DNA from: Aeromonas rivipollensis
Lineage (GTDB): Bacteria > Pseudomonadota > Gammaproteobacteria > Enterobacterales > Aeromonadaceae
Length of the DNA: 64,000 nucleotides
Direction: 5' to 3'
Assembly (NCBI RefSeq): GCF_037811135.1
Contig: NZ_CP149130.1
Span: forward strand, 2,662,501 to 2,726,500
This document shows, one piece after another, positions 1 through 64,000 of the stretch (within the stretch, counting starts at the first letter, position 1; every line of letters starts with the position of its first letter). The notes below the pieces were generated by a model. That model ran no database searches, was not told where the DNA came from, and saw nothing but the letters and a program-made list of their open reading frames with translations. Made by a program: the position numbers and the translations under genes.

Positions 1-755
1 ACGTCGTCGATGAAGGTATCGAGGGACTCGGGGAAGGCGATGGTGGCGCCGCTGAACAGGCTGCCGCCGTAGATGTAGACCCGCTCGGTGATGTGGGCGA
101 GGGGCAGGTAGGAGAAGCCGCGATCCGCGGCCGTCAGGGAGACCGCTTCCACCAGCTTCTCGCAGGACCAGGCGTAGCGCTCCACGCTCAGCATGGCGCC
201 CTTGGGCTTGCCGGTACTGCCCGAGGTGTAGACCAGGCTCAGCAGGGCATCCGGCGCCTGCACCGGGCTGTCCGGGATGGGCTCATGGGCATCGAGCAGC
301 GCGTCCCACTGGTGGGCCGCCGGCATGGTGTCATAGGGCAGCGCTATGCGCAGCAGATCAGCGGGCACCCCCGCCTCCTGGCTCTTCCAGTCGTCCAGCT
401 TGCCGACGAAGATCGCCTTGGCCTCGCTGTGACGCAGCACGTATTCGATGGTGTCGACGTTGGCGGTCGGATAGATGGGCACGCTCACGTACTGCCCCAT
501 CTGCATGGCGAGATCGGCGATGAACCACTCTGCGCAATTCTTGGAGAGCAGGGCCACCTTGTCCCCCGGGACCAGCCCCAGGGCACGCAGTGCCGTCACC
601 ATGCGGCGGGCCTCGTCGGCGACCTCACCCCAGGTGAAGTCGACGTATTCGCGGTTGATGGTCTGGCGAAGATAGATCCGGTCGGGACACTGCCGCTCCC
701 AGTGATAGAGCATCTCGAGCGGCAGTTTGGTGGCAATGCGTGAGGTGGAGGCCAT
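1..755 (-). CDS. AMP-dependent long-chain fatty acid-CoA ligase, partial
   Basis: The gene reads leftward and runs off the window, so only the N-terminal 251 codons are visible. They contain the phosphate-binding motif YTSGSTGKPKG of the ANL adenylate-forming superfamily and, further on, LAHITERVY, a pattern typical of bacterial long-chain acyl-CoA synthetases of the FadD15 type. Such enzymes activate a fatty acid with ATP and transfer it to CoA at the inner membrane. The ATG at 755 is the first in-frame start and the protein begins directly with the conserved N-terminal region. The gene does not overlap yfcL and appears to have its own promoter in the roughly 100 bp upstream. Substrate chain length cannot be read from the fragment. 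Confidence 0.85.
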   Translation of the reverse strand, partial: MASTSRIATKLPLEMLYHWERQCPDRIYLRQTINREYVDFTWGEVADEARRMVTALRALGLVPGDKVALLSKNCAEWFIADLAMQMGQYVSVPIYPTANVDTIEYVLRHSEAKAIFVGKLDDWKSQEAGVPADLLRIALPYDTMPAAHQWDALLDAHEPIPDSPVQAPDALLSLVYTSGSTGKPKGAMLSVERYAWSCEKLVEAVSLTAADRGFSYLPLAHITERVYIYGGSLFSGATIAFPESLDTFIDD

Positions 756-854
756 AGTTTAATCCCTGAAACAAAAGGCGAGCCTCATTATTAACCTTTT
801 GATAACACTCAGGGAAGCAGATTACTTAAACTTCTGTTTGAATTGCGAATGGGA

Positions 855-1133
855 TCAAGCTTCCGCCTGCTGCTGCAGACGCTTCCACATCTCCTGCACC
901 AGCACCTCATCCTGCTCGGAGAGCTCCCCCTGCAAGATGGCCTCGTTCAGGCTGCGCAGCACATAGCTCTTTACGTCCCGCACCAGGGTCTTGCCCTCCA
1001 GCTCGGCGCGCGCCACCGCCAGGGAGATATGACCCCGAAGATAGCCGCCCGCAAACAGCTCGTCCTCGCTGGCCGTGGCGACCATGGCGTCGATCAGTCC
1101 CAACAACTTGTGTTCAAAATCGTGAATCGTCAT
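855..1133 (-). CDS. yfcL: YfcL family protein
   Basis: This small acidic protein of 92 residues matches the size and pattern of the YfcL family, which has no established function. It has no signal peptide or membrane segment and is mostly helical and charged, so it is probably cytoplasmic. A GAGG element precedes the ATG at 1133 by about nine bases. It lies 108 bp downstream of the ATP-NAD kinase family gene on the same strand, and the two may be cotranscribed. A GC-rich stem (1186-1193 with 1199-1206) in that gap could act as an attenuator but has no T-run. Confidence 0.75.
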   Translation of the reverse strand: MTIHDFEHKLLGLIDAMVATASEDELFAGGYLRGHISLAVARAELEGKTLVRDVKSYVLRSLNEAILQGELSEQDEVLVQEMWKRLQQQAEA

Positions 1134-1241
1134 TTAACGCAGCCTCATTTCCGGGATTGCCGGCAAAAAATTCGGGGGAGTGGAACCGCGATCTTGTTGA
1201 TCGCGGCTCTCTGGCGCCAGGCCAGCCGCATCCTTGATGTC

Positions 1242-2357
1242 CTATTCCGGGCTGGCCACCGGGTAGATGACCTGATCCTTGTATCCCGTGGTTATGCGCA
1301 GATAACCACTTAACGACCGGTTCAGTGCCGGGTCATCGGTATCCACCAGCAGCGGACGGCCATCGAAGGCCGCCAGCTTGGACTTGGTGGCGAGCACCTG
1401 AATATGGTCTCGCCCGACGGCCCGGATCACCTCTGGACTCAGTTGCTGATTTCCGCGCCCGAACAGATGTCCCTGACCACCGATCAGGGTAATGATCAGG
1501 CGGCAGCGACGACCGCGGATCCGGGTCAGGATCTCGGCGGCGCTGAGATCCTGCCCGATAAGTTGGCCATTTTCCACCAGATCCACACCGAGCAAGGTAT
1601 TTTCCAGACCCAGCTCCGCCATGCAGGCGGCCACTGTGCTCCCCGACCCCATCAGATAGAGGGTGTCAGGCTCCATCTGCTCCACCACGCCGGCGGCGAG
1701 ATCGGCGAGCACCAGCTCCTCGGACTCCCGCCCGCCCTGCTTGACCGCCTGGACGTAGCGCAGATCCCCGGGCACCAGCAGCTGGCCGTAGTGGCGGGCG
1801 CGCACCTTGCCGGCGCGAAACGCCTCCTCGTCGATGTCCATCACCTCGGCATCCACCAGGCTCAGCAGCTCCCCTGCGATCATTCTGGCCGCCACCCGGC
1901 CACTCGCCGCCGGGGTCACGCCGTAGACCCCGGAGTGGATCTTGCACCCCGCCGGGATGCCGAGCACATGGCAGGACTCCCCCACCGCCGCGCAGATGTC
2001 CCGGGCGGTGCCATCGCCACCGGCAAAGAGCAGCAGATCGACCCCGGCTTCGCGCAGGGCCAGGGCGGCGGCCCGGGTATCCTCGGCGCTCGTCTGGGCC
2101 CCGGCAGGCTGGTAGAGGATGCGGTGAGGCAGCGCCAGCTCGGCGGCCAGTGTCTCCCCCATCTCCCCCGCCACCGTCAGCAGCTCGAACTGCTCTGTGA
2201 GCGAGCACAGGGGCAGCAGGGCCTGACGGGCCCGCTCCCGGGCCTTGGGCATGGCGCCCCGCGCCAGCGCCTCGGCCACCATGCCGTCGCTGCCCTTGAG
2301 ACCGACCGCACCGCCGATGCCGGCGATGGGGTTGATGATGAGCCCTAATCGAAACAT
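1242..2357 (-). CDS. ATP-NAD kinase family protein
   Basis: The 371-residue protein opens with a Rossmann-like strand (LGLIINPIAGIGG) and carries the GGDGT motif (AGGDGTARDI) of the NAD kinase/diacylglycerol kinase fold. Real NadK enzymes are nearer 290 residues; this longer version belongs to the ATP-NAD kinase-like family found beside yfcL in marine gammaproteobacteria, and its substrate is not settled. I chose the ATG at 2357 because GGGAGGAA sits five bases upstream; an ATG at 2384 is in frame but lacks this spacing. The product is soluble and has no signal peptide. Confidence 0.8.
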   Translation of the reverse strand: MFRLGLIINPIAGIGGAVGLKGSDGMVAEALARGAMPKARERARQALLPLCSLTEQFELLTVAGEMGETLAAELALPHRILYQPAGAQTSAEDTRAAALALREAGVDLLLFAGGDGTARDICAAVGESCHVLGIPAGCKIHSGVYGVTPAASGRVAARMIAGELLSLVDAEVMDIDEEAFRAGKVRARHYGQLLVPGDLRYVQAVKQGGRESEELVLADLAAGVVEQMEPDTLYLMGSGSTVAACMAELGLENTLLGVDLVENGQLIGQDLSAAEILTRIRGRRCRLIITLIGGQGHLFGRGNQQLSPEVIRAVGRDHIQVLATKSKLAAFDGRPLLVDTDDPALNRSLSGYLRITTGYKDQVIYPVASPE

Positions 2358-2466
2358 GTTTTCCTCCCGTTGGATGGCTGCCATTTTTATCTTTTCGCGC
2401 TACTGGGACAAGCCATAACCCCCTGCTAGAATGCGCTGCTTCAAATTTTTCAACCAAGGTTCAATC

Positions 2467-3189
2467 ATGCTGGAATGGATTGCTGACCCCTCAGCCTGGG
2501 TGGCGCTCGCCACCCTGACCCTGCTCGAGATCGTGCTGGGCATCGACAACATCATCTTTATCTCCATCCTGGTGGGGCGACTGCCGGAGGCTCAGCGCCA
2601 GAAGGCGCGGATCCTGGGGCTGGGGCTTGCCATGGGCACCCGCATCCTGCTGCTGCTCTCCCTGGCCTGGGTGATGCGTCTCACCGAGCCGCTGTTCAGC
2701 GTGCTGGATGAGGCCATCTCGGGCCGGGATCTGATCCTGCTGGTGGGGGGCCTGTTCCTCATCGCCAAGAGTACCCACGAGATCCACCAGAGCCTGGAGG
2801 GCGCCGCCGAGGAGCCCGGTGCAGTGAGCAAGACCGCAGGCTTCCTGTCGACACTGGTGCAGATCGCCATCCTCGACATCATCTTCAGCCTGGACTCCGT
2901 CATCACCGCCGTCGGCATGGCAGACCACGTGCCCGTCATGGTGCTGGCCATCGTCATCGCCGTCGGTGTCATGATGTTTGCCGCCAAGGCCATCGGTGAC
3001 TTCGTCGACGAGCACCCCACCATCAAGATGCTGGCGCTCGCCTTCCTGATCCTGGTCGGCGTCGCCCTGGTCGGCGAGGGGCTGGACATGCACATTCCGA
3101 AGGGCTACATCTACTTCGCCATGGCCTTCTCGCTGGTGGTGGAGATGATCAACATCCGCCTCCGTGGTCATCAGGAGCGGGCCAAGTAA
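2467..3189 (+). CDS. TerC family integral membrane protein
   Basis: The 240-residue product is almost entirely hydrophobic, with about seven membrane segments, and contains the TerC-family motif LEIVLGIDNIIFIS near its N-terminus and FSLDSVITAVGM in the middle; the acidic residues in these motifs are proposed to bind metal. TerC proteins are linked to tellurite resistance or manganese export, and this one resembles the chromosomal YgdQ type. The ATG at 2467 follows an AAGG element; an upstream in-frame start at 2431 would add residues without hydrophobic character. It is a single-gene unit, divergent from the kinase-like gene and ended by the terminator at 3207. Confidence 0.85.
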   Translation: MLEWIADPSAWVALATLTLLEIVLGIDNIIFISILVGRLPEAQRQKARILGLGLAMGTRILLLLSLAWVMRLTEPLFSVLDEAISGRDLILLVGGLFLIAKSTHEIHQSLEGAAEEPGAVSKTAGFLSTLVQIAILDIIFSLDSVITAVGMADHVPVMVLAIVIAVGVMMFAAKAIGDFVDEHPTIKMLALAFLILVGVALVGEGLDMHIPKGYIYFAMAFSLVVEMINIRLRGHQERAK

Positions 3190-3206
3190 GCCCCTCTTGC
3201 TGAGCC

Positions 3207-3240
3207 AAAAAAAAGCGCGACCCTGGGTCGCGCTTTTTTA
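3207..3240. terminator. Bidirectional rho-independent terminator between the TerC gene and aroG
   Basis: GCGCGACCC pairs with GGGTCGCGC across a minimal loop, flanked by an A-run on one side and a T-run on the other, so it can stop both convergent genes. Confidence 0.9.
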
Positions 3241-3271
3241 TTGCCGTGAGCGGGGCATCCCCGCCCCGGCC

Positions 3272-4327
3272 TCAGAGTGCGTTGCGGGTGGCGACCGCAT
3301 CGGCCAGATTGCGCAGCAGCACCTCGGTATCGGCCCAGCCGATGCAGGCGTCGGTGATGCTCTGACCGAAGGTGAGCTCGCACCCTTCCACCAGATCCTG
3401 GCGACCCTCCACCAGGTGGCTCTCCACCATGACGCCGAACACCGCCTTGCTGCCGGCGCGCAGCTGACCGGCCACGTCCTCGGCCACCAGCATCTGGTTC
3501 TTGAACTGCTTGCTGCTGTTGGCGTGGCTGAAGTCGATCATCACCTTCTGGGGCAGACCGGCCTTGTCCAGCCCTTTCACCACCTCATCCACGTGGGCGG
3601 CGCTGTAGTTCGGCTCGCGGCCACCGCGCAGTATGATGTGACAATCCGGGTTGCCTCTGGTCGAGACGATGGCGGAGTGACCGTACTTGGTCACCGACAG
3701 GAAGTGGTGCGGTGCGCTGGCGGCGCCGATGGCATCGATGGCCACCTTGATGGTGCCGTCGGTGCCGTTCTTGAAGCCCACCGGGCAGGAGAGACCCGAG
3801 GCCAGCTCGCGGTGCACCTGGGATTCGGTGGTGCGGGCCCCGATGGCGCCCCAGCTCATCAGATCCGCCACGTATTGCGGGGTGATCATGTCGAGGAACT
3901 CGGAGGCGGTCGGCAGCCCCATGTCGTTGAGATCCAGCAGCAGCTTGCGACCCAGGCGCAGGCCGTCGTTGATCTGGCAGCTGTTGTCGAGGTAGGGATC
4001 GTTGATCAGCCCCTTCCAGCCCACAGTGGTGCGCGGCTTCTCGAAGTAGACCCGCATCACGATCTCCAGCTGGCCCTTGAGCTCGTCGCGCAGGGTCTTG
4101 AGGCGCTTGCCGTATTCCAGCGCGGCCACCGGATCGTGGATGGAGCAGGGACCTATCACCACCAGCAGGCGCTGATCTTCACCGGCCAGGATCTGATGGA
4201 TGGCCTGACGGGATTCAAACACGGTATTTGAGGCGGTCTCGGTCGCCGGAAACTTCTCAAGCACCGCAACCGGGGGCAATAACTCTTTGATTTCACTGAT
4301 ACGAACGTCGTCGGTTTGATGCTGCAT
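3272..4327 (-). CDS. aroG: 3-deoxy-7-phosphoheptulonate synthase, AroG type
   Basis: This is the first enzyme of the shikimate pathway, condensing phosphoenolpyruvate and erythrose 4-phosphate. The 351-residue protein has the class I DAHP synthase motifs VIGPCSIHDP, RVYFEKPRTTVGWKG and IDFSHANSSKQ, and its N-terminus (DDVRISEIKELLPP) is close to E. coli AroG, the phenylalanine-inhibited isozyme, rather than AroF or AroH. The ATG at 4327 has AGGAAA upstream and gives the family length; the open frame extends 39 codons further but without similarity. It lies downstream of aroA on the same strand with a hairpin between, so it is probably a separate transcript. Shikimate flux also feeds the chorismate used by AmoC in this window. 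Confidence 0.93.
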   Translation of the reverse strand: MQHQTDDVRISEIKELLPPVAVLEKFPATETASNTVFESRQAIHQILAGEDQRLLVVIGPCSIHDPVAALEYGKRLKTLRDELKGQLEIVMRVYFEKPRTTVGWKGLINDPYLDNSCQINDGLRLGRKLLLDLNDMGLPTASEFLDMITPQYVADLMSWGAIGARTTESQVHRELASGLSCPVGFKNGTDGTIKVAIDAIGAASAPHHFLSVTKYGHSAIVSTRGNPDCHIILRGGREPNYSAAHVDEVVKGLDKAGLPQKVMIDFSHANSSKQFKNQMLVAEDVAGQLRAGSKAVFGVMVESHLVEGRQDLVEGCELTFGQSITDACIGWADTEVLLRNLADAVATRNAL

Positions 4328-4508
4328 GACCAAGTTTCCTGCTAAATGACTGCGATGAAGAAACTTCAATCTAGCCCGCGACCGGGACGGTGTAAATAGA
4401 AAATTACATTCTTGGACAAGGAATTTTATCGGCGCACCTTGCAAGTTTTGATAATGCTGCTAGGGATGTTGGCAAACCGGGGGAGAAGACGGGAGGCAGA
4501 AACGAACA

Positions 4509-4527
4509 GGCCCGCACAAGGCGGGCC
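4509..4527 (-). terminator. Hairpin downstream of aroA
   Basis: GGCCCGC and GCGGGCC form a seven-base GC stem with a five-base loop just after the aroA stop. Only scattered T residues follow on the minus strand, so termination may be weak or read through toward aroG. Confidence 0.5.
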
Positions 4528-4535
4528 CGACGGAC

Positions 4536-5816
4536 TTAAGCCTGGCTGATGCTGGCCAGCTTGGTGAAGTAGTCCGGGAAGGTCTTGGAGGTACAACCCG
4601 GATCATTGATGGTGACAGCGGTATCGGACAGCGCCACCAGGGAGAAGCACATGGCGATGCGGTGATCGTTGTAGGTATCGATCTCGGCGTGCTTGAGCTG
4701 CTCCGGCGGGGTGACGGTGATGAAGTCGTGCCCCTCCTCCACTTCCACGCCCAGCTTGCGCAGCTCGGTCGCCATGGCGTGCAGGCGATCCGTCTCCTTC
4801 ACCCGCCAGTTGTAGATGTTGCGAATGGCGGTGGGCCCCTTCGCAAACAGCGCCGCAACGGCGATGGTCATGGCCGCATCCGGGATGTGGTTCATGTCCA
4901 TGTCGACGCCGTGCAGGGGGGCCTGCTCGGCCTCGATGAAGTCGTCGCCCCAGGTGATGCGGGCGCCCATCTTCTCCAGCACGTCGGCGAAGTGGATGTC
5001 CCCCTGGATGCTGTGCTTGCCGATGCCGGTGACCCGCACCTTGCCCTTGATGGCGCCTGCCGCGAGGAAATAGGAGGCGCTGGAGGCATCCCCTTCCACC
5101 AGGAAGTCACCGGGGCTGACATAGGTCTGGTTGCCCTTGATGTAGAACACCTTGTAGTCGTCGTGCTCGATGACCACCCCGAACTGCTTCATGATGTGCA
5201 GTGTGATGTCGATGTAGGGCTTGGAGACCAGCTCCCCCTTGATGTGGATGCGGGTGTCGCCGGCCGCCATGGGTGCCGCCATCAAGAAGGCGGTCAGGAA
5301 CTGGCTGGAGACGGAGCCGTCGACGTGCACGTCGCCGCCCCACAGACCCTTGGCATCCACCACCAGGGGCGGATAGCCATCTTTTTTCAGGTACTGGATA
5401 TGGGCACCCGCTTCCCGCAGGGCATCCACCAGATGACCGATGGGACGCTCTTCCATGCGAGGCTCGCCCCCCAGCATGTACTCACCGGAGCCCAGGCAGA
5501 GGGCGGCGCAGAGTGGGCGCATAGCGGTGCCGGCGTTGCCGAGGAAGAGGTTGACCGGTGCCGATACCGCAAAGCTGCGACCCAGGCCATGCACGGTGCA
5601 CTCGGTCTTGTCGGCGGAGAGCTTGTACTTGACCCCGAGCTGGGTCAGCGCCGCCAGCATGTGGCGGATGTCATCGCTGTCGAGCAGGTTGGTCAGCCGG
5701 GTAGTGCCCCGTGCCAGTGCTGCCAGCAGCAGGGCTCGGTTAGAGACACTTTTGGAGCCAGGCAGATTGACCACCCCGGCCACGCTAGAAATGGGTTCCA
5801 AACGCAACGAATTCAT
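4536..5816 (-). CDS. aroA: 3-phosphoshikimate 1-carboxyvinyltransferase (EPSP synthase)
   Basis: The enzyme adds the enolpyruvyl group of PEP to shikimate 3-phosphate. The 426-residue frame matches class I EPSP synthase: [18 protein letters not shown] near the start, [10 protein letters not shown] (the glyphosate-sensitive Gly-Thr-Pro arrangement), and the C-terminal NDHRIAM and [13 protein letters not shown]. The ATG at 5816 follows AGGAAGTCT; the open frame continues upstream for 66 codons without similarity. It is the second gene of the classical serC-aroA operon, separated from serC by 172 bp with a terminator-like hairpin that may attenuate transcription. Confidence 0.95.
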
Positions 5817-5935
5817 AGACTTCCTGTACAATCTCAAGTAAATCACCTGACCGGACGTTAACAGCCCGCGCACCGCGCGGCAAGACCGTCTGTGGCACAA
5901 AACCGGGGCAGCCGGGCTGGCGGTCAGGATCTTCT

Positions 5936-5965
5936 GGAAAAACAGACGCCGGGGAGTCCCCGGCG
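5936..5965 (-). terminator. Attenuator or terminator between serC and aroA
   Basis: CGCCGGGG pairs with CCCCGGCG over a three-base loop and is followed on the minus strand by TCTGTTTTTCC. It lies just past the serC stop and would reduce, but in this operon probably not abolish, read-through into aroA. Confidence 0.65.
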
Positions 5966-5988
5966 CCTTGCTATCGGGGGAAGACGCC

Positions 5989-7077
5989 TCAGCCGTGGCG
6001 CTTGGCAAAGCCATCCATAAAGCTCACCAGGGCCTTGACCCCTTCCAACGGCATGGCGTTGTAGAGGCTGGCACGCATGCCGCCGACGATGCGGTGCCCC
6101 TTGAGCGCCAGCAGACCGGCGGCTTCAGACTCCGCCAGGAACTGCTTGTCCAGGGCCTCGTTTTTGAGCTGGAAGGGCACATTCATGCGGGAGCGGCAGG
6201 CCGCATCCACCTTGTTGCCGTAGAAGCTGGAGTCGTCGAGGTAGCCGTAGAGGAAGTCGGCCTTCGCCTTGTTGCGCGCCTCCATCGCCTCCAGCCCGCC
6301 CTGTTCTTTGAGCCACTCGAACACCAGGCCGGCCAGATACCAGGCGTAGGTGGGGGGGGTGTTGAACATGGAGTCGTTCTTGGCGGTGAGCTGGTAGTCA
6401 AAGATCGAGGGCACGTCGGCTCTCGCCTGGTTCAGCAGGTCGTCCCGCACTATGGCGATGGCGAGGCCAGAGGGGCCTATGTTCTTCTGGGCACCGGCGT
6501 AGAGGATGCCGAAGCGGCTCACGTCGATGGGACGGGAGAGGATGGTGGAGGAGAGATCCGCCACCAGGGGCACATCGCCGGTGGCCGGGATGTCGAACAT
6601 CTCGATGCCATCTATGGTTTCGTTCGGGCAGTAGTGCACATAGGCCGCATCGGCGCGAAACGCCGGGGTCGGCAGCAGGTGGCTTATCCCCTGCGCGTTC
6701 TTCGCCACCCCCTGGAAGGTCTGGATGTCCCCGTATTTCTGGGCCTCATCCACGGCGCTCTGGGCCCAGACGCCGGTCAGCAGGTAATCGGCCTTTTTAT
6801 TGGCGCCGCCGAGCAGGTTCATGGGCACGGCAGAGAACTGGCCGCGACCGCCACCGTGCATGAACAACACCTTGTAGTTGTCCGGCACCGCCAGCAAGTC
6901 GCGCAGATCGGCTTCGGCCTTCTCGGCGACCGCCATATAGGGCTTGCCGCGATGGGACAGCTCCATGACCGAGGCTCCCAGCCCCTGGAAATTACAAAAT
7001 TCGCGCTGGGCGCGCTCCATGACTTCAACCGGCAACATGGCGGGGCCGGCGCAGAAGTTGTAAATCTGTTTGCTCAT
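5989..7077 (-). CDS. serC: Phosphoserine aminotransferase
   Basis: SerC converts 3-phosphohydroxypyruvate to phosphoserine and also serves pyridoxal phosphate synthesis. The 362-residue product has the expected length and begins [14 protein letters not shown], typical of SerC; the PLP-binding lysine is in [10 protein letters not shown], and [10 protein letters not shown] and the C-terminal [11 protein letters not shown] are also family hallmarks. The ATG at 7077 follows GGAAAG; the open frame extends upstream but without similarity. First gene of the serC-aroA operon. Confidence 0.95.
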
Positions 7078-7204
7078 GACGCTTTCCGTGGATGAATGAG
7101 AGTGATCGATGACTTGAATGTTTTTACACGACAGGCCCCCGTGGGGGCAAAGGCTTTTTGGGATCCGGCGCAACCTTTTGCCCCCATGGCCGACGCCACC
7201 ACCA

Positions 7205-7232
7205 TGGAAAAAGCCCTGAACGGGCCAGGGCT
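7205..7232 (-). terminator. Terminator downstream of etfA
   Basis: AGCCCTG and CAGGGCT form a seven-base stem around a seven-base loop, followed on the minus strand by TTTTTCC. It separates etfBA from serC. Confidence 0.7.
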
Positions 7233-7301
7233 TGCAGAGAACATGCATGGAAACGGAGGCGAGACAGCACGGACGGCTTTCTGCCCCCCTTTTTGGCAAC
7301 T

Positions 7302-8231
7302 TTACAGCTTGGCGGTGAGCTCGGGCAGCAGGCTGAACAAGTCCCCCACCAGGCCATAGTCCGCCACCTGGAAGATGGGGGCCTCCGGATCCTTGTTGAT
7401 GGCGACTATCACCTTCGACTCCTTCATCCCCGCCAGATGCTGTATGGCCCCCGAGATGCCGACCGCGATGTAGAGCTCGGGGGCCACTATCTTGCCGGTC
7501 TGGCCCACCTGCAGATCGTTGGCGACGAAACCCGCATCCACCGCCGCCCGCGAGGCACCGACCGCAGCCCCCAGCTTGTCGGCCAGGGCGTCAATCAGGG
7601 CAAACTGCGCCTTGGAGCCGAGCGCCCGCCCGCCAGAGACCACCACCCGCGCCGCGCCAAGCTCGGGCCGTGCGGATCGCACCGCACGCCGCTCGATGAG
7701 CCGGGTCCGGCAGGCCAGCTCGGGAACGGGGAGGTGCTCGACCCTGGCCTCAGCCCCCCCGCTTTCGGCACAAGGGAAGGCCGATGCCCGTATGCTGAGC
7801 ACCTTGACGGGCGCCGCACTCGTCACCCGGGCAATGGCGTTGCCCGCATAGAGGGGGCGCAGGAAGGTGTCAGGCCCCTCTATGTCCGTCACCTCGGAGA
7901 TCATCTCCACCCCCAGCCTGGCCGCCACCCTCGGCAGCAGATCCTTGCCGTGGCTGCTCGCCGCCATCAGGCAGTGCTGATAGTCCCGTACCACGGGGGC
8001 CAGCAGCCGATCGATACCGTCATTGAGCCCTTCCGCCAGCATGGGATGTTCGGCCAGCAGCACCCGGGTGACTCCCTGCAAGGAGGCCGCCTGCTCCCCC
8101 GCCTCCGCCAGCCCCTGACCCAGCAGCAGCAGGTGGACCTCGGCGCCGATCCGGGTCGCCGCCGTGACCAGACGGGCGGCGCTGTCCGCCAGCTGGCCCT
8201 GATGATGTTCGGCAATAATGAGTACGCTCAT
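7302..8231 (-). CDS. etfA: Electron transfer flavoprotein alpha subunit
   Basis: EtfA binds FAD and, with EtfB, carries electrons from acyl-CoA and other dehydrogenases to ETF-ubiquinone oxidoreductase. The 309-residue protein has the C-terminal FAD domain signature [20 protein letters not shown] and the preceding [15 protein letters not shown]. The ATG at 8231 starts directly with the N-terminal domain ([12 protein letters not shown]); the open frame upstream is not conserved. It follows etfB on the same strand at a spacing of 103 bp, and both are divergent from the ETF-QO gene, the partner they deliver electrons to. Confidence 0.93.
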
Positions 8232-8334
8232 GGCTGCACCTTGATGATGTCCGTTGATGTTCCTGTCTGTCCGCCAACGCGCCCGCTGGTGGCAGCCGGC
8301 CGGCCTGGGGGATAGGCCGTGACCCTGCATGTGC

Positions 8335-9087
8335 TCATGGGATCACCTTGGCTTCGTTCTTGAGCCTGTCCAGCAGCTCGTCCACCGAGCCCACCCTGAT
8401 GCCGGCGCGCCGGGGGGCAGGCGCCATCACCCCGAGCAGCCGGGTCTGACCGGCGGGCTCGACCCCAAGGGCCGCAAAGGGGGCGCTCTCAATCGGCTTG
8501 CGCTTGGCCTTCATGATGTTGGGGAGCGAGGCGAAGCGGGGTTCGTTCAGGCGCAGGTCCACCGTCACCACGGCAGGCAGCCCCATGCCGAGGGTCTCGA
8601 GACCACCGTCTATCTCGCGGGTCACCTGCAGCTCCCCCTCCACCAGCTTGATGGCGGAGGCGAAGGTGGCGAGCGGCCAGTCGCAGAGGGCCGAGAGCAT
8701 CTGGCCGACCTGGTTGTTGTCGGAATCGATGGACTGCTTGCCGAGCAGCACCAGGCTGGGCTGCTCCCGCTCGCACACCTTTTGCAGGGCGCGGGCCACG
8801 GTGAGCGGGGTCAGAGTCTCGTCGGTGACATAGTGCAGGGCCCTATCCGCCCCCAGCGCCAGGGCATGGCGCAGCTGCTCGGCCGCCGCCTCCGGGCCCA
8901 GGGTCACCACCACCAGCTCGGTGGCCACCCCGGCTTCGCGCAGCCTCACCCCCTCCTCCACCGCGATTTCACAAAACGGGTTGATGCCCATCTTCACATT
9001 GGCGAGCTCCACATCGGAGCCATCGCTCTTGACCCGGATCCTGACGTTGAAATCAACGACCCGTTTGACAGCGACCAGCAGCTTCAT
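8335..9087 (-). CDS. etfB: Electron transfer flavoprotein beta subunit
   Basis: The 250-residue EtfB subunit contains the typical start MKLLVAVKRVVDFNVRIRVK, the NPFCEIAVEEGVRLRE segment and LLGKQSIDSDNNQVGQML, which binds AMP in the heterodimer. The ATG at 9087 gives the standard N-terminus; a 16-codon upstream extension is open but not conserved. It is the first gene of the etfBA unit, whose promoter region contains the LiuR-type palindrome at 9157. Its expression is therefore probably tied to branched-chain amino acid or fatty acid catabolism. Confidence 0.93.
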   Translation of the reverse strand: MKLLVAVKRVVDFNVRIRVKSDGSDVELANVKMGINPFCEIAVEEGVRLREAGVATELVVVTLGPEAAAEQLRHALALGADRALHYVTDETLTPLTVARALQKVCEREQPSLVLLGKQSIDSDNNQVGQMLSALCDWPLATFASAIKLVEGELQVTREIDGGLETLGMGLPAVVTVDLRLNEPRFASLPNIMKAKRKPIESAPFAALGVEPAGQTRLLGVMAPAPRRAGIRVGSVDELLDRLKNEAKVIP

Positions 9088-9156
9088 GGCGGTCATCCCT
9101 CGTATCGGTTGAGTGAATCCATTTTGCACCCTCACACTTTTATGCTGACAAAATGG

Positions 9157-9172
9157 TTTACGTTTACGTAAA
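9157..9172. promoter_or_regulatory. LiuR-type operator between etfB and the ETF-QO gene
   Basis: TTTACGTTTACGTAAA is a perfect palindrome of two seven-base arms around TT, in the 126-bp divergent region. It matches the operator described for LiuR, the MerR-family repressor of branched-chain amino acid and fatty acid degradation genes in gammaproteobacteria, whose regulon includes etf genes. Identification is by motif only; the liuR gene is not in the window. Confidence 0.7.
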
Positions 9173-9213
9173 CTACCAGCACTACCCTAGGCCAAGTCGA
9201 GCGCAGAGGCAAG

Positions 9214-10884
9214 ATGGAACGCGAAGCAATGGAATTTGATGTCGTCATCGTCGGTGGCGGCCCGGCTGGCCTCAGTGCCGCCATCGCATTGAAGCAGCAG
9301 GCCCCGGATCTCTCGGTCTGCCTGCTGGAGAAGGGGGCTGAAGTGGGTGCCCATCTGCTCTCCGGCGCCCTGCTCGATCCCGTCGCCCTCAAGGAGCTGC
9401 TGCCGGCGCGCTGGCAAGAGGCGCCCCTCGGCGTACCGGTCACGGATGATCGGGTCCATCTGCTGCAAAGCGCGTCGCGCGCCCTGCAACTGCCCAACTG
9501 GGCTGTGCCCCCGCGCATGCACAACGACGGCTGCCACATCATCAGCCTCGGCAACCTCTGCCGCTGGCTCGCCCGGGAGGCCGAGGCGCTCGGTGTCGAG
9601 ATCTACCCCGGCTTCGCGGCGAGTGAACTCATAGTGGAAGAGAGCAGGATAAGAGGGGTGCTGACAGGGGATCTGGGTCTCGACAAAGAGGGCAACCCAA
9701 AGCCGGATCACGTGCCCGGCATGGCGCTCTATGGCCGCTACACCCTGTTCGCCGAGGGGGCCCGCGGCCACCTCGGCAAGCAGCTTGGCGCCCTGTTCAA
9801 GCTGGAAAATACCGCCCAGCCCCAGCACCAACCCCAGCACTATGCCATCGGCTTCAAGGAGCTGTGGCAGGTGCCCGCCGGTCAGTCTCATCCCGGCCGA
9901 GTGCTGCACGGCAGCGGCTGGCCGCTCGGGGAGCTGCGGGGCAGCAAGAGTCAGGGGGGCTTTTACCTCTATCATCTGGCGGACAACCAGGTAGCGGTCG
10001 GCCTCATCGTCGATCTCAACTACCAGAATCCCTGGCTCAGCCCCTTCGACGAGTTCCAGCGCCTCAAGCACCACCCTCTCATCGCCGCAACACTGCAGGG
10101 GGGGGAACGCATCAGCTACGGCGCCCGGGCCATCACCAAGGGGGGCTGGCACTCATTGCCCCGCATGCATTTCCCCGGCGGCCTGCTCATCGGCTGCGAT
10201 GCGGGCACCCTGGATTTCTCCCGCATCAAGGGCATTCACACCGCCATGAAGTCCGGCATGCTGGCGGCCGGCACTGTCGCCATGAGCCTGCGCGGTGGCG
10301 ATGAGGGCGGGCGGGATCTCGCCGAGTATGGCGATGCGCTGCAACAGAGCTGGCTGGCCCGGGAGTTGATCGCGGCCCGCAACTTCGGCGCCGCCCTGCA
10401 CCGCTTCGGTCCCTGGCTCGGCGGCGCCTTCAACTGGCTGGAGCAACGGCTGTTTACCCGCGCCTCTCCTTTTACCCTGCTGGACAAGGAGCCGGACTAC
10501 CGCCAACTGCGCCTGGCCAGCCGCTGCCAGCCCATCGACTACCCCAAGCCGGACGGGCGACTCAGCTTCGACAAGCTCTCTTCGGTGTATCTGGCCAACA
10601 CCAGCCACGACGAGGATCAGCCCTGCCACCTCAAGTTGCAGGACGAGCGCATCCCGGTGGCGGTCAACCTGCCCACCTGGGCGGAGCCCGCCCAGCGCTA
10701 CTGCCCGGCCGGCGTCTTTGAGATCATTGAGGCCGAGATCCCGGAGACGGAGGGCCAGCCTCGCTTGCAGATCAACGCGGCCAACTGCATCCACTGCAAG
10801 ACCTGCGACATCAAGGATCCCAGTCAGAATATCGTCTGGACCCCGCCTCAGGGAGGCTCGGGTCCCAACTACCCCAATATGTGA
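9214..10884 (+). CDS. Electron transfer flavoprotein-ubiquinone oxidoreductase
   Basis: This inner-membrane flavoprotein passes electrons from ETF to ubiquinone. The 556-residue protein has an N-terminal FAD dinucleotide fold (DVVIVGGGPAGLSAAIALK), the family segment around GCDAGTLDFSRIKGIHTAM, and a C-terminal 4Fe-4S site made by Cys in RYCPAG plus the CIHCKTCDIKDP cluster. It ends with QGGSGPNYPNM. The ATG at 9214 has AGAGG upstream; ATG 9229 is an alternative. It is divergent from etfBA, sharing the LiuR-type site. The last 26 codons are the first unit of an unusual tandem array that continues past the stop codon. Confidence 0.94.
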   Translation: MEREAMEFDVVIVGGGPAGLSAAIALKQQAPDLSVCLLEKGAEVGAHLLSGALLDPVALKELLPARWQEAPLGVPVTDDRVHLLQSASRALQLPNWAVPPRMHNDGCHIISLGNLCRWLAREAEALGVEIYPGFAASELIVEESRIRGVLTGDLGLDKEGNPKPDHVPGMALYGRYTLFAEGARGHLGKQLGALFKLENTAQPQHQPQHYAIGFKELWQVPAGQSHPGRVLHGSGWPLGELRGSKSQGGFYLYHLADNQVAVGLIVDLNYQNPWLSPFDEFQRLKHHPLIAATLQGGERISYGARAITKGGWHSLPRMHFPGGLLIGCDAGTLDFSRIKGIHTAMKSGMLAAGTVAMSLRGGDEGGRDLAEYGDALQQSWLARELIAARNFGAALHRFGPWLGGAFNWLEQRLFTRASPFTLLDKEPDYRQLRLASRCQPIDYPKPDGRLSFDKLSSVYLANTSHDEDQPCHLKLQDERIPVAVNLPTWAEPAQRYCPAGVFEIIEAEIPETEGQPRLQINAANCIHCKTCDIKDPSQNIVWTPPQGGSGPNYPNM

Positions 10885-11273
10885 GATAGGCAAACGGATG
10901 TGTGACACCAAGGATGCTCAGCCCCAGAACATCGTCTGGACCCCGCCTCAAGGAGGCTCGGGTCCCAATTACCCCAATATGTGAGATAGGCAAACGGGCC
11001 TGTGACATCAAGGATGCTCAGCCCCAGAATATCGTCTGGACCCCACCTCAGGGAGGATCCGCCCAATATGTGAGATAGGCAAACGGATGTGTGACATCAA
11101 GGATGCTCAGCCCCAGAACATCGCCTGGGCACCGCCCCAGGGAGGCTCGGGGCCGAACTATCCCAATATGTGAGATAGGCAAACCGGCTAGTGACATCAA
11201 GGATGCTCAGCCCCAGAACATCGTCTGGACACCACCTCAGGGAGGCTCTGGCCCCAACTACCCCAATATGTGA
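10804..11273 (+). repeat. 100-bp tandem array of ETF-QO 3'-end copies (5 units)
   Basis: Unit 1 is the real gene end (10804-10884). Four copies follow: 10885-10984, 10985-11073, 11074-11173 and 11174-11273. The full unit is exactly 100 bp: a 16-base spacer starting GATAGGCAAAC, 27 codons homologous to the gene's last 26, and TGA. Unit 3 has lost 11 bp. Copies 2-5 read KDAQPQN where the gene reads KDPSQN, so they are not simple recent slippage products of unit 1. Each unit shifts the frame by one base, so read-through cannot produce a fused repeat protein. Units 2 and 4 have an ATG directly before the copied segment (10898, 11087), giving possible 28-codon ORFs. Confidence 0.95.
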
Positions 11274-11564
11274 TCCCTGAGATCCCAGGGATCCTGGTCA
11301 ATTTACCTCTCGGCATTCCCCCGTCCGGGCCGGGTTATGCCGGCCCAGGCAGCTGCTCCGACCTCGCCGTTTTTTTGAGCAAACAGGCTGAACCCCCGAT
11401 GAATAGCCCCTGACAAGCGGTGCCCGCCCCTGTATAGTTCGCCGCATTCAGGTTGTCCATCGGCCTCGTTATGCTATTTCATGGGATCGCTTTCTGTGCG
11501 ATCTAGGGCCGCATGAACCTGTGCAACCATCCCTGATTACCCACGACTTCTTAAGGGGGGACAG
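11274..11564 (+). other. Non-coding region between the repeat array and corA
   Basis: I see no gene here. A perfect stem GGGCCGG/CCGGCCC (11327-11333 with 11340-11346) may end the ETF-QO transcript, although no T-run follows directly; a T-rich stretch occurs about 25 bases later. The corA promoter should lie in the more AT-rich part before 11560, and AAGGGGGG precedes the corA ATG. Confidence 0.4.
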
Positions 11565-12512
11565 ATGATCACCGCCTACATTCTCAATAACAAGGTGCTG
11601 GACATAGTCACGCTCGGGCCGGACGACATAGTCCCCGACAACACCGTCTGGCTGGATGCCTACAAGCCGGACACGGCGGAGCGAGAATGGTTGACGGGCC
11701 TCTTCCTGGAAGAGGTGCCCGACAAGGAAGAGCTGGACGACATCGAGGCCTCCGCCCGTTTCTACTGGGACACCGATGGTCTGCACATCCACTCCCTGTT
11801 CCCCCAGCGGATCGGCCGCGACACCAAGGGTGTCCACGTCTCCTTTACCCTGCGCAACAACCTGCTGATCAGCATTCGCGAGGATGACATCGGCCTGGTG
11901 CGCCTGCTGCGCCACTACATGCGTCAGGACAGGCTGGAGGTGGAGAACGCCCTCGACATCCTGCTGGAGGTGCAGAACCTCAAGGTGGAGTACCTCTCGG
12001 ACCTCATCGAGGATGGCTACAAGACCCTGGAGAACACCGCCGATCAGATCTTCGAGCCGGATCAGATCAACTCCATGCTCAAGGAGCTGATGGCCCAGGA
12101 AGAGGCCAACGGCCAAATCCGTCTCTCCCTGCACGATACCCGCCGTGCCCTGCGCTTCCTCAAACGCAGCCTGCGCCAGCGGATGACAGGGGAACAGAAC
12201 AAGTGGATCGACGAGATGTTGCACGACGTGGAGTCCCTCTTGCCCCACACCCAGTTCCTGTTCGACAAGATCAACTTCCAGCTGGAGGCCTCCATGGGGG
12301 TGACCAATCTGGAGCAGAACAAGGTGATCAAGATCTTCTCGGTGGCCGCGGTGATCTTCCTGCCCCCCACCCTGATCGCCAGCATCTACGGCATGAACTT
12401 CGGCCGCATGCCGGAGCTCGCCTGGGAGTATGGCTATCAGATGTCCCTGGTGCTGATGGTGATGTCGTCGCTCGGCACCGGCCTCTTCTTCAAGCGGAAG
12501 GGCTGGCTGTAA
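11565..12512 (+). CDS. corA: CorA-family magnesium/cobalt transporter
   Basis: The 315-residue protein matches the length of enterobacterial CorA. A long soluble N-terminal domain rich in acidic and helical segments is followed by two C-terminal membrane helices, with the selectivity motif YGMNFG at about residue 277 between them and a positively charged C-terminus (FKRKGWL). CorA forms a pentameric channel for Mg2+, Co2+ and Ni2+ in the inner membrane. AAGGGGGGACAG lies directly before the ATG. It is a single gene with its own promoter. Confidence 0.92.
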   Translation: MITAYILNNKVLDIVTLGPDDIVPDNTVWLDAYKPDTAEREWLTGLFLEEVPDKEELDDIEASARFYWDTDGLHIHSLFPQRIGRDTKGVHVSFTLRNNLLISIREDDIGLVRLLRHYMRQDRLEVENALDILLEVQNLKVEYLSDLIEDGYKTLENTADQIFEPDQINSMLKELMAQEEANGQIRLSLHDTRRALRFLKRSLRQRMTGEQNKWIDEMLHDVESLLPHTQFLFDKINFQLEASMGVTNLEQNKVIKIFSVAAVIFLPPTLIASIYGMNFGRMPELAWEYGYQMSLVLMVMSSLGTGLFFKRKGWL

Positions 12513-12546
12513 CGCCATCCGGCGTCAGACAGGCTGAACAGAGATT

Positions 12547-12563
12547 GGGGGGCATGGCCCCCC
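12547..12563 (+). terminator. Hairpin downstream of corA
   Basis: GGGGGGC-ATG-GCCCCCC forms a tight seven-base GC stem shortly after the corA stop. Only GATTAATT follows, so it is a modest candidate terminator. Confidence 0.45.
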
Positions 12564-12644
12564 GATTAATTCCCCCGCCTTGCAAAGGGCATCTCGCCGC
12601 CCCATATCCCCCTGCATCAATAGTTCAACCCCGGAACGGGCCTT

Positions 12645-13106
12645 ATGACCCTCTACCCCGAACATCGATATGACGATCACGGCCAGCTGCGCCCGCCGCT
12701 CTGGTTCTGGCCCATCGCCCTCTTGTTGACCCGCTCGGTCTGGCTGTTTCTGATGGCCGGCGTCACCCGGGAGAGCGGCAGCGCCATCCTGACCCTCTTC
12801 TACCCGGACAAGATGAGCCTCTACATCAGCCTGCTGACGGACGTGCCCGCCATGCTGGCGCTGCTCGCCTGCGGCGGCACCTACCAGCAGACCAGGAGTG
12901 CGCGGGCCTGGCTCAGACGCCACAGCCGGGGCCTGTTGCTCTGCTCCACCGCGAGCGGTCTGTTGATGCAGCTGCACAGCCTCAATCTGCAGAAATGGTC
13001 GTTCAGCTGGCCCACCGCCCTGGTGCTGGTCGCCAGCCTCTGGGCCCTCTGGTATCTGCTCAAGAGCCGCCAGCTGCGGGATTACACCCGGGATCAACCC
13101 CATTAA
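12645..13106 (+). CDS. DUF2919 family membrane protein (YfeZ-like)
   Basis: The 153-residue product starts with a short polar segment (YDDHGQLRPPLWFWP) followed by about four hydrophobic helices. The conserved opening YDxxGxLxPPxxFW and the LFYPD motif after the first helix are those of the DUF2919 family, represented by E. coli YfeZ. Its function is unknown; it is an inner-membrane protein by composition. It follows corA on the same strand after 132 bp with a hairpin between, and it ends 18 bp from the convergent secretin-N-like gene. Confidence 0.7.
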   Translation: MTLYPEHRYDDHGQLRPPLWFWPIALLLTRSVWLFLMAGVTRESGSAILTLFYPDKMSLYISLLTDVPAMLALLACGGTYQQTRSARAWLRRHSRGLLLCSTASGLLMQLHSLNLQKWSFSWPTALVLVASLWALWYLLKSRQLRDYTRDQPH

Positions 13107-13124
13107 TGGCCGCCGTCGGCCGCC

Positions 13125-13877
13125 TCATTGGCGGGTGACCCGGATCTGCAGGGTCTGGTGTTCACTGCCGCTCGCCACCCCGACCCGTGACGGATTGGAC
13201 AGCGCGGCCCCCTGGCCCTCCTGACTGGTGGAGAGTTCCCCCACCGTCAGCCACTGCCCCGGGGCGCCGCTCACCTCGGTGGCGCTCTGCCCGGTCTTGA
13301 TGTCACCCCGCTCAAGCCTGGCCTGCTCGCTGCTGAGCGCTATCTGTACCCTGTCCCCTATCAGGGTGGCGGTGGCGTAGAGGCCGTTCATCAGCGGCAT
13401 CATGCCCACCACCCGCCCCCCCTGCCAGCGATAGAAGGTGACCGGCTGATAGGAGCCCATCTGCAGCAGCACGGGCCGCCCCGAGAGGCCGCGCACCTGC
13501 CAGTTGTCCTGCTGGGTGCGCTGGTAGTCCTCGGCCCCCCCCTCCAGCAGCCACTGCCGTTTGGCGTTGTCATTGCCGATACCTATCCCCGCCTGCCGGC
13601 TGCTGGACGCTCCCGCCACCCGCCACTCAATGAGCAGACTCTGGGGTGGCTGATTGAGCCGATCCAGCACCCTCTCGGCCTCCTGCAACTGGGCGGGCGT
13701 TCCGCTCAGCACCAGCTGGTTGCCCATGGCACTGACCCCAAGCTCGGGGTATAGCTCCTTCAGGGTCTGCACCATCCCCTCTGCCTCAAACACCGATATG
13801 ACCTTCACCTCGGCCCGCAAGGGCAAAGCCCAGAGCCCGCAGCACCCGAGCACCCAATACCATCGCCAAGCTCTCAT
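13125..13877 (-). CDS. Periplasmic protein with secretin N-domain-like repeat
   Basis: The 250-residue protein has a signal peptide (hydrophobic stretch WVLGCCGLWALPLRA, cut before EVKV). The mature N-terminus, to about residue 90, resembles the short N1/N2 domains of secretins and NolW-type proteins: LKELYPELGVSAMGNQLVLSGTPAQLQEAERVLDRL fits the beta-alpha-beta pattern. The rest is a beta-rich region also seen in secretin-like proteins, but there is no pore-forming domain. I chose the ATG at 13877 because it begins the signal peptide; the upstream frame is a low-complexity stretch (RDGKRDGKRE). There are no other pilus or secretion genes nearby, so its role is open. Confidence 0.6.
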   Translation of the reverse strand: MRAWRWYWVLGCCGLWALPLRAEVKVISVFEAEGMVQTLKELYPELGVSAMGNQLVLSGTPAQLQEAERVLDRLNQPPQSLLIEWRVAGASSSRQAGIGIGNDNAKRQWLLEGGAEDYQRTQQDNWQVRGLSGRPVLLQMGSYQPVTFYRWQGGRVVGMMPLMNGLYATATLIGDRVQIALSSEQARLERGDIKTGQSATEVSGAPGQWLTVGELSTSQEGQGAALSNPSRVGVASGSEHQTLQIRVTRQ

Positions 13878-14074
13878 CCTCGTCTCCCTCTTGCCGTCCC
13901 TTTTGCCGTCTCTCATGGCGCCTCTCTCATCACTCCTTGCGATCATGGGCCATGGCGCCCCGATTGCAATGGCAAGGGGCAAGCTGTCTGGCCCATGACA
14001 GTGTCATGGAGGTCCTTATCCGGCTCGTTTTCGAGCCCAAACAAAAGACTCATTGAGAGACCACTCAATACAAA

Positions 14075-14089
14075 TAAAAATGGTTATCA
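14075..14089. promoter_or_regulatory. Fur-box-like site upstream of the MFS exporter gene
   Basis: TAAAAATGGTTATCA matches the 7-1-7 Fur consensus (TGATAATnATTATCA) at 11 of 14 positions and lies 63 bp before the MFS start codon, where a promoter would be. It fits iron-repressed expression of the siderophore export and uptake genes. Confidence 0.6.
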
Positions 14090-14151
14090 TTTGTTGTCAC
14101 AACAATATCCCTCGGATACAATTCGGACTCATTTTTTCGAGTCAGCCTCTG

Positions 14152-15387
14152 ATGAAGCCAGAACCTGTCGTCTCCTCCCCTGCAGCCATCCATCTGGCCC
14201 TGCTGATCAACATGCTCTCTATGGGCAGCATGATGATGGTGATGCCCCTCGGGCCGGATCTGGTGACAAGCCTCGGCATGGCCCCGGAGCAGACCGGTTA
14301 CTTCAGTGGCGGCGCCACCCTGGGGGCCGCCCTGATGGGACTCCTGGCCGCCCCCTGGCTCGATCGGGTCAACCGCAAACCCGCCCTGCTCCTGTTGCTG
14401 ACGTTGCGCTTCCTGCTGCTGATGGCCTGCGCCCTGGTGCAAGACAGCCTGCAACTGCTGCTGCTCTTCATCCTGTCCGGCTGTGTGGCCGGGCCCCTTG
14501 CCGCCATCCTGATGGCCGCCGTGCTGGATCTCGTGCCCCCCGCCGAGCGTGGACGCCGCCTCGCCTACGTGGGGATGGCGTTTTCACTTGCCGCCATCCT
14601 GATCGTGCCCGTCGCCCTGGTGCTGGCCCAGTGGCTCGGCTGGCAGAGCCCCTTCCTGCTGTTTGGCGCGAGCGGCCTGCTGCTGGCCCTGCTCTGCGCC
14701 CGGCTGCTGCCCTCACTGCCGGTCACCCGCGCCCCGCAGGGCCAGGGGCTGCGCCAGCTGCTGGGGTCACCGCTCTGTCAGGGGGCCCTGTGCATCCTCT
14801 GCCTGCAGATGTTCGGCCACTTCCTGCTGATCCCGCACTTTGCCAACTACTTCCAGTTCAACCTCGGTTTCCCGCGCGAGCAGATCGCCGCCCTCTATCT
14901 GTGCGGCGGCCTCGCCAGCATGGCCACCATGCGCCTGTGCGGCGGCTGGATAGATCAGGGCCGTGCCCAGGGCGCCATACTGCTCACCAGCCTGCTGCTG
15001 GCGCTGATCACTTTGCTCGGTTTCGCCATGCCGGTCGGCCTGCCCGTCTACCTGCTGTTCACCCTCTTCATGGCGCTGAGCTCGGCCCGCGCCAGCACCA
15101 CCCTCGCCATCACGGCGGCCATTCCGGCCCCCCATCAGCGCGCCGCCTTCATGTCCTTCCAGGGCACCGTCACCAATGTGGCGGCCGGGCTCGGCAGCCT
15201 GCTGTCGGCCAAGTTTCTCATCTCGGACGAGAGCGGCGCCCTGCAGGGTTTCTCCACCCTGGCCTGGATCAACATCGGCTGCGGCCTGCTGGCCTGTGCC
15301 GGCGTCTGGTTCCTCATCCGGGGGCTGGAGCGAGCAAGAGATAACAATAATCCTGCCTCTGGTACTGCCAGACAAGGAAGTCAGTGA
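14152..15387 (+). CDS. MFS transporter, probable amonabactin exporter
   Basis: The 411-residue protein has about twelve hydrophobic segments and a major facilitator layout, including DRVNRKP in the loop after helix 2. It sits between a Fur-like site and the catechol siderophore receptor gene, 58 bp downstream. By analogy with EntS beside the enterobactin genes, it is the best candidate in the window for exporting the siderophore. This is inferred from context, not from a substrate signature. The ATG at 14152 begins just before the first membrane helix; longer open-frame starts have no similarity. No strong Shine-Dalgarno is visible. Confidence 0.75.
   Translation: MKPEPVVSSPAAIHLALLINMLSMGSMMMVMPLGPDLVTSLGMAPEQTGYFSGGATLGAALMGLLAAPWLDRVNRKPALLLLLTLRFLLLMACALVQDSLQLLLLFILSGCVAGPLAAILMAAVLDLVPPAERGRRLAYVGMAFSLAAILIVPVALVLAQWLGWQSPFLLFGASGLLLALLCARLLPSLPVTRAPQGQGLRQLLGSPLCQGALCILCLQMFGHFLLIPHFANYFQFNLGFPREQIAALYLCGGLASMATMRLCGGWIDQGRAQGAILLTSLLLALITLLGFAMPVGLPVYLLFTLFMALSSARASTTLAITAAIPAPHQRAAFMSFQGTVTNVAAGLGSLLSAKFLISDESGALQGFSTLAWINIGCGLLACAGVWFLIRGLERARDNNNPASGTARQGSQ
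15339..15353. promoter_or_regulatory. Weak Fur-like site before the receptor gene
   Basis: AGATAACAATAATCC, inside the 3' end of the MFS gene and 93 bp before the receptor start, matches the 7-1-7 Fur pattern at 10 of 14 positions. The receptor could instead be expressed from the MFS promoter. Confidence 0.3.
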
Positions 15388-15445
15388 GCATTTGGGCCCA
15401 CAGCGCCCTACCCCATAACCTCTGTTTATTCATGGAGTTTTGACA

Positions 15446-17419
15446 ATGCAGTTGCAGCATGGCGTATTTCGTTTGAACCCGATTTTGCTCTCCCTCGGCC
15501 TGCTGGCCGTACCTGGCCTGGCCCAGGCAGAGTCGGTCAAGGCCAACGAGACCATGGTGGTCACCGCCACCCAGACCAAGCACACCGAGCTGTCCGCCCC
15601 GGCCAGCGTCTCGGTGGTGACCCGTGCCGATCTGGACAAGATGAACGTCAACAACATCGGCGATGCCCTCAAGCACGTGCCGGGTGTCAACATCGTCTCC
15701 ACCAACCCCACCGGCCGCAACGAGATCAAGATCCGTGGCATGGGGGGTGACTACACCCTGCTGCTGATCAACGGCAAGCGGGTCAACGCCCGCGAGACCC
15801 TGGGCAGCGCCTACGGCAACGACTTCGACTTGAGCTCCATCCCCATGGCCGCCATCGAGCGCATCGAGGTGATCCGTGGCCCCGTCTCCTCCCTATACGG
15901 GGCAGATGCCCTGGGCGGCGTGGTCAACGTGATCCTGCGCCAGGCCAGGGAGAAGACCGAGGCCGCCGTCGGTTACACCCACAGCATGCCCACCAAGGGA
16001 GATGGCGGCGATGCCAACCAGGCCAGCGCCTATGTTTCCGGCGCCCTCATCGACAACAAGCTGCTGGGCAGCGTGGTGGTGGAAGGCTATCAGCGCGACA
16101 ACTGGAAGAGCGATCAGTCCAACAACCCGGACGCCGATGCCCTGGAAAAACGGGAAGTGGTCAACGTGCTGACCAGCCTGAAGTGGCTGGTGGCAGACAA
16201 CCAGGACATCGACTTCGATCTGGGTTACAACCAGAACGACATGGACAGCTACTTCAACAACGTGCCCCGCGCCCCGACCGCACCGGCCACCCCCCACAAC
16301 GTGCAGAACCTGGATCGCCTGAGTCTGGGGCTGACCCACAACGGCCGTTGGGAGCACTTCGACAGCCGCGCTCGTTACTACTTCGAGCAAATCGATCTGA
16401 TGGATGACTCCCAGCTCAATGGCGGCGCCGCCGATGTCACCCAGACCAACAACACTGTGGACGGTCAGGTCAGCGGTTACCTGGGTGATCACCTGCTCAC
16501 CTCCGGTGCCGAGCTGCGCAAGACAGAGCTGGAGCACAGCCGCAACATCGCCAATGGCAGCGTGGATGCGACCCAGAGCGCCGTCTACCTGCAGGATGAA
16601 TTCGGCTTCGGCGATCTGGCCCTGACCCTCTCCGGTCGTCTGGATCACCACGAGACCTATGGCACCGAGTTCAGCCCGCGCGCCTATGCCCTCTACACCC
16701 TGACCGACGAGTGGGTGATCAAGGGGGGCGCCGGCAAGGCGTTCAAGGCCCCGACTCTGGCCCAGTCCAGCGAAGGCTTCTCCACTACCGCCTGTCGCGG
16801 CGCCTGCCAGGTCATCGGCAACCCGGATCTGAAGCCGGAAACCGCCGTCAGCTACGAGCTGGGCACCGCCTACGAGGCCGCGCGCTTCGGCGCCGGGGTG
16901 ACCGGCTTCCACAACGAGATCGAGGATCTGATCCAGAGCGATCAGTGGGGCCCGGGCTACCGTCCGACCGTGATGACCTACCTCAACGTCAAGGAGGCCC
17001 GCATCAAGGGTCTGGAGCTGACCGGCTGGGTCGACGTGCTGGACAACGTGAAGCTGACCGGCAACTTCACCCTGCTGGACTCAGTGGACAGGAGCACTGG
17101 GGACGATCTGGCCAAGACCCCGGATCACACCGGCAACCTCGGCCTGGACTGGCAGGCGAGCGAGCTCGTCAGCGCCAACCTGGCCTGGCAATACGTTGGC
17201 AGCCAGGTGCTCAAGGTACCGGCCCGCAACTCCCAGGCGTTCACCTCCAAGCACTACCAGACCCTGGACGTCAACACCAACTGGACCGTCACCCCGGCGC
17301 TGGACTTCAAGCTCGGCATCACCAACCTCACCAACACCAAGCGTGACGAGGTGGCCACCGACGCCGACTTCATCCTGGAAGGACGCACCGTCTACGCAGG
17401 TGTCGATTACAAGCTGTAA
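15446..17419 (+). CDS. fstC: TonB-dependent catechol siderophore receptor (probable FstC)
   Basis: The 657-residue outer-membrane receptor has a signal peptide ending at GLAQA-ES, a TonB-box-like segment (ETMVVTATQ), a plug domain with KIRGMGGDYTLLLINGKRV and IRGPVSSLYGADALGGVVNV, and a 22-strand-type barrel ending in an aromatic-rich strand with terminal leucine (VYAGVDYKL). Its plug resembles FepA/BfeA/IrgA receptors for catecholates. Position beside the amonabactin genes makes it the likely amonabactin receptor, called FstC in Aeromonas; the name rests on context. The ATG at 15446 has GGAG eight bases upstream. A strong terminator follows, so the ABC genes downstream may need their own promoter or read-through. 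Confidence 0.85.
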   Translation: MQLQHGVFRLNPILLSLGLLAVPGLAQAESVKANETMVVTATQTKHTELSAPASVSVVTRADLDKMNVNNIGDALKHVPGVNIVSTNPTGRNEIKIRGMGGDYTLLLINGKRVNARETLGSAYGNDFDLSSIPMAAIERIEVIRGPVSSLYGADALGGVVNVILRQAREKTEAAVGYTHSMPTKGDGGDANQASAYVSGALIDNKLLGSVVVEGYQRDNWKSDQSNNPDADALEKREVVNVLTSLKWLVADNQDIDFDLGYNQNDMDSYFNNVPRAPTAPATPHNVQNLDRLSLGLTHNGRWEHFDSRARYYFEQIDLMDDSQLNGGAADVTQTNNTVDGQVSGYLGDHLLTSGAELRKTELEHSRNIANGSVDATQSAVYLQDEFGFGDLALTLSGRLDHHETYGTEFSPRAYALYTLTDEWVIKGGAGKAFKAPTLAQSSEGFSTTACRGACQVIGNPDLKPETAVSYELGTAYEAARFGAGVTGFHNEIEDLIQSDQWGPGYRPTVMTYLNVKEARIKGLELTGWVDVLDNVKLTGNFTLLDSVDRSTGDDLAKTPDHTGNLGLDWQASELVSANLAWQYVGSQVLKVPARNSQAFTSKHYQTLDVNTNWTVTPALDFKLGITNLTNTKRDEVATDADFILEGRTVYAGVDYKL

Positions 17420-17430
17420 GCTCTCCCAGC

Positions 17431-17459
17431 GGGAGCCCCGAGATCGGGGCTCCCTTTTT
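17431..17459 (+). terminator. Strong terminator after the receptor gene
   Basis: GGGAGCCCCGA pairs with TCGGGGCTCCC over a two-base turn (in practice a four-base loop) and is followed by TTTTT. It lies just before the first permease gene. Confidence 0.9.
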
Positions 17460-17493
17460 GCGTTTCTACTGCCCCTATCAAAGGAGTTGTTGC

Positions 17494-18510
17494 GTGCTCA
17501 GATACCAAGCTCAGCTGTTCTGGCTCGGAGTGCTGCTCCTCTTACTACTGATTTCTCTGTCACTGGCCACCGGCGCCGGTGTCTATGGTGGCCGCGAGGT
17601 CGCCGGTTTCCTGCTGGGCGATCCCGCCCTGGTGGCCGATGAAAAACTCGCCATGATAGTCAATACATTGCGATTGCCCCGCACCCTGGCGGCCCTGGTG
17701 GTGGGGGTCTGTCTCGCACTCGCCGCCTCCATGCTGCAAAGCGCCACCCGCAACCCCCTGGCCGAACCCGGCCTGCTCGGGGTCAACGCCGGTGCCGTCT
17801 TCGCCCTGGTGATAGGGCTGACCTATTTCGGTGTCGAATCCGCCTACGGTTACCTGCTCTGGTCCGGCATGGGGGCCCTGCTCGGCAACCTCATAGTGCT
17901 GGGTCTCGGCCTCATGGTAGGGCGCTCCAACCCCCTCAAGCTCATCCTGGTGGGGGTCGCCCTCTCCGCCACCTTCGGCGGCCTCTCCAACTTCCTGCTG
18001 CTCTCCAACCGGGTAGTGCTGGAACAGTTCCGCTTCTGGAACTTAGGGTCGCTCGCCGCCTCCAGCCTGGAGTCCGTGCTGACGGTGATCCCCTTCGCGC
18101 TGGCCGCCCTGCTGCTGACTCTGGCGCTCTGCCGTCAGCTCACCCTGATGCAGATGGGGGACAACCAGGCCCAGGCGCTCGGCATCCGGCCGACCCGGGT
18201 GCGCATCGGCGTGCTGCTGGCCGCCACCCTGTTCACCGCCTGCGCCATCGCCATCGCCGGTCCCATCGGCTTCGTCGGCTTCCTCGCCGCCTACTGCGCC
18301 CGCCTGGTGGAGCCGGTGCGCCTGGCCATCCAGGTGCGCTTCTCCGCCCTGTTCGGGGTGCTGTTCCTGCTCGGTGCCGACATACTGGCGCGCTGGCTGC
18401 TGCAGCCGTTCGAGTTGCCCAACGGCGTCATTCTGGCGCTGATCGGCGCCCCCGTGCTCATCCTGGTGGTGCGCAGCGGCGGCTTCCGCTCCCTGCTGGC
18501 CGTCAAATAA
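17494..18510 (+). CDS. Ferric siderophore ABC transporter permease (FecCD family, FepD-like)
   Basis: The 338-residue protein has the FecCD permease pattern: about nine to ten membrane helices, RLPRTLAALVVGVCLALA, QSATRNPLAEPGLLGVNAGA, LGIRPTRVR and the coupling segment AGPIGFVGFLA. It would form the inner-membrane channel with the next gene. I place the start at the GTG at 17494, because AAGGAG sits seven bases upstream and a hydrophobic helix follows; an earlier TTG lies inside the upstream terminator. It is the first gene of a permease-permease-ATPase operon. Confidence 0.88.
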   Translation: MLRYQAQLFWLGVLLLLLLISLSLATGAGVYGGREVAGFLLGDPALVADEKLAMIVNTLRLPRTLAALVVGVCLALAASMLQSATRNPLAEPGLLGVNAGAVFALVIGLTYFGVESAYGYLLWSGMGALLGNLIVLGLGLMVGRSNPLKLILVGVALSATFGGLSNFLLLSNRVVLEQFRFWNLGSLAASSLESVLTVIPFALAALLLTLALCRQLTLMQMGDNQAQALGIRPTRVRIGVLLAATLFTACAIAIAGPIGFVGFLAAYCARLVEPVRLAIQVRFSALFGVLFLLGADILARWLLQPFELPNGVILALIGAPVLILVVRSGGFRSLLAVK

Positions 18511-18521
18511 GGTGCCCTCCC

Positions 18522-19598
18522 ATGAATAACGCCATAAACATGAGGGCCCCCCTGCCCGAGACCCCAGTCCCCACCGGCACCCTCTGCCTGCGCCTCGGCC
18601 GCCGCACCCTGCTGCTGGAGCGCCGCGCCTGGCTTATCACCCTCGCGCTGATCGTCGCACTGGTGCTGCTCTCCCTGCTGGCCCTGACCCTGGGCTCCGG
18701 CAAGATCACCATGATGGGTGTCGTCCAGACACTGCTTGGGGAGGGGAGCCGGCTCGACCAGGTGACGGTGTTCAAGATCCGGCTGCCGCGCATCGTCGCC
18801 GTGCTGGTGGCCGGCGCCGCCATGGGCCTCTCCGGCTGCCTGGTGCAGACCCTGGTCCGCAATCGCCTCGCCACCCCAGACATGATAGGGGTCAACGAGG
18901 GGGCCTCCCTGGCCATCATCATCTTCTCCCTCTATCTGACCCTGGGCAGCTGGCCCTGGTGGGCCGCGCCCTTCGGTGCCCTGTTTGCCGCCGCCGTGCT
19001 CTATGCCCTGTGCAACAAGCCGGGGGAGCAGGGCTACCTGTTCGTGGTGATCGGCATAGGCGTCTCCGAGCTGATGAACGCCATCGGCCAGTTCGCCATG
19101 TCCACCCAGTCCCTGGTGCACCTCACCAGCCTCTACCTCTGGAACATGGGCAACTTCGTCGGCCAGGGCTATGGCACTGTGCTGCCGGTGGGGATACTGA
19201 TCCTGCTCATCTGCCCCTGGATCCTCTATCTCTCCCGCGCCCTCGGCGTGCTGCGCCTAGGGCCCGTCACCGCCAGAACCCTGGGGGTCAACGTGAACCG
19301 GGTGCAGCTCGGGGTGCTGGCCCAGGCCATACTGGTGGCGGCCCTTGGCACCGCCATCGGCGGCCCCGTGGTGTTCATCGCCATGGCGGCCCCCATACTC
19401 GCCTCCTGGCTCTCCCGGGATCGCATAGTGCCGCTCTGGATTGCGGCCCTGTGCGGCGCCCTGATGCTGCTCGCCAGCGACACCCTGGTGCGGGTGCTGG
19501 CCAGCCCCCACGAGGTGGCCACCGGCATCATGACCCGTATCCTCGGCGGCCTGCTGCTGCTGTTCATCCTTATCAAAGACAGGCAGAGAGCCGACTGA
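18522..19598 (+). CDS. Ferric siderophore ABC transporter permease (FecCD family, FepG-like)
   Basis: The 358-residue second permease shows the same family motifs (RLPRIVAVLVAGAAMGLSGCLVQ, RNRLATPDMIGVNEGA, LGVNVNRVQ, IGGPVVFIAMAAP). It has an extra polar N-terminus of about 35 residues before the first helix. It begins 11 bp after the preceding permease stop, so the two are cotranscribed and probably form a heterodimeric channel as FepD-FepG do. The ATG at 18522 is the first in-frame start after GGTGCCCTCCC; ATG 18540 is an alternative. Confidence 0.88.
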   Translation: MNNAINMRAPLPETPVPTGTLCLRLGRRTLLLERRAWLITLALIVALVLLSLLALTLGSGKITMMGVVQTLLGEGSRLDQVTVFKIRLPRIVAVLVAGAAMGLSGCLVQTLVRNRLATPDMIGVNEGASLAIIIFSLYLTLGSWPWWAAPFGALFAAAVLYALCNKPGEQGYLFVVIGIGVSELMNAIGQFAMSTQSLVHLTSLYLWNMGNFVGQGYGTVLPVGILILLICPWILYLSRALGVLRLGPVTARTLGVNVNRVQLGVLAQAILVAALGTAIGGPVVFIAMAAPILASWLSRDRIVPLWIAALCGALMLLASDTLVRVLASPHEVATGIMTRILGGLLLLFILIKDRQRAD

Positions 19599-19641
19599 TG
19601 ATGCACTCCATCCTTTTCCAAGACCGACAAGGGGCCCTCCT

Positions 19642-20469
19642 ATGACCCTCTGCGTGAATAACCTGCGTTTCGGCTATCAGCACAAGCCCGTGTTTGACGA
19701 CGTCTCCTTCACCCTGCCCAAAGGCAAGCTGGTGGGCATCGTCGGCCCCAACGGGGGTGGCAAGTCCACCCTGCTCAAACTGCTGGCGGGCCAGGAGCAG
19801 CCCCAGTCCGGGGAGATACTGCTCAAGGGCAGGCCCCTGGGTAGCTATGGCATGAAGGCCCTGGCCCGGGAGCTGGCCTACCTGCCCCAGCGCCCCCTGG
19901 TGCCGCCTGGCATCCGGGTCGAACAGCTGGTGCAGTACGGCCGCCATCCCCATCAGGGTTGGTTCACCCAGTGGAGCGAGGAGGACGCCCGCATGGTGGA
20001 CTGGGCCAGGCAGCGGATGCAGCTCGATGCCATCTGGCAGCAGAGCGCCAATTCGCTCTCCGGCGGCCAGGCCCAGCGGGTCTGGCTCGCCATGGTGCTG
20101 GCCCAGGATGCGGATCTCATCTTGCTGGACGAGCCCACCAGCGCCCTGGACATAGGCCACCAGACCGAGGTGATGGAGGCCATCCACAGGGTCGCCGCCG
20201 AGGGCAAGACGGTGCTCATCGTCATCCATGATCTCGCCACCGCCGCCCGCTACTGCGACGAGCTGATTGCCCTGGGGGACGGCGGCATCCAGGCCATGGG
20301 CCCGGCCCGGGAGGTGGTGACCAAGTCCCTCATCGATCGTCTCTACCAGACAGACGTGGACATATTGCACGCCCCCGGCGATGGCGCCCCTGTCATAGTG
20401 CCCCGCAGGCGCTGTGAAGAGGTACCGCGCCGGCGCCAGGATACGGCCCCGAGCAAGCAGTCGGCCTGA
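19642..20469 (+). CDS. Ferric siderophore ABC transporter ATP-binding protein (FepC-like)
   Basis: The 275-residue ATPase has Walker A GPNGGGKST, signature LSGGQAQRVW, Walker B LILLDEPTSALD and the switch histidine in VIHD, all in iron-siderophore importer arrangement. It energises the two permeases encoded immediately upstream (43 bp gap). The C-terminal tail after about residue 255 is polar and arginine-rich and not part of the ATPase fold. The gene is followed by a terminator shared with the convergent amoD. Confidence 0.9.
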   Translation: MTLCVNNLRFGYQHKPVFDDVSFTLPKGKLVGIVGPNGGGKSTLLKLLAGQEQPQSGEILLKGRPLGSYGMKALARELAYLPQRPLVPPGIRVEQLVQYGRHPHQGWFTQWSEEDARMVDWARQRMQLDAIWQQSANSLSGGQAQRVWLAMVLAQDADLILLDEPTSALDIGHQTEVMEAIHRVAAEGKTVLIVIHDLATAARYCDELIALGDGGIQAMGPAREVVTKSLIDRLYQTDVDILHAPGDGAPVIVPRRRCEEVPRRRQDTAPSKQSA

Positions 20470-20480
20470 GAGAGATAGCA

Positions 20481-20507
20481 AGAAACCGCCTGATGGCGGT
20501 TTCTTTG
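20481..20507. terminator. Terminator between the ABC ATPase gene and amoD
   Basis: AGAAACCGCC pairs with GGCGGTTTCT over TGAT and is followed by TT-G-T on the plus strand. It lies between convergent genes. Confidence 0.8.
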
Positions 20508-20544
20508 TCTGGGCAGTGGCGGGGCACGGGAGCCCGGGCGCCGC

Positions 20545-21270
20545 TCACAGCAGCAAGGTGGTGAGCACGCCCCCCGGCAGCGGTTGCCAGCGCAGGGTAC
20601 AGCGCCAACCGGCCGGCAGGGTCGGCGCCAGGGGGACCTTAAGCTCGAGGGTGAGGGTCTGATCCGTCATCCCCAGCCAGCGGGCATCCAGAAAGTCGAA
20701 ATAGCGCCCCACCCTGGGGTAGAGCGCCTTGAACAGGCTCTCCTTGGCGGAAAACACCAGGGTCAGCCCCCGGGCTCTGTCGAGCCCGAGCGAGCGGACC
20801 CCGGCCTCCAGCCGCCCCCACTCATCCTCATCGACGATGCCGGGCCAGAGCTGCGCCCCTTGGTCGGCCTCGAGCCAGGCCTCCAGATCCAGCCCCATCC
20901 CCCCCTGGGCGGGGCGCACCCCGCAGAGCGCCACCCCCTGCCCCGCCAGCTGGCTGTGGCTGATGCTCCCCTCCATCCCCACAGGCCACAGCGGCTCGCG
21001 GGCGCTCCCGATGGCCACCCCATGCGCGCCCAGTCCGAAGGGGCGCAGGGCCTCACGGGCCGCGAGGCGTCCCGCCAGAAACTCCCCCAACCGCTTGGGG
21101 GCTGCCCCTTGCAGGCTGGCGGGCAGCGCCATGCCCAGGGCCTCGAAGCAGGCGGGGGTAAAGGCGGCGGCATCGAAGCAGATGCGATGGAGGGTCAATG
21201 GGGACGTACCCGGCAGCAGCAGGCGATCCCGTTGCAGAAGGAAGGGAGTGATAGGGGATAAGGGGGGCAT
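20545..21270 (-). CDS. amoD: 4'-phosphopantetheinyl transferase, EntD-like
   Basis: This 241-residue enzyme would attach phosphopantetheine from CoA to the carrier domains of AmoB, AmoF and AmoG. It has the EntD/Sfp motifs: the substrate loop region GSISHS, the Mg2+-binding GLDLEAW and the helix VFSAKESLFKALYP. The ATG at 21270 follows GAGGAG and begins MPPLSP; a 56-codon upstream extension runs through the probable Fur site and is not coding. It is divergent from the binding-protein gene, sharing a control region with a Fur-like box, which ties it to iron starvation. The symbol amoD follows its enterobactin counterpart entD. Confidence 0.88.
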   Translation of the reverse strand: MPPLSPITPFLLQRDRLLLPGTSPLTLHRICFDAAAFTPACFEALGMALPASLQGAAPKRLGEFLAGRLAAREALRPFGLGAHGVAIGSAREPLWPVGMEGSISHSQLAGQGVALCGVRPAQGGMGLDLEAWLEADQGAQLWPGIVDEDEWGRLEAGVRSLGLDRARGLTLVFSAKESLFKALYPRVGRYFDFLDARWLGMTDQTLTLELKVPLAPTLPAGWRCTLRWQPLPGGVLTTLLL

Positions 21271-21334
21271 CAGGGCTCCTCGCAATGGAGCCTTATGGTA
21301 ACAAAATCGCCAGGGCTGGCACCACAAATACAAA

Positions 21335-21349
21335 TGACAATGTTTCTCA
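21335..21349. promoter_or_regulatory. Fur-box-like site between amoD and the binding-protein gene
   Basis: TGACAATGTTTCTCA matches the 7-1-7 Fur consensus at 11 of 14 positions. It lies in the 210-bp divergent region, 65 bp from the amoD start and 132 bp from the other start, so it could control both. Confidence 0.6.
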
Positions 21350-21480
21350 CTTGAGCTTCTGTGGTAGCATGTCCCCGCCCATTTGGACCCCGGTTTTAGG
21401 CTGACTGGCAGGCACGACCAACAGGGGCCGCCCGGCATGGGCCAAGAGTGCCGCCGATTTCACCCATTAAGGATGTAACC

Positions 21481-22419
21481 ATGAAGATCTTCTCCCCCCT
21501 GGCAGCCGCGCTCGTGCTGGCCAGTCTGGTCGGCTTTCAGGCCCAGGCCGGTACTCGCCAGGTGCTCGATGCCAACGGCCAGTCCCAGACAGTCCCCGAT
21601 GATCCCCGGCGCGTCGTGGTGCTGAGCGAGCTCGATCTCGACAGCGCCCTGACCCTGGGGGTGCAACCGGTCGGCACCGTCAACGGCCGCGGCCAGTCCA
21701 CCCTGCCCCGCTATCTGCTGGACAAGGCGGGCAAGGAGATAGCAGTGGTCGGCGATCTGGACAACCCCAATCTGGAGAAACTCATCGATCTGGAGCCCGA
21801 CCTTATCCTGACCGGCCAGACCAAGCCAGAGCTGCTGGCCCTGCTCAAGGAGATAGCCCCCACCGTCGTCACCGGCAACTGGGGCGATCCCTGGAAGACC
21901 GTGTTCAACCGCAGCGCCAATGTGATGAACAAGGAAGCCGAGGCCAAGGCCTTCCTCACCCGGTATGACGCCCGCCTGGCAGAGGCCCGCAGCAAGCTTG
22001 CCAAGCACCAGGGGGAGCAGGTGAGCATAGTGCGCTGGAACCCCAAGGGGCCGAGCTACATGCATGGCGGCACCTTCGCCAGCAGCGTGGTCACCGAGAT
22101 GGGGCTGGCTCGCCCTGCCCACCAGATAGGCGACAAGAGCCCCCACTCCCCGGCCCTGAGCCTGGAGTCCCTCAACCTGCTGGACGGCGACTGGCTGGTG
22201 ATCGGCACCCTCAGCGCCAGCGGCGATGCGGTAGATGCCATGAAGCAAGCCGAGCAGACCCCGGCCTTCCAGCAGCTCGGCGCCATCAAGGGCAAGCGCT
22301 TCGGCGCCGTGGACGGGTCGCTGTGGACCTCCACCGGCGGCCCCCAGGCGGCCCTTAGGGTCATCGACGACGTCGAGCAACTGCTCGCCAAGCCGGACGC
22401 GGCCCCCATCACCCAATAA
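21481..22419 (+). CDS. Ferric siderophore periplasmic binding protein (FepB-like)
   Basis: The 312-residue protein has a signal peptide (LAAALVLASLVGFQAQA, cleaved before GTRQ) and the two-lobed helical backbone layout of class III iron-siderophore binding proteins: DDPRRVVVLSELDLDSALTLG, LIDLEPDLILTG and the C-terminal VDGSLWTSTGGPQAAL. It would deliver the ferric siderophore from the receptor to the permeases encoded a kilobase upstream. AAGGAT precedes the ATG at 21481. It lies alone on the plus strand between amoD and the amo operon. Confidence 0.88.
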   Translation: MKIFSPLAAALVLASLVGFQAQAGTRQVLDANGQSQTVPDDPRRVVVLSELDLDSALTLGVQPVGTVNGRGQSTLPRYLLDKAGKEIAVVGDLDNPNLEKLIDLEPDLILTGQTKPELLALLKEIAPTVVTGNWGDPWKTVFNRSANVMNKEAEAKAFLTRYDARLAEARSKLAKHQGEQVSIVRWNPKGPSYMHGGTFASSVVTEMGLARPAHQIGDKSPHSPALSLESLNLLDGDWLVIGTLSASGDAVDAMKQAEQTPAFQQLGAIKGKRFGAVDGSLWTSTGGPQAALRVIDDVEQLLAKPDAAPITQ

Positions 22420-22444
22420 GTCCGCGTGATTGACCGCCCACAAA

Positions 22445-22470
22445 GAAGCCCGCATTTGCGGGCTTCCTTT
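22445..22470. terminator. Bidirectional terminator between the binding-protein gene and amoH
   Basis: GAAGCCCGC pairs with GCGGGCTTC across ATTT, followed by CTTTTAT on the plus strand and CTTTG on the minus strand. It closes the amo operon as well as the binding-protein gene. Confidence 0.8.
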
Positions 22471-22487
22471 TATCTGCTGTGCGGCGC

Positions 22488-24032
22488 CTACTCCGGCAAG
22501 GGCAGCGCCTTTCTATCCAGTTTGCCGCTGCCGGTCTTGGGCAGGGCATCCAGCAGGATAAGCCGCGCCGGCACCATGTAGTGAGGGAGCGTCGCCTGCA
22601 GCCCCTTGCGCAGGGCCAGCCGATTGAGGGCCACCCCGGCCCTGGCCTCCACATAGCCCACCAGCATGGCGTCGTCCCCCTCGCCCACCAGGCGCACCGC
22701 CGCCTCCTGCACCCCGGCCTGGCGGCGAAGGCCCGCTTCCACCTCGCCCAGCTCGATGCGAAAGCCCCGCAGCTTGACCTGATCGTCGCGCCGCCCCAGA
22801 TAGAGGAAGCGGTCCGCCCCCAGCCGCCGCACCCGATCGCCGGTGCGATAGAGGCGATGGACATCGACCCGCAGGAAGGCCGCCGCCGTCAGGGCAGGCT
22901 TGCGCCAGTACCCCTCGCACAGGGCCGGGCTCTCGATACAGAGCTCGCCGCACTCCCCCTCTGCCACCGGCTGCCCCGCCTCGTCCAGCACCCAGTGACG
23001 ATAGCCGGGCAGGCTGTGGCTGATGGTGATCTGGCCATCAGTCGGTGGCCAGATCACCTCGCTCACCAGGGACCAGACGGTGGCCTCGGTCGGCCCATAG
23101 CAGTTCCACAGCCGCCGGGTGCGGGCACAGAGCTGCTCGGCCAACCCTGAGTCCAGCGCCTCGCCGCCGCACAGGGCGGTGAGGGTATGGCGCCCCTGCC
23201 AACCGGCCTTGAGCAGCATGCGCCAGCAGGCCGGGGTGGCCTGCAGCCAGTTGATGGAGGGGTCGGCCTCGAGCAGCGCCAGCATCCCCAGGGGATCCTT
23301 GTTGTGCTCGCCACCGGCCACCGTCAGCCGGCCACCGCCCCAGAGCGGCCCCAGCATCTCCAGCAGGGAGATGTCGAAGGCCGGGGTGGTGATAAAGAGC
23401 CAGTGACAGTTCGGGGAAAGTCCGAGCCGCTCGCGGATCCCGTCGAGGAAGCAGAGCAGGGCCCGCCGACTGATGACCACCCCCTTGGGTTCGCCGGTGG
23501 AGCCCGAGGTAAACATCATGTAGGCGGCCAGGGCGTCATCCACCCTGGGCCAGGAGAGGGTCCCGCCAGGGGCCGGCCCCTTGAGGGGGCGCAGGGGACA
23601 ACCGAAATCCGGGGCCCCCACCTCGTCGTCGCAGATCACCGCCGACAGGCGCGCCTGACGGGCGATCCCCTGCAGCCGCGCCAGCGGAAAGTCCGGCTCA
23701 AGGGGCACGAAGCAGAGACCGAGGCGCAGGCAAGCCAGCAGGCTGGCCACCAGATCGGGGCTGCGGGAGAGATAGAGACCGACCCGCTCCCCCACCGCCA
23801 GACCCTGCAGGCGAGCGGCAATCCGGCCCACGCGATCATTGAGGGCGCCGTAGCTAAGCCACTGCTCATCTGATCCGCCCTCACTGATGCCCTCCCCGCC
23901 CATACGGATGGCGGGAGCCAGCGGGGTGGCGGCCAGACATGCCGCCAGCCGTTTGCCCAGATTGGCCGCCCCCTCGAGGGGGGCGGGCCGGGCCTGTATG
24001 GCCGGGACCTCATGCCTGATGGTCACTGTCAT
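22488..24032 (-). CDS. amoH: Stand-alone NRPS adenylation domain protein, amonabactin synthesis
   Basis: The 514-residue protein is a single amino-acid adenylation domain with [13 protein letters not shown] (A3), NCYGPTEATVWS (A5), YRTGDRVR (A7), the RGFRIELGEVEA hinge (A8) and a final GSGKLDRKAL (A10). It has no condensation or carrier domain. AmoG's second module has C and T domains but no A domain, so AmoH is the obvious partner loading that carrier in trans. Which amino acid it selects I cannot determine by eye. The ATG at 24032 overlaps the amoG stop as ATGA, so synthesis is probably translationally coupled. The long upstream open frame lies inside amoG. Last gene of the operon. Confidence 0.88.
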   Translation of the reverse strand: MTVTIRHEVPAIQARPAPLEGAANLGKRLAACLAATPLAPAIRMGGEGISEGGSDEQWLSYGALNDRVGRIAARLQGLAVGERVGLYLSRSPDLVASLLACLRLGLCFVPLEPDFPLARLQGIARQARLSAVICDDEVGAPDFGCPLRPLKGPAPGGTLSWPRVDDALAAYMMFTSGSTGEPKGVVISRRALLCFLDGIRERLGLSPNCHWLFITTPAFDISLLEMLGPLWGGGRLTVAGGEHNKDPLGMLALLEADPSINWLQATPACWRMLLKAGWQGRHTLTALCGGEALDSGLAEQLCARTRRLWNCYGPTEATVWSLVSEVIWPPTDGQITISHSLPGYRHWVLDEAGQPVAEGECGELCIESPALCEGYWRKPALTAAAFLRVDVHRLYRTGDRVRRLGADRFLYLGRRDDQVKLRGFRIELGEVEAGLRRQAGVQEAAVRLVGEGDDAMLVGYVEARAGVALNRLALRKGLQATLPHYMVPARLILLDALPKTGSGKLDRKALPLPE

Positions 24033-27000
24033 GATACGGCCTCCGTTTGGCGCACCAGCCAGTGGCGATAGAGCCGGCTGGGGGATGGATGGGCCTTGAG
24101 GGTCTGCAGGGTGAGTGGCACCCGATCCTGCGCAAGCGCCTCGTTGAGGGCCGCCAGCAGGGCGAGCTGCTGCACCGAGTCTATTCCCAGATCCATCAAG
24201 GTTTGCTGCCAGATGCCGGGCACGCCGCAATGGCGCTCCCACAGGGCCACCAGCGCGCGGGCCTCGGCCGGTGGCTGAGCCTGGTCGGACTCTGCTCTTG
24301 TGGCTGCCCCTTGTGCCATCGCCGGGGACGACGCGGCCGCCGCCGGTTTGGCCGGCTGGTTAAGATCCGCCTGCGCCAGCCAGCCGAGCTCGGCCCGCCA
24401 GTCAGCCAGCACCGCCTCGGCCTGGGCCTCGGGGATCTGCTCGCCGTCGAACTCGAGGCGCAGCTGGAGCGTCTCGCCCCGGCTGCTGACCACGAGCGAC
24501 AGAGGAAGCTCCACCTTCTCTACCACGGCGCCAAACTGCGGCACCAGCTGGTAGGGTTCGGGGGTGGCAGGGACCGCCGGCATGGGGTAGTTCTCGAACA
24601 CGAACAGGCTCTGGAAGAGACGCGATCTACCTTTCGTCAGCGCCGCCAGCGACTGGGTGCCGTGCTCATTGAGCGCCATCAAATCCGTCTGCAACTGGGC
24701 GATATGCTCGGCCAGGGTCAGCTCGGTGCGCCACTCCAGCGCCAACGGCAGGCTGTTGATGTAGAGCCCGACGCTCGCGGTGATCCCCTCGATGGGATAG
24801 TCCCGGCCCGGGGTCACGTTGCCCACCAGGGTGACAGCATCGCCAGAGCGGCGAGCCAGCAGACGGTGCCATGCATATTGGGCCAAGAGGCCCGCGGTCA
24901 CCCCAAGGTCGCGGGCACGGTGGGCGAGCAAGGTAGCCACCTCGGTCGGCAGCGCCGTGGCGCACACCGCCGGTCGCTGCTGGGTATGGCGCCCGCTTGA
25001 GCGAGCGTCCAGGGTCACCCCGAACAGGCAGGCGAGATCGTTAGGCGTTGCCAGCAGCTCGCCCCGCCCCTGCCAGTAAGCCTCGGCGCTGCGGGCTTGG
25101 CTCGCGATATGGCGGCCAAATTCGAGCCAGGCGGTATCCGGCTCGCCCTGCGGCAGCAGGCCGTTCATCAGCGCCTGATAGCCGCGATGCAAGGACCCCA
25201 GCAACACGGGGCCGCTCCAGCCATCCAGTACGCCATGATGGGCGCTGAAGACAACCTTGTGGTGATCGGGGGCCACTTTGAAGCAGGCAAGGCGCAGCAG
25301 GGGGGCTTGCTCGAGCGGGATCGGGCGGGCCAGATCCTGCTCCCGGTAGGCCTGGACCCGTGCCTCTGCATTTTCCACTTCAGACAAGTCCTCATAGTGG
25401 AATGGCAACTCGGCATGCTTGAGGATGCGCTGGAGCGCGACCCCGTCCGCCAGCACCAGCTCGCTGCGCAGGGCCGGCCAGCGGGCGATCTGCCCCTGCC
25501 AGGCCTGACGGTAGACGGCCAGGTCCAGTGGCTGGCGGTACTCCATCTCGGTCTGCAGGTGGTAAGCCGTGTCACGAGGCGCCAGCGCCCTGTGATGGAA
25601 CATGCTCTGCTGAAGCGAGGTCATGGGCAGCAATGTCTCCACCTCGCGCCCGCTCAGCACCCGATCGAGCGCAGCTTGCGAGAGAGCGATCTCCGGGAAG
25701 TCGCTCGGGGTATGGCGCGGGGCCTTCTGGGCGCAGCAGTGTTCCACCAGCGCCGTCAGGTTGTCCGCCAGCCGCGCCATCAGGGCGTCGCTCCCTTGCT
25801 GGTTGAGGGCGCCCACCTGGCGCAGGGTGAGGCGGCCGTTGTAGACGCCCCCGTGCAGGCTCACCAGCTCCCTCGGCAGGTTGTCAGGGGAACTGGGTGC
25901 CCCCGGTGCCAGCGGCAGGGGGTGCCAGGGCTGAGCGGCCTCGCCCTGATGGCTGACCCCCAGGTAGTTGAAGACCAACAGGGCCTGGGGCAGCTCAGAC
26001 CCACGAGGGTGGTGCAGCCGCAGGGCGTTGAAGCCCACCCCCTTGTCCGGCACGGCGCGCAGCTGCTCTTTGGTGGCGCACACCAGCGCATCCCACGCCC
26101 CGGCATCCGCCAGCGCCAGCGGGTAGGTGCTGGTGAACCAGCCCAGGGTGCGGCTCACGTCTAGTTCAGCATCGATGGCCTCACGGCCGTGGCCTTCCAA
26201 CATCACGCAGTGACGGTTGCCGTAACCCAGCTCGCTCAGGGTACGAGTCAGTGCCGCCAGCAGCAGGTCGGGCACCCGGGTGAAGTAAGCCTGGTTGGCG
26301 GTGTCGATAAGACGGGCCGTGGTCTCCTGACTCAGTTGCAGCAGGCTGGCGGCGGCGCGGCCATCGGTGGCACGCGCCGCTTCCAGCAGGTGACCCTGGC
26401 TGCCTTCCCCCTGAGCCAGCCAGAAGCCAAGCTGCTCCTCTTCCCGTTTGGCGTAGGCCGCCAGCCCCTCGCCCCACTGGCGATAGCTGCTGCCCTTGGC
26501 AGGCAGCGGCTCGCCCCTGCTCACCCGTGCCAGATCTTCGGCCAGGATGCGCCAGGAGACCGCATCGATGACCAGATGATGGAAGGCGAGGAAGAGCCCC
26601 TCCACCGCCTCGCTCTCCCCCTCGAGGGAGAGATTGCGCAGGCGAGCCCAGGCCAGGGTATGGCCGCTGGCAGGGTCGAGATCCCCCTGCAGCTCGGTCA
26701 GGCGGGCCTGCAGCCCGGCCTCATCGAGATTGGCGGCATCCAGGGTCGGCAGCGGCGGCAATGGCAGTTCGGCCAGGTAGCGCTGGCCGGTCGGGGTCAC
26801 CGCCAGGCGCAGGGCATCGTGGTGCTGGCGCAGGGCATCCAGCCAGCCGCGCAGGGCCTCATCGTCCACCCCGGCCGGCAGGCGCAGGATCACCCCCTGA
26901 TTCCAGTGACCGGACTTGGCAAAGCCCTGCTCGAAGAACCAGTGCTGGATGGGGTGGAGCGGGAACTCGCCGGTCAGGCTGCCCTGCTCGCTCCTGTGGC

Positions 27001-30000
27001 TGACTGCCTGCTGCTGGCCGAGCTGGCGGCAGAGGCGGCGCACCGTCTTGGCTTCGAACACGTCCTTTACGCTGCAGTGCAGTCCCGCATCCCGCAGCCT
27101 GGTGGTGAGCTGGATGCTGAGGATGGAGTCACCGCCTAAGCGGAAGAAGTCATCCTCCACCCCGAGCGGTTGCTTGAGCACCCCTTGCCAGATGGCGAGC
27201 ACTGTCTGCTCCAGTTCGTTTTGCGGCTCGCCCTTGCTCTGCTGCCAGACGATGGCGGGCAGGCGGCGCAAGTCCAGCTTGCCGTTGGGGGTGAGCGGCA
27301 TCTCGGGCAGCCAGCAGAGGCGCGCCGGCACCATGTATTCGGGCAGACACTCGCCGGCCCGCTGCAGCAGGGCATCGCCGTCGGGCTCGCTCGCCCCGGC
27401 CTGCAAACAGGCGTAAGCGAGCAGGCGCCCCTCCTGCACCACCACCTTGATCTGGCGGATGACCGGGCACAATTCGGCGAGCCGGGTCTCTATCTCACCC
27501 GGCTCGATACGATAGCCGCGCAGCTTGATCTGCTTGTCTATCCGGCCCAGATACTGGATGTTGCCGTCGCGGCGCAGCAGGGCCCGATCGCCGGTGCGAT
27601 AGAGGCGATGGGTACGTTCCGCCAGCGCCAGCTCGATAAAGGCCTCCTCGGTGCGCTCCGGCAGATTGAGGTATCCGCGAGCCAGCCCCAGCCCCGCCAG
27701 GCAGAGCTCGCCTGGCACCCCCACCGGGCAGAGGTTGCCCGCCTCGTCCAGGATCAGCGCCTTCAGGTTGTTGACGGGGCGACCTATGGTGATGGGCGCC
27801 CCCGGGGTGAGCCGAGCGCAGAGCGCGGTGACGGTGCACTCGGTCGGGCCGTACATGTTGAAGAGTGCCACCCGCGCCCCCCAACGCTCCACCAGGCTGC
27901 TCGGGCACGCCTCGCCGCCAAAACCGATGGCCTTGAGGGAGCCGAGATCCGTCGGTGGCAGCAGATTCGCGAGCAGGGCGGTCGGCAAAATCATATGGCT
28001 GGCAGCGCAAGCGATCGCAGCACTGATCACCCCCTCCCCCGGCTCGCCGAAGTGCAGGGCCGCGCCGCAGTACAGGGGCAGCAAGCTGGTCATGTTGCCC
28101 GCATCGAACGAGAGGGACATGCAGTTGAACATGGCCCCATCCTGATCAAGGGCGATGCGCTCACCGTGATCCGCCATCAGGTTGACCAGGCTGCCCTGCT
28201 CCACCATGACCCCCTTGGGCAGGCCGGTGCTGCCGGAGGTGTAGATGATCTGGGCCAGCATGGCGGCGTCCCGAGGCAGTGCGGGCGTGCTGGTTGGCAT
28301 CTTGTCCAGCGCAAGCTGGTGCAGGTTGTGGTAACCGGCATCTGTGCCCTTGATGGCCTCGGCAAGCCGGGCATCCGGCTCTCCCCCGAGCACCAGCGCA
28401 ATACTGGCGTCGCCAAGGATATGGGCCAGCCGCTCGGCGGGATAGGCAGGGTCGAGGGGCACATAGGCTGCCCCCGCCTTCCAGCAGGCGAGCAACGCGA
28501 TAACGAAGGCGACATCGCGTCTGGCCTGGATGCCGATGGCGGCGCCCGGGGTGACCCCCTGAGCCTGCAGCCAGTGAGCCAGCCGGTTGGCACGCACCTC
28601 CAGCTCGCCATAGGTCAATGCATCAGCGCTGTCGCTGACCGCCAGCGCGTCCGGCAACTGAATAGCCCGCCGCTCGATATGGCAGAGCAGGGTGTCACGG
28701 CTCGGGTAATCCGGCGGCAGGTCGGCAAGCTGTGCGGCCATCGCCGCCTGATCGGTGCCCGCCTCCAGCGGCAGTTGCCAGATGTCGGTCTCGGGGGCCG
28801 CCACCACGGCGCGCATCAGGTACAGCAGGCGATCGGCAAGAGCCTGGATGGTCTCTCGCTCGAACAGGGCGGTGGCAAACAGCCAGTCCACTCTGACGGA
28901 GTCCATCAGCTCGGTCACCTTGACCGAGATGTCGGTCTTGGCCGGCAGCACAGGCGAGGTCTCCTCCACCAGCTGGCAGCCGGGGATGAGATCGTTGAAG
29001 TCCACCTTGGCCTGATAGACCAGCATGATCTGGAAGATGGGGTTGATGGCAGTAGTGCGATCGGCACCGATGGCCTCGGCCAGCGCCTCGAAGCGGTAGA
29101 GCTGGTGATCGAAGGCCGCCAGATCCTCCTCCCGGCACTGCTGCAGATAGTCGACAAAGCTGGGCTTGCCGCTGAGTTGAGTGCGCAGCACCAGCGTATT
29201 GACGAAAAAGCCCACCAGCGACTCGATCTCGTGGCGCTCGCGATAGGCGAGCGGGGTGCCGATCACCACCTCCTTCTCGCCGCTCTGGCGCACCATCAGC
29301 AGGGCAAAGAGGGCGTGCAGACCGATGAAGTTGGAGGTGCTGTGGCGCTGACAGAGGCGCTTGAAGCTTTCCCACAGATCGTTGTCGATGGTGGAGAAGA
29401 CCAGCTCGCCGCCGCTGTCCTGATGGGCCGGGCGCGGCTTGTCGAGCGGCAGACCGTGCACCTCCGGGCTGCCACCGAGCCGGTCGACCCAGAACGGCTT
29501 GAACTCGGCGTGATAATCGAGAAAACGGTCCGAGTTGAACCAGTGGGCATAGTCGATGTAGGTGAGCGGCAGCTCGCTCACCTGCAGAGGCTCGCGGTTC
29601 TGGTGGGCAAGAAAGGCGCGCTTGAGATCCGCGAACATGTTCTTGACCGACCAGCCGTCGGAGATGATGTGGTGCTGGGTGATCAGCAGCACGTGCTCGC
29701 GGCTGCCGAGCCGGATCAGGTGCACCCGACTGAGATCCCCTTTGGTCAGGGAGAAGGGGCGCCCTATCTCCTCGCGCACCCGGCGGGCCACATAGGCCTC
29801 CCGCTCGGCTGCCGGCTGCTCGCTCACGTCCTCAATCTGCAACGTGAAGGGCGTGTGGGGCAGGATCTCCTGCGCGCCCCTGCCCGCCTCGTCCTTGATG
29901 AAGCGAGTGCGCATGCTGGGGTGGCGGGCAAACAGGTGGTCGAAGGCAAACTCCAGCGCCGCCGTGTCCAACTCTCCCTTAACGCGAAAATAGACCGGCA

Positions 30001-30286
30001 TGTTGTAGAGGTGGGAAGCCTCCTCGTACTGCTCGATAAACCAGAGCCCGCTCTGGGACGAGGAGAGCGGCCCCTGCCGGGCGCCCTCGGCGACGATAGG
30101 TGCCTCGAAGGCTGCACGGGCCGCCAGGCAGCGCACCAGCTCATCCTTGTGGGCCTTGATGGTGGCACCGATGGCCGGTGTCACCGCCTCCTTGCTCGAC
30201 TGGGAGATAAGCTGGCCCTTGTCGTTCAGCGCCAGCTTCACTCCCTGCCGTTCCAGCTGTTTCAACAGCAAAATCATATTGTTCAT
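24029..30286 (-). CDS. amoG: Non-ribosomal peptide synthetase AmoG (docking-C-A-T-E-C-T)
   Basis: This 2085-residue synthetase extends amonabactin. In order: an N-terminal TubC-like docking domain (residues 1-55); a condensation domain with HHIISDGW near 205; an adenylation domain with [11 protein letters not shown] near 682; a carrier with LGGDS near 1050; an epimerization domain with HHLVIDAVSW near 1239; a second condensation domain with HHGVLDGW near 1684; and a C-terminal carrier with LGIDS near 2034. The second module has no adenylation domain, to be supplied by AmoH. The epimerization domain implies one D-residue. There is no thioesterase or reductase. It starts 14 bp after the amoA stop and overlaps amoH by four bases. 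Confidence 0.93.
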   Translation of the reverse strand: MNNMILLLKQLERQGVKLALNDKGQLISQSSKEAVTPAIGATIKAHKDELVRCLAARAAFEAPIVAEGARQGPLSSSQSGLWFIEQYEEASHLYNMPVYFRVKGELDTAALEFAFDHLFARHPSMRTRFIKDEAGRGAQEILPHTPFTLQIEDVSEQPAAEREAYVARRVREEIGRPFSLTKGDLSRVHLIRLGSREHVLLITQHHIISDGWSVKNMFADLKRAFLAHQNREPLQVSELPLTYIDYAHWFNSDRFLDYHAEFKPFWVDRLGGSPEVHGLPLDKPRPAHQDSGGELVFSTIDNDLWESFKRLCQRHSTSNFIGLHALFALLMVRQSGEKEVVIGTPLAYRERHEIESLVGFFVNTLVLRTQLSGKPSFVDYLQQCREEDLAAFDHQLYRFEALAEAIGADRTTAINPIFQIMLVYQAKVDFNDLIPGCQLVEETSPVLPAKTDISVKVTELMDSVRVDWLFATALFERETIQALADRLLYLMRAVVAAPETDIWQLPLEAGTDQAAMAAQLADLPPDYPSRDTLLCHIERRAIQLPDALAVSDSADALTYGELEVRANRLAHWLQAQGVTPGAAIGIQARRDVAFVIALLACWKAGAAYVPLDPAYPAERLAHILGDASIALVLGGEPDARLAEAIKGTDAGYHNLHQLALDKMPTSTPALPRDAAMLAQIIYTSGSTGLPKGVMVEQGSLVNLMADHGERIALDQDGAMFNCMSLSFDAGNMTSLLPLYCGAALHFGEPGEGVISAAIACAASHMILPTALLANLLPPTDLGSLKAIGFGGEACPSSLVERWGARVALFNMYGPTECTVTALCARLTPGAPITIGRPVNNLKALILDEAGNLCPVGVPGELCLAGLGLARGYLNLPERTEEAFIELALAERTHRLYRTGDRALLRRDGNIQYLGRIDKQIKLRGYRIEPGEIETRLAELCPVIRQIKVVVQEGRLLAYACLQAGASEPDGDALLQRAGECLPEYMVPARLCWLPEMPLTPNGKLDLRRLPAIVWQQSKGEPQNELEQTVLAIWQGVLKQPLGVEDDFFRLGGDSILSIQLTTRLRDAGLHCSVKDVFEAKTVRRLCRQLGQQQAVSHRSEQGSLTGEFPLHPIQHWFFEQGFAKSGHWNQGVILRLPAGVDDEALRGWLDALRQHHDALRLAVTPTGQRYLAELPLPPLPTLDAANLDEAGLQARLTELQGDLDPASGHTLAWARLRNLSLEGESEAVEGLFLAFHHLVIDAVSWRILAEDLARVSRGEPLPAKGSSYRQWGEGLAAYAKREEEQLGFWLAQGEGSQGHLLEAARATDGRAAASLLQLSQETTARLIDTANQAYFTRVPDLLLAALTRTLSELGYGNRHCVMLEGHGREAIDAELDVSRTLGWFTSTYPLALADAGAWDALVCATKEQLRAVPDKGVGFNALRLHHPRGSELPQALLVFNYLGVSHQGEAAQPWHPLPLAPGAPSSPDNLPRELVSLHGGVYNGRLTLRQVGALNQQGSDALMARLADNLTALVEHCCAQKAPRHTPSDFPEIALSQAALDRVLSGREVETLLPMTSLQQSMFHHRALAPRDTAYHLQTEMEYRQPLDLAVYRQAWQGQIARWPALRSELVLADGVALQRILKHAELPFHYEDLSEVENAEARVQAYREQDLARPIPLEQAPLLRLACFKVAPDHHKVVFSAHHGVLDGWSGPVLLGSLHRGYQALMNGLLPQGEPDTAWLEFGRHIASQARSAEAYWQGRGELLATPNDLACLFGVTLDARSSGRHTQQRPAVCATALPTEVATLLAHRARDLGVTAGLLAQYAWHRLLARRSGDAVTLVGNVTPGRDYPIEGITASVGLYINSLPLALEWRTELTLAEHIAQLQTDLMALNEHGTQSLAALTKGRSRLFQSLFVFENYPMPAVPATPEPYQLVPQFGAVVEKVELPLSLVVSSRGETLQLRLEFDGEQIPEAQAEAVLADWRAELGWLAQADLNQPAKPAAAASSPAMAQGAATRAESDQAQPPAEARALVALWERHCGVPGIWQQTLMDLGIDSVQQLALLAALNEALAQDRVPLTLQTLKAHPSPSRLYRHWLVRQTEAVS

Positions 30287-30300
30287 CTGTTTTTCAAGCC

Positions 30301-31050
30301 TCAGGCACTCAGGGTGGCGCCACCGTCGACGACCAGATCCTGCAGCGTGATGTGGCTGGCCAGATCCGAGGCCAGGAAGAGGACGGTATGGGCGATCTCC
30401 GCCGGGGTGGCGACCTTGCGCAGGGGAATGCCGAGCTTGAACTGCTCAGGCAACCCGGCAATGGTGCGGGCCATGGCCTCCTCGTTTGGCAGCATACCGC
30501 GCAGCATGGGGGTATCCGTCGAGCCCGGCGACACCAGGTTGGCGCGCACGCCGAAGGGGGCCAGCTCCAGCCCCACCGTCTGGGTCAGGCTGGTGACCGC
30601 CGCCTTGGAGGCGCAATAGGCCGCCATCTGCATGCGCGGCACATGGGCGGCGTTGGAGCCGATGGTGACGATGGCACCGCGCTGCTGCCCCTTGAAGTGG
30701 GGCACCAGGGCCCGCAGCAGATAGAAGACGCCGCTGGCGTTGACCGTCATGCAGTCGTGCCAGTCATCATCGCTTAAGGTTTCGGTAGGACCGAGGCGCA
30801 GCACCCCGGCCCCGTTCACCAGCACATCCAGCCCGCCGTCCGCCAGCAGCGCTGCGCAGCAGGCGTTGACCGCCTTCGAATCGCCAATATCGAGCAGCCG
30901 GGTGGCATAGGGGTAGTCGGCATCGGGAAACGCCAGATCCAGCCCCACCACGATTGCTCCGGCCGCCACGAACTGCATCGCCACCTCGCGGCCGATGCCG
31001 CGCCCGGCCCCGGTCACCCAGACCCGTTTGCCAGTAAAATCAAAGGCCAT
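30301..31050 (-). CDS. amoA: 2,3-dihydro-2,3-dihydroxybenzoate dehydrogenase (EntA-like)
   Basis: The enzyme oxidises 2,3-dihydro-2,3-dihydroxybenzoate to 2,3-dihydroxybenzoate with NAD+. It is a short-chain dehydrogenase: TGAGRGIG cofactor loop, NGAG, catalytic YCASK, and SPGSTDTPM; the C-terminus SHITLQDLVVDGG is almost the EntA ending. I prefer the ATG at 31050, preceded by AAGGAT, since MAFDFTGKRVWVTG aligns with the EntA start and gives 249 residues. The ATG at 31080 overlaps the amoF stop as TGATG and would add ten residues. An older paper used amoA for the isochorismate synthase gene, so the symbol is ambiguous in the literature. Confidence 0.88.
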   Translation of the reverse strand: MAFDFTGKRVWVTGAGRGIGREVAMQFVAAGAIVVGLDLAFPDADYPYATRLLDIGDSKAVNACCAALLADGGLDVLVNGAGVLRLGPTETLSDDDWHDCMTVNASGVFYLLRALVPHFKGQQRGAIVTIGSNAAHVPRMQMAAYCASKAAVTSLTQTVGLELAPFGVRANLVSPGSTDTPMLRGMLPNEEAMARTIAGLPEQFKLGIPLRKVATPAEIAHTVLFLASDLASHITLQDLVVDGGATLSA

Positions 31051-31079
31051 TTTTTGCTGATCCTTCGTTATCTTGCTCA

Positions 31080-34000
31080 TCACCACACCATCTCCACGCT
31101 CTCTTCGTCCTCGGCAAGCAGGCCGTCGAGGAAACGGCAGAAGTCGTCGAGGCGCGGGTGATCGAACACGTCGGAGACCTTGACCTGCACCCCGAACTCG
31201 GCGCCGAGCCGGTTGACTATCTGGATGGTCTGCAGGGACTGGCCCCCCAGCTCGAAGAAGTTGTCGGCGGGCGCCATGGTGGCCAGCCCCAGGATCTGCT
31301 GCCAGATGGCGCCGACCCGGTTCTCGGTCTCGCTGCCAAGGGTCAGGGCTTCGCCGCCAGCCTGGTAGGCGGCCAGCAGGGCCTTGCGATCCAGCTTGTT
31401 GGAGCCGGTGCGGGGCAACTGGTCATAGTGGCGATAGTCGGTGGGGATCATGGCGGCAGGCAGCACCCTGGCCAGCTGCGCCTTGATGACCCGGCTGTCG
31501 CGCTCCGGCCCCGCCACGAAGGCCACCAGCCGGCGCACGCTGCCGATGCTCACTCCCTGCACGCAGGCCTCATCGACCCCCGGCAGGGCCAGCAGTTGGG
31601 CCTCCACCTCGCCGGGCTGGATGCGATAGCCGCTTATCTTGAATTCGTTGTCGCGCCGGCCGAGGTAGACCAGCCGGCCGGCCACCAGGCGCACCCGATC
31701 GCCGGTGCGATAGACGGGCATCTGTTCAGCACCGACACACAGGGTATCGAAGCTGCCTTGCACGCCCCCCACGTAGCCGTTGGCCAACTGCGGGCCGAGC
31801 AGCACCAGCTCTCCCTCGCTGGCGGGTTGCTCCCCCGCCCCCAGGATCAGTGCCTGCATGCCGGGCAGCGGCAGGCCGATGGGCAGCTGGGCCTGGCTCG
31901 GGTCTTCCTGCTGCAGCTCCTGGGTGGTCACCACCACTGTGGTCTCGGTGGGGCCGTAGGTGTTGAAGAGGCGCACATCGGAGCGGCCCTGACGCTGCCA
32001 CTGGGCCAGTTGCTCGGGGTAGACCGCCTCGCCGCCGATGATGACGGTGGCCAGATTGGCAGGAATATGGGCCTGGCCCGCCGTCAGCGCCACCACCCAC
32101 TCGTTCCAGAACGCGGTGGGCAGGTCAAGGTGGGTGATCCCCATCTGCTCCACCCCGGCCGCAAAGGCGGGCATGGATTCGAGCAGGGCGTCGGTGCGCA
32201 GCACCAGGGTGGCGCCGGCGCTCAGGGTGGCGAACACCTCCTCGATGCTGGCGTCGAAGTTGAAGGGGGCGAATTGCAGCATCCGCGCCCCCTCGCCCAG
32301 GTGATAGCGGCAGCGGGCGGCGGCGGCGAAGTGATCCAGGGCGCCGTGACTGACTGCCACCCCCTTGGGCAGGCCGGTCGATCCCGAGGTGAACATCAGG
32401 TAGGCGACGGCGCGACCGGCGGCCGGCTGGTTGAGCCGATCATCGCTTACCAGGTCCCCCGCCAGCAGGGTGCGCCCCTCAAACAGGCTGGCCAGCTTGT
32501 GACGGTACTCGGCCTGGGTGAGCAGGGTCTTGACCTCCCCCAGCCGCAGGATATGGCCCTGACGCTCCAGCGGCTGCTCGGGGTCGAGCGGCACGTAGAC
32601 GGCGCCCGCCAGCAGCACCGCCAGCTGGGCGAAGATGGCCTGGGGGGTACGAGCCAGCATGACCCCCACCCTGTCCCCGGGTTGCACGCCGGACGCCTGC
32701 AGGGCGGCCGCCATCTGTTCGGATCTGGCCAGCAGCGCCTCGTAGCTGAAGCGGGCCTCTCCCTGCGCCGTGCTCTGAATCAAGGCGATCTTGTCCGGGG
32801 TCTGGGCAGCGAAGTGGCTGAGCGCCTCCAGCACCGGCCGCACCTGGAGAGCTTCCTGGGCGGGGCCGGCGATCAGGGCCCTGGCTCGCTGCTCGGCCAG
32901 CCAGTCGGCCTTTAGCGTCCCCAGGGTCTGGGCGGGCTCGGCCAGCCAGCGGCCCAGCAGGGCAAACAGGGTATCGGCGATGGCCGCCAGATCCCCCTGC
33001 TGGTAACAGCCGGGGTTGGCGTCCAGATCCAGGCGTGGCTGGCCATCGACGCCGACCTGCACCTCGATGGTGAGATCCTCCACCGGGCCGGCGCTGATGT
33101 TGAGAATATGGGCAGATAGCGGCCCGAAGCGGCGAGCGTGATCGAACGGCATGATGTTGACCAGGGGGCCGAACAGGCGTTTGTCGCCCCCCACCAGGCC
33201 AAGGTCGCGGCGCAGCAGCTCGTAGCGGTAGTGCTGGTGTTTGCGCACCCCGCGTTTGGCCTTGGCCACGGCGCCGGCGGCTCCCGCCAGATCCAGTTCT
33301 TCACCCAGTGTCAGCGCCAGCGGGGTGATGTTCATCTGCATGCAGGGCACGGTCAACGACGCCGAGCCGATGCGGTTCATCATCATCAGGCCGAGCAGGG
33401 TCTGGCGCTGGCCGCTTGCCAAGGAGAGCTGGGCAGAGAGGCCGGCCAGCAGCAGATCGGGCCAGCCCAGCTTGTGCTCGTCGGCAAAGCCGGTCAGGGA
33501 TTGCCACAGCACCGCCGGCAGCGGACGGCTCTCGCGGATAAATTCGGCGGCAATCGGCGCCCGTAACGAGCCAAAGGATGTCACCTCGGGCCAGCCTTGC
33601 AGCTGCTCCTGCCAGAAGGCGCGGGCGGCGGCGTTCTTGCCGCTCAGCTCGCGGCTCGCCTCTTCGGCCAGCACCTCAGCCAAGGAGCCGAAGGGGGATG
33701 GGGAGTTCATCTCACCGGCCAGCCCCTCTGCATACAGCTCGGCAATGCGCTGGAACAGCAAGGTGGTGCCAAAGCCGTCGAGGGCGATGTGGTGCACGCA
33801 ACTGTAGAGGTAATCGCGGCCGGGGCCGCGCAACAGGGCGAAGCGGCAGGGCGCTTCTTGGGTCAACTCGAACGGGCGGCGCAGATCGGCCCGGGCCCAG
33901 GCGCGGGCCAGCGTCTCGTCGTCGCGTTCGAGGGAGACCTCTTCATAGGCCAGGGGCAGCCCGGCCGGGACAAAGCAGACCGCCTCCTTATCGTCTTCGA

Positions 34001-34181
34001 AGTGGCCCTTGAGCGCCTCGCATTCCCCCACCGCCTTGGCAAGGGCTGCGGCCAGCACGGCCGCCTCGACCTTGCCGTCGAAGGCGATGCACTCGGCGGT
34101 GTTGAACATCGCCTTGTCGTCGTTGAGCAGATGTCCGGACCAGAGCCCCTGCTGGGGGATGGTCAAGGGGAAGCGGTTCAT
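31080..34181 (-). CDS. amoF: Non-ribosomal peptide synthetase AmoF (C-A-T)
   Basis: The 1033-residue protein has one module: a condensation domain resembling that of EntF, with HHIALDG near residue 131; an adenylation domain with [12 protein letters not shown] near 600 and [12 protein letters not shown]; and a carrier with LGGQS near 979. EntF of E. coli is about 260 residues longer because it ends in a thioesterase, which is absent here; AmoF stops about 50 residues after the carrier serine. The condensation domain would accept dihydroxybenzoate from the AmoB carrier. Amino acid specificity is not decided from the sequence. The ATG at 34181 overlaps the amoB stop as ATGA. Confidence 0.92.
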
Positions 34182-35101
34182 GGGGTCACCTCCAGCGCCT
34201 GGGCTGCCAGCTTGGCCTCGATGAGGCGCCACCAACCGTTGAGGGTCGGCAGCTTGGCGAGATCCACGAAGCCGAGCTCCACCCCGGCGGCGCGCCATTC
34301 GGTGAGCAGGGCCATGATCCGTACCGAATCCAGACCGTAGTCGATGAGGTTCTCGTCGGGGTCAAACTCCCCTTCGTCCTCGTCGATGTGGCTCAGCAGC
34401 CGCGCCTTGAGTCCCTCATACGTCAGCAATGGGTTGGTCAGCAACGGATTGCTCTGGGCGGCAGAAGCGGAAGCCGGAGCAAGGGCCAGCACCTCCTCGC
34501 AGCGGATCACCTTGCCGCAGCGGGTCGCCACGTAGTCGAGCGCCATCTGGTGGTCGGCCAGGGAGAAGTCCGCCACCCCGTCCGCCAGGAAGAAGGGCTG
34601 GATGTCGCGCATGAAGGCGTCGCAGGCGGTCATCATGCAGCCAATATGGCCGTAGATGCCGCCGATGATGAGCTGATCCCGCCCCAGCTCCTTGAGCATC
34701 TGCTCGAGCTCGGAGCGCTGGAAGGCGCTGTAGCGCCACTTGACCAGCACTGTGTCGTCACGCTCCGGGCAGAGTGCTGCCACCACCTGCTGCTGCTCGG
34801 GCCGTTTGTTGAGCCCTGGGCCCCACATGTCGTTGAGCAGGGCGCGATCTTCAGGGGATTGATCCTTGGGCTGGGCGGTGTAGAAGACCGGGATGCCGAG
34901 GGCCTTGCACTGCTTGCGCACGGCGGCCAGGCGCTCAGTCAGGGCAGCAATCAACGGGCTATTTTCGCCATAGAAGGCGGTGAAGTACTCCTGCATGTCG
35001 TGGATCAGCAGGGCGGCGCGTTTGGGATCCAGGGTCCAGTCGACCTTGTTGGCCTTCCACTGGCTGGGCATGGCGTAATTGTTCAGGGTTGGGATAGCCA
35101 T
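34178..35101 (-). CDS. amoB: Isochorismatase-aryl carrier protein fusion (EntB-like)
   Basis: This 307-residue bifunctional protein first hydrolyses isochorismate and then carries activated dihydroxybenzoate. Residues 1-205 are the isochorismatase domain ([10 protein letters not shown], and [17 protein letters not shown], the catalytic region). Residues 225-307 are the aryl carrier domain with [12 protein letters not shown], the serine near 256 being the phosphopantetheine site. The linker contains a short direct repeat ([10 protein letters not shown]). It lies 23 bp downstream of amoE and overlaps amoF by four bases. AAGGA is 12 bases from the ATG, a long spacing. Confidence 0.92.
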
Positions 35102-35124
35102 AACGTCATGATTCCTTTTTAGTT

Positions 35125-36792
35125 TTATGCTGTTGTCAGGGGCTGGTTGGCGGCGATGGCGTGCGCAATGCGCGCCCGCAGCCCCTGCTTGTCAATCTTG
35201 CCTACCGCCGTCATAGGCAGGGCATCCAGGGTTTCGAAACGGTCGGGCAGCTTGAAGTCCGCTACCCCGCGCTCGCGCAGAAACTTGCGCAAGGCAAGCG
35301 GCTTGAGCCCCGGCTCGGTGGTGACGATAAAGGCGCAGCTCTTCTCCCCCATGGCGCTGTCGGGCATGGAGACCAGAGCCGCATGTGTGATGGCCGGGTG
35401 ATGCAGCAGCTGGTTTTCCACCTCTTCCGCCGCGATCTTCTCGCCGCCTCTGTTGATCTGATCCTTTTGCCGCCCCACCACGGTGAGGCAACCATCGGCA
35501 TCCTGTACCACCAGATCGCCGGAGCAGTAGAAACCCTCGCTATCGAACACCCGGGCGTTGTGGGCCGGGCTCTGGTAGTAACCGCGGAAGGTATAGGGGC
35601 CGCGGGTGTGCAGGGCGCCAGGCTCGCCGGGGGCAACCGGATTGCCCGCCTCATCGAGGATGCGCACCTCGTCGTCCGGGCTCATGGGACGGCCCTGGGT
35701 GTGAATGACCTTCTCGTCGGGATCAGAGAGCCGGGTGTAGTTGACCAGCCCTTCCGCCATGCCGAACACCTGCTGCAGCCGGCAGCCGAGCAGCGGCCCA
35801 ATCTTGCTGGCCACCGCCTCCCCCAGCTTGGCGCCGCCCACTTGCAGCAAGTCGAGGCTCGCGAGCTGAGCGCGCGCGGTGGGATCCGTTTCCGCTGCCT
35901 GCAGCCAGAGCGAGACCGCCGGCGGCACCAGCGAGGTGAGATTGACCCGGTGGCAGGCAATCAGCGGGAAACAGCTGATGGGGCTGGGGTCGGGTGCGAG
36001 CACCACTGTGCCGCCCGCCTCGAACACCCCCAGGGCGCCCGGGGAGCTCAGGGGGAAGTTGTGAGGCGCCGGCAGGGCGCACAGATAGCGGGTATGGGGG
36101 CCGAGGCCACAAATTTCGTTGCTGCGGCGCACGCTGTACAGGTAGTCGTCATGGGTGCGGGGAATGAGCTTGGGAGTGCCGGTGCTGCCACCGGAGAGCT
36201 GGAAGAAGGCCACCTCGTCCGCCGGAGTCGGGGCAAAGGAGACGGATGGGGGGCCCCCCTCATCCCCCTCTCCGAACCAGCGGGTCAGCCCCAGCTCCCC
36301 CCCATCGCCATCGAGCAGCACCAGTTCGGCGCCGATGGTTGTCAGCAGCTCGCTCTCGCGACCCTTGCTCGCAAACAGCGGATGGGCCAGCGAGCCGATA
36401 AAGAGGCGCGGTGTGATCTGCTCGGCATAAGAGAGGAGCTCCAGCCGGTTGTGGCTGAAGAGCGCATTGACCGGCGCTATACCCGCTTTGAGCAGGGCAA
36501 AGAACACCAGATAGAATTCGGCCACGTTGGGGAGCTGCACCAGAGCGGTATCCCCCACCCCCAGGCCGCGGTGGGCCAGACGCCCGGCCAGCCGGCTCGA
36601 GGCAGCGTCCAGCTCGCCATAGCTGAAGCGGCGCTCGCCGCAGAGGATGGCCTCGGCCTCGGGGGCCAGCTCGCACTGGCGTGCCAGCATGGCGGTCAGC
36701 GGCTCGCCGCGCCAATACCCCTTGGCGCGGTACTGCTGGGCCAACTCCTCGGGCCAGCGGGTATAAGGCAGGAAACGTCGAGTCTCGCTCAT
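35125..36792 (-). CDS. amoE: 2,3-dihydroxybenzoate-AMP ligase (EntE-like)
   Basis: The 555-residue adenylating enzyme activates 2,3-dihydroxybenzoate with ATP and transfers it to the AmoB carrier domain. It starts with [21 protein letters not shown], typical of EntE/DhbE, and carries [17 protein letters not shown] (A3), [14 protein letters not shown] (A5), the [15 protein letters not shown] hinge and the late lysine in VGKIDKQGL. EntE is about 536 residues, so the length is slightly above usual. The ATG at 36792 overlaps the amoC stop as ATGA; the longer open frame is an amoC shadow. Confidence 0.93.
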
Positions 36793-37952
36793 TGCGCTAC
36801 CTCCAAATCCAGGCCCAGGGCTTTTAGCATGGTCCCCAGCTTGGTGCCGGTCTCGGCCCACTCCATGGTGGGGTCCGAGCCCGCGACTATACCTGCGCCG
36901 GCAAACAGCTCCACCTGATGGCCGTCGAGCACGCCGCAGCGGATCACCACGGCCCACTCGCCGTTGCCCTGGCTGTCGCACCAGCCGACGATGCCGCTGA
37001 ACAGGGCGCGCCGGAAGGGCTCCTGCTCGCGGATGAACTGGCGCGCGAGATCCGTGGGATAGCCGCACAGGGCCGGGGTGGGGTGGAGCTGGCAGGCCAG
37101 GGAGAGCACTGAGGCGTCGCTGCCGTGCAACTGGCCCGCTATGGGGGTGCCCAGATGCCAGAGGGTGTCAGTGCTCATCAGGGTGGGTTTTTGGGGGATC
37201 GCCAGCTCGCGGCAGTGGGGCGTCAACACCCGGCGGATCTCGTCGATCACCAACTTGTGTTCATGCTGATCCTTGCGAGAGGCCAGCAGATCGCGGGCCA
37301 CCGCCTCGTCCTGCACCGGCTCGCTCGCCCGTCTGGCGGAACCCGCCAGCGGGTGGGTGAAGACCTCTCCCCCGCTGACCCGCAGCAGCAACTCCGGGCT
37401 GGCACCGAGCAGGCGACGGCCCTGGCCCAGTGGCAGGGAGAAGTGGAAGGCGTGGGGATTCTGAGCCATCAGACGGGCCAGCACCCGCTCGGGGTCGGCG
37501 GGCTTGTGCAGGGTGAGGATCAGCTTGCGCGACAGCACCACCTTGGCGAGCTTGCCTTTGGTGAACGCATCCAGCGCCGCACTGACCGAGGCCTTGAATT
37601 CACCCGCAGCCGGGGTGCTCTGCACCGCGATGACACTGTTGGTCTCGGGGGTCTGCTCTTCTGGTGCGATGCGATCGCCCCGCTCATAGCGGCCGGGCAC
37701 ATAGAGACAGGAGGCTTCCGCCGGATCGAAGGCGAAGGCGCCGATGAGCAAGGGGTTGGCCTGGCCTGCGGCCCTGGCGGCATCGAGGGCCCGGGTTATC
37801 TGCTGTGCCAGCAGTGGCCACTCGCAGGCGGGGGTGGTGATGGGTTGCCCCAGGTCAGTGGCACTGATCGCGCCCTGACCCGAGGTAAACAAGAAATCAG
37901 GCGACATCTTCGCCTCGGCAGGTGCGCCATTTTCCATTACTCGAGTATTCAC
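36789..37952 (-). CDS. amoC: Isochorismate synthase (EntC-like)
   Basis: This 387-residue enzyme converts chorismate to isochorismate, the committed step of dihydroxybenzoate synthesis. The C-terminal chorismate-binding fold shows [42 protein letters not shown] and the final [16 protein letters not shown] start it at the GTG at 37952, preceded by GAGG at eight bases; an ATG at 37937 is the alternative. It is the first gene of amoCEBFAGH, downstream of a perfect Fur box at 37979. In early Aeromonas work an isochorismate synthase gene was called amoA. Confidence 0.92.
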
Positions 37953-37978
37953 GTTACACCCTCAAAGAAGATTCAAAA

Positions 37979-37993
37979 TGATAATGATTATCA
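37979..37993. promoter_or_regulatory. Fur box controlling the amoCEBFAGH operon
   Basis: TGATAATGATTATCA is a perfect 7-1-7 inverted repeat and identical to the Fur core consensus. It lies 27 bp upstream of the amoC start, overlapping where the promoter would be, so iron-loaded Fur should block the operon. Confidence 0.9.
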
Positions 37994-38274
37994 ATTTGAC
38001 TTTGTGCGGCGGTAAAATACTCGTTTTGAAATCATGGGGTCAATGGGATTTTGAGTCGGTAAAACAGGAGCCTGTCTGTGGGTATTGGCACTATGGCGCC
38101 ACGGCGGGCCTGCTGGCACAGGGGACGACAACGCTACTCGAATGAACACGGATTGCCATCCCCATATGGGGGATGCGACAGAAACGGGGTCAGGCTGCCC
38201 CCACTGGCGGCCGACCCGCTTTGCCCCTAAGATGGCGCCATCCGTTGTTGCCACCCATTTGATGGAACCTTCCC
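37994..38274. other. Intergenic region between amoC and the DUF1439 lipoprotein gene
   Basis: The region is non-coding as far as I can see. It carries the amoC promoter on the left and must carry the lipoprotein promoter on the right. No terminator, repeat or RNA gene was recognised. Confidence 0.4.
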
Positions 38275-38826
38275 ATGTTGAAACACCTGCTTCTGCTCCC
38301 CTTCGCCCTGCTGCTGGCGGCCTGCTCGCTCACCCAGTACAGCGTCAGCGAAGGGGAGATCAACCAGTACCTCAAAGAGCGAGTCGCCTTCGAGAAACAG
38401 CTGGGGATCCCCGGCATCATGTCGAGCAAGATCCGCCTGGACGACATGGAGAGTCGCATCGGCCGCAACCAGACCGACAGGGTCGAGCTGGATGCCGCCG
38501 GTGATCTGGAGGTGGCGAGCCCCCTTGGCAGCCAGCAGATGAAGATCCGCCTCTCCCTCAGTGCCCGCCCGGACTATGTGGCGGAGCAGGGCGCCATCTA
38601 CCTGCGTGACCTCGAACTCATCTCGGTCAAGACGGAGCCGGCCGACGTTGGGGCCGCCCTCACGCCGCTGCTGCCCACCTTCAACCAGTCCCTCTCCCTC
38701 TTCCTCTCCCAGACCCCTGTCTACCGGCTGGATGGCAGTCGCAAGAACGAGGCGCGTATCAAAGAGAAGGTCGAGGCCCTCAAGGTGGAGCCGGGTCGTC
38801 TGGTGATCCCCTTCAAGCTGATGTAA
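38275..38826 (+). CDS. DUF1439 family lipoprotein (YceB-like)
   Basis: The 183-residue protein begins with a lipoprotein signal (LLPFALLLAAC, acylated Cys at residue 17). The mature part, beginning SLTQYSVSEGEINQYL, is the pattern of the DUF1439/YceB family, predicted to form a lipid-binding-like beta fold at the envelope; its function is not known. AACCTTCCC precedes the ATG without a clear Shine-Dalgarno. It is a single-gene unit ended by the terminator at 38836. Confidence 0.8.
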   Translation: MLKHLLLLPFALLLAACSLTQYSVSEGEINQYLKERVAFEKQLGIPGIMSSKIRLDDMESRIGRNQTDRVELDAAGDLEVASPLGSQQMKIRLSLSARPDYVAEQGAIYLRDLELISVKTEPADVGAALTPLLPTFNQSLSLFLSQTPVYRLDGSRKNEARIKEKVEALKVEPGRLVIPFKLM

Positions 38827-38835
38827 CCCCTGCCG

Positions 38836-38875
38836 CCGCGCCCCCCTCTCCCCAGAACCCCGGGGCGCGGTTTTT
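38836..38875 (+). terminator. Terminator after the DUF1439 lipoprotein gene
   Basis: CCGCGCCCC pairs with GGGGCGCGG across a 17-base loop and is followed by TTTTT. Confidence 0.75.
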
Positions 38876-38915
38876 CGCTTCTAAAGTTCCCTCCGTTGCC
38901 TCATAATGCACACCA

Positions 38916-38937
38916 TTCTCATTTAGATTCATGAGAA
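38916..38937. promoter_or_regulatory. Inverted repeat upstream of the unknown periplasmic protein gene
   Basis: TTCTCAT and ATGAGAA form perfect arms around TTAGATTC, 38 bp before the start at 38975. The position suits an operator; I cannot name the regulator, though the AT-rich half-sites loosely resemble Fur half-sites. Confidence 0.4.
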
Positions 38938-38974
38938 GCGTCATAATAAAATCAAACATATGGGTGAAAAGGAC

Positions 38975-40972
38975 ATGAGAAAAACCGTACTGGTGCAGGC
39001 GATCGCCTGTGCTCTGCTCAGCAGCGCCGCGCACGCTGCCGTCAAGGTGGAAGACAAGACCTTCAACACCGCCGCCAGCATGTTGGCCTATACCGAATTC
39101 GAACTCTCCGGCGAGCCGCTGGCCGAGGCCCTGGGGCTGGATCTGGATGTGCTGGACGCCAACCGTGCCAACGAGCCGACTCCCTTTGACTTCGCCGCCG
39201 GTATCGAATCCTACGAATACTCCGAAGAGGCGATGTACGCCCTCAACTATCAATCCGGCATGGGCCCGCACCTGGTGAACGGGCCGCAGAACCTGGCTCG
39301 CGGTGGCACCCTGGCCGACCTTGGCAAGCGGGTGCTGGCCATGGCCGATGCGGTCGGCTTCCCGGCAGATGAAGTGCCGCAGGGCATGTATCCCCTCTCT
39401 CTGCCCTACGCCTCCGCCAACCCGGAGTTCGCGCAAGCCGTCAACGCCACCCCGGTCAACGGCGATCAGCTCACCATCAAGACCGCCAAGGGCACCGAGA
39501 AATCGGTCAAGACCCAGGTGCCTGCCTACTTCCGCGACTACGCCACCCTGCGCTGGAGCGGCAGTGACAACCTGCTGGTCCCGGCGGCCGTGGGCGGCAT
39601 ACTGCTCAAGGAAGTGATGTGGTCCCAGGACTTCCTCGGCGGCATGCACGTGGCCGAGAGCGATGAAGAGGTGGAAGCCGCGTCCGCCACCATGGATCAG
39701 GATGGCAAGCACAAGCTCGGCGTTTCCGCCGCCGACGGCTTCAACGGCATGATGCTGACCGAGCAGTCCATCGACAAGCTGGCCATACTGCAGGGCCAGC
39801 TCGGCTTCGATGGCAAGCAGCTCGGCGCCAAGATCAGCCCCCAGTACGATCCGGCCAAGGGTATCGTCTATTTCCCCCATCAGGTGAAAGTGACCGAAAC
39901 CAGCAAGAATGACGTCGGTGCCATCGGCAAGCTGGAGGTGGTGGACGGCTCCGCCCAGCTGCGCGACGCCTGGATGCTGCTGTGGCCACTCTCCGAGTTC
40001 TACGCCTTCAGCGATCAGCGCAGCGCCAACACCAACCAGAACCCGGCCTTCCACGCCGTGTTTGACGGCGCACCGTTTGCCGCCGCCCCGGCCGCCAACA
40101 AGGCCAATGATCTGGCCAAGGCAGTGGCGGGGAGCGATGCCTTCTCCCTGGCCCTCAACCTCTCCAACCTGACCTTCAAGAACCTGGCCGCCCTGCACTT
40201 CGAGCCCAAGGCCGGTACTCTGGTGGACAGCTGGCAAGGGGGCAAGCAGAGCGCTCACGTCACCACCTTCGACGCCGCCTACGCCCTGGTCGCCCTGCAG
40301 ATCTTCCAGCGTGCCCAGGATGCCTTGCCAGTCGGTTACGCCGCCGGTGACAACGGCGAGCTGAACCTCAAGACCCGGCAGGGTCAACAGGCCCTCGAGC
40401 TGGTGCGCAAGCAGGCTGACTTCATCCTCGGCAAGCTGGTGGGCAAGAACGGCCTGGTCCACGACGGCCTGACCCTGGGCGGGTCGCTGGATGCCGGTCA
40501 ATCCATAGAGGCGCAATTTGCCGCCATCCGTGGCCTGACCGCCGCCTTCCTGGCCACCTCGGATGCCAAGTACCGCACTGCCGCGCGGGATCTCTTCATC
40601 GCCACCGACAAGGCCTACTTCAATGCCAAGGCGGGTACCTGGCTGGCGGGCAAGCAGGGGGAATACACCCCCTGGACCCAGGCCGCCATCTCCGGCGCCC
40701 TGCGCTCTGCCATGCTGAACCTGCGCAACGAAGGGGCCGAGAAGGCACCCGAGCTGGAGCTGGCCAAGCTGACCGGCCAGTACGTCAGCTGGTTCCGTGG
40801 CACCGTCAACGGCGGCATGCAGATGGCCGAGTGGGTCGGCGACTCCGGCGAGAACGTCATCGACGGCGCCGGTGGTGACACCGACGAAGACGGCGTGCCC
40901 CAGGTGACCGCCGCTGGCGGCAAGCACGGCACCGCCATGGTGATGGCCGGCAAGGCCATCGTCAGCGAATAA
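38975..40972 (+). CDS. Exported protein of unknown function, 665 residues
   Basis: I do not recognise a named family. The protein has a clear signal peptide (TVLVQAIACALLSSAAHA, then AVKVED). The N-terminal half, to about residue 380, is a mixed region without known motifs. The C-terminal third is helical and has repeated hairpin-like stretches (IRGLTAAFLATSDAKYRTAARDLF) of the kind found in six-hairpin, alpha-alpha toroid glycosidase-like domains. No lipobox, membrane anchor or cysteine-rich region is present, so it is probably periplasmic. AAAAGGAC precedes the ATG at 38975. It is monocistronic, with an inverted repeat upstream and a strong terminator downstream. Confidence 0.6.
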   Translation: MRKTVLVQAIACALLSSAAHAAVKVEDKTFNTAASMLAYTEFELSGEPLAEALGLDLDVLDANRANEPTPFDFAAGIESYEYSEEAMYALNYQSGMGPHLVNGPQNLARGGTLADLGKRVLAMADAVGFPADEVPQGMYPLSLPYASANPEFAQAVNATPVNGDQLTIKTAKGTEKSVKTQVPAYFRDYATLRWSGSDNLLVPAAVGGILLKEVMWSQDFLGGMHVAESDEEVEAASATMDQDGKHKLGVSAADGFNGMMLTEQSIDKLAILQGQLGFDGKQLGAKISPQYDPAKGIVYFPHQVKVTETSKNDVGAIGKLEVVDGSAQLRDAWMLLWPLSEFYAFSDQRSANTNQNPAFHAVFDGAPFAAAPAANKANDLAKAVAGSDAFSLALNLSNLTFKNLAALHFEPKAGTLVDSWQGGKQSAHVTTFDAAYALVALQIFQRAQDALPVGYAAGDNGELNLKTRQGQQALELVRKQADFILGKLVGKNGLVHDGLTLGGSLDAGQSIEAQFAAIRGLTAAFLATSDAKYRTAARDLFIATDKAYFNAKAGTWLAGKQGEYTPWTQAAISGALRSAMLNLRNEGAEKAPELELAKLTGQYVSWFRGTVNGGMQMAEWVGDSGENVIDGAGGDTDEDGVPQVTAAGGKHGTAMVMAGKAIVSE

Positions 40973-40990
40973 GTCAGCGATGACCGCATG

Positions 40991-41019
40991 AAAAAGGGAG
41001 CCTTCAAGGCTCCCTTTTT
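40991..41019. terminator. Bidirectional terminator between the unknown exported protein gene and glgC
   Basis: AAAAAGGGAGCC and GGCTCCCTTTTT form a perfect hairpin with a five-base loop, with A-run and T-run on either side. Confidence 0.9.
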
Positions 41020-41035
41020 GTTGGTCTCGATCTCA

Positions 41036-42310
41036 TCAGGCGAGCTTGGCCAGCATCTCCTTGGTCACCAGCACTATGCCCTGCTCGGAGCGGTAGAAGC
41101 GACGGGCATCCTCGTCCGCGTTCTCCCCCACCACCAGGCCATCGGGCAGCACGCAGCCCTTGTCCACCACCACCCGGCGCAGGCGGCAGCCCGCCCCCAC
41201 TTCGACCCCGGGGAAGATCACCGCCTGATCCAGGGTGCAGAAGGAGTGCACCCGCACATTGGTGAAGAGCACGGAGTTCAGCACGAAGGAGCCGCTGACG
41301 ATGGAGCCGCCCGCGAACATGGAGTTGATGGTCATGCCGTGCTGGCCGTTTCTGTCCTGCACGAACTTGGCGGGAGGTGACATGTTCTGGCTGGTCCAGA
41401 TGGGCCAGTTCTCGTCATAGATGTCGAGCTCGGGCACCACGGAGGCGAGATCCATGTTCGCCTCCCAGAAGGAGTCCAGGGTCCCCACGTCACGCCAGTA
41501 GGGCTTTTGCCCCTCCTTGGCCCCGACGCAGGAGATGGTGAAGGGGTGCGCAAAGGCCTTGCCCTCTCCCACTATGCGCGGGATCACATCCATGCCGAAG
41601 TCGTGCTTGGACTCCTGGTTGTGGATGTCCTCCTCCAGCAGCTGATAGAGGTATTCCGCATCAAAGATGTAGATCCCCATGGAGGCCAGGGAGACCAGGT
41701 CATTGCCCGGCATGGCGGGCGGGTTGGCCGGTTTCTCAACGAAGGCGCGGATCTTGCGCTGCTCGTCGATGTCCATGACCCCGAAGGCGGAGGCCTCCGC
41801 GCGCGGCACCTCGATGCAGGCCACCGTCACCTTGGCGCCGAGGCGCACGTGATCGAGCAGCATGGCGGCGTAGTCCATCTTGTAGATGTGATCCCCCGCC
41901 AGCACCACTATGTATTTGGGGCCGTAGTCACGAATGATGTCGACGTTCTGGTAGATGGCATCGGCGGTGCCGCGATACCAGTGCACCTCGTCCACCCGCT
42001 GCTGGGCGGGCAGCAGATCGATGAACTCGTTCATCTGATAACGCAGGAAGGACCAGCCAGACTGCAGGTGGCGCAGCAGGCTGTGGGACTTGTACTGGGT
42101 GACCACACCCACCCGGCGAATGCCGGAGTTGATGCAGTTGGAAAGCACGAAATCGATGATACGGAACTTGCCGCCGAAATGGACGGCGGGCTTGGCGCGA
42201 TTGTCGGTCAACTGCTTCAGGCGACTACCGCGTCCCCCTGCGAGCACCAAGGCCATACTCTGATTCAATAGTTGCCGTGCTTTGGCTGTGTCTACGGGTT
42301 CTAGCAACAT
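41036..42310 (-). CDS. glgC: Glucose-1-phosphate adenylyltransferase
   Basis: GlgC makes ADP-glucose for glycogen synthesis. The 424-residue protein has [20 protein letters not shown] (nucleotide and activator region), [20 protein letters not shown] with the catalytic aspartate, FVEKP and the C-terminal beta-helix region. AGAGGTAGAT precedes the ATG at 42310. No other glycogen gene is next to it, unlike the glgBXCAP operon of enterobacteria. It is divergent from a degenerate GGDEF-EAL protein gene with a 187-bp shared region. Confidence 0.94.
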
Positions 42311-42497
42311 ATCTACCTCTGCTCTGTTGGGGCTGTTTTCAACCCATCTTCGCTTTTTTTGCGAACTGTGAAAGTGTTTTCACTCACATTTAGTTGCTTT
42401 CCGACGGCCCTTTTCATGGAGTTGCGTGAGTACTCAAGCTTTGTGCCGGCGGCTTGGTTAGAATTTCTACATCACGAGCATCATCAAGGATGAAACG

Positions 42498-44138
42498 ATG
42501 TTGAATAAACACGAGGGAAATCTGCTGCTGGTCAGCACCCTGGTCTGTATTCCCATGCTGTTGCTGCAGGGGCTCTGGCTTGCACCTCCGGCCTCCCCCC
42601 TCACCCTGCTGCTGGTCCTGATGACCACCCTCATCGGCTTCGCCCTGCTGCTCTTTCTCACCCACAGCGTGCGCAAGGGAGAGCGGGAGAGGCAGGAGCA
42701 GCGCTGGTTGCTGGCGCTGCAACAACGGGATCCCGCCATGCTGGAGAGCCCGCAGGCACAAACGGCGCTACGCCAGTTGCTTGCCTCCTTCAGTGAAGCC
42801 GAACTCGATGCACACCGCCAGATAAGCGAGCTGCAACAGCAGGCGACCCAGGACGAGATGACGGGCCTGCGCAACCGCCATGCGTTCAGGCGCGATCTCA
42901 CCGAGCTGCTGCTGCAGGAGACGACCCAGACCGCCATCCTGGTGCTGATCCGCGCCACCGAGCTGGCCCGCCTCAATGCCCAGCGCGGCTTCCAGTCCGG
43001 GGATGCCTACATCAGGGATATTTCCAACCTCATCAATCTGGTGGTCAACCGCTTTCCCGGGCATCAGGTCTATCGCATCTCGGGCTCTGATTTTGCGGTG
43101 CTGCTCCCCTCTGACATCAACATTCCACCCCATTTGCTGGGACAGGAGTTCAAGCGGGCCTTCGATCATTATCATCGGGAACGGGAATTGGAAAATGTGG
43201 CCTACACAGGGCTGACCCAGCTCTCCCGCGCGCAGAATATCGAGGCTATCCTGGCCCGCGCAGATCTCGCCCTGGCACGGGCTCAGACTGAAACCATCAA
43301 CGGCTGGGCCATCCAGCAACATGATCACTCCAGCAACCTCCATGGCCAGCAGCACTGGAAGAGAGTGCTGGAGGACCTGCTGTCACAGCCGGATTGCATC
43401 ACGCTCTTCAGCCAGCCGGTGCAGGCGTTCAATCGGGACATGGTGCCCTACCAGGACATCTCTGCCCGCTTCAGCAATCGAGAAGGCATACAGCTCCCCA
43501 CGGACACGCTCTTTGCCATGGCACAACGACTGGAAATGCTGATGCGGCTGGAGCAGATGCTGATCACCCATGTCATGCGCCAGTATCGTGCCTTCGACCT
43601 GCAGACCCACCGCTGGGGGCTCAACCTCTCCAGCTGCCTGCTGCAAAACAGCGCCTTTTTGATCTGGTTTGATCACCAGTTGCAAAAGGATGCGAACATC
43701 AGCGCCAATCTGGTCTTCGCTCTGGATGAAGAGCACCTGAAACACAACATGGTCGGTGGAAAGCGGCTGTTTGAACTGCTCAGGCGCCATGGCAGTCGCT
43801 CCACCATTCGCAACTTTGGCAAGGGGATGGACTCCTTCACCCTGCTTCATGAGCTGAGGCCGGATTATGTGAAGCTGGATCCGCTGCTGCTTGGCACCCT
43901 GGAACGGGACATTGCCAACCAGCAGTTCGTGCGGATGATAGTCGACGTCTCCCATCGCATGGGCTGTCTGGTGATAGCGGAAGGGGTGGAGGAGCTCGGT
44001 CAAAAGCAGTTGTTGCAAGGCATGTATGTGGACGGATTGCAGGGATATCTGATCGCACGGCCTCAGGAGCTGAGGCCTGACATTCCCCATCCGGGGGTCT
44101 TCACTGGGGACGTTTCAACTTCAGCAGGGTCAGAATGA
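42498..44138 (+). CDS. Membrane protein with degenerate GGDEF and EAL domains (CsrD/MshH-like)
   Basis: The 546-residue protein has two membrane helices in the first 60 residues and a short coiled segment, then a GGDEF-like domain (DEMTGLRNRHAF) whose catalytic motif reads ISGSDF instead of GGDEF. The EAL-like domain has neither EAL nor the metal-binding DDFG (it has RNFGKG) but keeps the fold pattern LRPDYVKLD and VIAEGVEELGQ. It should therefore neither make nor cleave cyclic di-GMP. This combination resembles CsrD, which directs decay of the CsrB/C small RNAs, although CsrD is longer (about 646). AAGGATG precedes the ATG. It is divergent from glgC, a classic target of the Csr system, which fits the idea but does not prove it. 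Confidence 0.8.
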   Translation: MLNKHEGNLLLVSTLVCIPMLLLQGLWLAPPASPLTLLLVLMTTLIGFALLLFLTHSVRKGERERQEQRWLLALQQRDPAMLESPQAQTALRQLLASFSEAELDAHRQISELQQQATQDEMTGLRNRHAFRRDLTELLLQETTQTAILVLIRATELARLNAQRGFQSGDAYIRDISNLINLVVNRFPGHQVYRISGSDFAVLLPSDINIPPHLLGQEFKRAFDHYHRERELENVAYTGLTQLSRAQNIEAILARADLALARAQTETINGWAIQQHDHSSNLHGQQHWKRVLEDLLSQPDCITLFSQPVQAFNRDMVPYQDISARFSNREGIQLPTDTLFAMAQRLEMLMRLEQMLITHVMRQYRAFDLQTHRWGLNLSSCLLQNSAFLIWFDHQLQKDANISANLVFALDEEHLKHNMVGGKRLFELLRRHGSRSTIRNFGKGMDSFTLLHELRPDYVKLDPLLLGTLERDIANQQFVRMIVDVSHRMGCLVIAEGVEELGQKQLLQGMYVDGLQGYLIARPQELRPDIPHPGVFTGDVSTSAGSE

Positions 44139-44595
44139 TGTCATTGAGCTGGCGATAGCGCTCCAGCTCCTTCTGATCGTAACGGGTCGCCAGCATGGTC
44201 GGGTTGTGGCGGTTCTTGAGGTAACGGTTGATCTGCAGACGATTGAAGCCGGCCACCTTGTAGACCTGTCCCAGCAGAGCATTGAGCTCTTCGTCATCCA
44301 GCCCGGCACGGGTCAGATAGTCCTCCTGGGACGGGCTCTCCAGCTGGCAGCTCTGCTTGTCGAGGTGGCCGTTCTCCTGCAGATAGGCGAGCCACTGCTC
44401 CACATAGAGCGGCTTGCAACCGGCCAGCAGATCGAAATAGCCCACCGCATCGCAGCGGCAGCCGGTCAGCAGTACCAGGGCCAGGGCATCGCTGTCACAC
44501 TGGAAGGTCACGGGGCCGCTCTGGCCCCAATCCAGCGCCTGCACCCGGATCCGGGCCCGCGCGCCCGCCGCTGTGGTCACGTCAAAGACAAACAT
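44101..44595 (-). CDS. Hypothetical cytoplasmic protein, 164 residues
   Basis: I do not recognise the family. The protein has no signal peptide or membrane segment, has several cysteines in the first half (Cys33, Cys46, Cys48, Cys60), and a basic helical C-terminus (LKNRHNPTMLATRYDQKELERYRQLNDIILTLLKLKRP). GGGAGG lies five bases before the ATG, supporting real translation. Its last 38 bp overlap the 3' end of the GGDEF-EAL gene, convergently. Confidence 0.7.
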   Translation of the reverse strand: MFVFDVTTAAGARARIRVQALDWGQSGPVTFQCDSDALALVLLTGCRCDAVGYFDLLAGCKPLYVEQWLAYLQENGHLDKQSCQLESPSQEDYLTRAGLDDEELNALLGQVYKVAGFNRLQINRYLKNRHNPTMLATRYDQKELERYRQLNDIILTLLKLKRPQ

Positions 44596-44690
44596 GGCAC
44601 CTCCCGATCGGCAAAGGGTTGATGATGACCCATCTCGGTGACGGGTGCAAAGCCAAATCGCCCGCTCATGCTGGCGCCCAGCCAGACATG

Positions 44691-44718
44691 AAAAAACCGA
44701 CGGCCTCGCAGCCGTCGG
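44691..44718 (-). terminator. Terminator downstream of the DUF2750 gene
   Basis: CCGACGGC and GCCGTCGG form an eight-base stem with a six-base loop, followed on the minus strand by TTTTTT. Confidence 0.88.
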
Positions 44719-44766
44719 TTCTGGTCTCGGCGATGGCCCGCGTCGGGGCCATCAGTGCAGCACGGT

Positions 44767-45129
44767 TCAGGCGTCCAGCTCAACCAGCGCCTTGGCCAGC
44801 TCGATGGGCTCGAGCTCCTGGCCTTCCAGATCGGCGTTCCAGTTCGGGCCGACCAGCACATCGTCTTCGTCCAGATCGTTGATCCAGATATCGAGGAACT
44901 CTTCCAGCTCGATCACTTCCGGCTCGTAGTCCGCCCACTCGTCCACGCAGTGCAGACGGGCATCGCCCTCGGCAGACCAGAGCGGCATGACGTCGGCATC
45001 TTCAAACTCGGCGGAGCGGCACACCACCCAGTCTTCACCGTAACGCAGACCCCACACCTGACCCGACTCGCGGACTTCTTCGATAAACAGCTGGAAATTG
45101 GCGTCAAGATTGTCAGTTAGTTTGCTCAT
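44767..45129 (-). CDS. DUF2750 family protein
   Basis: The 120-residue acidic protein has the DUF2750 layout: NLDANFQLFIEEVRESGQVWGLR, WVVCRSAEFEDADVMPLWS, then a C-terminal helical acidic part with WINDLDEDDVLVGPNWN. The family is widespread in proteobacteria and of unknown function, probably cytoplasmic. The ATG at 45129 follows AAGAGAGAG and begins MSKLTDNL; the 38-codon upstream extension is not conserved. It lies 113 bp downstream of the chemoreceptor gene. Confidence 0.75.
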   Translation of the reverse strand: MSKLTDNLDANFQLFIEEVRESGQVWGLRYGEDWVVCRSAEFEDADVMPLWSAEGDARLHCVDEWADYEPEVIELEEFLDIWINDLDEDDVLVGPNWNADLEGQELEPIELAKALVELDA

Positions 45130-45242
45130 GGGGTCTCTCTCTTGCAGGCGGTTGGCCAACGCTGGCCAATAATGGGGCTGATGGTGTCCCAAAAGCCCCC
45201 CAGACTCAAGCCTTATCCCCAAAAAGGCGGGGATAAGCGCCA

Positions 45243-46871
45243 TCAGGTACGATATTGGGCGACCAGGGCCCCCAACTCGTCGCAGGAGAGCGCCAGCTGG
45301 CTTGCCGCCTGCTCGGTCAACCGGTTCTGGGCCAGGGCATCCGCCGCCAGCTCGGTGATGGCCACCAGCCGCTGGTTGATCTCCTCGGCCGCCCTGCTCT
45401 GCTCGGCGGCGGCCGTGGCGATCTGGCTATTCATGGCATTGATGGTGTGCACAGATCCATCGATGGCATGAATGGCGCCGTCGGCATCACCGGCCCTGTC
45501 CGCGGTCGAGCGGGAGAGTTGCTGCAACTGGGTGATGCCGCTGACCACCCGGCCCGCCCCCTCCTGCAGCCGCTGGATCATCTGCCGGATCTCGTCGGTG
45601 GAGCTGTGGGTGCGGGTCGCCAGGGTGCGCACCTCGTCGGCCACCACCGCGAAGCCACGCCCCTGTTCGCCGGCCCGGGCCGCCTCGATGGCGGCGTTGA
45701 GGGCCAGCAGGTTGGTCTGCTCCGCCACCCCCCGGATCACGTCGAGCACCGAGCCAATCTGCTGGGTCTCCTGCTCGAGCCGGCTCACCGCCTGCACCGT
45801 CTCCACCATCTCGTCCGCCAGCTGGCTGATGGTCTCCCTGGTCTGGGCCACCACCTGACGCCCGTGCCGGGCGAGATTGAGCGCGGAGTCTGCCGCCTCG
45901 GCGGCCTGGGCCGCATGCTGGCCCACCTCCCGGCTGCTCACCGTCATCTGCTCCATGGCGCTGGCCACCCTCAGGGTATCCTGCTCCTGGCCGGTGACGA
46001 TGGCGCCGGTCCGATCGACGACCTGGGCCAGCTGGTGGGCCTGCTCCCTGTTCTGGGCCGTGATCTGCTGGCTGCGCCCCACCAGCTGTGCCATCTGGCC
46101 GGCAAAGAGGTTGAAGTTGACCGAGAGCTGACTCAGCTCGTCCCGGCCCGACTCCGGCAGGCGAAAACGCAGATCCCCCTCCCCCCTGGCGATGTTGCCG
46201 AGGGCCGATACCGACTGGGAGAGGGGCACCACTATGCTGCGTACTATGAGCCCGACCACGGCAAACAGCAGAATGGCCAGCACCAGGCCTATCCCGAGCA
46301 GAGTGCGCAGCACCTCCTGATATTGGGCTTCGACGTCGTCCACATAGACACCGGTGCCGATGATCCAGTCCCAGGGGGCGAAGCGCTTGATGTAGGAGAC
46401 CTTGCGCACCGGCTCCTCCACCCCGGGCTTGGGCCAGTAGTAGGCAACCTCACCGCCCCCCTGCGCCCTCGCCAGATCGGCGAAGGCGACGAACAACCTG
46501 AGCCCCTGCTTGTCCTCCACCCCGGAGAGATCCTTGCCATCCAGCTCGGGTTTCATGGGGTGCATCACCATGGTGGGGTGGCTGTCGTTGATCCAGAAGT
46601 AATCGTCAGCGCCATAGCGCAACCCCTTGATCAGCGCCAGCGCCTCGGCCTTGGCGCTCGCCTCGTCCAGCTCCCCCTTGCGCACCCTGGCCTCCAGCCC
46701 CGCCACCAGGCTGTAGGCAGTCTCGACCTGAGCCCGGGTCTGGCGGCTCTTCTCCCCCATCAGCCCCTGCTGATAGATCTGCAGGCAGAAGAACAGCAGC
46801 AGTCCCAACAGGGCCAGCACCATCAGGGTCACCAGCGACAGGCGCCGACCGATACTCCATTGTCTCAACAT
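45243..46871 (-). CDS. Methyl-accepting chemotaxis protein with a Cache sensor domain
   Basis: The 542-residue chemoreceptor has a membrane helix at residues 10-30 and a periplasmic single Cache domain of the sCache_2 type ([45 protein letters not shown]). A second helix near 190-215 is followed by a HAMP-like linker and the signalling helices. The hairpin tip with [20 protein letters not shown] contacts CheA and CheW. Its ligand is unknown; sCache_2 domains often bind small organic acids. No cognate chemotaxis genes are near it, as is usual for orphan receptors. Confidence 0.9.
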
Positions 46872-46976
46872 ACCCTCGCCCCGCAGCAGCTACATATCCT
46901 TAACACAAGGTATGCCGCCACGACGCAGCCTGTCCACGATGTCAGCAAAAGCAGTGCCAAAAACATGATCCAGCCC

Positions 46977-47010
46977 AAAAATAAGAAAGGGCGCCTAGTG
47001 GCACCCTTCT
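46977..47010 (-). terminator. Terminator downstream of gsk
   Basis: On the minus strand GAAGGGTGCC pairs with GGCGCCCTTTC, one position being a G-U wobble, over a four-base loop; TTATTTTT follows. Confidence 0.75.
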
Positions 47011-47032
47011 CATTGTCGACCGGATGACGGGA

Positions 47033-48337
47033 TCACCGCTCCCAGTACACCTCTTCCAGGCTGTCTTCCTTCTCCGGCAGGCCGCGGGAGAGACGCGGGC
47101 TGCTCTGGGCCAGCACTTCGTAGCTCACCCGGTTGGCGTACTTGCACACCTGGGCCAGGGAGGAGTAGGTGAGGAACTCGGAGAGGTGCTTGGCGGAGTT
47201 CGGCACATTCATGCGGTGATAGTCGTTGGCCACCATGTCGTGCAGCACCGCGGACAGGGCGCCGTCCCCGGCGCCATTGGTGTTCTTGATCTTCTCCGGG
47301 CCGCCCATGTAGGGGGAGATGTGGGAGTAGATCCGCGCCGGCTTGCGGCACTTGGCGCGGGCCATGGGGCGGCTGAACTCATACATGTTGAACTCGGGGA
47401 TCACCCCGGGCAGCAGGGTATGGGTGGTCTCGCGCTTGTAGTCTTCCTCGGTGTAGCTCGCCATGTAGAGGCCGATGGGACCGGCGGTACAGAGCACCAT
47501 GTCGGCCCAGTCCAGCGCCTTGTCGGCGGCGCCGAGCGGGTCTTTTATCCCGGTCAGGGCCTCGGCCTCGTCCTCGTTCATGGCGAGCACAGTCACGTTC
47601 TCGCTGATGAAGTCACGCCACCACTGGGGGTTCTCGTCGATGACGAAACGGGTGCCCAGGGTCAGCACCACGGGCACACCGGCCTCTCGGGCATAACGGA
47701 CGGCAGCCATGGCCGCCTCCTTCATGGGGGTGCCGTCGGCGCCGCGCACCAGATAGGCGGTGATCACCAGGGCGGAGGAGTCCTTGATGATGGCTTCCGG
47801 AATGTGCGCCACGTCCAGGTGGTCCATCTTGCCGGCGTTGATGCCAAAGCTGCGCTCGCCCCCTTCGGTGATGAAGGTGAAGCAGCGACCGACAGGGCCG
47901 TCCACCGGCTGCAGGTAGTCGAGGTTGACCCGGGACGAGGTATTGCACAGATAGCGGTAGGCGTAGCTGCCGATGCGGATGTCCTGGCTCATCACCCCGA
48001 GCAGGATGGAGTGGGAATCGGCCAGCACAGAGTAGTTGTGCATGGTGTTGCCGATGGTGCCGCCGGCAAACTCGCTCACCACCATGTTGTTGGCCTTGAG
48101 CTCTTCATAGATCCGCTCGGCCACGTCGTCGCCTATCACCACCGAGTGGCCCTTGCTCAGGCCGTACCGGTTCAGAAAGTCCTCGTCCACATGGGCTTCG
48201 ATATCCACCAGAGTCTGATCTATACCCACCACATAGGCCTTGCCCAGTTCGGTGAGCTGGGGATTTTGCGGGATCAGGGGATCACGCCTGTCGACCGGGA
48301 AGTAGTGTTTGGACTTGCGCTGACCGGGAAATTTCAT
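47033..48337 (-). CDS. gsk: Inosine-guanosine kinase
   Basis: Gsk phosphorylates inosine and guanosine to their monophosphates in purine salvage. The 434-residue protein is a PfkB-type sugar kinase: SEFAGGTIGNTMHN early and NTNGAGDGALSAVLHD late, the aspartate being the catalytic base. It keeps the E. coli gsk-like N-terminus MKFPGQRKSKHYFPV. It lies downstream of hemH and adk as in E. coli, here separated from hemH by a MAPEG gene. A terminator ends the preceding MAPEG unit, so gsk should have its own promoter in 48338-48471. Confidence 0.93.
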   Translation of the reverse strand: MKFPGQRKSKHYFPVDRRDPLIPQNPQLTELGKAYVVGIDQTLVDIEAHVDEDFLNRYGLSKGHSVVIGDDVAERIYEELKANNMVVSEFAGGTIGNTMHNYSVLADSHSILLGVMSQDIRIGSYAYRYLCNTSSRVNLDYLQPVDGPVGRCFTFITEGGERSFGINAGKMDHLDVAHIPEAIIKDSSALVITAYLVRGADGTPMKEAAMAAVRYAREAGVPVVLTLGTRFVIDENPQWWRDFISENVTVLAMNEDEAEALTGIKDPLGAADKALDWADMVLCTAGPIGLYMASYTEEDYKRETTHTLLPGVIPEFNMYEFSRPMARAKCRKPARIYSHISPYMGGPEKIKNTNGAGDGALSAVLHDMVANDYHRMNVPNSAKHLSEFLTYSSLAQVCKYANRVSYEVLAQSSPRLSRGLPEKEDSLEEVYWER

Positions 48338-48471
48338 GGCAATCTTCTGTGCTCTGGGGGAAAGAGGGGCGGGATTTTAACACAATCCACCCCGCCGAAA
48401 AGTCGCCCGATTAAAATATGGGGTCAGTATAGGCAAGGGTTTGCGAGGAAAACGTTTGATCTTTCCCCCTC

Positions 48472-48501
48472 AAAAAACCACCTCGCGGTGAGGTGGTTTT
48501 T
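48472..48501. terminator. Terminator downstream of the MAPEG gene
   Basis: CCACCTC and GAGGTGG form a stem with a five-base loop flanked by a run of A on the left and T on the right, so it acts on the minus strand for the MAPEG gene. Confidence 0.85.
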
Positions 48502-48523
48502 CGCACTCAAGTGGCCCCCGGCC

Positions 48524-48916
48524 TCAGCCGAATGACAAACCCTGCACCAGCGCCAGCACCGAGAAGAGCCCCAGGGACAGCCAGAAGAAGAGGGTGCCAA
48601 ACAGGCGCGGCTTGTTCGGCGCCTTGGGGATCTGGATACCGATGGCGTGCAGGATGCGCCCGACCAGCAGCAGCGCCCCACCCAGGTGCAGCCAGAGCGC
48701 CCCCACCCCGGCCAGTTCGCACAGGGCCATCAGCAAGAGGGTGAGCGGCACGTACTCGGCGAAGTTGCCGTGGGCACGGATGGCGGAGAGCATCTCGGGC
48801 GCCTCCCCTTCCCCTATCATCACCTTGAACTGGGCCCGGCGTTTGACCACCCAGAACGAGAGCAGCAGGAACAAGAGCCCCAGCAGGCCACCGTAGATCA
48901 GCGTGATATGCATCAT
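48524..48916 (-). CDS. MAPEG family membrane protein (YecN-like)
   Basis: The 130-residue protein has four hydrophobic segments and the MAPEG-family stretch RAHGNFAEYVPLTLLLMALCE, with RILHAIGIQ near the third helix. MAPEG proteins include glutathione-dependent membrane enzymes; the bacterial members of this type have no proven substrate. I use the ATG at 48916, seven bases after AAGGAG; a TTG one codon earlier is unlikely. It sits between hemH and gsk, where E. coli has aes. Confidence 0.82.
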   Translation of the reverse strand: MMHITLIYGGLLGLLFLLLSFWVVKRRAQFKVMIGEGEAPEMLSAIRAHGNFAEYVPLTLLLMALCELAGVGALWLHLGGALLLVGRILHAIGIQIPKAPNKPRLFGTLFFWLSLGLFSVLALVQGLSFG

Positions 48917-48980
48917 CAAGACACTCCTTTATCGTTGAACCCGAACACCCGGCGCGCATAGTCGCGGCCGTGTAGACCCC

Positions 48981-49955
48981 TCACGCCAGCTCGCGGCAGA
49001 TCAGCGACACCATCATGCGGATGTGGGCCTGATCGCTGTTGAGGGCGGCTATGTAGTGGAACTGCTCTCCCCCCGCGTCCATGAAGACGGCGCGGTTCTC
49101 GACCTGGATCTCCTCCAGGGTCTCGAGGCAATCCGCCGAGAAGGCCGGGCAGATCACATCGAGCCGCTTGACCCCTTGTTCCGCCAGCTGGGCTATGGTG
49201 ACGTCGGTATAGGGCTTGAGCCACTCCTGCTTGCCAAAGCGGGACTGGAAGCTGGCACTCCACTGCTCGGGGGACAGACCCAGCGCCTCCGCCAGCAGGG
49301 CGGCGGTGCGGCGACACTGGTGACCGTAAGGATCCCCCTCGTCCTCGCTGCGCTGGGGAATGCCGTGGAAGGACATCAGCAGATGCTCCCCCTGGCCCTG
49401 CTGCTCCCACTGGCGGCGCACGCTCATGGCCAGCGCCTGGATGTACTCGGGGTGGTTGTGATAGTCGCGGATGAGGCGCATCACCGGCAGGTGGCGCTCC
49501 TTCTTCATCACCCGGGCCCAGCCGTCGAACACGGCGGCCGTGGTGCTGGCGGCATACTGCGGATAGAGCGGCAGCAGTATCACCCGGTTGACCCCCTGGG
49601 CCTTGAGCGCCTGCCAGCCCTCGTCGAGGGAGGGCGAGCCATAGGTCATGGCCAGCACCACGGGCACATCGACCCCTTCCCGCTTGAGCTCCTGCTCCAG
49701 CGCCGCCCGCTGCCGCTGGCTGATGGCCATCAGGGGTGAGCCCTGCTCGGTCCAGACCTGCTGATAGAGCTTGGCGACCCGGGGGGCCCGAAACGGCAAT
49801 ATGGCGAAGGTCAGCAGCGGGGCCCACAGCAGGCGAGGTATCTCGACCACTCTGGGGTCCTGCAGGAACTGACTGAGAAAGGCCTTGACGGCCGCCGAGG
49901 TTGGCGCCGCTGGGGTCCCAAGATTGACGAGCAAGATCCCGGTTTTCGTGGTCAC
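48981..49955 (-). CDS. hemH: Ferrochelatase
   Basis: HemH inserts Fe2+ into protoporphyrin IX, the last step of heme synthesis, at the inner membrane. The 324-residue protein has LLVNLGTPAAPT at the start, LPLYPQYAASTTA, the active-site SFHGIPQRS with its histidine, and CPAFSADCLETLEEI with the conserved glutamate. It starts with GTG at 49955, eight bases after AGGA; no ATG is available at the conserved N-terminus. It follows adk in the conserved recR-htpG-adk-hemH order. Confidence 0.94.
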   Translation of the reverse strand: MTTKTGILLVNLGTPAAPTSAAVKAFLSQFLQDPRVVEIPRLLWAPLLTFAILPFRAPRVAKLYQQVWTEQGSPLMAISQRQRAALEQELKREGVDVPVVLAMTYGSPSLDEGWQALKAQGVNRVILLPLYPQYAASTTAAVFDGWARVMKKERHLPVMRLIRDYHNHPEYIQALAMSVRRQWEQQGQGEHLLMSFHGIPQRSEDEGDPYGHQCRRTAALLAEALGLSPEQWSASFQSRFGKQEWLKPYTDVTIAQLAEQGVKRLDVICPAFSADCLETLEEIQVENRAVFMDAGGEQFHYIAALNSDQAHIRMMVSLICRELA

Positions 49956-50002
49956 GTTAGCGTCCTGTCGTGGGGTGTTTGTCGTGCTTGTGATAATGCA
50001 AG

Positions 50003-50024
50003 AAAGGGCCCTGTGTGGACCCTT
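50003..50024 (-). terminator. Possible terminator downstream of adk
   Basis: AAGGGTCC and GGGCCCTT on the minus strand can pair with one G-U wobble around ACACA, followed by TCTTG. The T-run is poor, so read-through to hemH is likely. Confidence 0.4.
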
Positions 50025-50068
50025 ATCTCAGACTCGTTATCGACCGATTGCGGTTGGCAATGGCAGGC

Positions 50069-50737
<669 letters not shown>

Positions 50738-50930
50738 TCAATTCTTGAGAAGGCAAAAAACTACACGTTTTCGCCCATATTAACAAGCTCGCCCCGTGTG
50801 AGTGGCCAGATTATCACCAGCCCCTGGCGCCGTCTCTGCGACCAAAGACGCAGACCCCTGCCACGAAAAATGATTGAAAATGCAGCAGACACTCAGGGCG
50901 GACAACGCCGCCCCGGGGGCGGCGTCGGCC

Positions 50931-50959
50931 AAAAAAAAGCCCACTGCCTTGCAGTGGGC
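50931..50959 (-). terminator. Strong terminator downstream of htpG
   Basis: GCCCACTGC pairs with GCAGTGGGC over a three-base loop, followed on the minus strand by eight T residues. Confidence 0.92.
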
Positions 50960-50967
50960 CAATTACA

Positions 50968-52881
50968 TCACGCCTGGAGTAGCAGACGGTTGATACGGGA
51001 GACGAAGCTCGCCGGATCATTGAGGCCGCCCTGCTCCGCCAGCTGGGCCTGCTCGTGCAAGAGGCTGACCCACTCACCAAACAGCGCCTCGTCTTCGATG
51101 GTGTCGAGTTTCTTCACCAGCGCATGGTCGGGGTTGAGCTCCAGGATGTACTTCTGCTCCGGTACCGGCTGGCCGGCGGCGCGCATCAGCTTGATCATCT
51201 GGGTGCTCATGCCGTGGTCGTCGGTGACGATGCAAGACGGCGAGTCGGTCAGGCGGTGGGTGACACGCACCTCTTTCACCGCATCGGCCAGGCTCTGCTT
51301 GACCCGCGCCACCAGACCGGCGTTGGCTTTTTCAGCCTCCTCCTGGGCCTGCTTGGACGCCTCGTCCTCCAGCTCGCCGAGATCCAGCTCGCCACGGGTG
51401 ACGGAGACCAGCTGCTTGCCGTCGAACTCGGTGAGGTGGCTCATCAGCCACTCGTCCACCCGCTCCCACATCAGCAGCACTTCGACGCCCTTCTTGCGGA
51501 AGATCTCCAGATGCGGGCTGTTCTTGGCCGCGGCATAGGAGTCGGCGGTGATGTAGTAAATCTTCTGCTGGCCTTCCTTCATGCGGCCAACGTAATCCTC
51601 CAGCGACACTGTCTGGGCTTCGCCCTCGCCGGCGGTGCTGGCAAAGCGCAGCAGCTTGGCGATCTCTTCGCGGTTGGCGTAATCCTCGGCCGGGCCCTCT
51701 TTGAGCACGTTGCCGAACTCGCTCCAGAACTTGGCGTACTTCTCGCTATCGTCCTTGGCCAGCTTGTTCAACATGGTCAGGACGCGCTTGGAGCAGGCCT
51801 TGCGCAGGGAGGCGGTGACCTTGTTGTCCTGCAGGATCTCGCGGCTAACGTTGAGGGGCAGATCGTTGGAGTCCAGCACCCCTTTGACGAAGCGCAGGTA
51901 GGTCGGCATAAACTGCTCGGCGTCATCCATGATGAAGACGCGCTGCACGTAGAGCTTGAGGCCGTGCTTCTGCTCGCGGTTGTAGAGATCAAAGGGCGCG
52001 CGGGCCGGGATGTAGAGCAGGCTGGTGTACTCCTGAGCCCCTTCCACCCGGTTGTGACCCCACAAGAGCGGATCTTCGAAGTCGTGGGCGACGTGCTTGT
52101 AGAACTCCTGATACTCCTCGTCCTTGATGTCTTTGGGGTTGCGGGTCCAGAGCGCGGTGGCGCGGTTGACCTGCTCCCACTCGCCGGGGGTGCCGACGAT
52201 GGTTTCACCGTCTTCTTCGCGATCCGGGGTGCCCTCCTTGAACATCTCAACCGGCACAGAGATATGGTCGGAGTACTTGGCGACCACAGAGCGCAGGCGC
52301 CAGTCGTCCAGGAACTCCTCTTCCTCGGCGCGCAGGTGCAGGATGACGTCGGTGCCGCGACCTTCTTTGGTCACGTCAGCTACCGTGAAGGAGCCTTCCC
52401 CTTCGGATTCCCACTGCACGCCCTGGCCCGGCTCTGTGCCGGCGGCGCGGGAGATGACGGTCACCTTGTCGGCGACGATGAAGGCGGAGTAGAAGCCCAC
52501 CCCGAACTGACCGATCAGCTGGGAGTCCTTGCCTTGATCACCGGAGAGGTGCTTGAAGAACTCGGCGGTACCGGATTTCGCTATGGTACCCAGGTGTTCG
52601 ATCACCTGGTCCCGGGTCATGCCGATGCCGTTGTCCGAGATGGTCAGAGTCTTGTTCTCTTTGTCCACCACCAGGCGCACGCGCAGCTGGCCGTCGTTTT
52701 CGAACAAAGAGGCATCGGAAAGCGCCTTGAAGCGCAGCTTGTCCGCCGCATCGGATGCGTTGGAGATCAGCTCGCGCAGGAATACTTCTTTGTTGGAGTA
52801 GAGGCTGTGAGCCATCAGGCTCAGCAGTTGTTTGACTTCAGTCTGAAAGCCGTGGGTTTCGGCGTGAACACTTTGGGTCAT
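50968..52881 (-). CDS. htpG: Molecular chaperone HtpG (Hsp90)
   Basis: HtpG is the bacterial Hsp90. The 637-residue protein has the GHKL ATPase motifs at the N-terminus ([42 protein letters not shown]), the middle domain with the catalytic arginine segment ([11 protein letters not shown]) and the C-terminal dimerization domain. The ATG at 52881 follows GAGGA; a 64-codon upstream extension is not coding. A sigma-32 promoter matching the consensus lies 43 bp upstream. Confidence 0.96.
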
Positions 52882-52923
52882 CGACCAGTCCTCAAAACGT
52901 CGGGTTGAACAGATTCCCAACCT

Positions 52924-52951
52924 AGATGGGGCTGGCCCACCAAATATCAAG
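52924..52951 (-). promoter_or_regulatory. Heat-shock (sigma-32) promoter of htpG
   Basis: On the minus strand CTTGATA, 13 bases, then CCCCATCT match the sigma-32 consensus (CTTGAAA, 13-15 bases, CCCCATnT) with one mismatch, 43 bp before the htpG ATG. Confidence 0.85.
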
Positions 52952-53162
52952 GGGCTTGCGTGCAAACTTGAGAGCAAACTTGCACACTGGCCCCTGGTGG
53001 CGGGCTTGGCTGCCCATTTCTTGTACCATCCAGCCAAACCTGTTGATGAGCCGTCGCGAGAAGCCGTCAGCAAGGTATCGATCCGCGCAGGAACCGGAGC
53101 GTATAAACATACGTGAGGCTTCCGAGCAGCACATGAGCCTTGATCACGGCTTCGCAGCAGGT

Positions 53163-53762
53163 TTAGATGCGTTGGCGTCCCATCAGGGAGTGCGACAGCG
53201 TGGTGCCATCCACCAGCTCCAGCTCCCCGCCCACCGGCACCCCGTGGGCGATGCGGCTCACCTCCACCCCGGCGGCGCGGGCCATGTCGGCGATGTACCA
53301 GGCGGTGGCATCCCCCTCTATGGTGGGATTGGTGGCGAGGATCAGCTCCTTGATGTGCTCATCCTTGAGGCGCCGCTCCAGGATCTCCAGCCCCAGCTCC
53401 TCCGGGCCTATGCCGTCGAGCGGCGACAGATGGCCCATCAGCACGAAGTAGCGGCCGGAGAACTGGCCGGTCTGCTCGATGGCAGCCACGTCTGCCGGGC
53501 TCTCCACCACGCAGAGCAGGCCGTTCTCCTCGCGCTTGGGATTGGCGCAGATCTCGCAGCGATCGTTCTCAGTAAAGGTGCGGCAGTGGCTGCAATGACC
53601 GATCTCGGTCAGCGCCCGATTGAGCAGGGAGGCGAGACGCAGGCCGCCGCTGCGCTCGCGCTCCAGCAGGGTGAACGCCATGCGCTGGGCCGATTTCGGG
53701 CCCACGCCCGGCAAGACCTGCAGCGCCTTCATCATCTCATCGAGCAGGGGACTGAATTTCAT
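53163..53762 (-). CDS. recR: Recombination mediator RecR
   Basis: RecR works with RecO and RecF to load RecA at single-strand gaps. The 199-residue protein has the helix-hairpin-helix ([14 protein letters not shown]), the C4 zinc finger [16 protein letters not shown] and a Toprim domain ([29 protein letters not shown]). AAGGATAT precedes the ATG at 53762. It heads the conserved recR-htpG-adk-hemH-gsk block, but dnaX and ybaB, which normally lie directly upstream, are not there. Confidence 0.95.
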
Positions 53763-54770
53763 GGGGATATCCTTTAAAGCCGCGCCGAAGGAGTGATTCG
53801 GCCCGCTTGCCTGAAGCGGTGCCGACTCCTCCATCCGAACCTATCTTGTTGGCGCAGGACTATACCCGAGCCGACCCCGGGCGCCAATGATCGGTGCCAC
53901 ACCGAGTGACCACTCAAGGTAGCCTCAACTCTGGACGCAACGCCCGGTCCGGCATGAAACGACGCACGCCACCTCACAGGTACGACACCCAATGCAGAGA
54001 CTGGGATCGGCAATCACGAAGCTGTTCATAAAAGAGGGATCCTAAATGGTTCGTTACACCGGGCCGCCCGCCGACAGGCAAAGAGGCGGCCAGCCCCCCA
54101 CAAAGCATTTATCAGACCAACACCGGGAGATGGCCCGTCAAAAAATCACAAGCCAATGAAAATAAAGGGGTAATCTGGATGATAAAGGCGGTATTAGCCG
54201 CCGATAACGAGAGCGACGAAGGGGCTGTCCCCCTGATCGACATGACAAAAGTGACGAGGTCGACACTGGCTGAGAAGCCCCTGTCCCAACTGTGCCAAGG
54301 AGCAGTTTGAAGGCGATTGGCTCAAGGATCGTCCGCCATAAACCATGCAAGCGGAGGGACGGAAGCCGGGGAGAAAAGCCATACCAAGAACCAAAAATGG
54401 GATGGGCAGCATACAGAAGCAGCTAGGGACTACGGCAAATTGTTTGGTTTTGCTATCTAGCCTGCAGGTCAGGCATCAACCCAAGTAGGACAAAACGAGC
54501 CACCTCTTGGCTGATTTGTTGAGCCAGAGCCGGTTTTATGCCCCTGCCCCTTCAGTTTTCTATCCCTCAGGTTACTATGTGCCACTTGGCAACCAACTCC
54601 GTTGGGGTCGTTTGTATGAGAAATAGTGCAATGTAAATGCAGCAGATCGGTGCGGGAGCCTATAAACCGTTTATGAACAAACTCCAACATTACCAATTTT
54701 GTAAAAAATATATTTATTGTTAAATGTACTTCAACTAATTTAAATTTGATTAAGATGGAATGTTTTAAAT
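53763..54770. other. Region of about 1 kb without convincing genes, upstream of recR
   Basis: No ORF here has a recognisable product. It carries no ybaB or dnaX remnant that I can see, no tRNA and no integrase. A 43-codon frame at 54179-54310 (opening MIKAVLAADNESDEGAVPLI) has an AGGGG element upstream and is a possible small gene, with nothing to support it otherwise. Composition is high-GC to about 54.4 kb and then falls sharply to AT-rich sequence, so the right part belongs to the acquired island. Confidence 0.5.
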
Positions 54771-54986
54771 ATGATCACACAAATAAATTTCCTACTTATT
54801 CCCAGAGGGGAGAAAATTCCATCTTCATTAAAAAATACCGCATGTTTAGATATAGATCGCTGGGACGACTACACATTCAAAACACAATTTTTCCTATCGT
54901 TTTTCGATTCAAAAGGGACTTGTCATAAAATAGGAAGTGTGAAAATCGGTTTTAAAAATCAACCAGAAAAGTCCTCCACATATTAA
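54771..54986 (+). pseudogene. N-terminal fragment of the Septu-like ATPase, ended by an in-frame stop
   Basis: This 71-codon frame (ITQINFLLIPRGEK at the start; LDIDRWDDYTFKTQFFLSFF and IGSVKIG later) ends in TAA at 54984. It is in the same reading frame as the ATPase ORF, which resumes at the ATG three bases later. From recollection of related AAA ATPases, such an N-terminal part with a 'WDDYTFKT' and 'IGSVKIG' pattern is normally joined to the 'DDYFSVGQDVDYYEN' part that follows. The piece is therefore probably the true amino-terminus, cut off by a nonsense change, and translation may restart downstream. Confidence 0.65.
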
Positions 54987-54989
54987 AAA

Positions 54990-56306
54990 ATGCCTGGCTC
55001 ATTCTTGACATTATCAGATGATTATTTCTCTGTAGGCCAAGATGTAGATTATTACGAAAATATTTTCAAGTTAGATTCAGATGTGCAACGGACAATATTG
55101 ACCGCGATCAGAGATATTCCATACTCTCTCCCGATATTACCCCTTATAGAAGATGAAAAGGTATTCAACACATCATTACTCAGATCTGTTAGTATATCTG
55201 CGATAAAAGGCCAGTTTGCTAGAGTTTTAGCTGGCCATCCCCCATTAACAGATTTCAAATTTAAATTTCTCCGCGCACCTACGGCTCATATATCGAGCAC
55301 TATCGACTTAGATTTCATAGTTAAGGTGGAATCTAAACCAAGCACCAATATACATGCAATAATAGGCAGAAATGGTGTAGGCAAGACAACTTTATTAAAC
55401 GGCATGATAGATGCAGTTATGAAAAGTGGCGATTCAGATTCACAGTTCATTGATATTGATACCTGGAATAACAGCCCAATAAAACAAGATTATTTTAGTA
55501 GTTTAGTGTCTGTATCATTTAGTGCTTTTGACATCTTTTCACCACCCAAAGAACAATCAGATCCATCCCTTGGAACATGCTATTTCTATATCGGACTAAA
55601 AAAAGACAACAATCAATTAAAAAGTTTAAGTGATATCCATAAAGACTTTACTAGTGCACTTGGATATTGTTTTAGCCAAGCCCCCAAAAAGGCGAGATGG
55701 TTGAAAGCGATAAACACTCTGGAATCTGATGAAAACTTTGCACAAATGAAGCTAAAGGAGCTTGCATCAAGCTCTGAGAGCAACTTTGAAACTACAGCAT
55801 TGAAGAAAATTCAGTTAATGAGCTCTGGTCACGCAATTGTATTATTAACAATTACGAGGCTTGTCGCCACCGTTGAGGAAAAAACATTAGTTTTAATTGA
55901 TGAGCCAGAAAGTCACCTTCATCCACCACTTCTTTCCGCATTTATTCGTGCATTATCTGAGTTGCTCTACGATAGAAACGGTGTATCGATCATTGCGACA
56001 CATTCACCAGTTGTGCTTCAAGAGATACCTAAATCATGTGCTTGGAAAATGAATAGAACAGGCTCTGTTTCTGACTATAAAAGACCCAAGATTGAAACCT
56101 TCGGTGAAAATGTGGGTGTACTAACTAGAGAAATTTTTGGTCTTGAAGTCGTGAAATCTGGCTTCCACGGATTATTAGTAAAATCGGCTGAAAGTGGAAA
56201 GTCTTATGAAGATATTGTGGATGAGTATAATGACCAGTTAGGGGTTGAAGCAAGAGGGATATTAAGAGCCATCGTGACCATTCGTGATGGAAACAGTATA
56301 TTATGA
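54990..56306 (+). CDS. AAA family ATPase, PtuA-like, of a probable Septu anti-phage system
   Basis: The 438-residue frame holds an ABC/SMC-like ATPase: Walker A IIGRNGVGKTT, a signature-like LMSSGHAIVLL, Walker B LVLIDEPESHLHPP and the switch histidine in IIATHSPVVLQEI. Its composition is about 36% GC against over 60% for the flanks, indicating acquisition. It overlaps the downstream HNH nuclease gene by ATGA, the gene pair seen in Septu defence. No good Shine-Dalgarno lies before the ATG at 54990, and the real N-terminus is probably in the preceding fragment, so the product here may be truncated or inactive. Other OLD/AAA-HNH pairs are possible. Confidence 0.65.
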   Translation: MPGSFLTLSDDYFSVGQDVDYYENIFKLDSDVQRTILTAIRDIPYSLPILPLIEDEKVFNTSLLRSVSISAIKGQFARVLAGHPPLTDFKFKFLRAPTAHISSTIDLDFIVKVESKPSTNIHAIIGRNGVGKTTLLNGMIDAVMKSGDSDSQFIDIDTWNNSPIKQDYFSSLVSVSFSAFDIFSPPKEQSDPSLGTCYFYIGLKKDNNQLKSLSDIHKDFTSALGYCFSQAPKKARWLKAINTLESDENFAQMKLKELASSSESNFETTALKKIQLMSSGHAIVLLTITRLVATVEEKTLVLIDEPESHLHPPLLSAFIRALSELLYDRNGVSIIATHSPVVLQEIPKSCAWKMNRTGSVSDYKRPKIETFGENVGVLTREIFGLEVVKSGFHGLLVKSAESGKSYEDIVDEYNDQLGVEARGILRAIVTIRDGNSIL

Positions 56307-57163
56307 TAAAGTTAAAACTTCCTAATTACACTTACATTCAAAGCATCAATGTATGCCAAGAGGGTATTACAGGCAATCACGAACTCCTTAATAACGTCAT
56401 AAATCATAAGACTCAACTAAGTGAAGGTGAGGTAATTTATACTGCATCAGCATCCACTGGCGAACTATATAATATCAACCCGCTCCTCCATAATAAAGAG
56501 GATGATCCTGCAGTTATTGGTAATCTCACAAAATCAGATCTACTCTCACTTTACAACAATTACTTTTCAAAACAGAATAAACCTGCAAGATCTATTTATG
56601 ATTCAATAATGATAGCCGCAGATGAAAGATGCCCCTACTGTGGTGGCATCGGGCGGCCTAGAAATCTTGACCATTACTTACCTAAAGCTTTTTACCCACA
56701 ATTTTCTGTCTTACCTATAAATTTAATACCATCATGTCGAGACTGCAATATGGATGGGAAGGGCTCTGATTATTTCAAGGTAAAGGATGAGCAAGTCCTT
56801 CAGCCATATCTAGATAGCAAAGCTTTCTTTGAAAATCAGTGGATTTTTGCTAAATACATTAAAAGCAATGATAATAATGAACCAGGCATGATGGATTTTT
56901 TTACAAACCCACCTAATGAATGGACTGAGGAAAATAAAAACCGGGTCAATAATCATTTCAAGCAATTTGACCTTAGGTTAAGATATTCAAAAGAGGCAGC
57001 ACCTCGTCTTATCACATATTTGTCTCAGATAAAAAAACTGACAGAGGTTGGCCTGAGCCTTATTATGGCTAAAGAAACCATACTCGAACCAGTGATCAAA
57101 TCTGCACCATTTGTTAATCATTGGGAAAGAGTTATGTGTCTAGCACTAATAAATGAATTATGA
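56303..57163 (+). CDS. HNH endonuclease, PtuB-like, of a probable Septu anti-phage system
   Basis: The 286-residue protein has an HNH nuclease core: a zinc-binding CPYCGG, the catalytic stretch LDHYLPK, INLIPSCRDCN with the second cysteine pair, and the basic KG that follows. It is encoded directly after the ATPase with a four-base ATGA overlap. The combination of ATPase and HNH nuclease is typical of Septu, where the nuclease cleaves DNA in infected cells. The N-terminal 110 and the C-terminal 110 residues show no motif that I recognise. Composition is AT-rich, like its partner. Confidence 0.7.
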   Translation: MIKLKLPNYTYIQSINVCQEGITGNHELLNNVINHKTQLSEGEVIYTASASTGELYNINPLLHNKEDDPAVIGNLTKSDLLSLYNNYFSKQNKPARSIYDSIMIAADERCPYCGGIGRPRNLDHYLPKAFYPQFSVLPINLIPSCRDCNMDGKGSDYFKVKDEQVLQPYLDSKAFFENQWIFAKYIKSNDNNEPGMMDFFTNPPNEWTEENKNRVNNHFKQFDLRLRYSKEAAPRLITYLSQIKKLTEVGLSLIMAKETILEPVIKSAPFVNHWERVMCLALINEL

Positions 57164-57197
57164 ATCACTGGCTTTGATTTTTTAGTCTTAGTAATCG

Positions 57198-57277
57198 TAT
57201 GGTGCAATAAGCGCAGCGCATTGCCCCTCTTGCATTTTTAACTAGCGGTGCAATTCACTTCGTTCATTGCACCATAC
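57198..57277. repeat. Twin palindromic repeat downstream of the HNH gene
   Basis: Two 27-bp palindromes share arms GGTGCAAT and ATTGCACC: 57201-57227 (one arm mismatch) and 57247-57273 (perfect). Together their outer sequences GTATGGTGCAAT and ATTGCACCATAC form a perfect 12-bp inverted repeat. It looks like a dispersed extragenic palindrome of gammaproteobacteria and marks the right side of the acquired pair. Confidence 0.7.
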
Positions 57278-57719
57278 TTGCTGTCTCTTGATAAATAAAG
57301 ACTCCATTGCAGCCTTACCCCCTTCTCTTTTACTGCCAGAGCCACTCTTTATTGGTCAGCATTTTATCGTTTATTTCTTGGCCAGCTTGATGCAAAACGC
57401 TGGTAAAAATGGATAGCCAGCTAAAACAATCACTTGCCAGGGCCTGGACGGGGTATTTCAATCAGCGGCCAATTAATAATTTCGTTAGTCACCCCTTTTT
57501 GATTATTTATACCTGAGCATACTCCCACAGACTCTGTGTCATCATACGCCAAATCGCAGATAAACAGACTGTGTCCCATGATGAGCCTCTTTATATCCAG
57601 TTAGCTCCCTTTCCCATTGCAATCCTTGAATACCCTCCCGAATAACGATCCCGGTTTTCCGATCGCTCGGGACCCCTGTGTTGGCGACTATGCCACCGGT
57701 AATCTGACAAGATAATTTC
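57278..57719 (+). other. Intergenic region upstream of kup
   Basis: No gene is recognised. The first half is still fairly AT-rich and lacks coding features; the last 200 bp should contain the kup promoter. Only CAAGATAAT precedes the kup ATG. I found no riboswitch that I could name. Confidence 0.4.
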
Positions 57720-59588
57720 ATGAACTGTACTAAGAAACCCGCCCTGTCCGGCGTCATGCTGGCGGCGATCGGCGTGGTCTATGGCGATATCGGCACCAGC
57801 CCGCTCTATACCCTGCGCGAGTGCCTCTCCGGCCAGTTCGGTTTCGGGGTGGAGCCCGCCTCCATCCTGGGCTTTCTCTCCCTGATCTTCTGGCTGCTGA
57901 TCCTGGTGGTCTCGGTCAAGTACCTCTCCTTCGTGATGCGGGCAGACAACGCGGGCGAAGGGGGCATACTCACCCTGATGTCGCTCGCGACCCGCAACAC
58001 CCCGGCCAAGTGGACGCCGGTGCTGATCATTCTGGGGCTCGTCGGCGGCAGCTTCTTCTATGGCGAGGTGGTGATCACCCCGGCCATGTCGGTGATGTCG
58101 GCCATCGAGGGCTTGAAGATAGCGGCCCCCTCCCTGGATCCCTATATAGTGCCGCTCTCGGTGCTGGTGCTGACCCTGCTGTTCGCCATCCAGAAACACG
58201 GCACCGCCACCGTGGGCAAGCTGTTTGCCCCCATCATGCTGATCTGGTTCCTGACCCTGGCGGTGCTGGGCCTGAACAGCATCCTCCAGCACCCCGAGGT
58301 GCTGGGGGCGCTCAACCCCATCTGGGCGCTGCGCTTCTTCATGACCTACCAGAGCGCCTCCTTCTTTGCCCTGGGCGCCGTGGTGCTGGCCATCACGGGG
58401 GTGGAGGCGCTCTATGCGGACATGGGGCATTTTGGCAAGAGCCCCATTCGCCGCGCCTGGTTTATGGTGGTGCTGCCATCGCTAGTGCTCAACTACTTCG
58501 GCCAGGGGGCCCTGCTGCTCGGCAATCCCGAAGCCATCGCCAACCCCTTCTTCCTGCTCGCGCCCAAGTGGGCGTTGCTACCGCTCTTGCTGCTCGCGAC
58601 CCTGGCCACCGTCATCGCCTCCCAGGCGGTGATCTCCGGGGTCTTTTCCCTCACTCGTCAGGCGGTGCGCCTGGGCTATCTCAACCCCATCCGCATCGTG
58701 CACACCTCGGAGCAGGAGTCCGGCCAGATCTATATTCCGGTCATCAACTGGCTGCTCTATCTCTCTGTGGTGATCGTCATCATGAGCTTCGAGCACTCCA
58801 GCAACCTGGCGGCGGCCTATGGCATCGCCGTCACCGGCACCATGGTGCTCACCTCCATCCTCTCCTGCTCGGTGGCCCGCCACAGCTGGCACTGGCGCAA
58901 GCCGCTGGTGGCCACCCTCTTCGCCCTGCTGCTCGCCATCGACGTGCCGCTCTTTGCCGCCAACCTCGCCAAGATCTTCTCCGGCGGCTGGCTGCCGCTC
59001 ACCCTGGGGGCCGTCATGTTCACCCTGATGACCAGCTGGAAGAGCGAGCGCTTCCAGCTTATTCGCCGCCTGAACGAGCACGGCAACTCGCTGGAGCCCA
59101 TGATCGCCTCCCTGGAAAAATCCCCGCCGACCCGGGTGGCGGGCACCGCCGTCTATATGTCGCGGGTGGTCAACGTCATTCCCCATGCGCTCCTGCACAA
59201 CCTCAAGCACAACAAGGTGCTGCACGAGCGGATCATCCTGCTCACCCTGAAGGTGGAGGATGTGCCCTATGTCCATAACGTGCGCCGGGTCTGCATCGAA
59301 CAGCTCTCCCCCACTTTCTGGCGGGTGGTGGCGAGCTACGGCTGGCGCGAGACCCCCAACGTGGAGGAGATCTTCCACCGCTGCAACGCCGAGGGGCTGA
59401 GCTGCCGGATGATGGAGACCTCCTTCTTCATGGCCCACGAGTCCCTCATCATGAAGGAGCGCCCCTGGTACCTCTATCTGCGGGGCAAGCTCTTTATGCT
59501 GCTGCAACGCAACGCCCTGCGGGCGCCGGATCAGTTCGAGATCCCGCCCAACCGGGTGATAGAGCTGGGATCCCAGGTGGATATCTGA
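57720..59588 (+). CDS. kup: Kup-family potassium transporter
   Basis: Kup takes up potassium with protons across the inner membrane. The 622-residue protein has the family start [18 protein letters not shown], about twelve membrane helices in the first 430 residues and a soluble C-terminal domain of about 190 residues (including [10 protein letters not shown] and [11 protein letters not shown]). It is a single gene with GC-rich composition like the chromosome, so the AT-rich island ends before it. A large hairpin follows. Confidence 0.94.
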
Positions 59589-59613
59589 TGGCGGGCGCCG
59601 CGCCCAAGGCCAT

Positions 59614-59653
59614 GACACGCAAGAGGGAGGCAACCGCCTCCCTCTTGCGTGTC
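59614..59653 (+). terminator. 18-bp perfect hairpin after kup
   Basis: The 18-base arms start GACACGCAAG and end CTTGCGTGTC, separated by AACC, with no mismatch. It starts 25 bp after the kup stop. No T-run follows, so it may act as a transcription barrier or an RNA-stabilising structure rather than a classic terminator. Confidence 0.6.
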
Positions 59654-60023
59654 TGGAAGCCTGGGTTTTCCCACGGGTTCTCGAGCCACCAGCGAACGTG
59701 GCGCCCCTCACAGGATCGCAAAGAAGCGTCGCGTCTGGCACTCAAACCGGTGCGAGATCAAGGTAATGGGGGCCACTGACCCGATAAACTTGGCCCCCGC
59801 GGCAGGATGAGAGGCCCTCTTCCCTCCCCTGCCCAGGCTACGCCCCCGCTATCGAGACGCAGCCCGTTGCAACCCTGCGCATTGCATTCCTGTCCTGCCC
59901 CTGTCCGTTGTACCCAATGGCCGGCGCCGTGGTGGCAGGCCTGCAGATGGGAGTTCGATATCACATGACACCCCTCAAGATGATCGCCATCTGGCCCAGC
60001 CTGACCCCCCTCAGGATGGCGCC
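59654..60023 (+). other. Region between the kup hairpin and hypF, with a duplicated start segment
   Basis: No gene is recognised. At its right end two imperfect copies of a 24-25 bp segment lie 36 bp apart: 59966-59990 and 60002-60025, the latter containing the hypF ribosome site and the beginning of its start codon. The hyp operon promoter must be in this region, but I could not identify a sigma-54 or FNR site with confidence. Confidence 0.5.
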
Positions 60024-62429
60024 ATGACGGCACGGACCCAGACTCGCTCCAGACTGCGCCGCAAATTTCATATCGACGGCATAGTGCAGGGGGTCGGCTT
60101 TCGCCCCTTCGTCTATGGGCTGGCGCTGCGCCACGGCCTTGCCGGTTATGTGTTGAACGACGCCAACGGCGTCACTATCGGCGCCGAAGGATCGCCTGAG
60201 CAGCTCGCCAGCTTTGCCCGCCAACTGCGAGAACTGGCGCCGCCACTGAGCCGAATCGATCATTTCAGCGAGCAGGAACTGCCCCTTGCTCATGATCCCG
60301 ACTACAACGGCGCCTTTCATATCAAGGCCAGCCAGCAGCTAAGCGCCGCCACTGTCGCCATCTCGCCGGATCAGGGGATGTGCGAGGCGTGCGCCACGGA
60401 CGTGGCCAACCCCGCGGATCGCCACCATCGCTATCCCTTTACCAACTGCACCCACTGCGGCCCGCGCTACACCATCATCCGCCGCCTCCCCTACGACAGG
60501 CCCCATACCGCCATGGCGGGCTTTGCCATGTGCCCGCGCTGCGCGGCGGCCTATGAAAACCCGCTGGACAGACGCTACCACGCCCAGCCGGTGAGCTGCC
60601 CCGAGTGCGGGCCCCATCTCAGCTGGCGCTCCGGCCGCGGCGATGCGCTGGCCGAGCGGGAGGATGCCCTGCAAATGGCTGCCCGCACCCTGCGAGCGGG
60701 CAAGCTTATCGCGGTCAAGGGGATGGGGGGCTATCACCTGATATGTGATGCCCGCAATGAACAGAGTGTTGTCAGATTACGAATGCTCAAGCGGCGCGAG
60801 CGCAAGCCGCTGGCGGTGATGATGGGCTCCCTTGCCGAGGCCAAACTGCATGTCACCGGCTGCGAGGCAGAGTGGAAGCTGCTCGCCTCTCAGGCCAGAC
60901 CCATTACCCTGCTGCGCAAGCGCACTCACGATGATCGGCTCTCAGAATCACCACAACCAACCGCGCCGCTGGCCGACGGAATAGCCCCCGGCATTCCCTA
61001 CCTCGGGGTCATGCTCCCCTATACCCCGCTCCACCAGCTGCTGCTGGACGCCTGCGCCATGCCGCTGGTGGCGACCAGCGCCAACGGTCGCGGCAGCCCT
61101 ATCCTTATCGAGTGCGAAGAGGTGGTCAGGGAACTCGGCAGCGAGATTGACGGCATTCTGGATCACAACCGCCCCATACTGCACCCCTGCGACGACAGTC
61201 TGGTGCAGTGGGCAGGCGGACGGCGCCAGACGTTGCGCCTCGCCCGGGGCTATGCCCCCTGCACTCCCAGCCTGAAACAGGCGGTCAATTTGCCGCTATT
61301 GGCTGTCGGGGCGCAGCAGAAGAACCAGCTGGCGCTGGCCTTCGGTCGCCAGCGCATCTACAGCCCCTATATCGGCGATCTGCACAGCCTGCCGATGCAG
61401 GATCACTTCGAGCAGACCCTGGCGACCTTTCGCGATCTCTACGATCTCAAACCCAAACTGCTGGTCTCGGATCGCCACCCGGGCTACCTCAGCCACCAGT
61501 GGGCCAAGGACTATTGTCTGGCTCAGGGTGCAACCCATCTCGAGGTGCAGCACCATCACGCCCACCTGCTCGGGGTGATGGCAGAGCACGACATCAGGGG
61601 CCCTGTGCTGGGAGTTGCCTTCGACGGCACCGGCCTTGGGGATGACGGCACCCTCTGGGGCGGCGAGCTGCTGCTGGCCGATGTGAAGGGCTTTGAGCGG
61701 GTTGCCCACCTCACCCCCTTCAAGCTGATCGGCGGCGAGGCGGCGATTCGCGAGCCGGTGCGCCAGCTGCTGGGGCTGCTGTTTGAATCGCATAGCCCTG
61801 AGGAGATCAGCACCCTCGATATTCCGGCGATCAAGCAACTGCCCCTTAAGCGGATCAGCAATCTGCACCAGCTCTGGCAGCTGGGTCGCAACGCCCCCCA
61901 TACCAGCTCCATCGGCCGGCTGTTCGATGCAGTGGCGGCGCTGCTGGGGGTGATCGATACCCCGGATTACGAGGGCGAAGCGGGGCTCCTGCTGGAGGCG
62001 GCCGCCTTGCAGCTGGCCCCCGATGAAGCGCCCTTCCCCCTCGCCTTTGACCTCAGCCAATCAACAGAGGGCCCACTGCAGATCGAGTGGGCCGAGCTGA
62101 TCCATACCCTTGTCAGCGAGCGGCGCCAAGGCACCTCAACCGCCAGTCTGGCAGCCGGTTTTATCCACGCCATCAGCAATCTGGTGGTTGTCCTGGCCGA
62201 GCGCTTCCCCGGCTATCCGGTGGCGCTCGGGGGCGGCGTCTTTCAAAACCGGGTGCTGATGGATCAGCTTGTGCCCGGCCTCGCAGCCGCCGGCCGCCAG
62301 GTATTAACCTCTGAAACCCTGCCGCTCAATGACGGTGGCATCGCCGCCGGTCAGCTCTGGTTTGCCATCCACCATCTTGCCACGCACCAGCCTGCCACAG
62401 CCGGTTGTGCCACCTTGTCGGAGTCCTGA
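60024..62429 (+). CDS. hypF: Carbamoyltransferase HypF, hydrogenase maturation
   Basis: HypF uses carbamoyl phosphate and ATP to make the carbamoyl group that becomes the cyanide ligand of the NiFe-hydrogenase iron. The 801-residue protein has an acylphosphatase domain (IVQGVGFRPFVYGLA), two zinc-finger segments (CEACATDV, CTHCGPRYT, CPECGPH), a YrdC-like domain (AGKLIAVKGMGGYHLICDA) and a C-terminal Kae1-like carbamoyltransferase with VQHHHAHLLGVMAEH and FDGTGLGDDGTLWGGE. AGGATGG precedes the ATG. First gene of the hypFCDE operon. Confidence 0.95.
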   Translation: MTARTQTRSRLRRKFHIDGIVQGVGFRPFVYGLALRHGLAGYVLNDANGVTIGAEGSPEQLASFARQLRELAPPLSRIDHFSEQELPLAHDPDYNGAFHIKASQQLSAATVAISPDQGMCEACATDVANPADRHHRYPFTNCTHCGPRYTIIRRLPYDRPHTAMAGFAMCPRCAAAYENPLDRRYHAQPVSCPECGPHLSWRSGRGDALAEREDALQMAARTLRAGKLIAVKGMGGYHLICDARNEQSVVRLRMLKRRERKPLAVMMGSLAEAKLHVTGCEAEWKLLASQARPITLLRKRTHDDRLSESPQPTAPLADGIAPGIPYLGVMLPYTPLHQLLLDACAMPLVATSANGRGSPILIECEEVVRELGSEIDGILDHNRPILHPCDDSLVQWAGGRRQTLRLARGYAPCTPSLKQAVNLPLLAVGAQQKNQLALAFGRQRIYSPYIGDLHSLPMQDHFEQTLATFRDLYDLKPKLLVSDRHPGYLSHQWAKDYCLAQGATHLEVQHHHAHLLGVMAEHDIRGPVLGVAFDGTGLGDDGTLWGGELLLADVKGFERVAHLTPFKLIGGEAAIREPVRQLLGLLFESHSPEEISTLDIPAIKQLPLKRISNLHQLWQLGRNAPHTSSIGRLFDAVAALLGVIDTPDYEGEAGLLLEAAALQLAPDEAPFPLAFDLSQSTEGPLQIEWAELIHTLVSERRQGTSTASLAAGFIHAISNLVVVLAERFPGYPVALGGGVFQNRVLMDQLVPGLAAAGRQVLTSETLPLNDGGIAAGQLWFAIHHLATHQPATAGCATLSES

Positions 62430-62434
62430 AATCC

Positions 62435-62686
62435 ATGTGTCTATCCATCCCCTCTCAGGTGGTGCAGTTGCACCCCGAAGATAACTGCGTCACCGTCGAC
62501 ACCCTGGGGGTACAACGGCGCGTCAGCTGCATGCTGCTCGAAGAGCCCCTCCAGGTGGGGGACTATGTGCTGCTCCATATCGGCTTTGTGATGAGCAAGA
62601 TTGACGAAGCGGAGGCGCAGGCCAGCCTCGAGAGCTTCCGCCAGATGGTGGCCCTGATGCCCAAGCAAGATGTGTTGCCATGCTGA
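62435..62686 (+). CDS. hypC: Hydrogenase maturation chaperone HypC
   Basis: HypC, with HypD, carries the iron with its CN and CO ligands to the hydrogenase large subunit. The 83-residue protein has the essential N-terminal MCLSIPSQV with Cys2. The ATG at 62435 lies five bases after the hypF stop; a longer in-frame ORF inside hypF is not real. The stop overlaps the hypD start. Confidence 0.94.
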   Translation: MCLSIPSQVVQLHPEDNCVTVDTLGVQRRVSCMLLEEPLQVGDYVLLHIGFVMSKIDEAEAQASLESFRQMVALMPKQDVLPC

Positions 62687-63798
62687 CCTTGAACGACCTG
62701 TTTCAGGGCTTTCGTCAGCCCGACGTCATCCGCGCCCTCGCCGCGCAGATTACTGAACTCGCAAAAGATCTGCACGAGCCGCTACGGGTGATGGAGGTGT
62801 GCGGCGGCCATACCCACACCATCATGAAGTACGGCCTGCCCCAGCTGCTGCCGGCCAGCATCGAGTTCGTCCACGGTCCCGGCTGCCCGGTCTGCATCAT
62901 GCCCAAAGAGCGCATCGATCAGGCCATCGAACTGGCTAGAGAGCCCAACGTCATTCTGGTCACCCTGGGGGACATGATCCGGGTGCCGGGCTCCAAGGGC
63001 ACGCTGGCCCAGCAACGGGCCAAGGGGAGCGATATCCGCCCGGTCTATGACCCCCTCGATGCGCTACGCATCGCCCGTGAGAACCCGGACAAAACCGTGG
63101 TCTTCTTCGCCATCGGTTTCGAGACCTCCACCCCCATGACAGCCGCGCTGCTGGCAGCAGCCGACGCTGCGGGGGTGGAGAACCTGCTGTTTCATATCAA
63201 CCATGTGCTGGTGCCGCCTGCCATCCACGCCGTGATGGCCGACGGGGTTGCCAAGGTGAACGCCTTTATCGGCCCCTCCCACGTCAGCGTCATCACAGGT
63301 GCCGATATCTACCTTCCCATCGTCGATCGCTATCAGGTGCCGGTGGTGGTGAGCGGCTTCGAGCCGGTGGATGTAATGGAGGCGCTGCTGATGATGGTGC
63401 GCCAGAAGGTGGAGGGTCGCTACGCGCTCGAGGTGCAGTACAGCCGCGCCGTCACCGCCAGCGGCAACCGCGCCGCCCAGCGGCTGGTCGACCAATATTT
63501 TGAAACCCGCGAGCACTTTCGCTGGCGAGGCCTCGGGGACATCAACGCCTCCGCCCTGCGCCTGCGCGATGCCTTCGCCAGGCGCGATGCGGAGCGCCAC
63601 TTTCAACTCAGTGAGACCCCCATCGATGACCACAAGGCGTGCCAGTGCGCCGATATCCTGCGCGGCCTGGCCAAGCCGAACCAGTGCAAAGTCTTTGGCC
63701 GGGGCTGCACCCCGACCCAGCCCATGGGCAGCTGCATGGTCAGCTCCGAGGGGGCCTGCAATGCCTACTACCGCTATATGGGGATCCAGCAGCAATGA
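62680..63798 (+). CDS. hypD: Hydrogenase maturation protein HypD
   Basis: HypD is a 4Fe-4S protein that assembles the Fe(CN)2CO group with HypC and HypE. The 372-residue product has EVCGGHTHTIMKYG, GPGCPVCIMP and the C-terminal cluster region ACQCADILRG, FGRGCTPTQPMGSCMVSSEGAC. The ATG at 62680 overlaps the hypC stop by seven bases. Its own stop TGA overlaps the ATG of the 30-codon mini-ORF that follows. Confidence 0.95.
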   Translation: MLTLNDLFQGFRQPDVIRALAAQITELAKDLHEPLRVMEVCGGHTHTIMKYGLPQLLPASIEFVHGPGCPVCIMPKERIDQAIELAREPNVILVTLGDMIRVPGSKGTLAQQRAKGSDIRPVYDPLDALRIARENPDKTVVFFAIGFETSTPMTAALLAAADAAGVENLLFHINHVLVPPAIHAVMADGVAKVNAFIGPSHVSVITGADIYLPIVDRYQVPVVVSGFEPVDVMEALLMMVRQKVEGRYALEVQYSRAVTASGNRAAQRLVDQYFETREHFRWRGLGDINASALRLRDAFARRDAERHFQLSETPIDDHKACQCADILRGLAKPNQCKVFGRGCTPTQPMGSCMVSSEGACNAYYRYMGIQQQ

Positions 63799-63887
63799 GA
63801 GAAATTCAACTTAGCCACGGCGGTCGGGTGATGGGTGGAGATGAACCAGCCTGTTTCGGCAATCTTGTGGAGAACCAGACCCGATGA
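63795..63887 (+). CDS. 30-codon mini-ORF, duplicated start of hypE
   Basis: The frame opens with MREIQLSHGG, the same ten residues as the hypE start at 63884, but then diverges (RVMGGDEPACFGN) and stops. Of the first ten codons, five differ in sequence but all are synonymous. It overlaps hypD and hypE by ATGA at both ends, so it may be translated as a link between them. It appears to be a decayed duplicate, not a functional protein; a role in coupling is possible. Confidence 0.7.
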   Translation: MREIQLSHGGRVMGGDEPACFGNLVENQTR

Positions 63888-64000
63888 GAGAAATTCAGTT
63901 AAGCCATGGGGGCGGCGGCGTGGAGATGAACCAGCTGATCAACCAGCTCTTCTTTCGCCATTTCAGCAACGAGATCCTGCTGCGCGGTGAGGATGCCGCC
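63884..64000 (+). CDS. hypE: Hydrogenase maturation protein HypE, partial
   Basis: The 39 visible codons begin MREIQLSHGGGGVEMNQLIN, the standard HypE start (IQLSHGSGG-type, PurM/AIR synthase-like family). HypE dehydrates the thiocarboxamide made by HypF to a thiocyanate. The gene is cut off by the window edge. The ATG at 63884 overlaps the stop of the mini-ORF. Confidence 0.9.
   Translation, partial: MREIQLSHGGGGVEMNQLINQLFFRHFSNEILLRGEDAA

Follow-up and report, generated by a model that had tools for sequence, protein, structure and literature searches.

The gene for electron transfer flavoprotein-ubiquinone oxidoreductase (ETF-QO) of Aeromonas rivipollensis is followed by tandem copies of its own 3′ end, and we consider it most likely (with a probability of about 0.8) that these go back to an ancestral tandem duplication whose units have since recombined with one another and with the gene, in a process of concerted evolution that has left an array without a selected function. 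According to this reading, a tandem duplication of ~100 bp, reaching on its right side to the stop codon or its vicinity, would have arisen over the 3′ terminus of the ETF-QO gene in an ancestor of Aeromonas; the duplicated segment would never have been functional as a gene and would have been tolerated because the upstream gene stays intact. Unequal recombination between units would then have altered the copy number, up or down, species by species, and the units would also have recombined with the gene end, by gene conversion or unequal crossing-over, over its last ~17–19 codons and probably in both directions. Mostly silent variants would survive the passage through the gene, giving the copies a coding appearance, and the gene end would receive silent variants back and so turn into a synonymous hot spot. 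The patterns described below show that the copies are present in variable number, descend from a common source and exchange with the gene, that one strain pair has the hot spot and that other loci are affected; how and in which direction the recombination proceeds, how the duplications originate and that function is lacking are what we infer from them.

Organization of the array behind the ETF-QO gene

Within the window, i.e. the whole 64,000-nucleotide stretch of DNA under study, the ETF-QO gene lies on the forward strand at positions 9214..10884, and its 556-residue open reading frame matches the Pfam families PF05187 (Fer4_ETF_QO, 1.7e-47) and PF21162 (ETFQO_UQ-bd, 5.1e-37); two ETF subunit genes are found beside it on the opposite strand. 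This gene is the source of the copies, and its own tail, comprising the last codons with the stop (10804..10884, forward strand), was aligned to all of them. The stop codon is followed by four units on the same strand, measuring in order 100, 89, 100 and 100 bp and spanning 10885-11273, which hold head-to-tail copies (73–84 bp) of the last ~27 codons of the gene and the stop, as a partial tandem duplication of a gene would. Unit 1 (10885..10984) consists of a diverged 16-nt start and a tail copy (10901-10984) with the stop retained and an in-frame ATG opening 28 codons; unit 2 (10985..11073) has a tail copy at 11001-11073 with an 11-nt deletion; unit 3 (11074..11173) has a tail copy at 11090-11173 with two amino-acid changes and again an in-frame ATG (28 codons); and unit 4 (11174..11273) has a tail copy at 11191-11273 with the stop retained. 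Tandem repeat analysis with TRF delimits the array to 10800-11273 (period 100, 4.9 copies, score 633), and the 23-mer CCCAATATGTGAGATAGGCAAAC occurs four times in it, with 0 occurrences expected from 100 shuffles.

These data agree in most respects with the initial annotation of this DNA, whose four near-copies of the gene end 3′ of the real ETF-QO stop are confirmed by sequence and TRF. The 100-bp period that it gave holds for three units and fails for unit 2, which has 89 bp as a result of the 11-nt deletion. Over the final 17 codons the last copy (its copy 5) differs from the gene at four sites, all of them third positions, unit 3 (its copy 4) has four synonymous changes in addition to two changed codons (V to A and T to A), and the ATG-started 28-codon frames of units 1 and 3 (its units 2 and 4) are present. 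Also, the KDAQPQN variant is found in all four copies and is absent from the ETF-QO gene itself. The 16-base spacer reported before each copy, on the other hand, resembles a diverged continuation of the gene segment rather than foreign DNA in an alignment made by eye, a resemblance that is clearest at the UTRA/GntR and metA loci discussed below and weak at ETF-QO.

The rest of the inserted block (11274..11356, forward strand) has no recognisable copy and runs to a TCCGACC motif. The right neighbour, a gene for a CorA-family transporter (11565..12512, forward strand; Pfam PF01544, 8.3e-59), is conserved and served as anchor of the locus across species. Between the two, the segment 11357-11564 is conserved in the Aeromonas loci that we inspected, with the TCCGACC motif, a T-run, a promoter-like site and a long leader; it has no Rfam match reaching the gathering score and could be a regulatory leader. 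The promoter-like site (CTGACA, 17 nucleotides, TATAGT; 11410..11438, forward strand), identified solely by its match to the consensus and with similar sequence in the other inspected loci, likely serves the downstream gene, and the array lies entirely upstream of it.

Distribution and common ancestry of the copies

We recovered the ETF-QO locus in 36 of 37 Aeromonas genomes, which represent one genome per species apart from the same-species pair formed by the window's own genome (G000) and G023. In a profile search (E < 0.05), 22 of these 36 loci proved to have one or more copies 3′ of the gene; A. caviae G007 is counted among the 22 although weak (E 0.03), and A. piscicola G021, with an assembly gap at the array site and a remnant visible there, is unscored. 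Unit number, which the initial annotation had proposed to compare across the genus, varies from one to four recognised copies per copy-bearing locus; draft assemblies may give wrong copy numbers, as one locus contains an N run and one contig ends inside the array. Outside the genus, tail copies were found in none of 56 loci of other genera, and no tandem tail matches in the 96 non-Aeromonas genomes that have a tail match among 274 genomes of the class.

The copies carry a segment that is 3 nt longer than its counterpart in the gene, GATGCTCAGCCCCAG-like and encoding KDAQPQN. Compared by eye, all but one of 37 copies have a segment of this type, although two of these 36 have lost 1 nt and one has a separate gap of 3 nt; the remaining copy is devoid of the region. 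The segment is present in none of 35 Aeromonas gene ends, which bears on the earlier proposal to look for the variant in intact genes of other strains. Neither was it seen in 57 retrieved loci, all but one of them outside Aeromonas: 55 have KDPxQ, and in 2 the reading failed. The occurrence of this segment in nearly all copies and in no gene end indicates that the copies descend from one ancestral duplication, and their common ancestor is older than the species. The order of gains and losses along the tree is only indicative, as this is a midpoint-rooted tree of a single gene.

Additional information on the edge of the duplication comes from the TCCGACC motif, which directly follows the ETF-QO stop in the copy-less species G005, G020 and G024, and as TCGGACC in G009. 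The distance from stop to motif is thus 0 in these four and 472 in the window's genome. Of the 22 loci with copies, 19 have the motif at the far end of the block, 174–472 bp from the stop, preceded by TGA in 9 loci and by TGC in 10; the other three loci are G010 and G018 (motif match inside a copy) and G030 (contig ending earlier). These positions would fit a duplication edged at the stop codon, without proving it. In G024 (L055) we noted that the ETF-QO match breaks near residue 352, which denotes a pseudogene or an assembly error.

Tail copies behind other genes

Aeromonas tends more widely to gain and retain short tandem duplications close to the ends of genes, and the ETF-QO array is one such case. 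When 464 kb of the window's genome were scanned (the window and 20 sampled stretches, with genes named by eye from translations), tail copies were also seen behind a UTRA/GntR-type regulator, a panC-like gene, an amino-acid permease, metA, a yqhD-like alcohol dehydrogenase and others. Among the 37 genomes searched, copies of the yqhD-like tail are restricted to G000, G023 and G002, and copies of the metA tail (E 0.05) to these and G019. The yqhD-like gene differs from its own copy at 1 of 93 sites in G002, 9 of 93 in G000 and 7 of 93 in G023; in G002, gene and copy share a local allele that is absent from eight other gene tails and two other copies. Between G000 and G023 the yqhD-like tail has 7 differences in 93 sites, all at third positions, versus 7 in 356 upstream (p 0.013).

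In a census of six Aeromonas genomes (1.264 Mb, 1066 called genes), repeat clusters (offsets 50–250) number 21 at 3′ ends and 5 at 5′ ends, with a further 10 lying between genes and 8 within genes. The nine control genomes (1.0 Mb, 777 genes) have none at 3′ or 5′ ends, 3 between genes, all in E. coli and one of them a tRNA pair, and 6 within genes; the gene caller was home-made, and its yield of genes is low for some controls, such as G108 with 18 in 60 kb. When the ETF-QO array, which is the ascertained case, and the cluster at 63779-63935, counted as 3′ though by eye it belongs to the start of the next gene, are left out, the contrast is 19/1066 versus 0/777 (Fisher 5e-5, with the same denominator). 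A location effect was considered as cause of the 3′ bias and rejected, as random segments of 95 bp that do not lie within genes fall at 3′ ends in 20%, at 5′ ends in 20%, between genes in 56% and at both kinds of end in 4% of the cases, against the 21, 5 and 10 clusters observed. The 3′ excess is uneven and rests mostly on the window's genome, which contributes 13 of the 21 clusters, followed by G010 with 4, G035 with 2, G036 and G015 with 1 each and G016 with 0; in the five genomes besides G000, 8 of 19 non-internal clusters are at 3′ ends, and G035 has more clusters between genes (6) than at 3′ ends (2). Also, copies that are refreshed remain recognisable, so that the share of 3′ ends in the census can be inflated.

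A stronger statement would be that the duplication process of Aeromonas prefers 3′ ends, often with an edge at the stop codon, and that the tail copies produced in this way are reservoirs which keep silent variants turning over at housekeeping-gene ends across the genome; we regard this as unlikely. The stop-codon edge would, if true, point to a mechanism coupled to the ending of translation or transcription and not to random slippage, and the yqhD-like and metA blocks do start at the stop codon when compared by eye with relatives that lack copies. However, only 4 of 16 aligned repeat pairs end within 2 nt of the stop, which lowers the odds of a stop-edged process, even considering that several of the 16 pairs span more than one unit and are uninformative on the edge. 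At the permease junction the homology extends 34 nt beyond the stop, and other pairs end 9 to 22 nt before it.

Some repeats deserve a description of their own. The cluster at 63779-63935, a tandem duplication with a period of 89 whose copies have diverged to 75% over 72 bp, lies at a gene junction with an overlapping stop and start (ATGA) and hypD/hypE-like neighbours; judged by eye, what it duplicates is the beginning of the gene downstream. In G035 (L181, 4452-4614), about six 23-bp repeats of the last codons and stop are seen by eye behind a glyceraldehyde-3-phosphate dehydrogenase-like gene, which indicates that tail arrays occur in short units too. In E. coli K-12 (L209) there are two arrays of ~93-bp units with copies 97% alike, at 39756-40115, between yahG and yahI over the annotated yahH, and at 49591-49972, after prpB; judged by their position, these are not gene-tail copies.

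Coding signature of the copies

The initial annotation had proposed that the copies hold sequence formerly under coding selection, and this is borne out by the distribution of their variants over codon positions. In the last 17 codons (30 of the 37 units), copy alleles found in at least two species are distributed over positions 1/2/3 as 3/3/22, whereas those found in one species are distributed as 14/8/5 (Fisher 1e-5); for all 37 units the values are 11/9/26 and 16/15/4 (Fisher 3e-5). Likewise, copy alleles that are also found in some gene end give 3/2/24, and those found in no gene end 14/9/3. No clear third-position excess is observed in the copy-specific first 10 codons (shared 6/2/7, one-species 3/7/7). 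As the bias is restricted to alleles common to species or gene ends and is absent from one-species alleles, the coding signature stems from sequence that has been cycling through the gene, and mutations that stay within the copies are unfiltered, which argues against selection on translation of the units.

Selection of the copies, be it for short peptides translated from them or for an RNA element in the 3′ untranslated region, is very unlikely, even if two units hold 28-codon frames with an ATG and copies persist across much of the genus. A stop is located at the end of the match or at most 4 nt away in 25 of 37 units (23 by a stricter count), and an in-frame ATG-started frame of at least 20 codons is found in 8 of 37 units, or 15 when GTG and TTG are counted. 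A role of the array as RNA, contemplated in the initial annotation, finds no backing either: the four units fold no better than shuffled sequences (z of 0.26, 0.30, −1.33 and 1.40), no Rfam family reaches the gathering score, and there is no terminator-like site in 10700-11700. The copies do not evidence the constraint of their own that a small-peptide gene or a structured RNA would have, and the array probably has no selected function.

Exchange between gene and copies

Gene and copies exchange sequence over roughly the last 17–19 codons, as the distribution of their variants shows. The ETF-QO gene ends of G000 and G023 differ at 7 of 51 sites; the gene end of G000 differs from one copy of G023 at 1 of the 51 sites, and that of G023 from one copy of G000, which has the 11-nt deletion, at 2. 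The near-matching haplotypes are thus swapped in the two genomes, which suggests transfer, presumably into the gene, as from a silent donor cassette. In G010 and G036, gene and own copy both have an unusual Leu codon at a site that is Val or Ile in most genes, which shows that the variants shared by gene and copy are mostly, and not only, silent.

Across 18 species, the distance from the gene end to its nearest own copy averages 0.099; when copies are permuted among species the mean is 0.151 (sd 0.008), and none of 10,000 permutations is as low as the observed value. On average, therefore, the gene is closer to its own copies than to those of other species. Taken singly, 7 of the 18 species have one of their own copies as the nearest, alone or in a tie, and in four the own copy ranks poorly (9th in G001, 17th in G002 and in G008, 11th in G023), which indicates that exchange is episodic. 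The yqhD-like gene offers a second instance of exchange, near-identity of gene and own copy being limited there to G002. With one genome per species, exchange within a population is documented by the single pair G000/G023. The exchange of the gene with its own old duplicates explains the diverged alleles, and the earlier view that simple slippage is insufficient is upheld. Ordinary homologous recombination, by which gene ends would pass from one species to another, may be a further contributor.

The synonymous hot spot at the gene end

Between G000 and G023, synonymous differences affect 8 of the last 19 codons and 37 of 515 in the body of the ETF-QO gene (Fisher 5e-5), and the differences in the tail are all silent. 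When the gene is divided into segments, the terminal one (nine fourfold sites) is the most diverged among 29 non-basal genomes, as well as among 85 close pairs of copy-bearing species. However, the hot spot extends beyond the copy-bearing species, which counts against the exchange account: in the seven closest copy-less veronii-like pairs the terminal segment has 0.365 against a gene mean of 0.153, a value equalled by 2 of 268 other segments, while in 15 such pairs 47 of 251 other segments are as high as the terminal one. Also in five species treated as basal (G005, G006, G009, G020 and G027) the terminal segment is above average, with 13 of 204 other segments matching it. The copy-less veronii-like species may have shed their copies only recently.

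Fast evolution of gene ends in general was considered and rejected: in 37 other genes of the window, when pooled, tails (69/626) and bodies (1641/14636) do not differ, though six of the 37 have a tail excess at p < 0.05. Of the 38 genes, ETF-QO has the smallest p for tail excess (0.0003).

Integrating elements, donor cassettes and slippage

A different origin of the silent differences, suggested in the initial annotation as capture of foreign 3′ ends, would be a site-specific element with the gene end as its target, each integration supplying a synonymous replacement tail and the old tails remaining after loss of the element. Elements of this kind are known: e14 at icd in E. coli integrates in the 3′ end of the gene and carries a replacement tail, resulting, as in the array, in a gene-end duplicate behind the gene that differs at silent sites. 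In agreement with such an origin, the block starts at the stop codon at ETF-QO and two other genes. However, the distance from stop to CorA is 195–680 bp in 34 of 36 Aeromonas loci (the other two being interrupted, one by an assembly gap and one by the end of its contig within the array), which leaves no integrase-sized insertion, and no inserted element, as searched for in relatives (one genome per species), is seen across these 34 loci. Matches of the array or tail to phages and viruses are equally lacking, as the array matches none of 50,697 phage records, and neither an ETF-QO relative nor the exact tail pattern was found in viral contigs. Matches to 83 plasmid records, with 12 of the best 20 of the 83 annotated as ETF-QO, are taken as ordinary ETF-QO genes, and an Aeromonas caviae record of 4.9 Mb filed as plasmid has no tail copy at E 1e-3. 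Unlike in the case of e14 and icd, no element or integrase was thus found at the ETF-QO site and several unrelated genes carry tail copies; furthermore, the copies trace to one ancestor and exchange with the gene. Capture by an integrating element is thus extremely unlikely.

We attribute an equally slim chance to the copies being a set of donor cassettes that keeps the gene end variable or repairable, with exchange itself under selection. The passage of haplotypes between gene and copies and the variability of the gene end would agree with this, but the variation is mostly silent and results in no evident phenotype, and many species have decayed copies or none. Scarcely credible, finally, is an old slippage duplication without exchange, the gene-like silent changes being only imported from gene ends of other species, as gene ends of different species are in some cases alike, those of G000 and G018 differing at 2 of 51 sites, but the mean own gene-copy similarity is above every permutation and the yqhD-like gene of G002 and its nearly identical copy have a local allele in common.

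Relation to known systems

The concerted evolution of a tandem duplication with the gene in front of it, which we favour, can be compared with a few systems. The tyrT repeats of E. coli begin with the 3′ end of the tRNA gene and, like the array, are tandem repeats that include the 3′ end of the upstream gene; they differ in concerning a tRNA gene and in having a longer unit. Our searches of the open-licence literature gave no pertinent paper on this array or on the duplication of gene tails in Aeromonas. Concerted evolution of prokaryotic paralogous genes is the subject of PMC6053082, and there, as in the array, copies within a genome are more alike than their age predicts; by its abstract it deals with paralogous genes, whereas in Aeromonas a non-working tail of ~80 bp exchanges with the end of a functional housekeeping gene, in which it gives rise to a local synonymous hot spot. 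In tprK of Treponema pallidum, silent donor cassettes feed the expressed gene by gene conversion (PMC10063172), and the likeness to the ETF-QO array consists in silent copies that donate sequence to an expressed gene. The tprK donors are reported to change the protein and serve antigenic variation, whereas the changes retained in Aeromonas are mostly silent, with no use evident, and the array units sit directly behind the gene.

A non-working scrap of DNA behind a gene can thus raise the silent-site divergence of the last codons of that gene, and such gene ends can mislead strain typing as well as codon-usage and selection tests. With 21 clusters at 3′ ends in 1066 genes versus 0 in 777, Aeromonas is a natural test of how short tandem duplications originate, survive and recombine in bacteria.

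Further features of the window and its genome

Two other features were noted. A very long gene of the window's genome (L165, 2190-13188) has about 37 tandem repeats of 297 bp and encodes a giant repeat protein. Within the window, 15440-30286 is a siderophore-like locus in which a TonB-type receptor, an iron ABC transporter and large NRPS genes are recognised by eye from the open reading frames.
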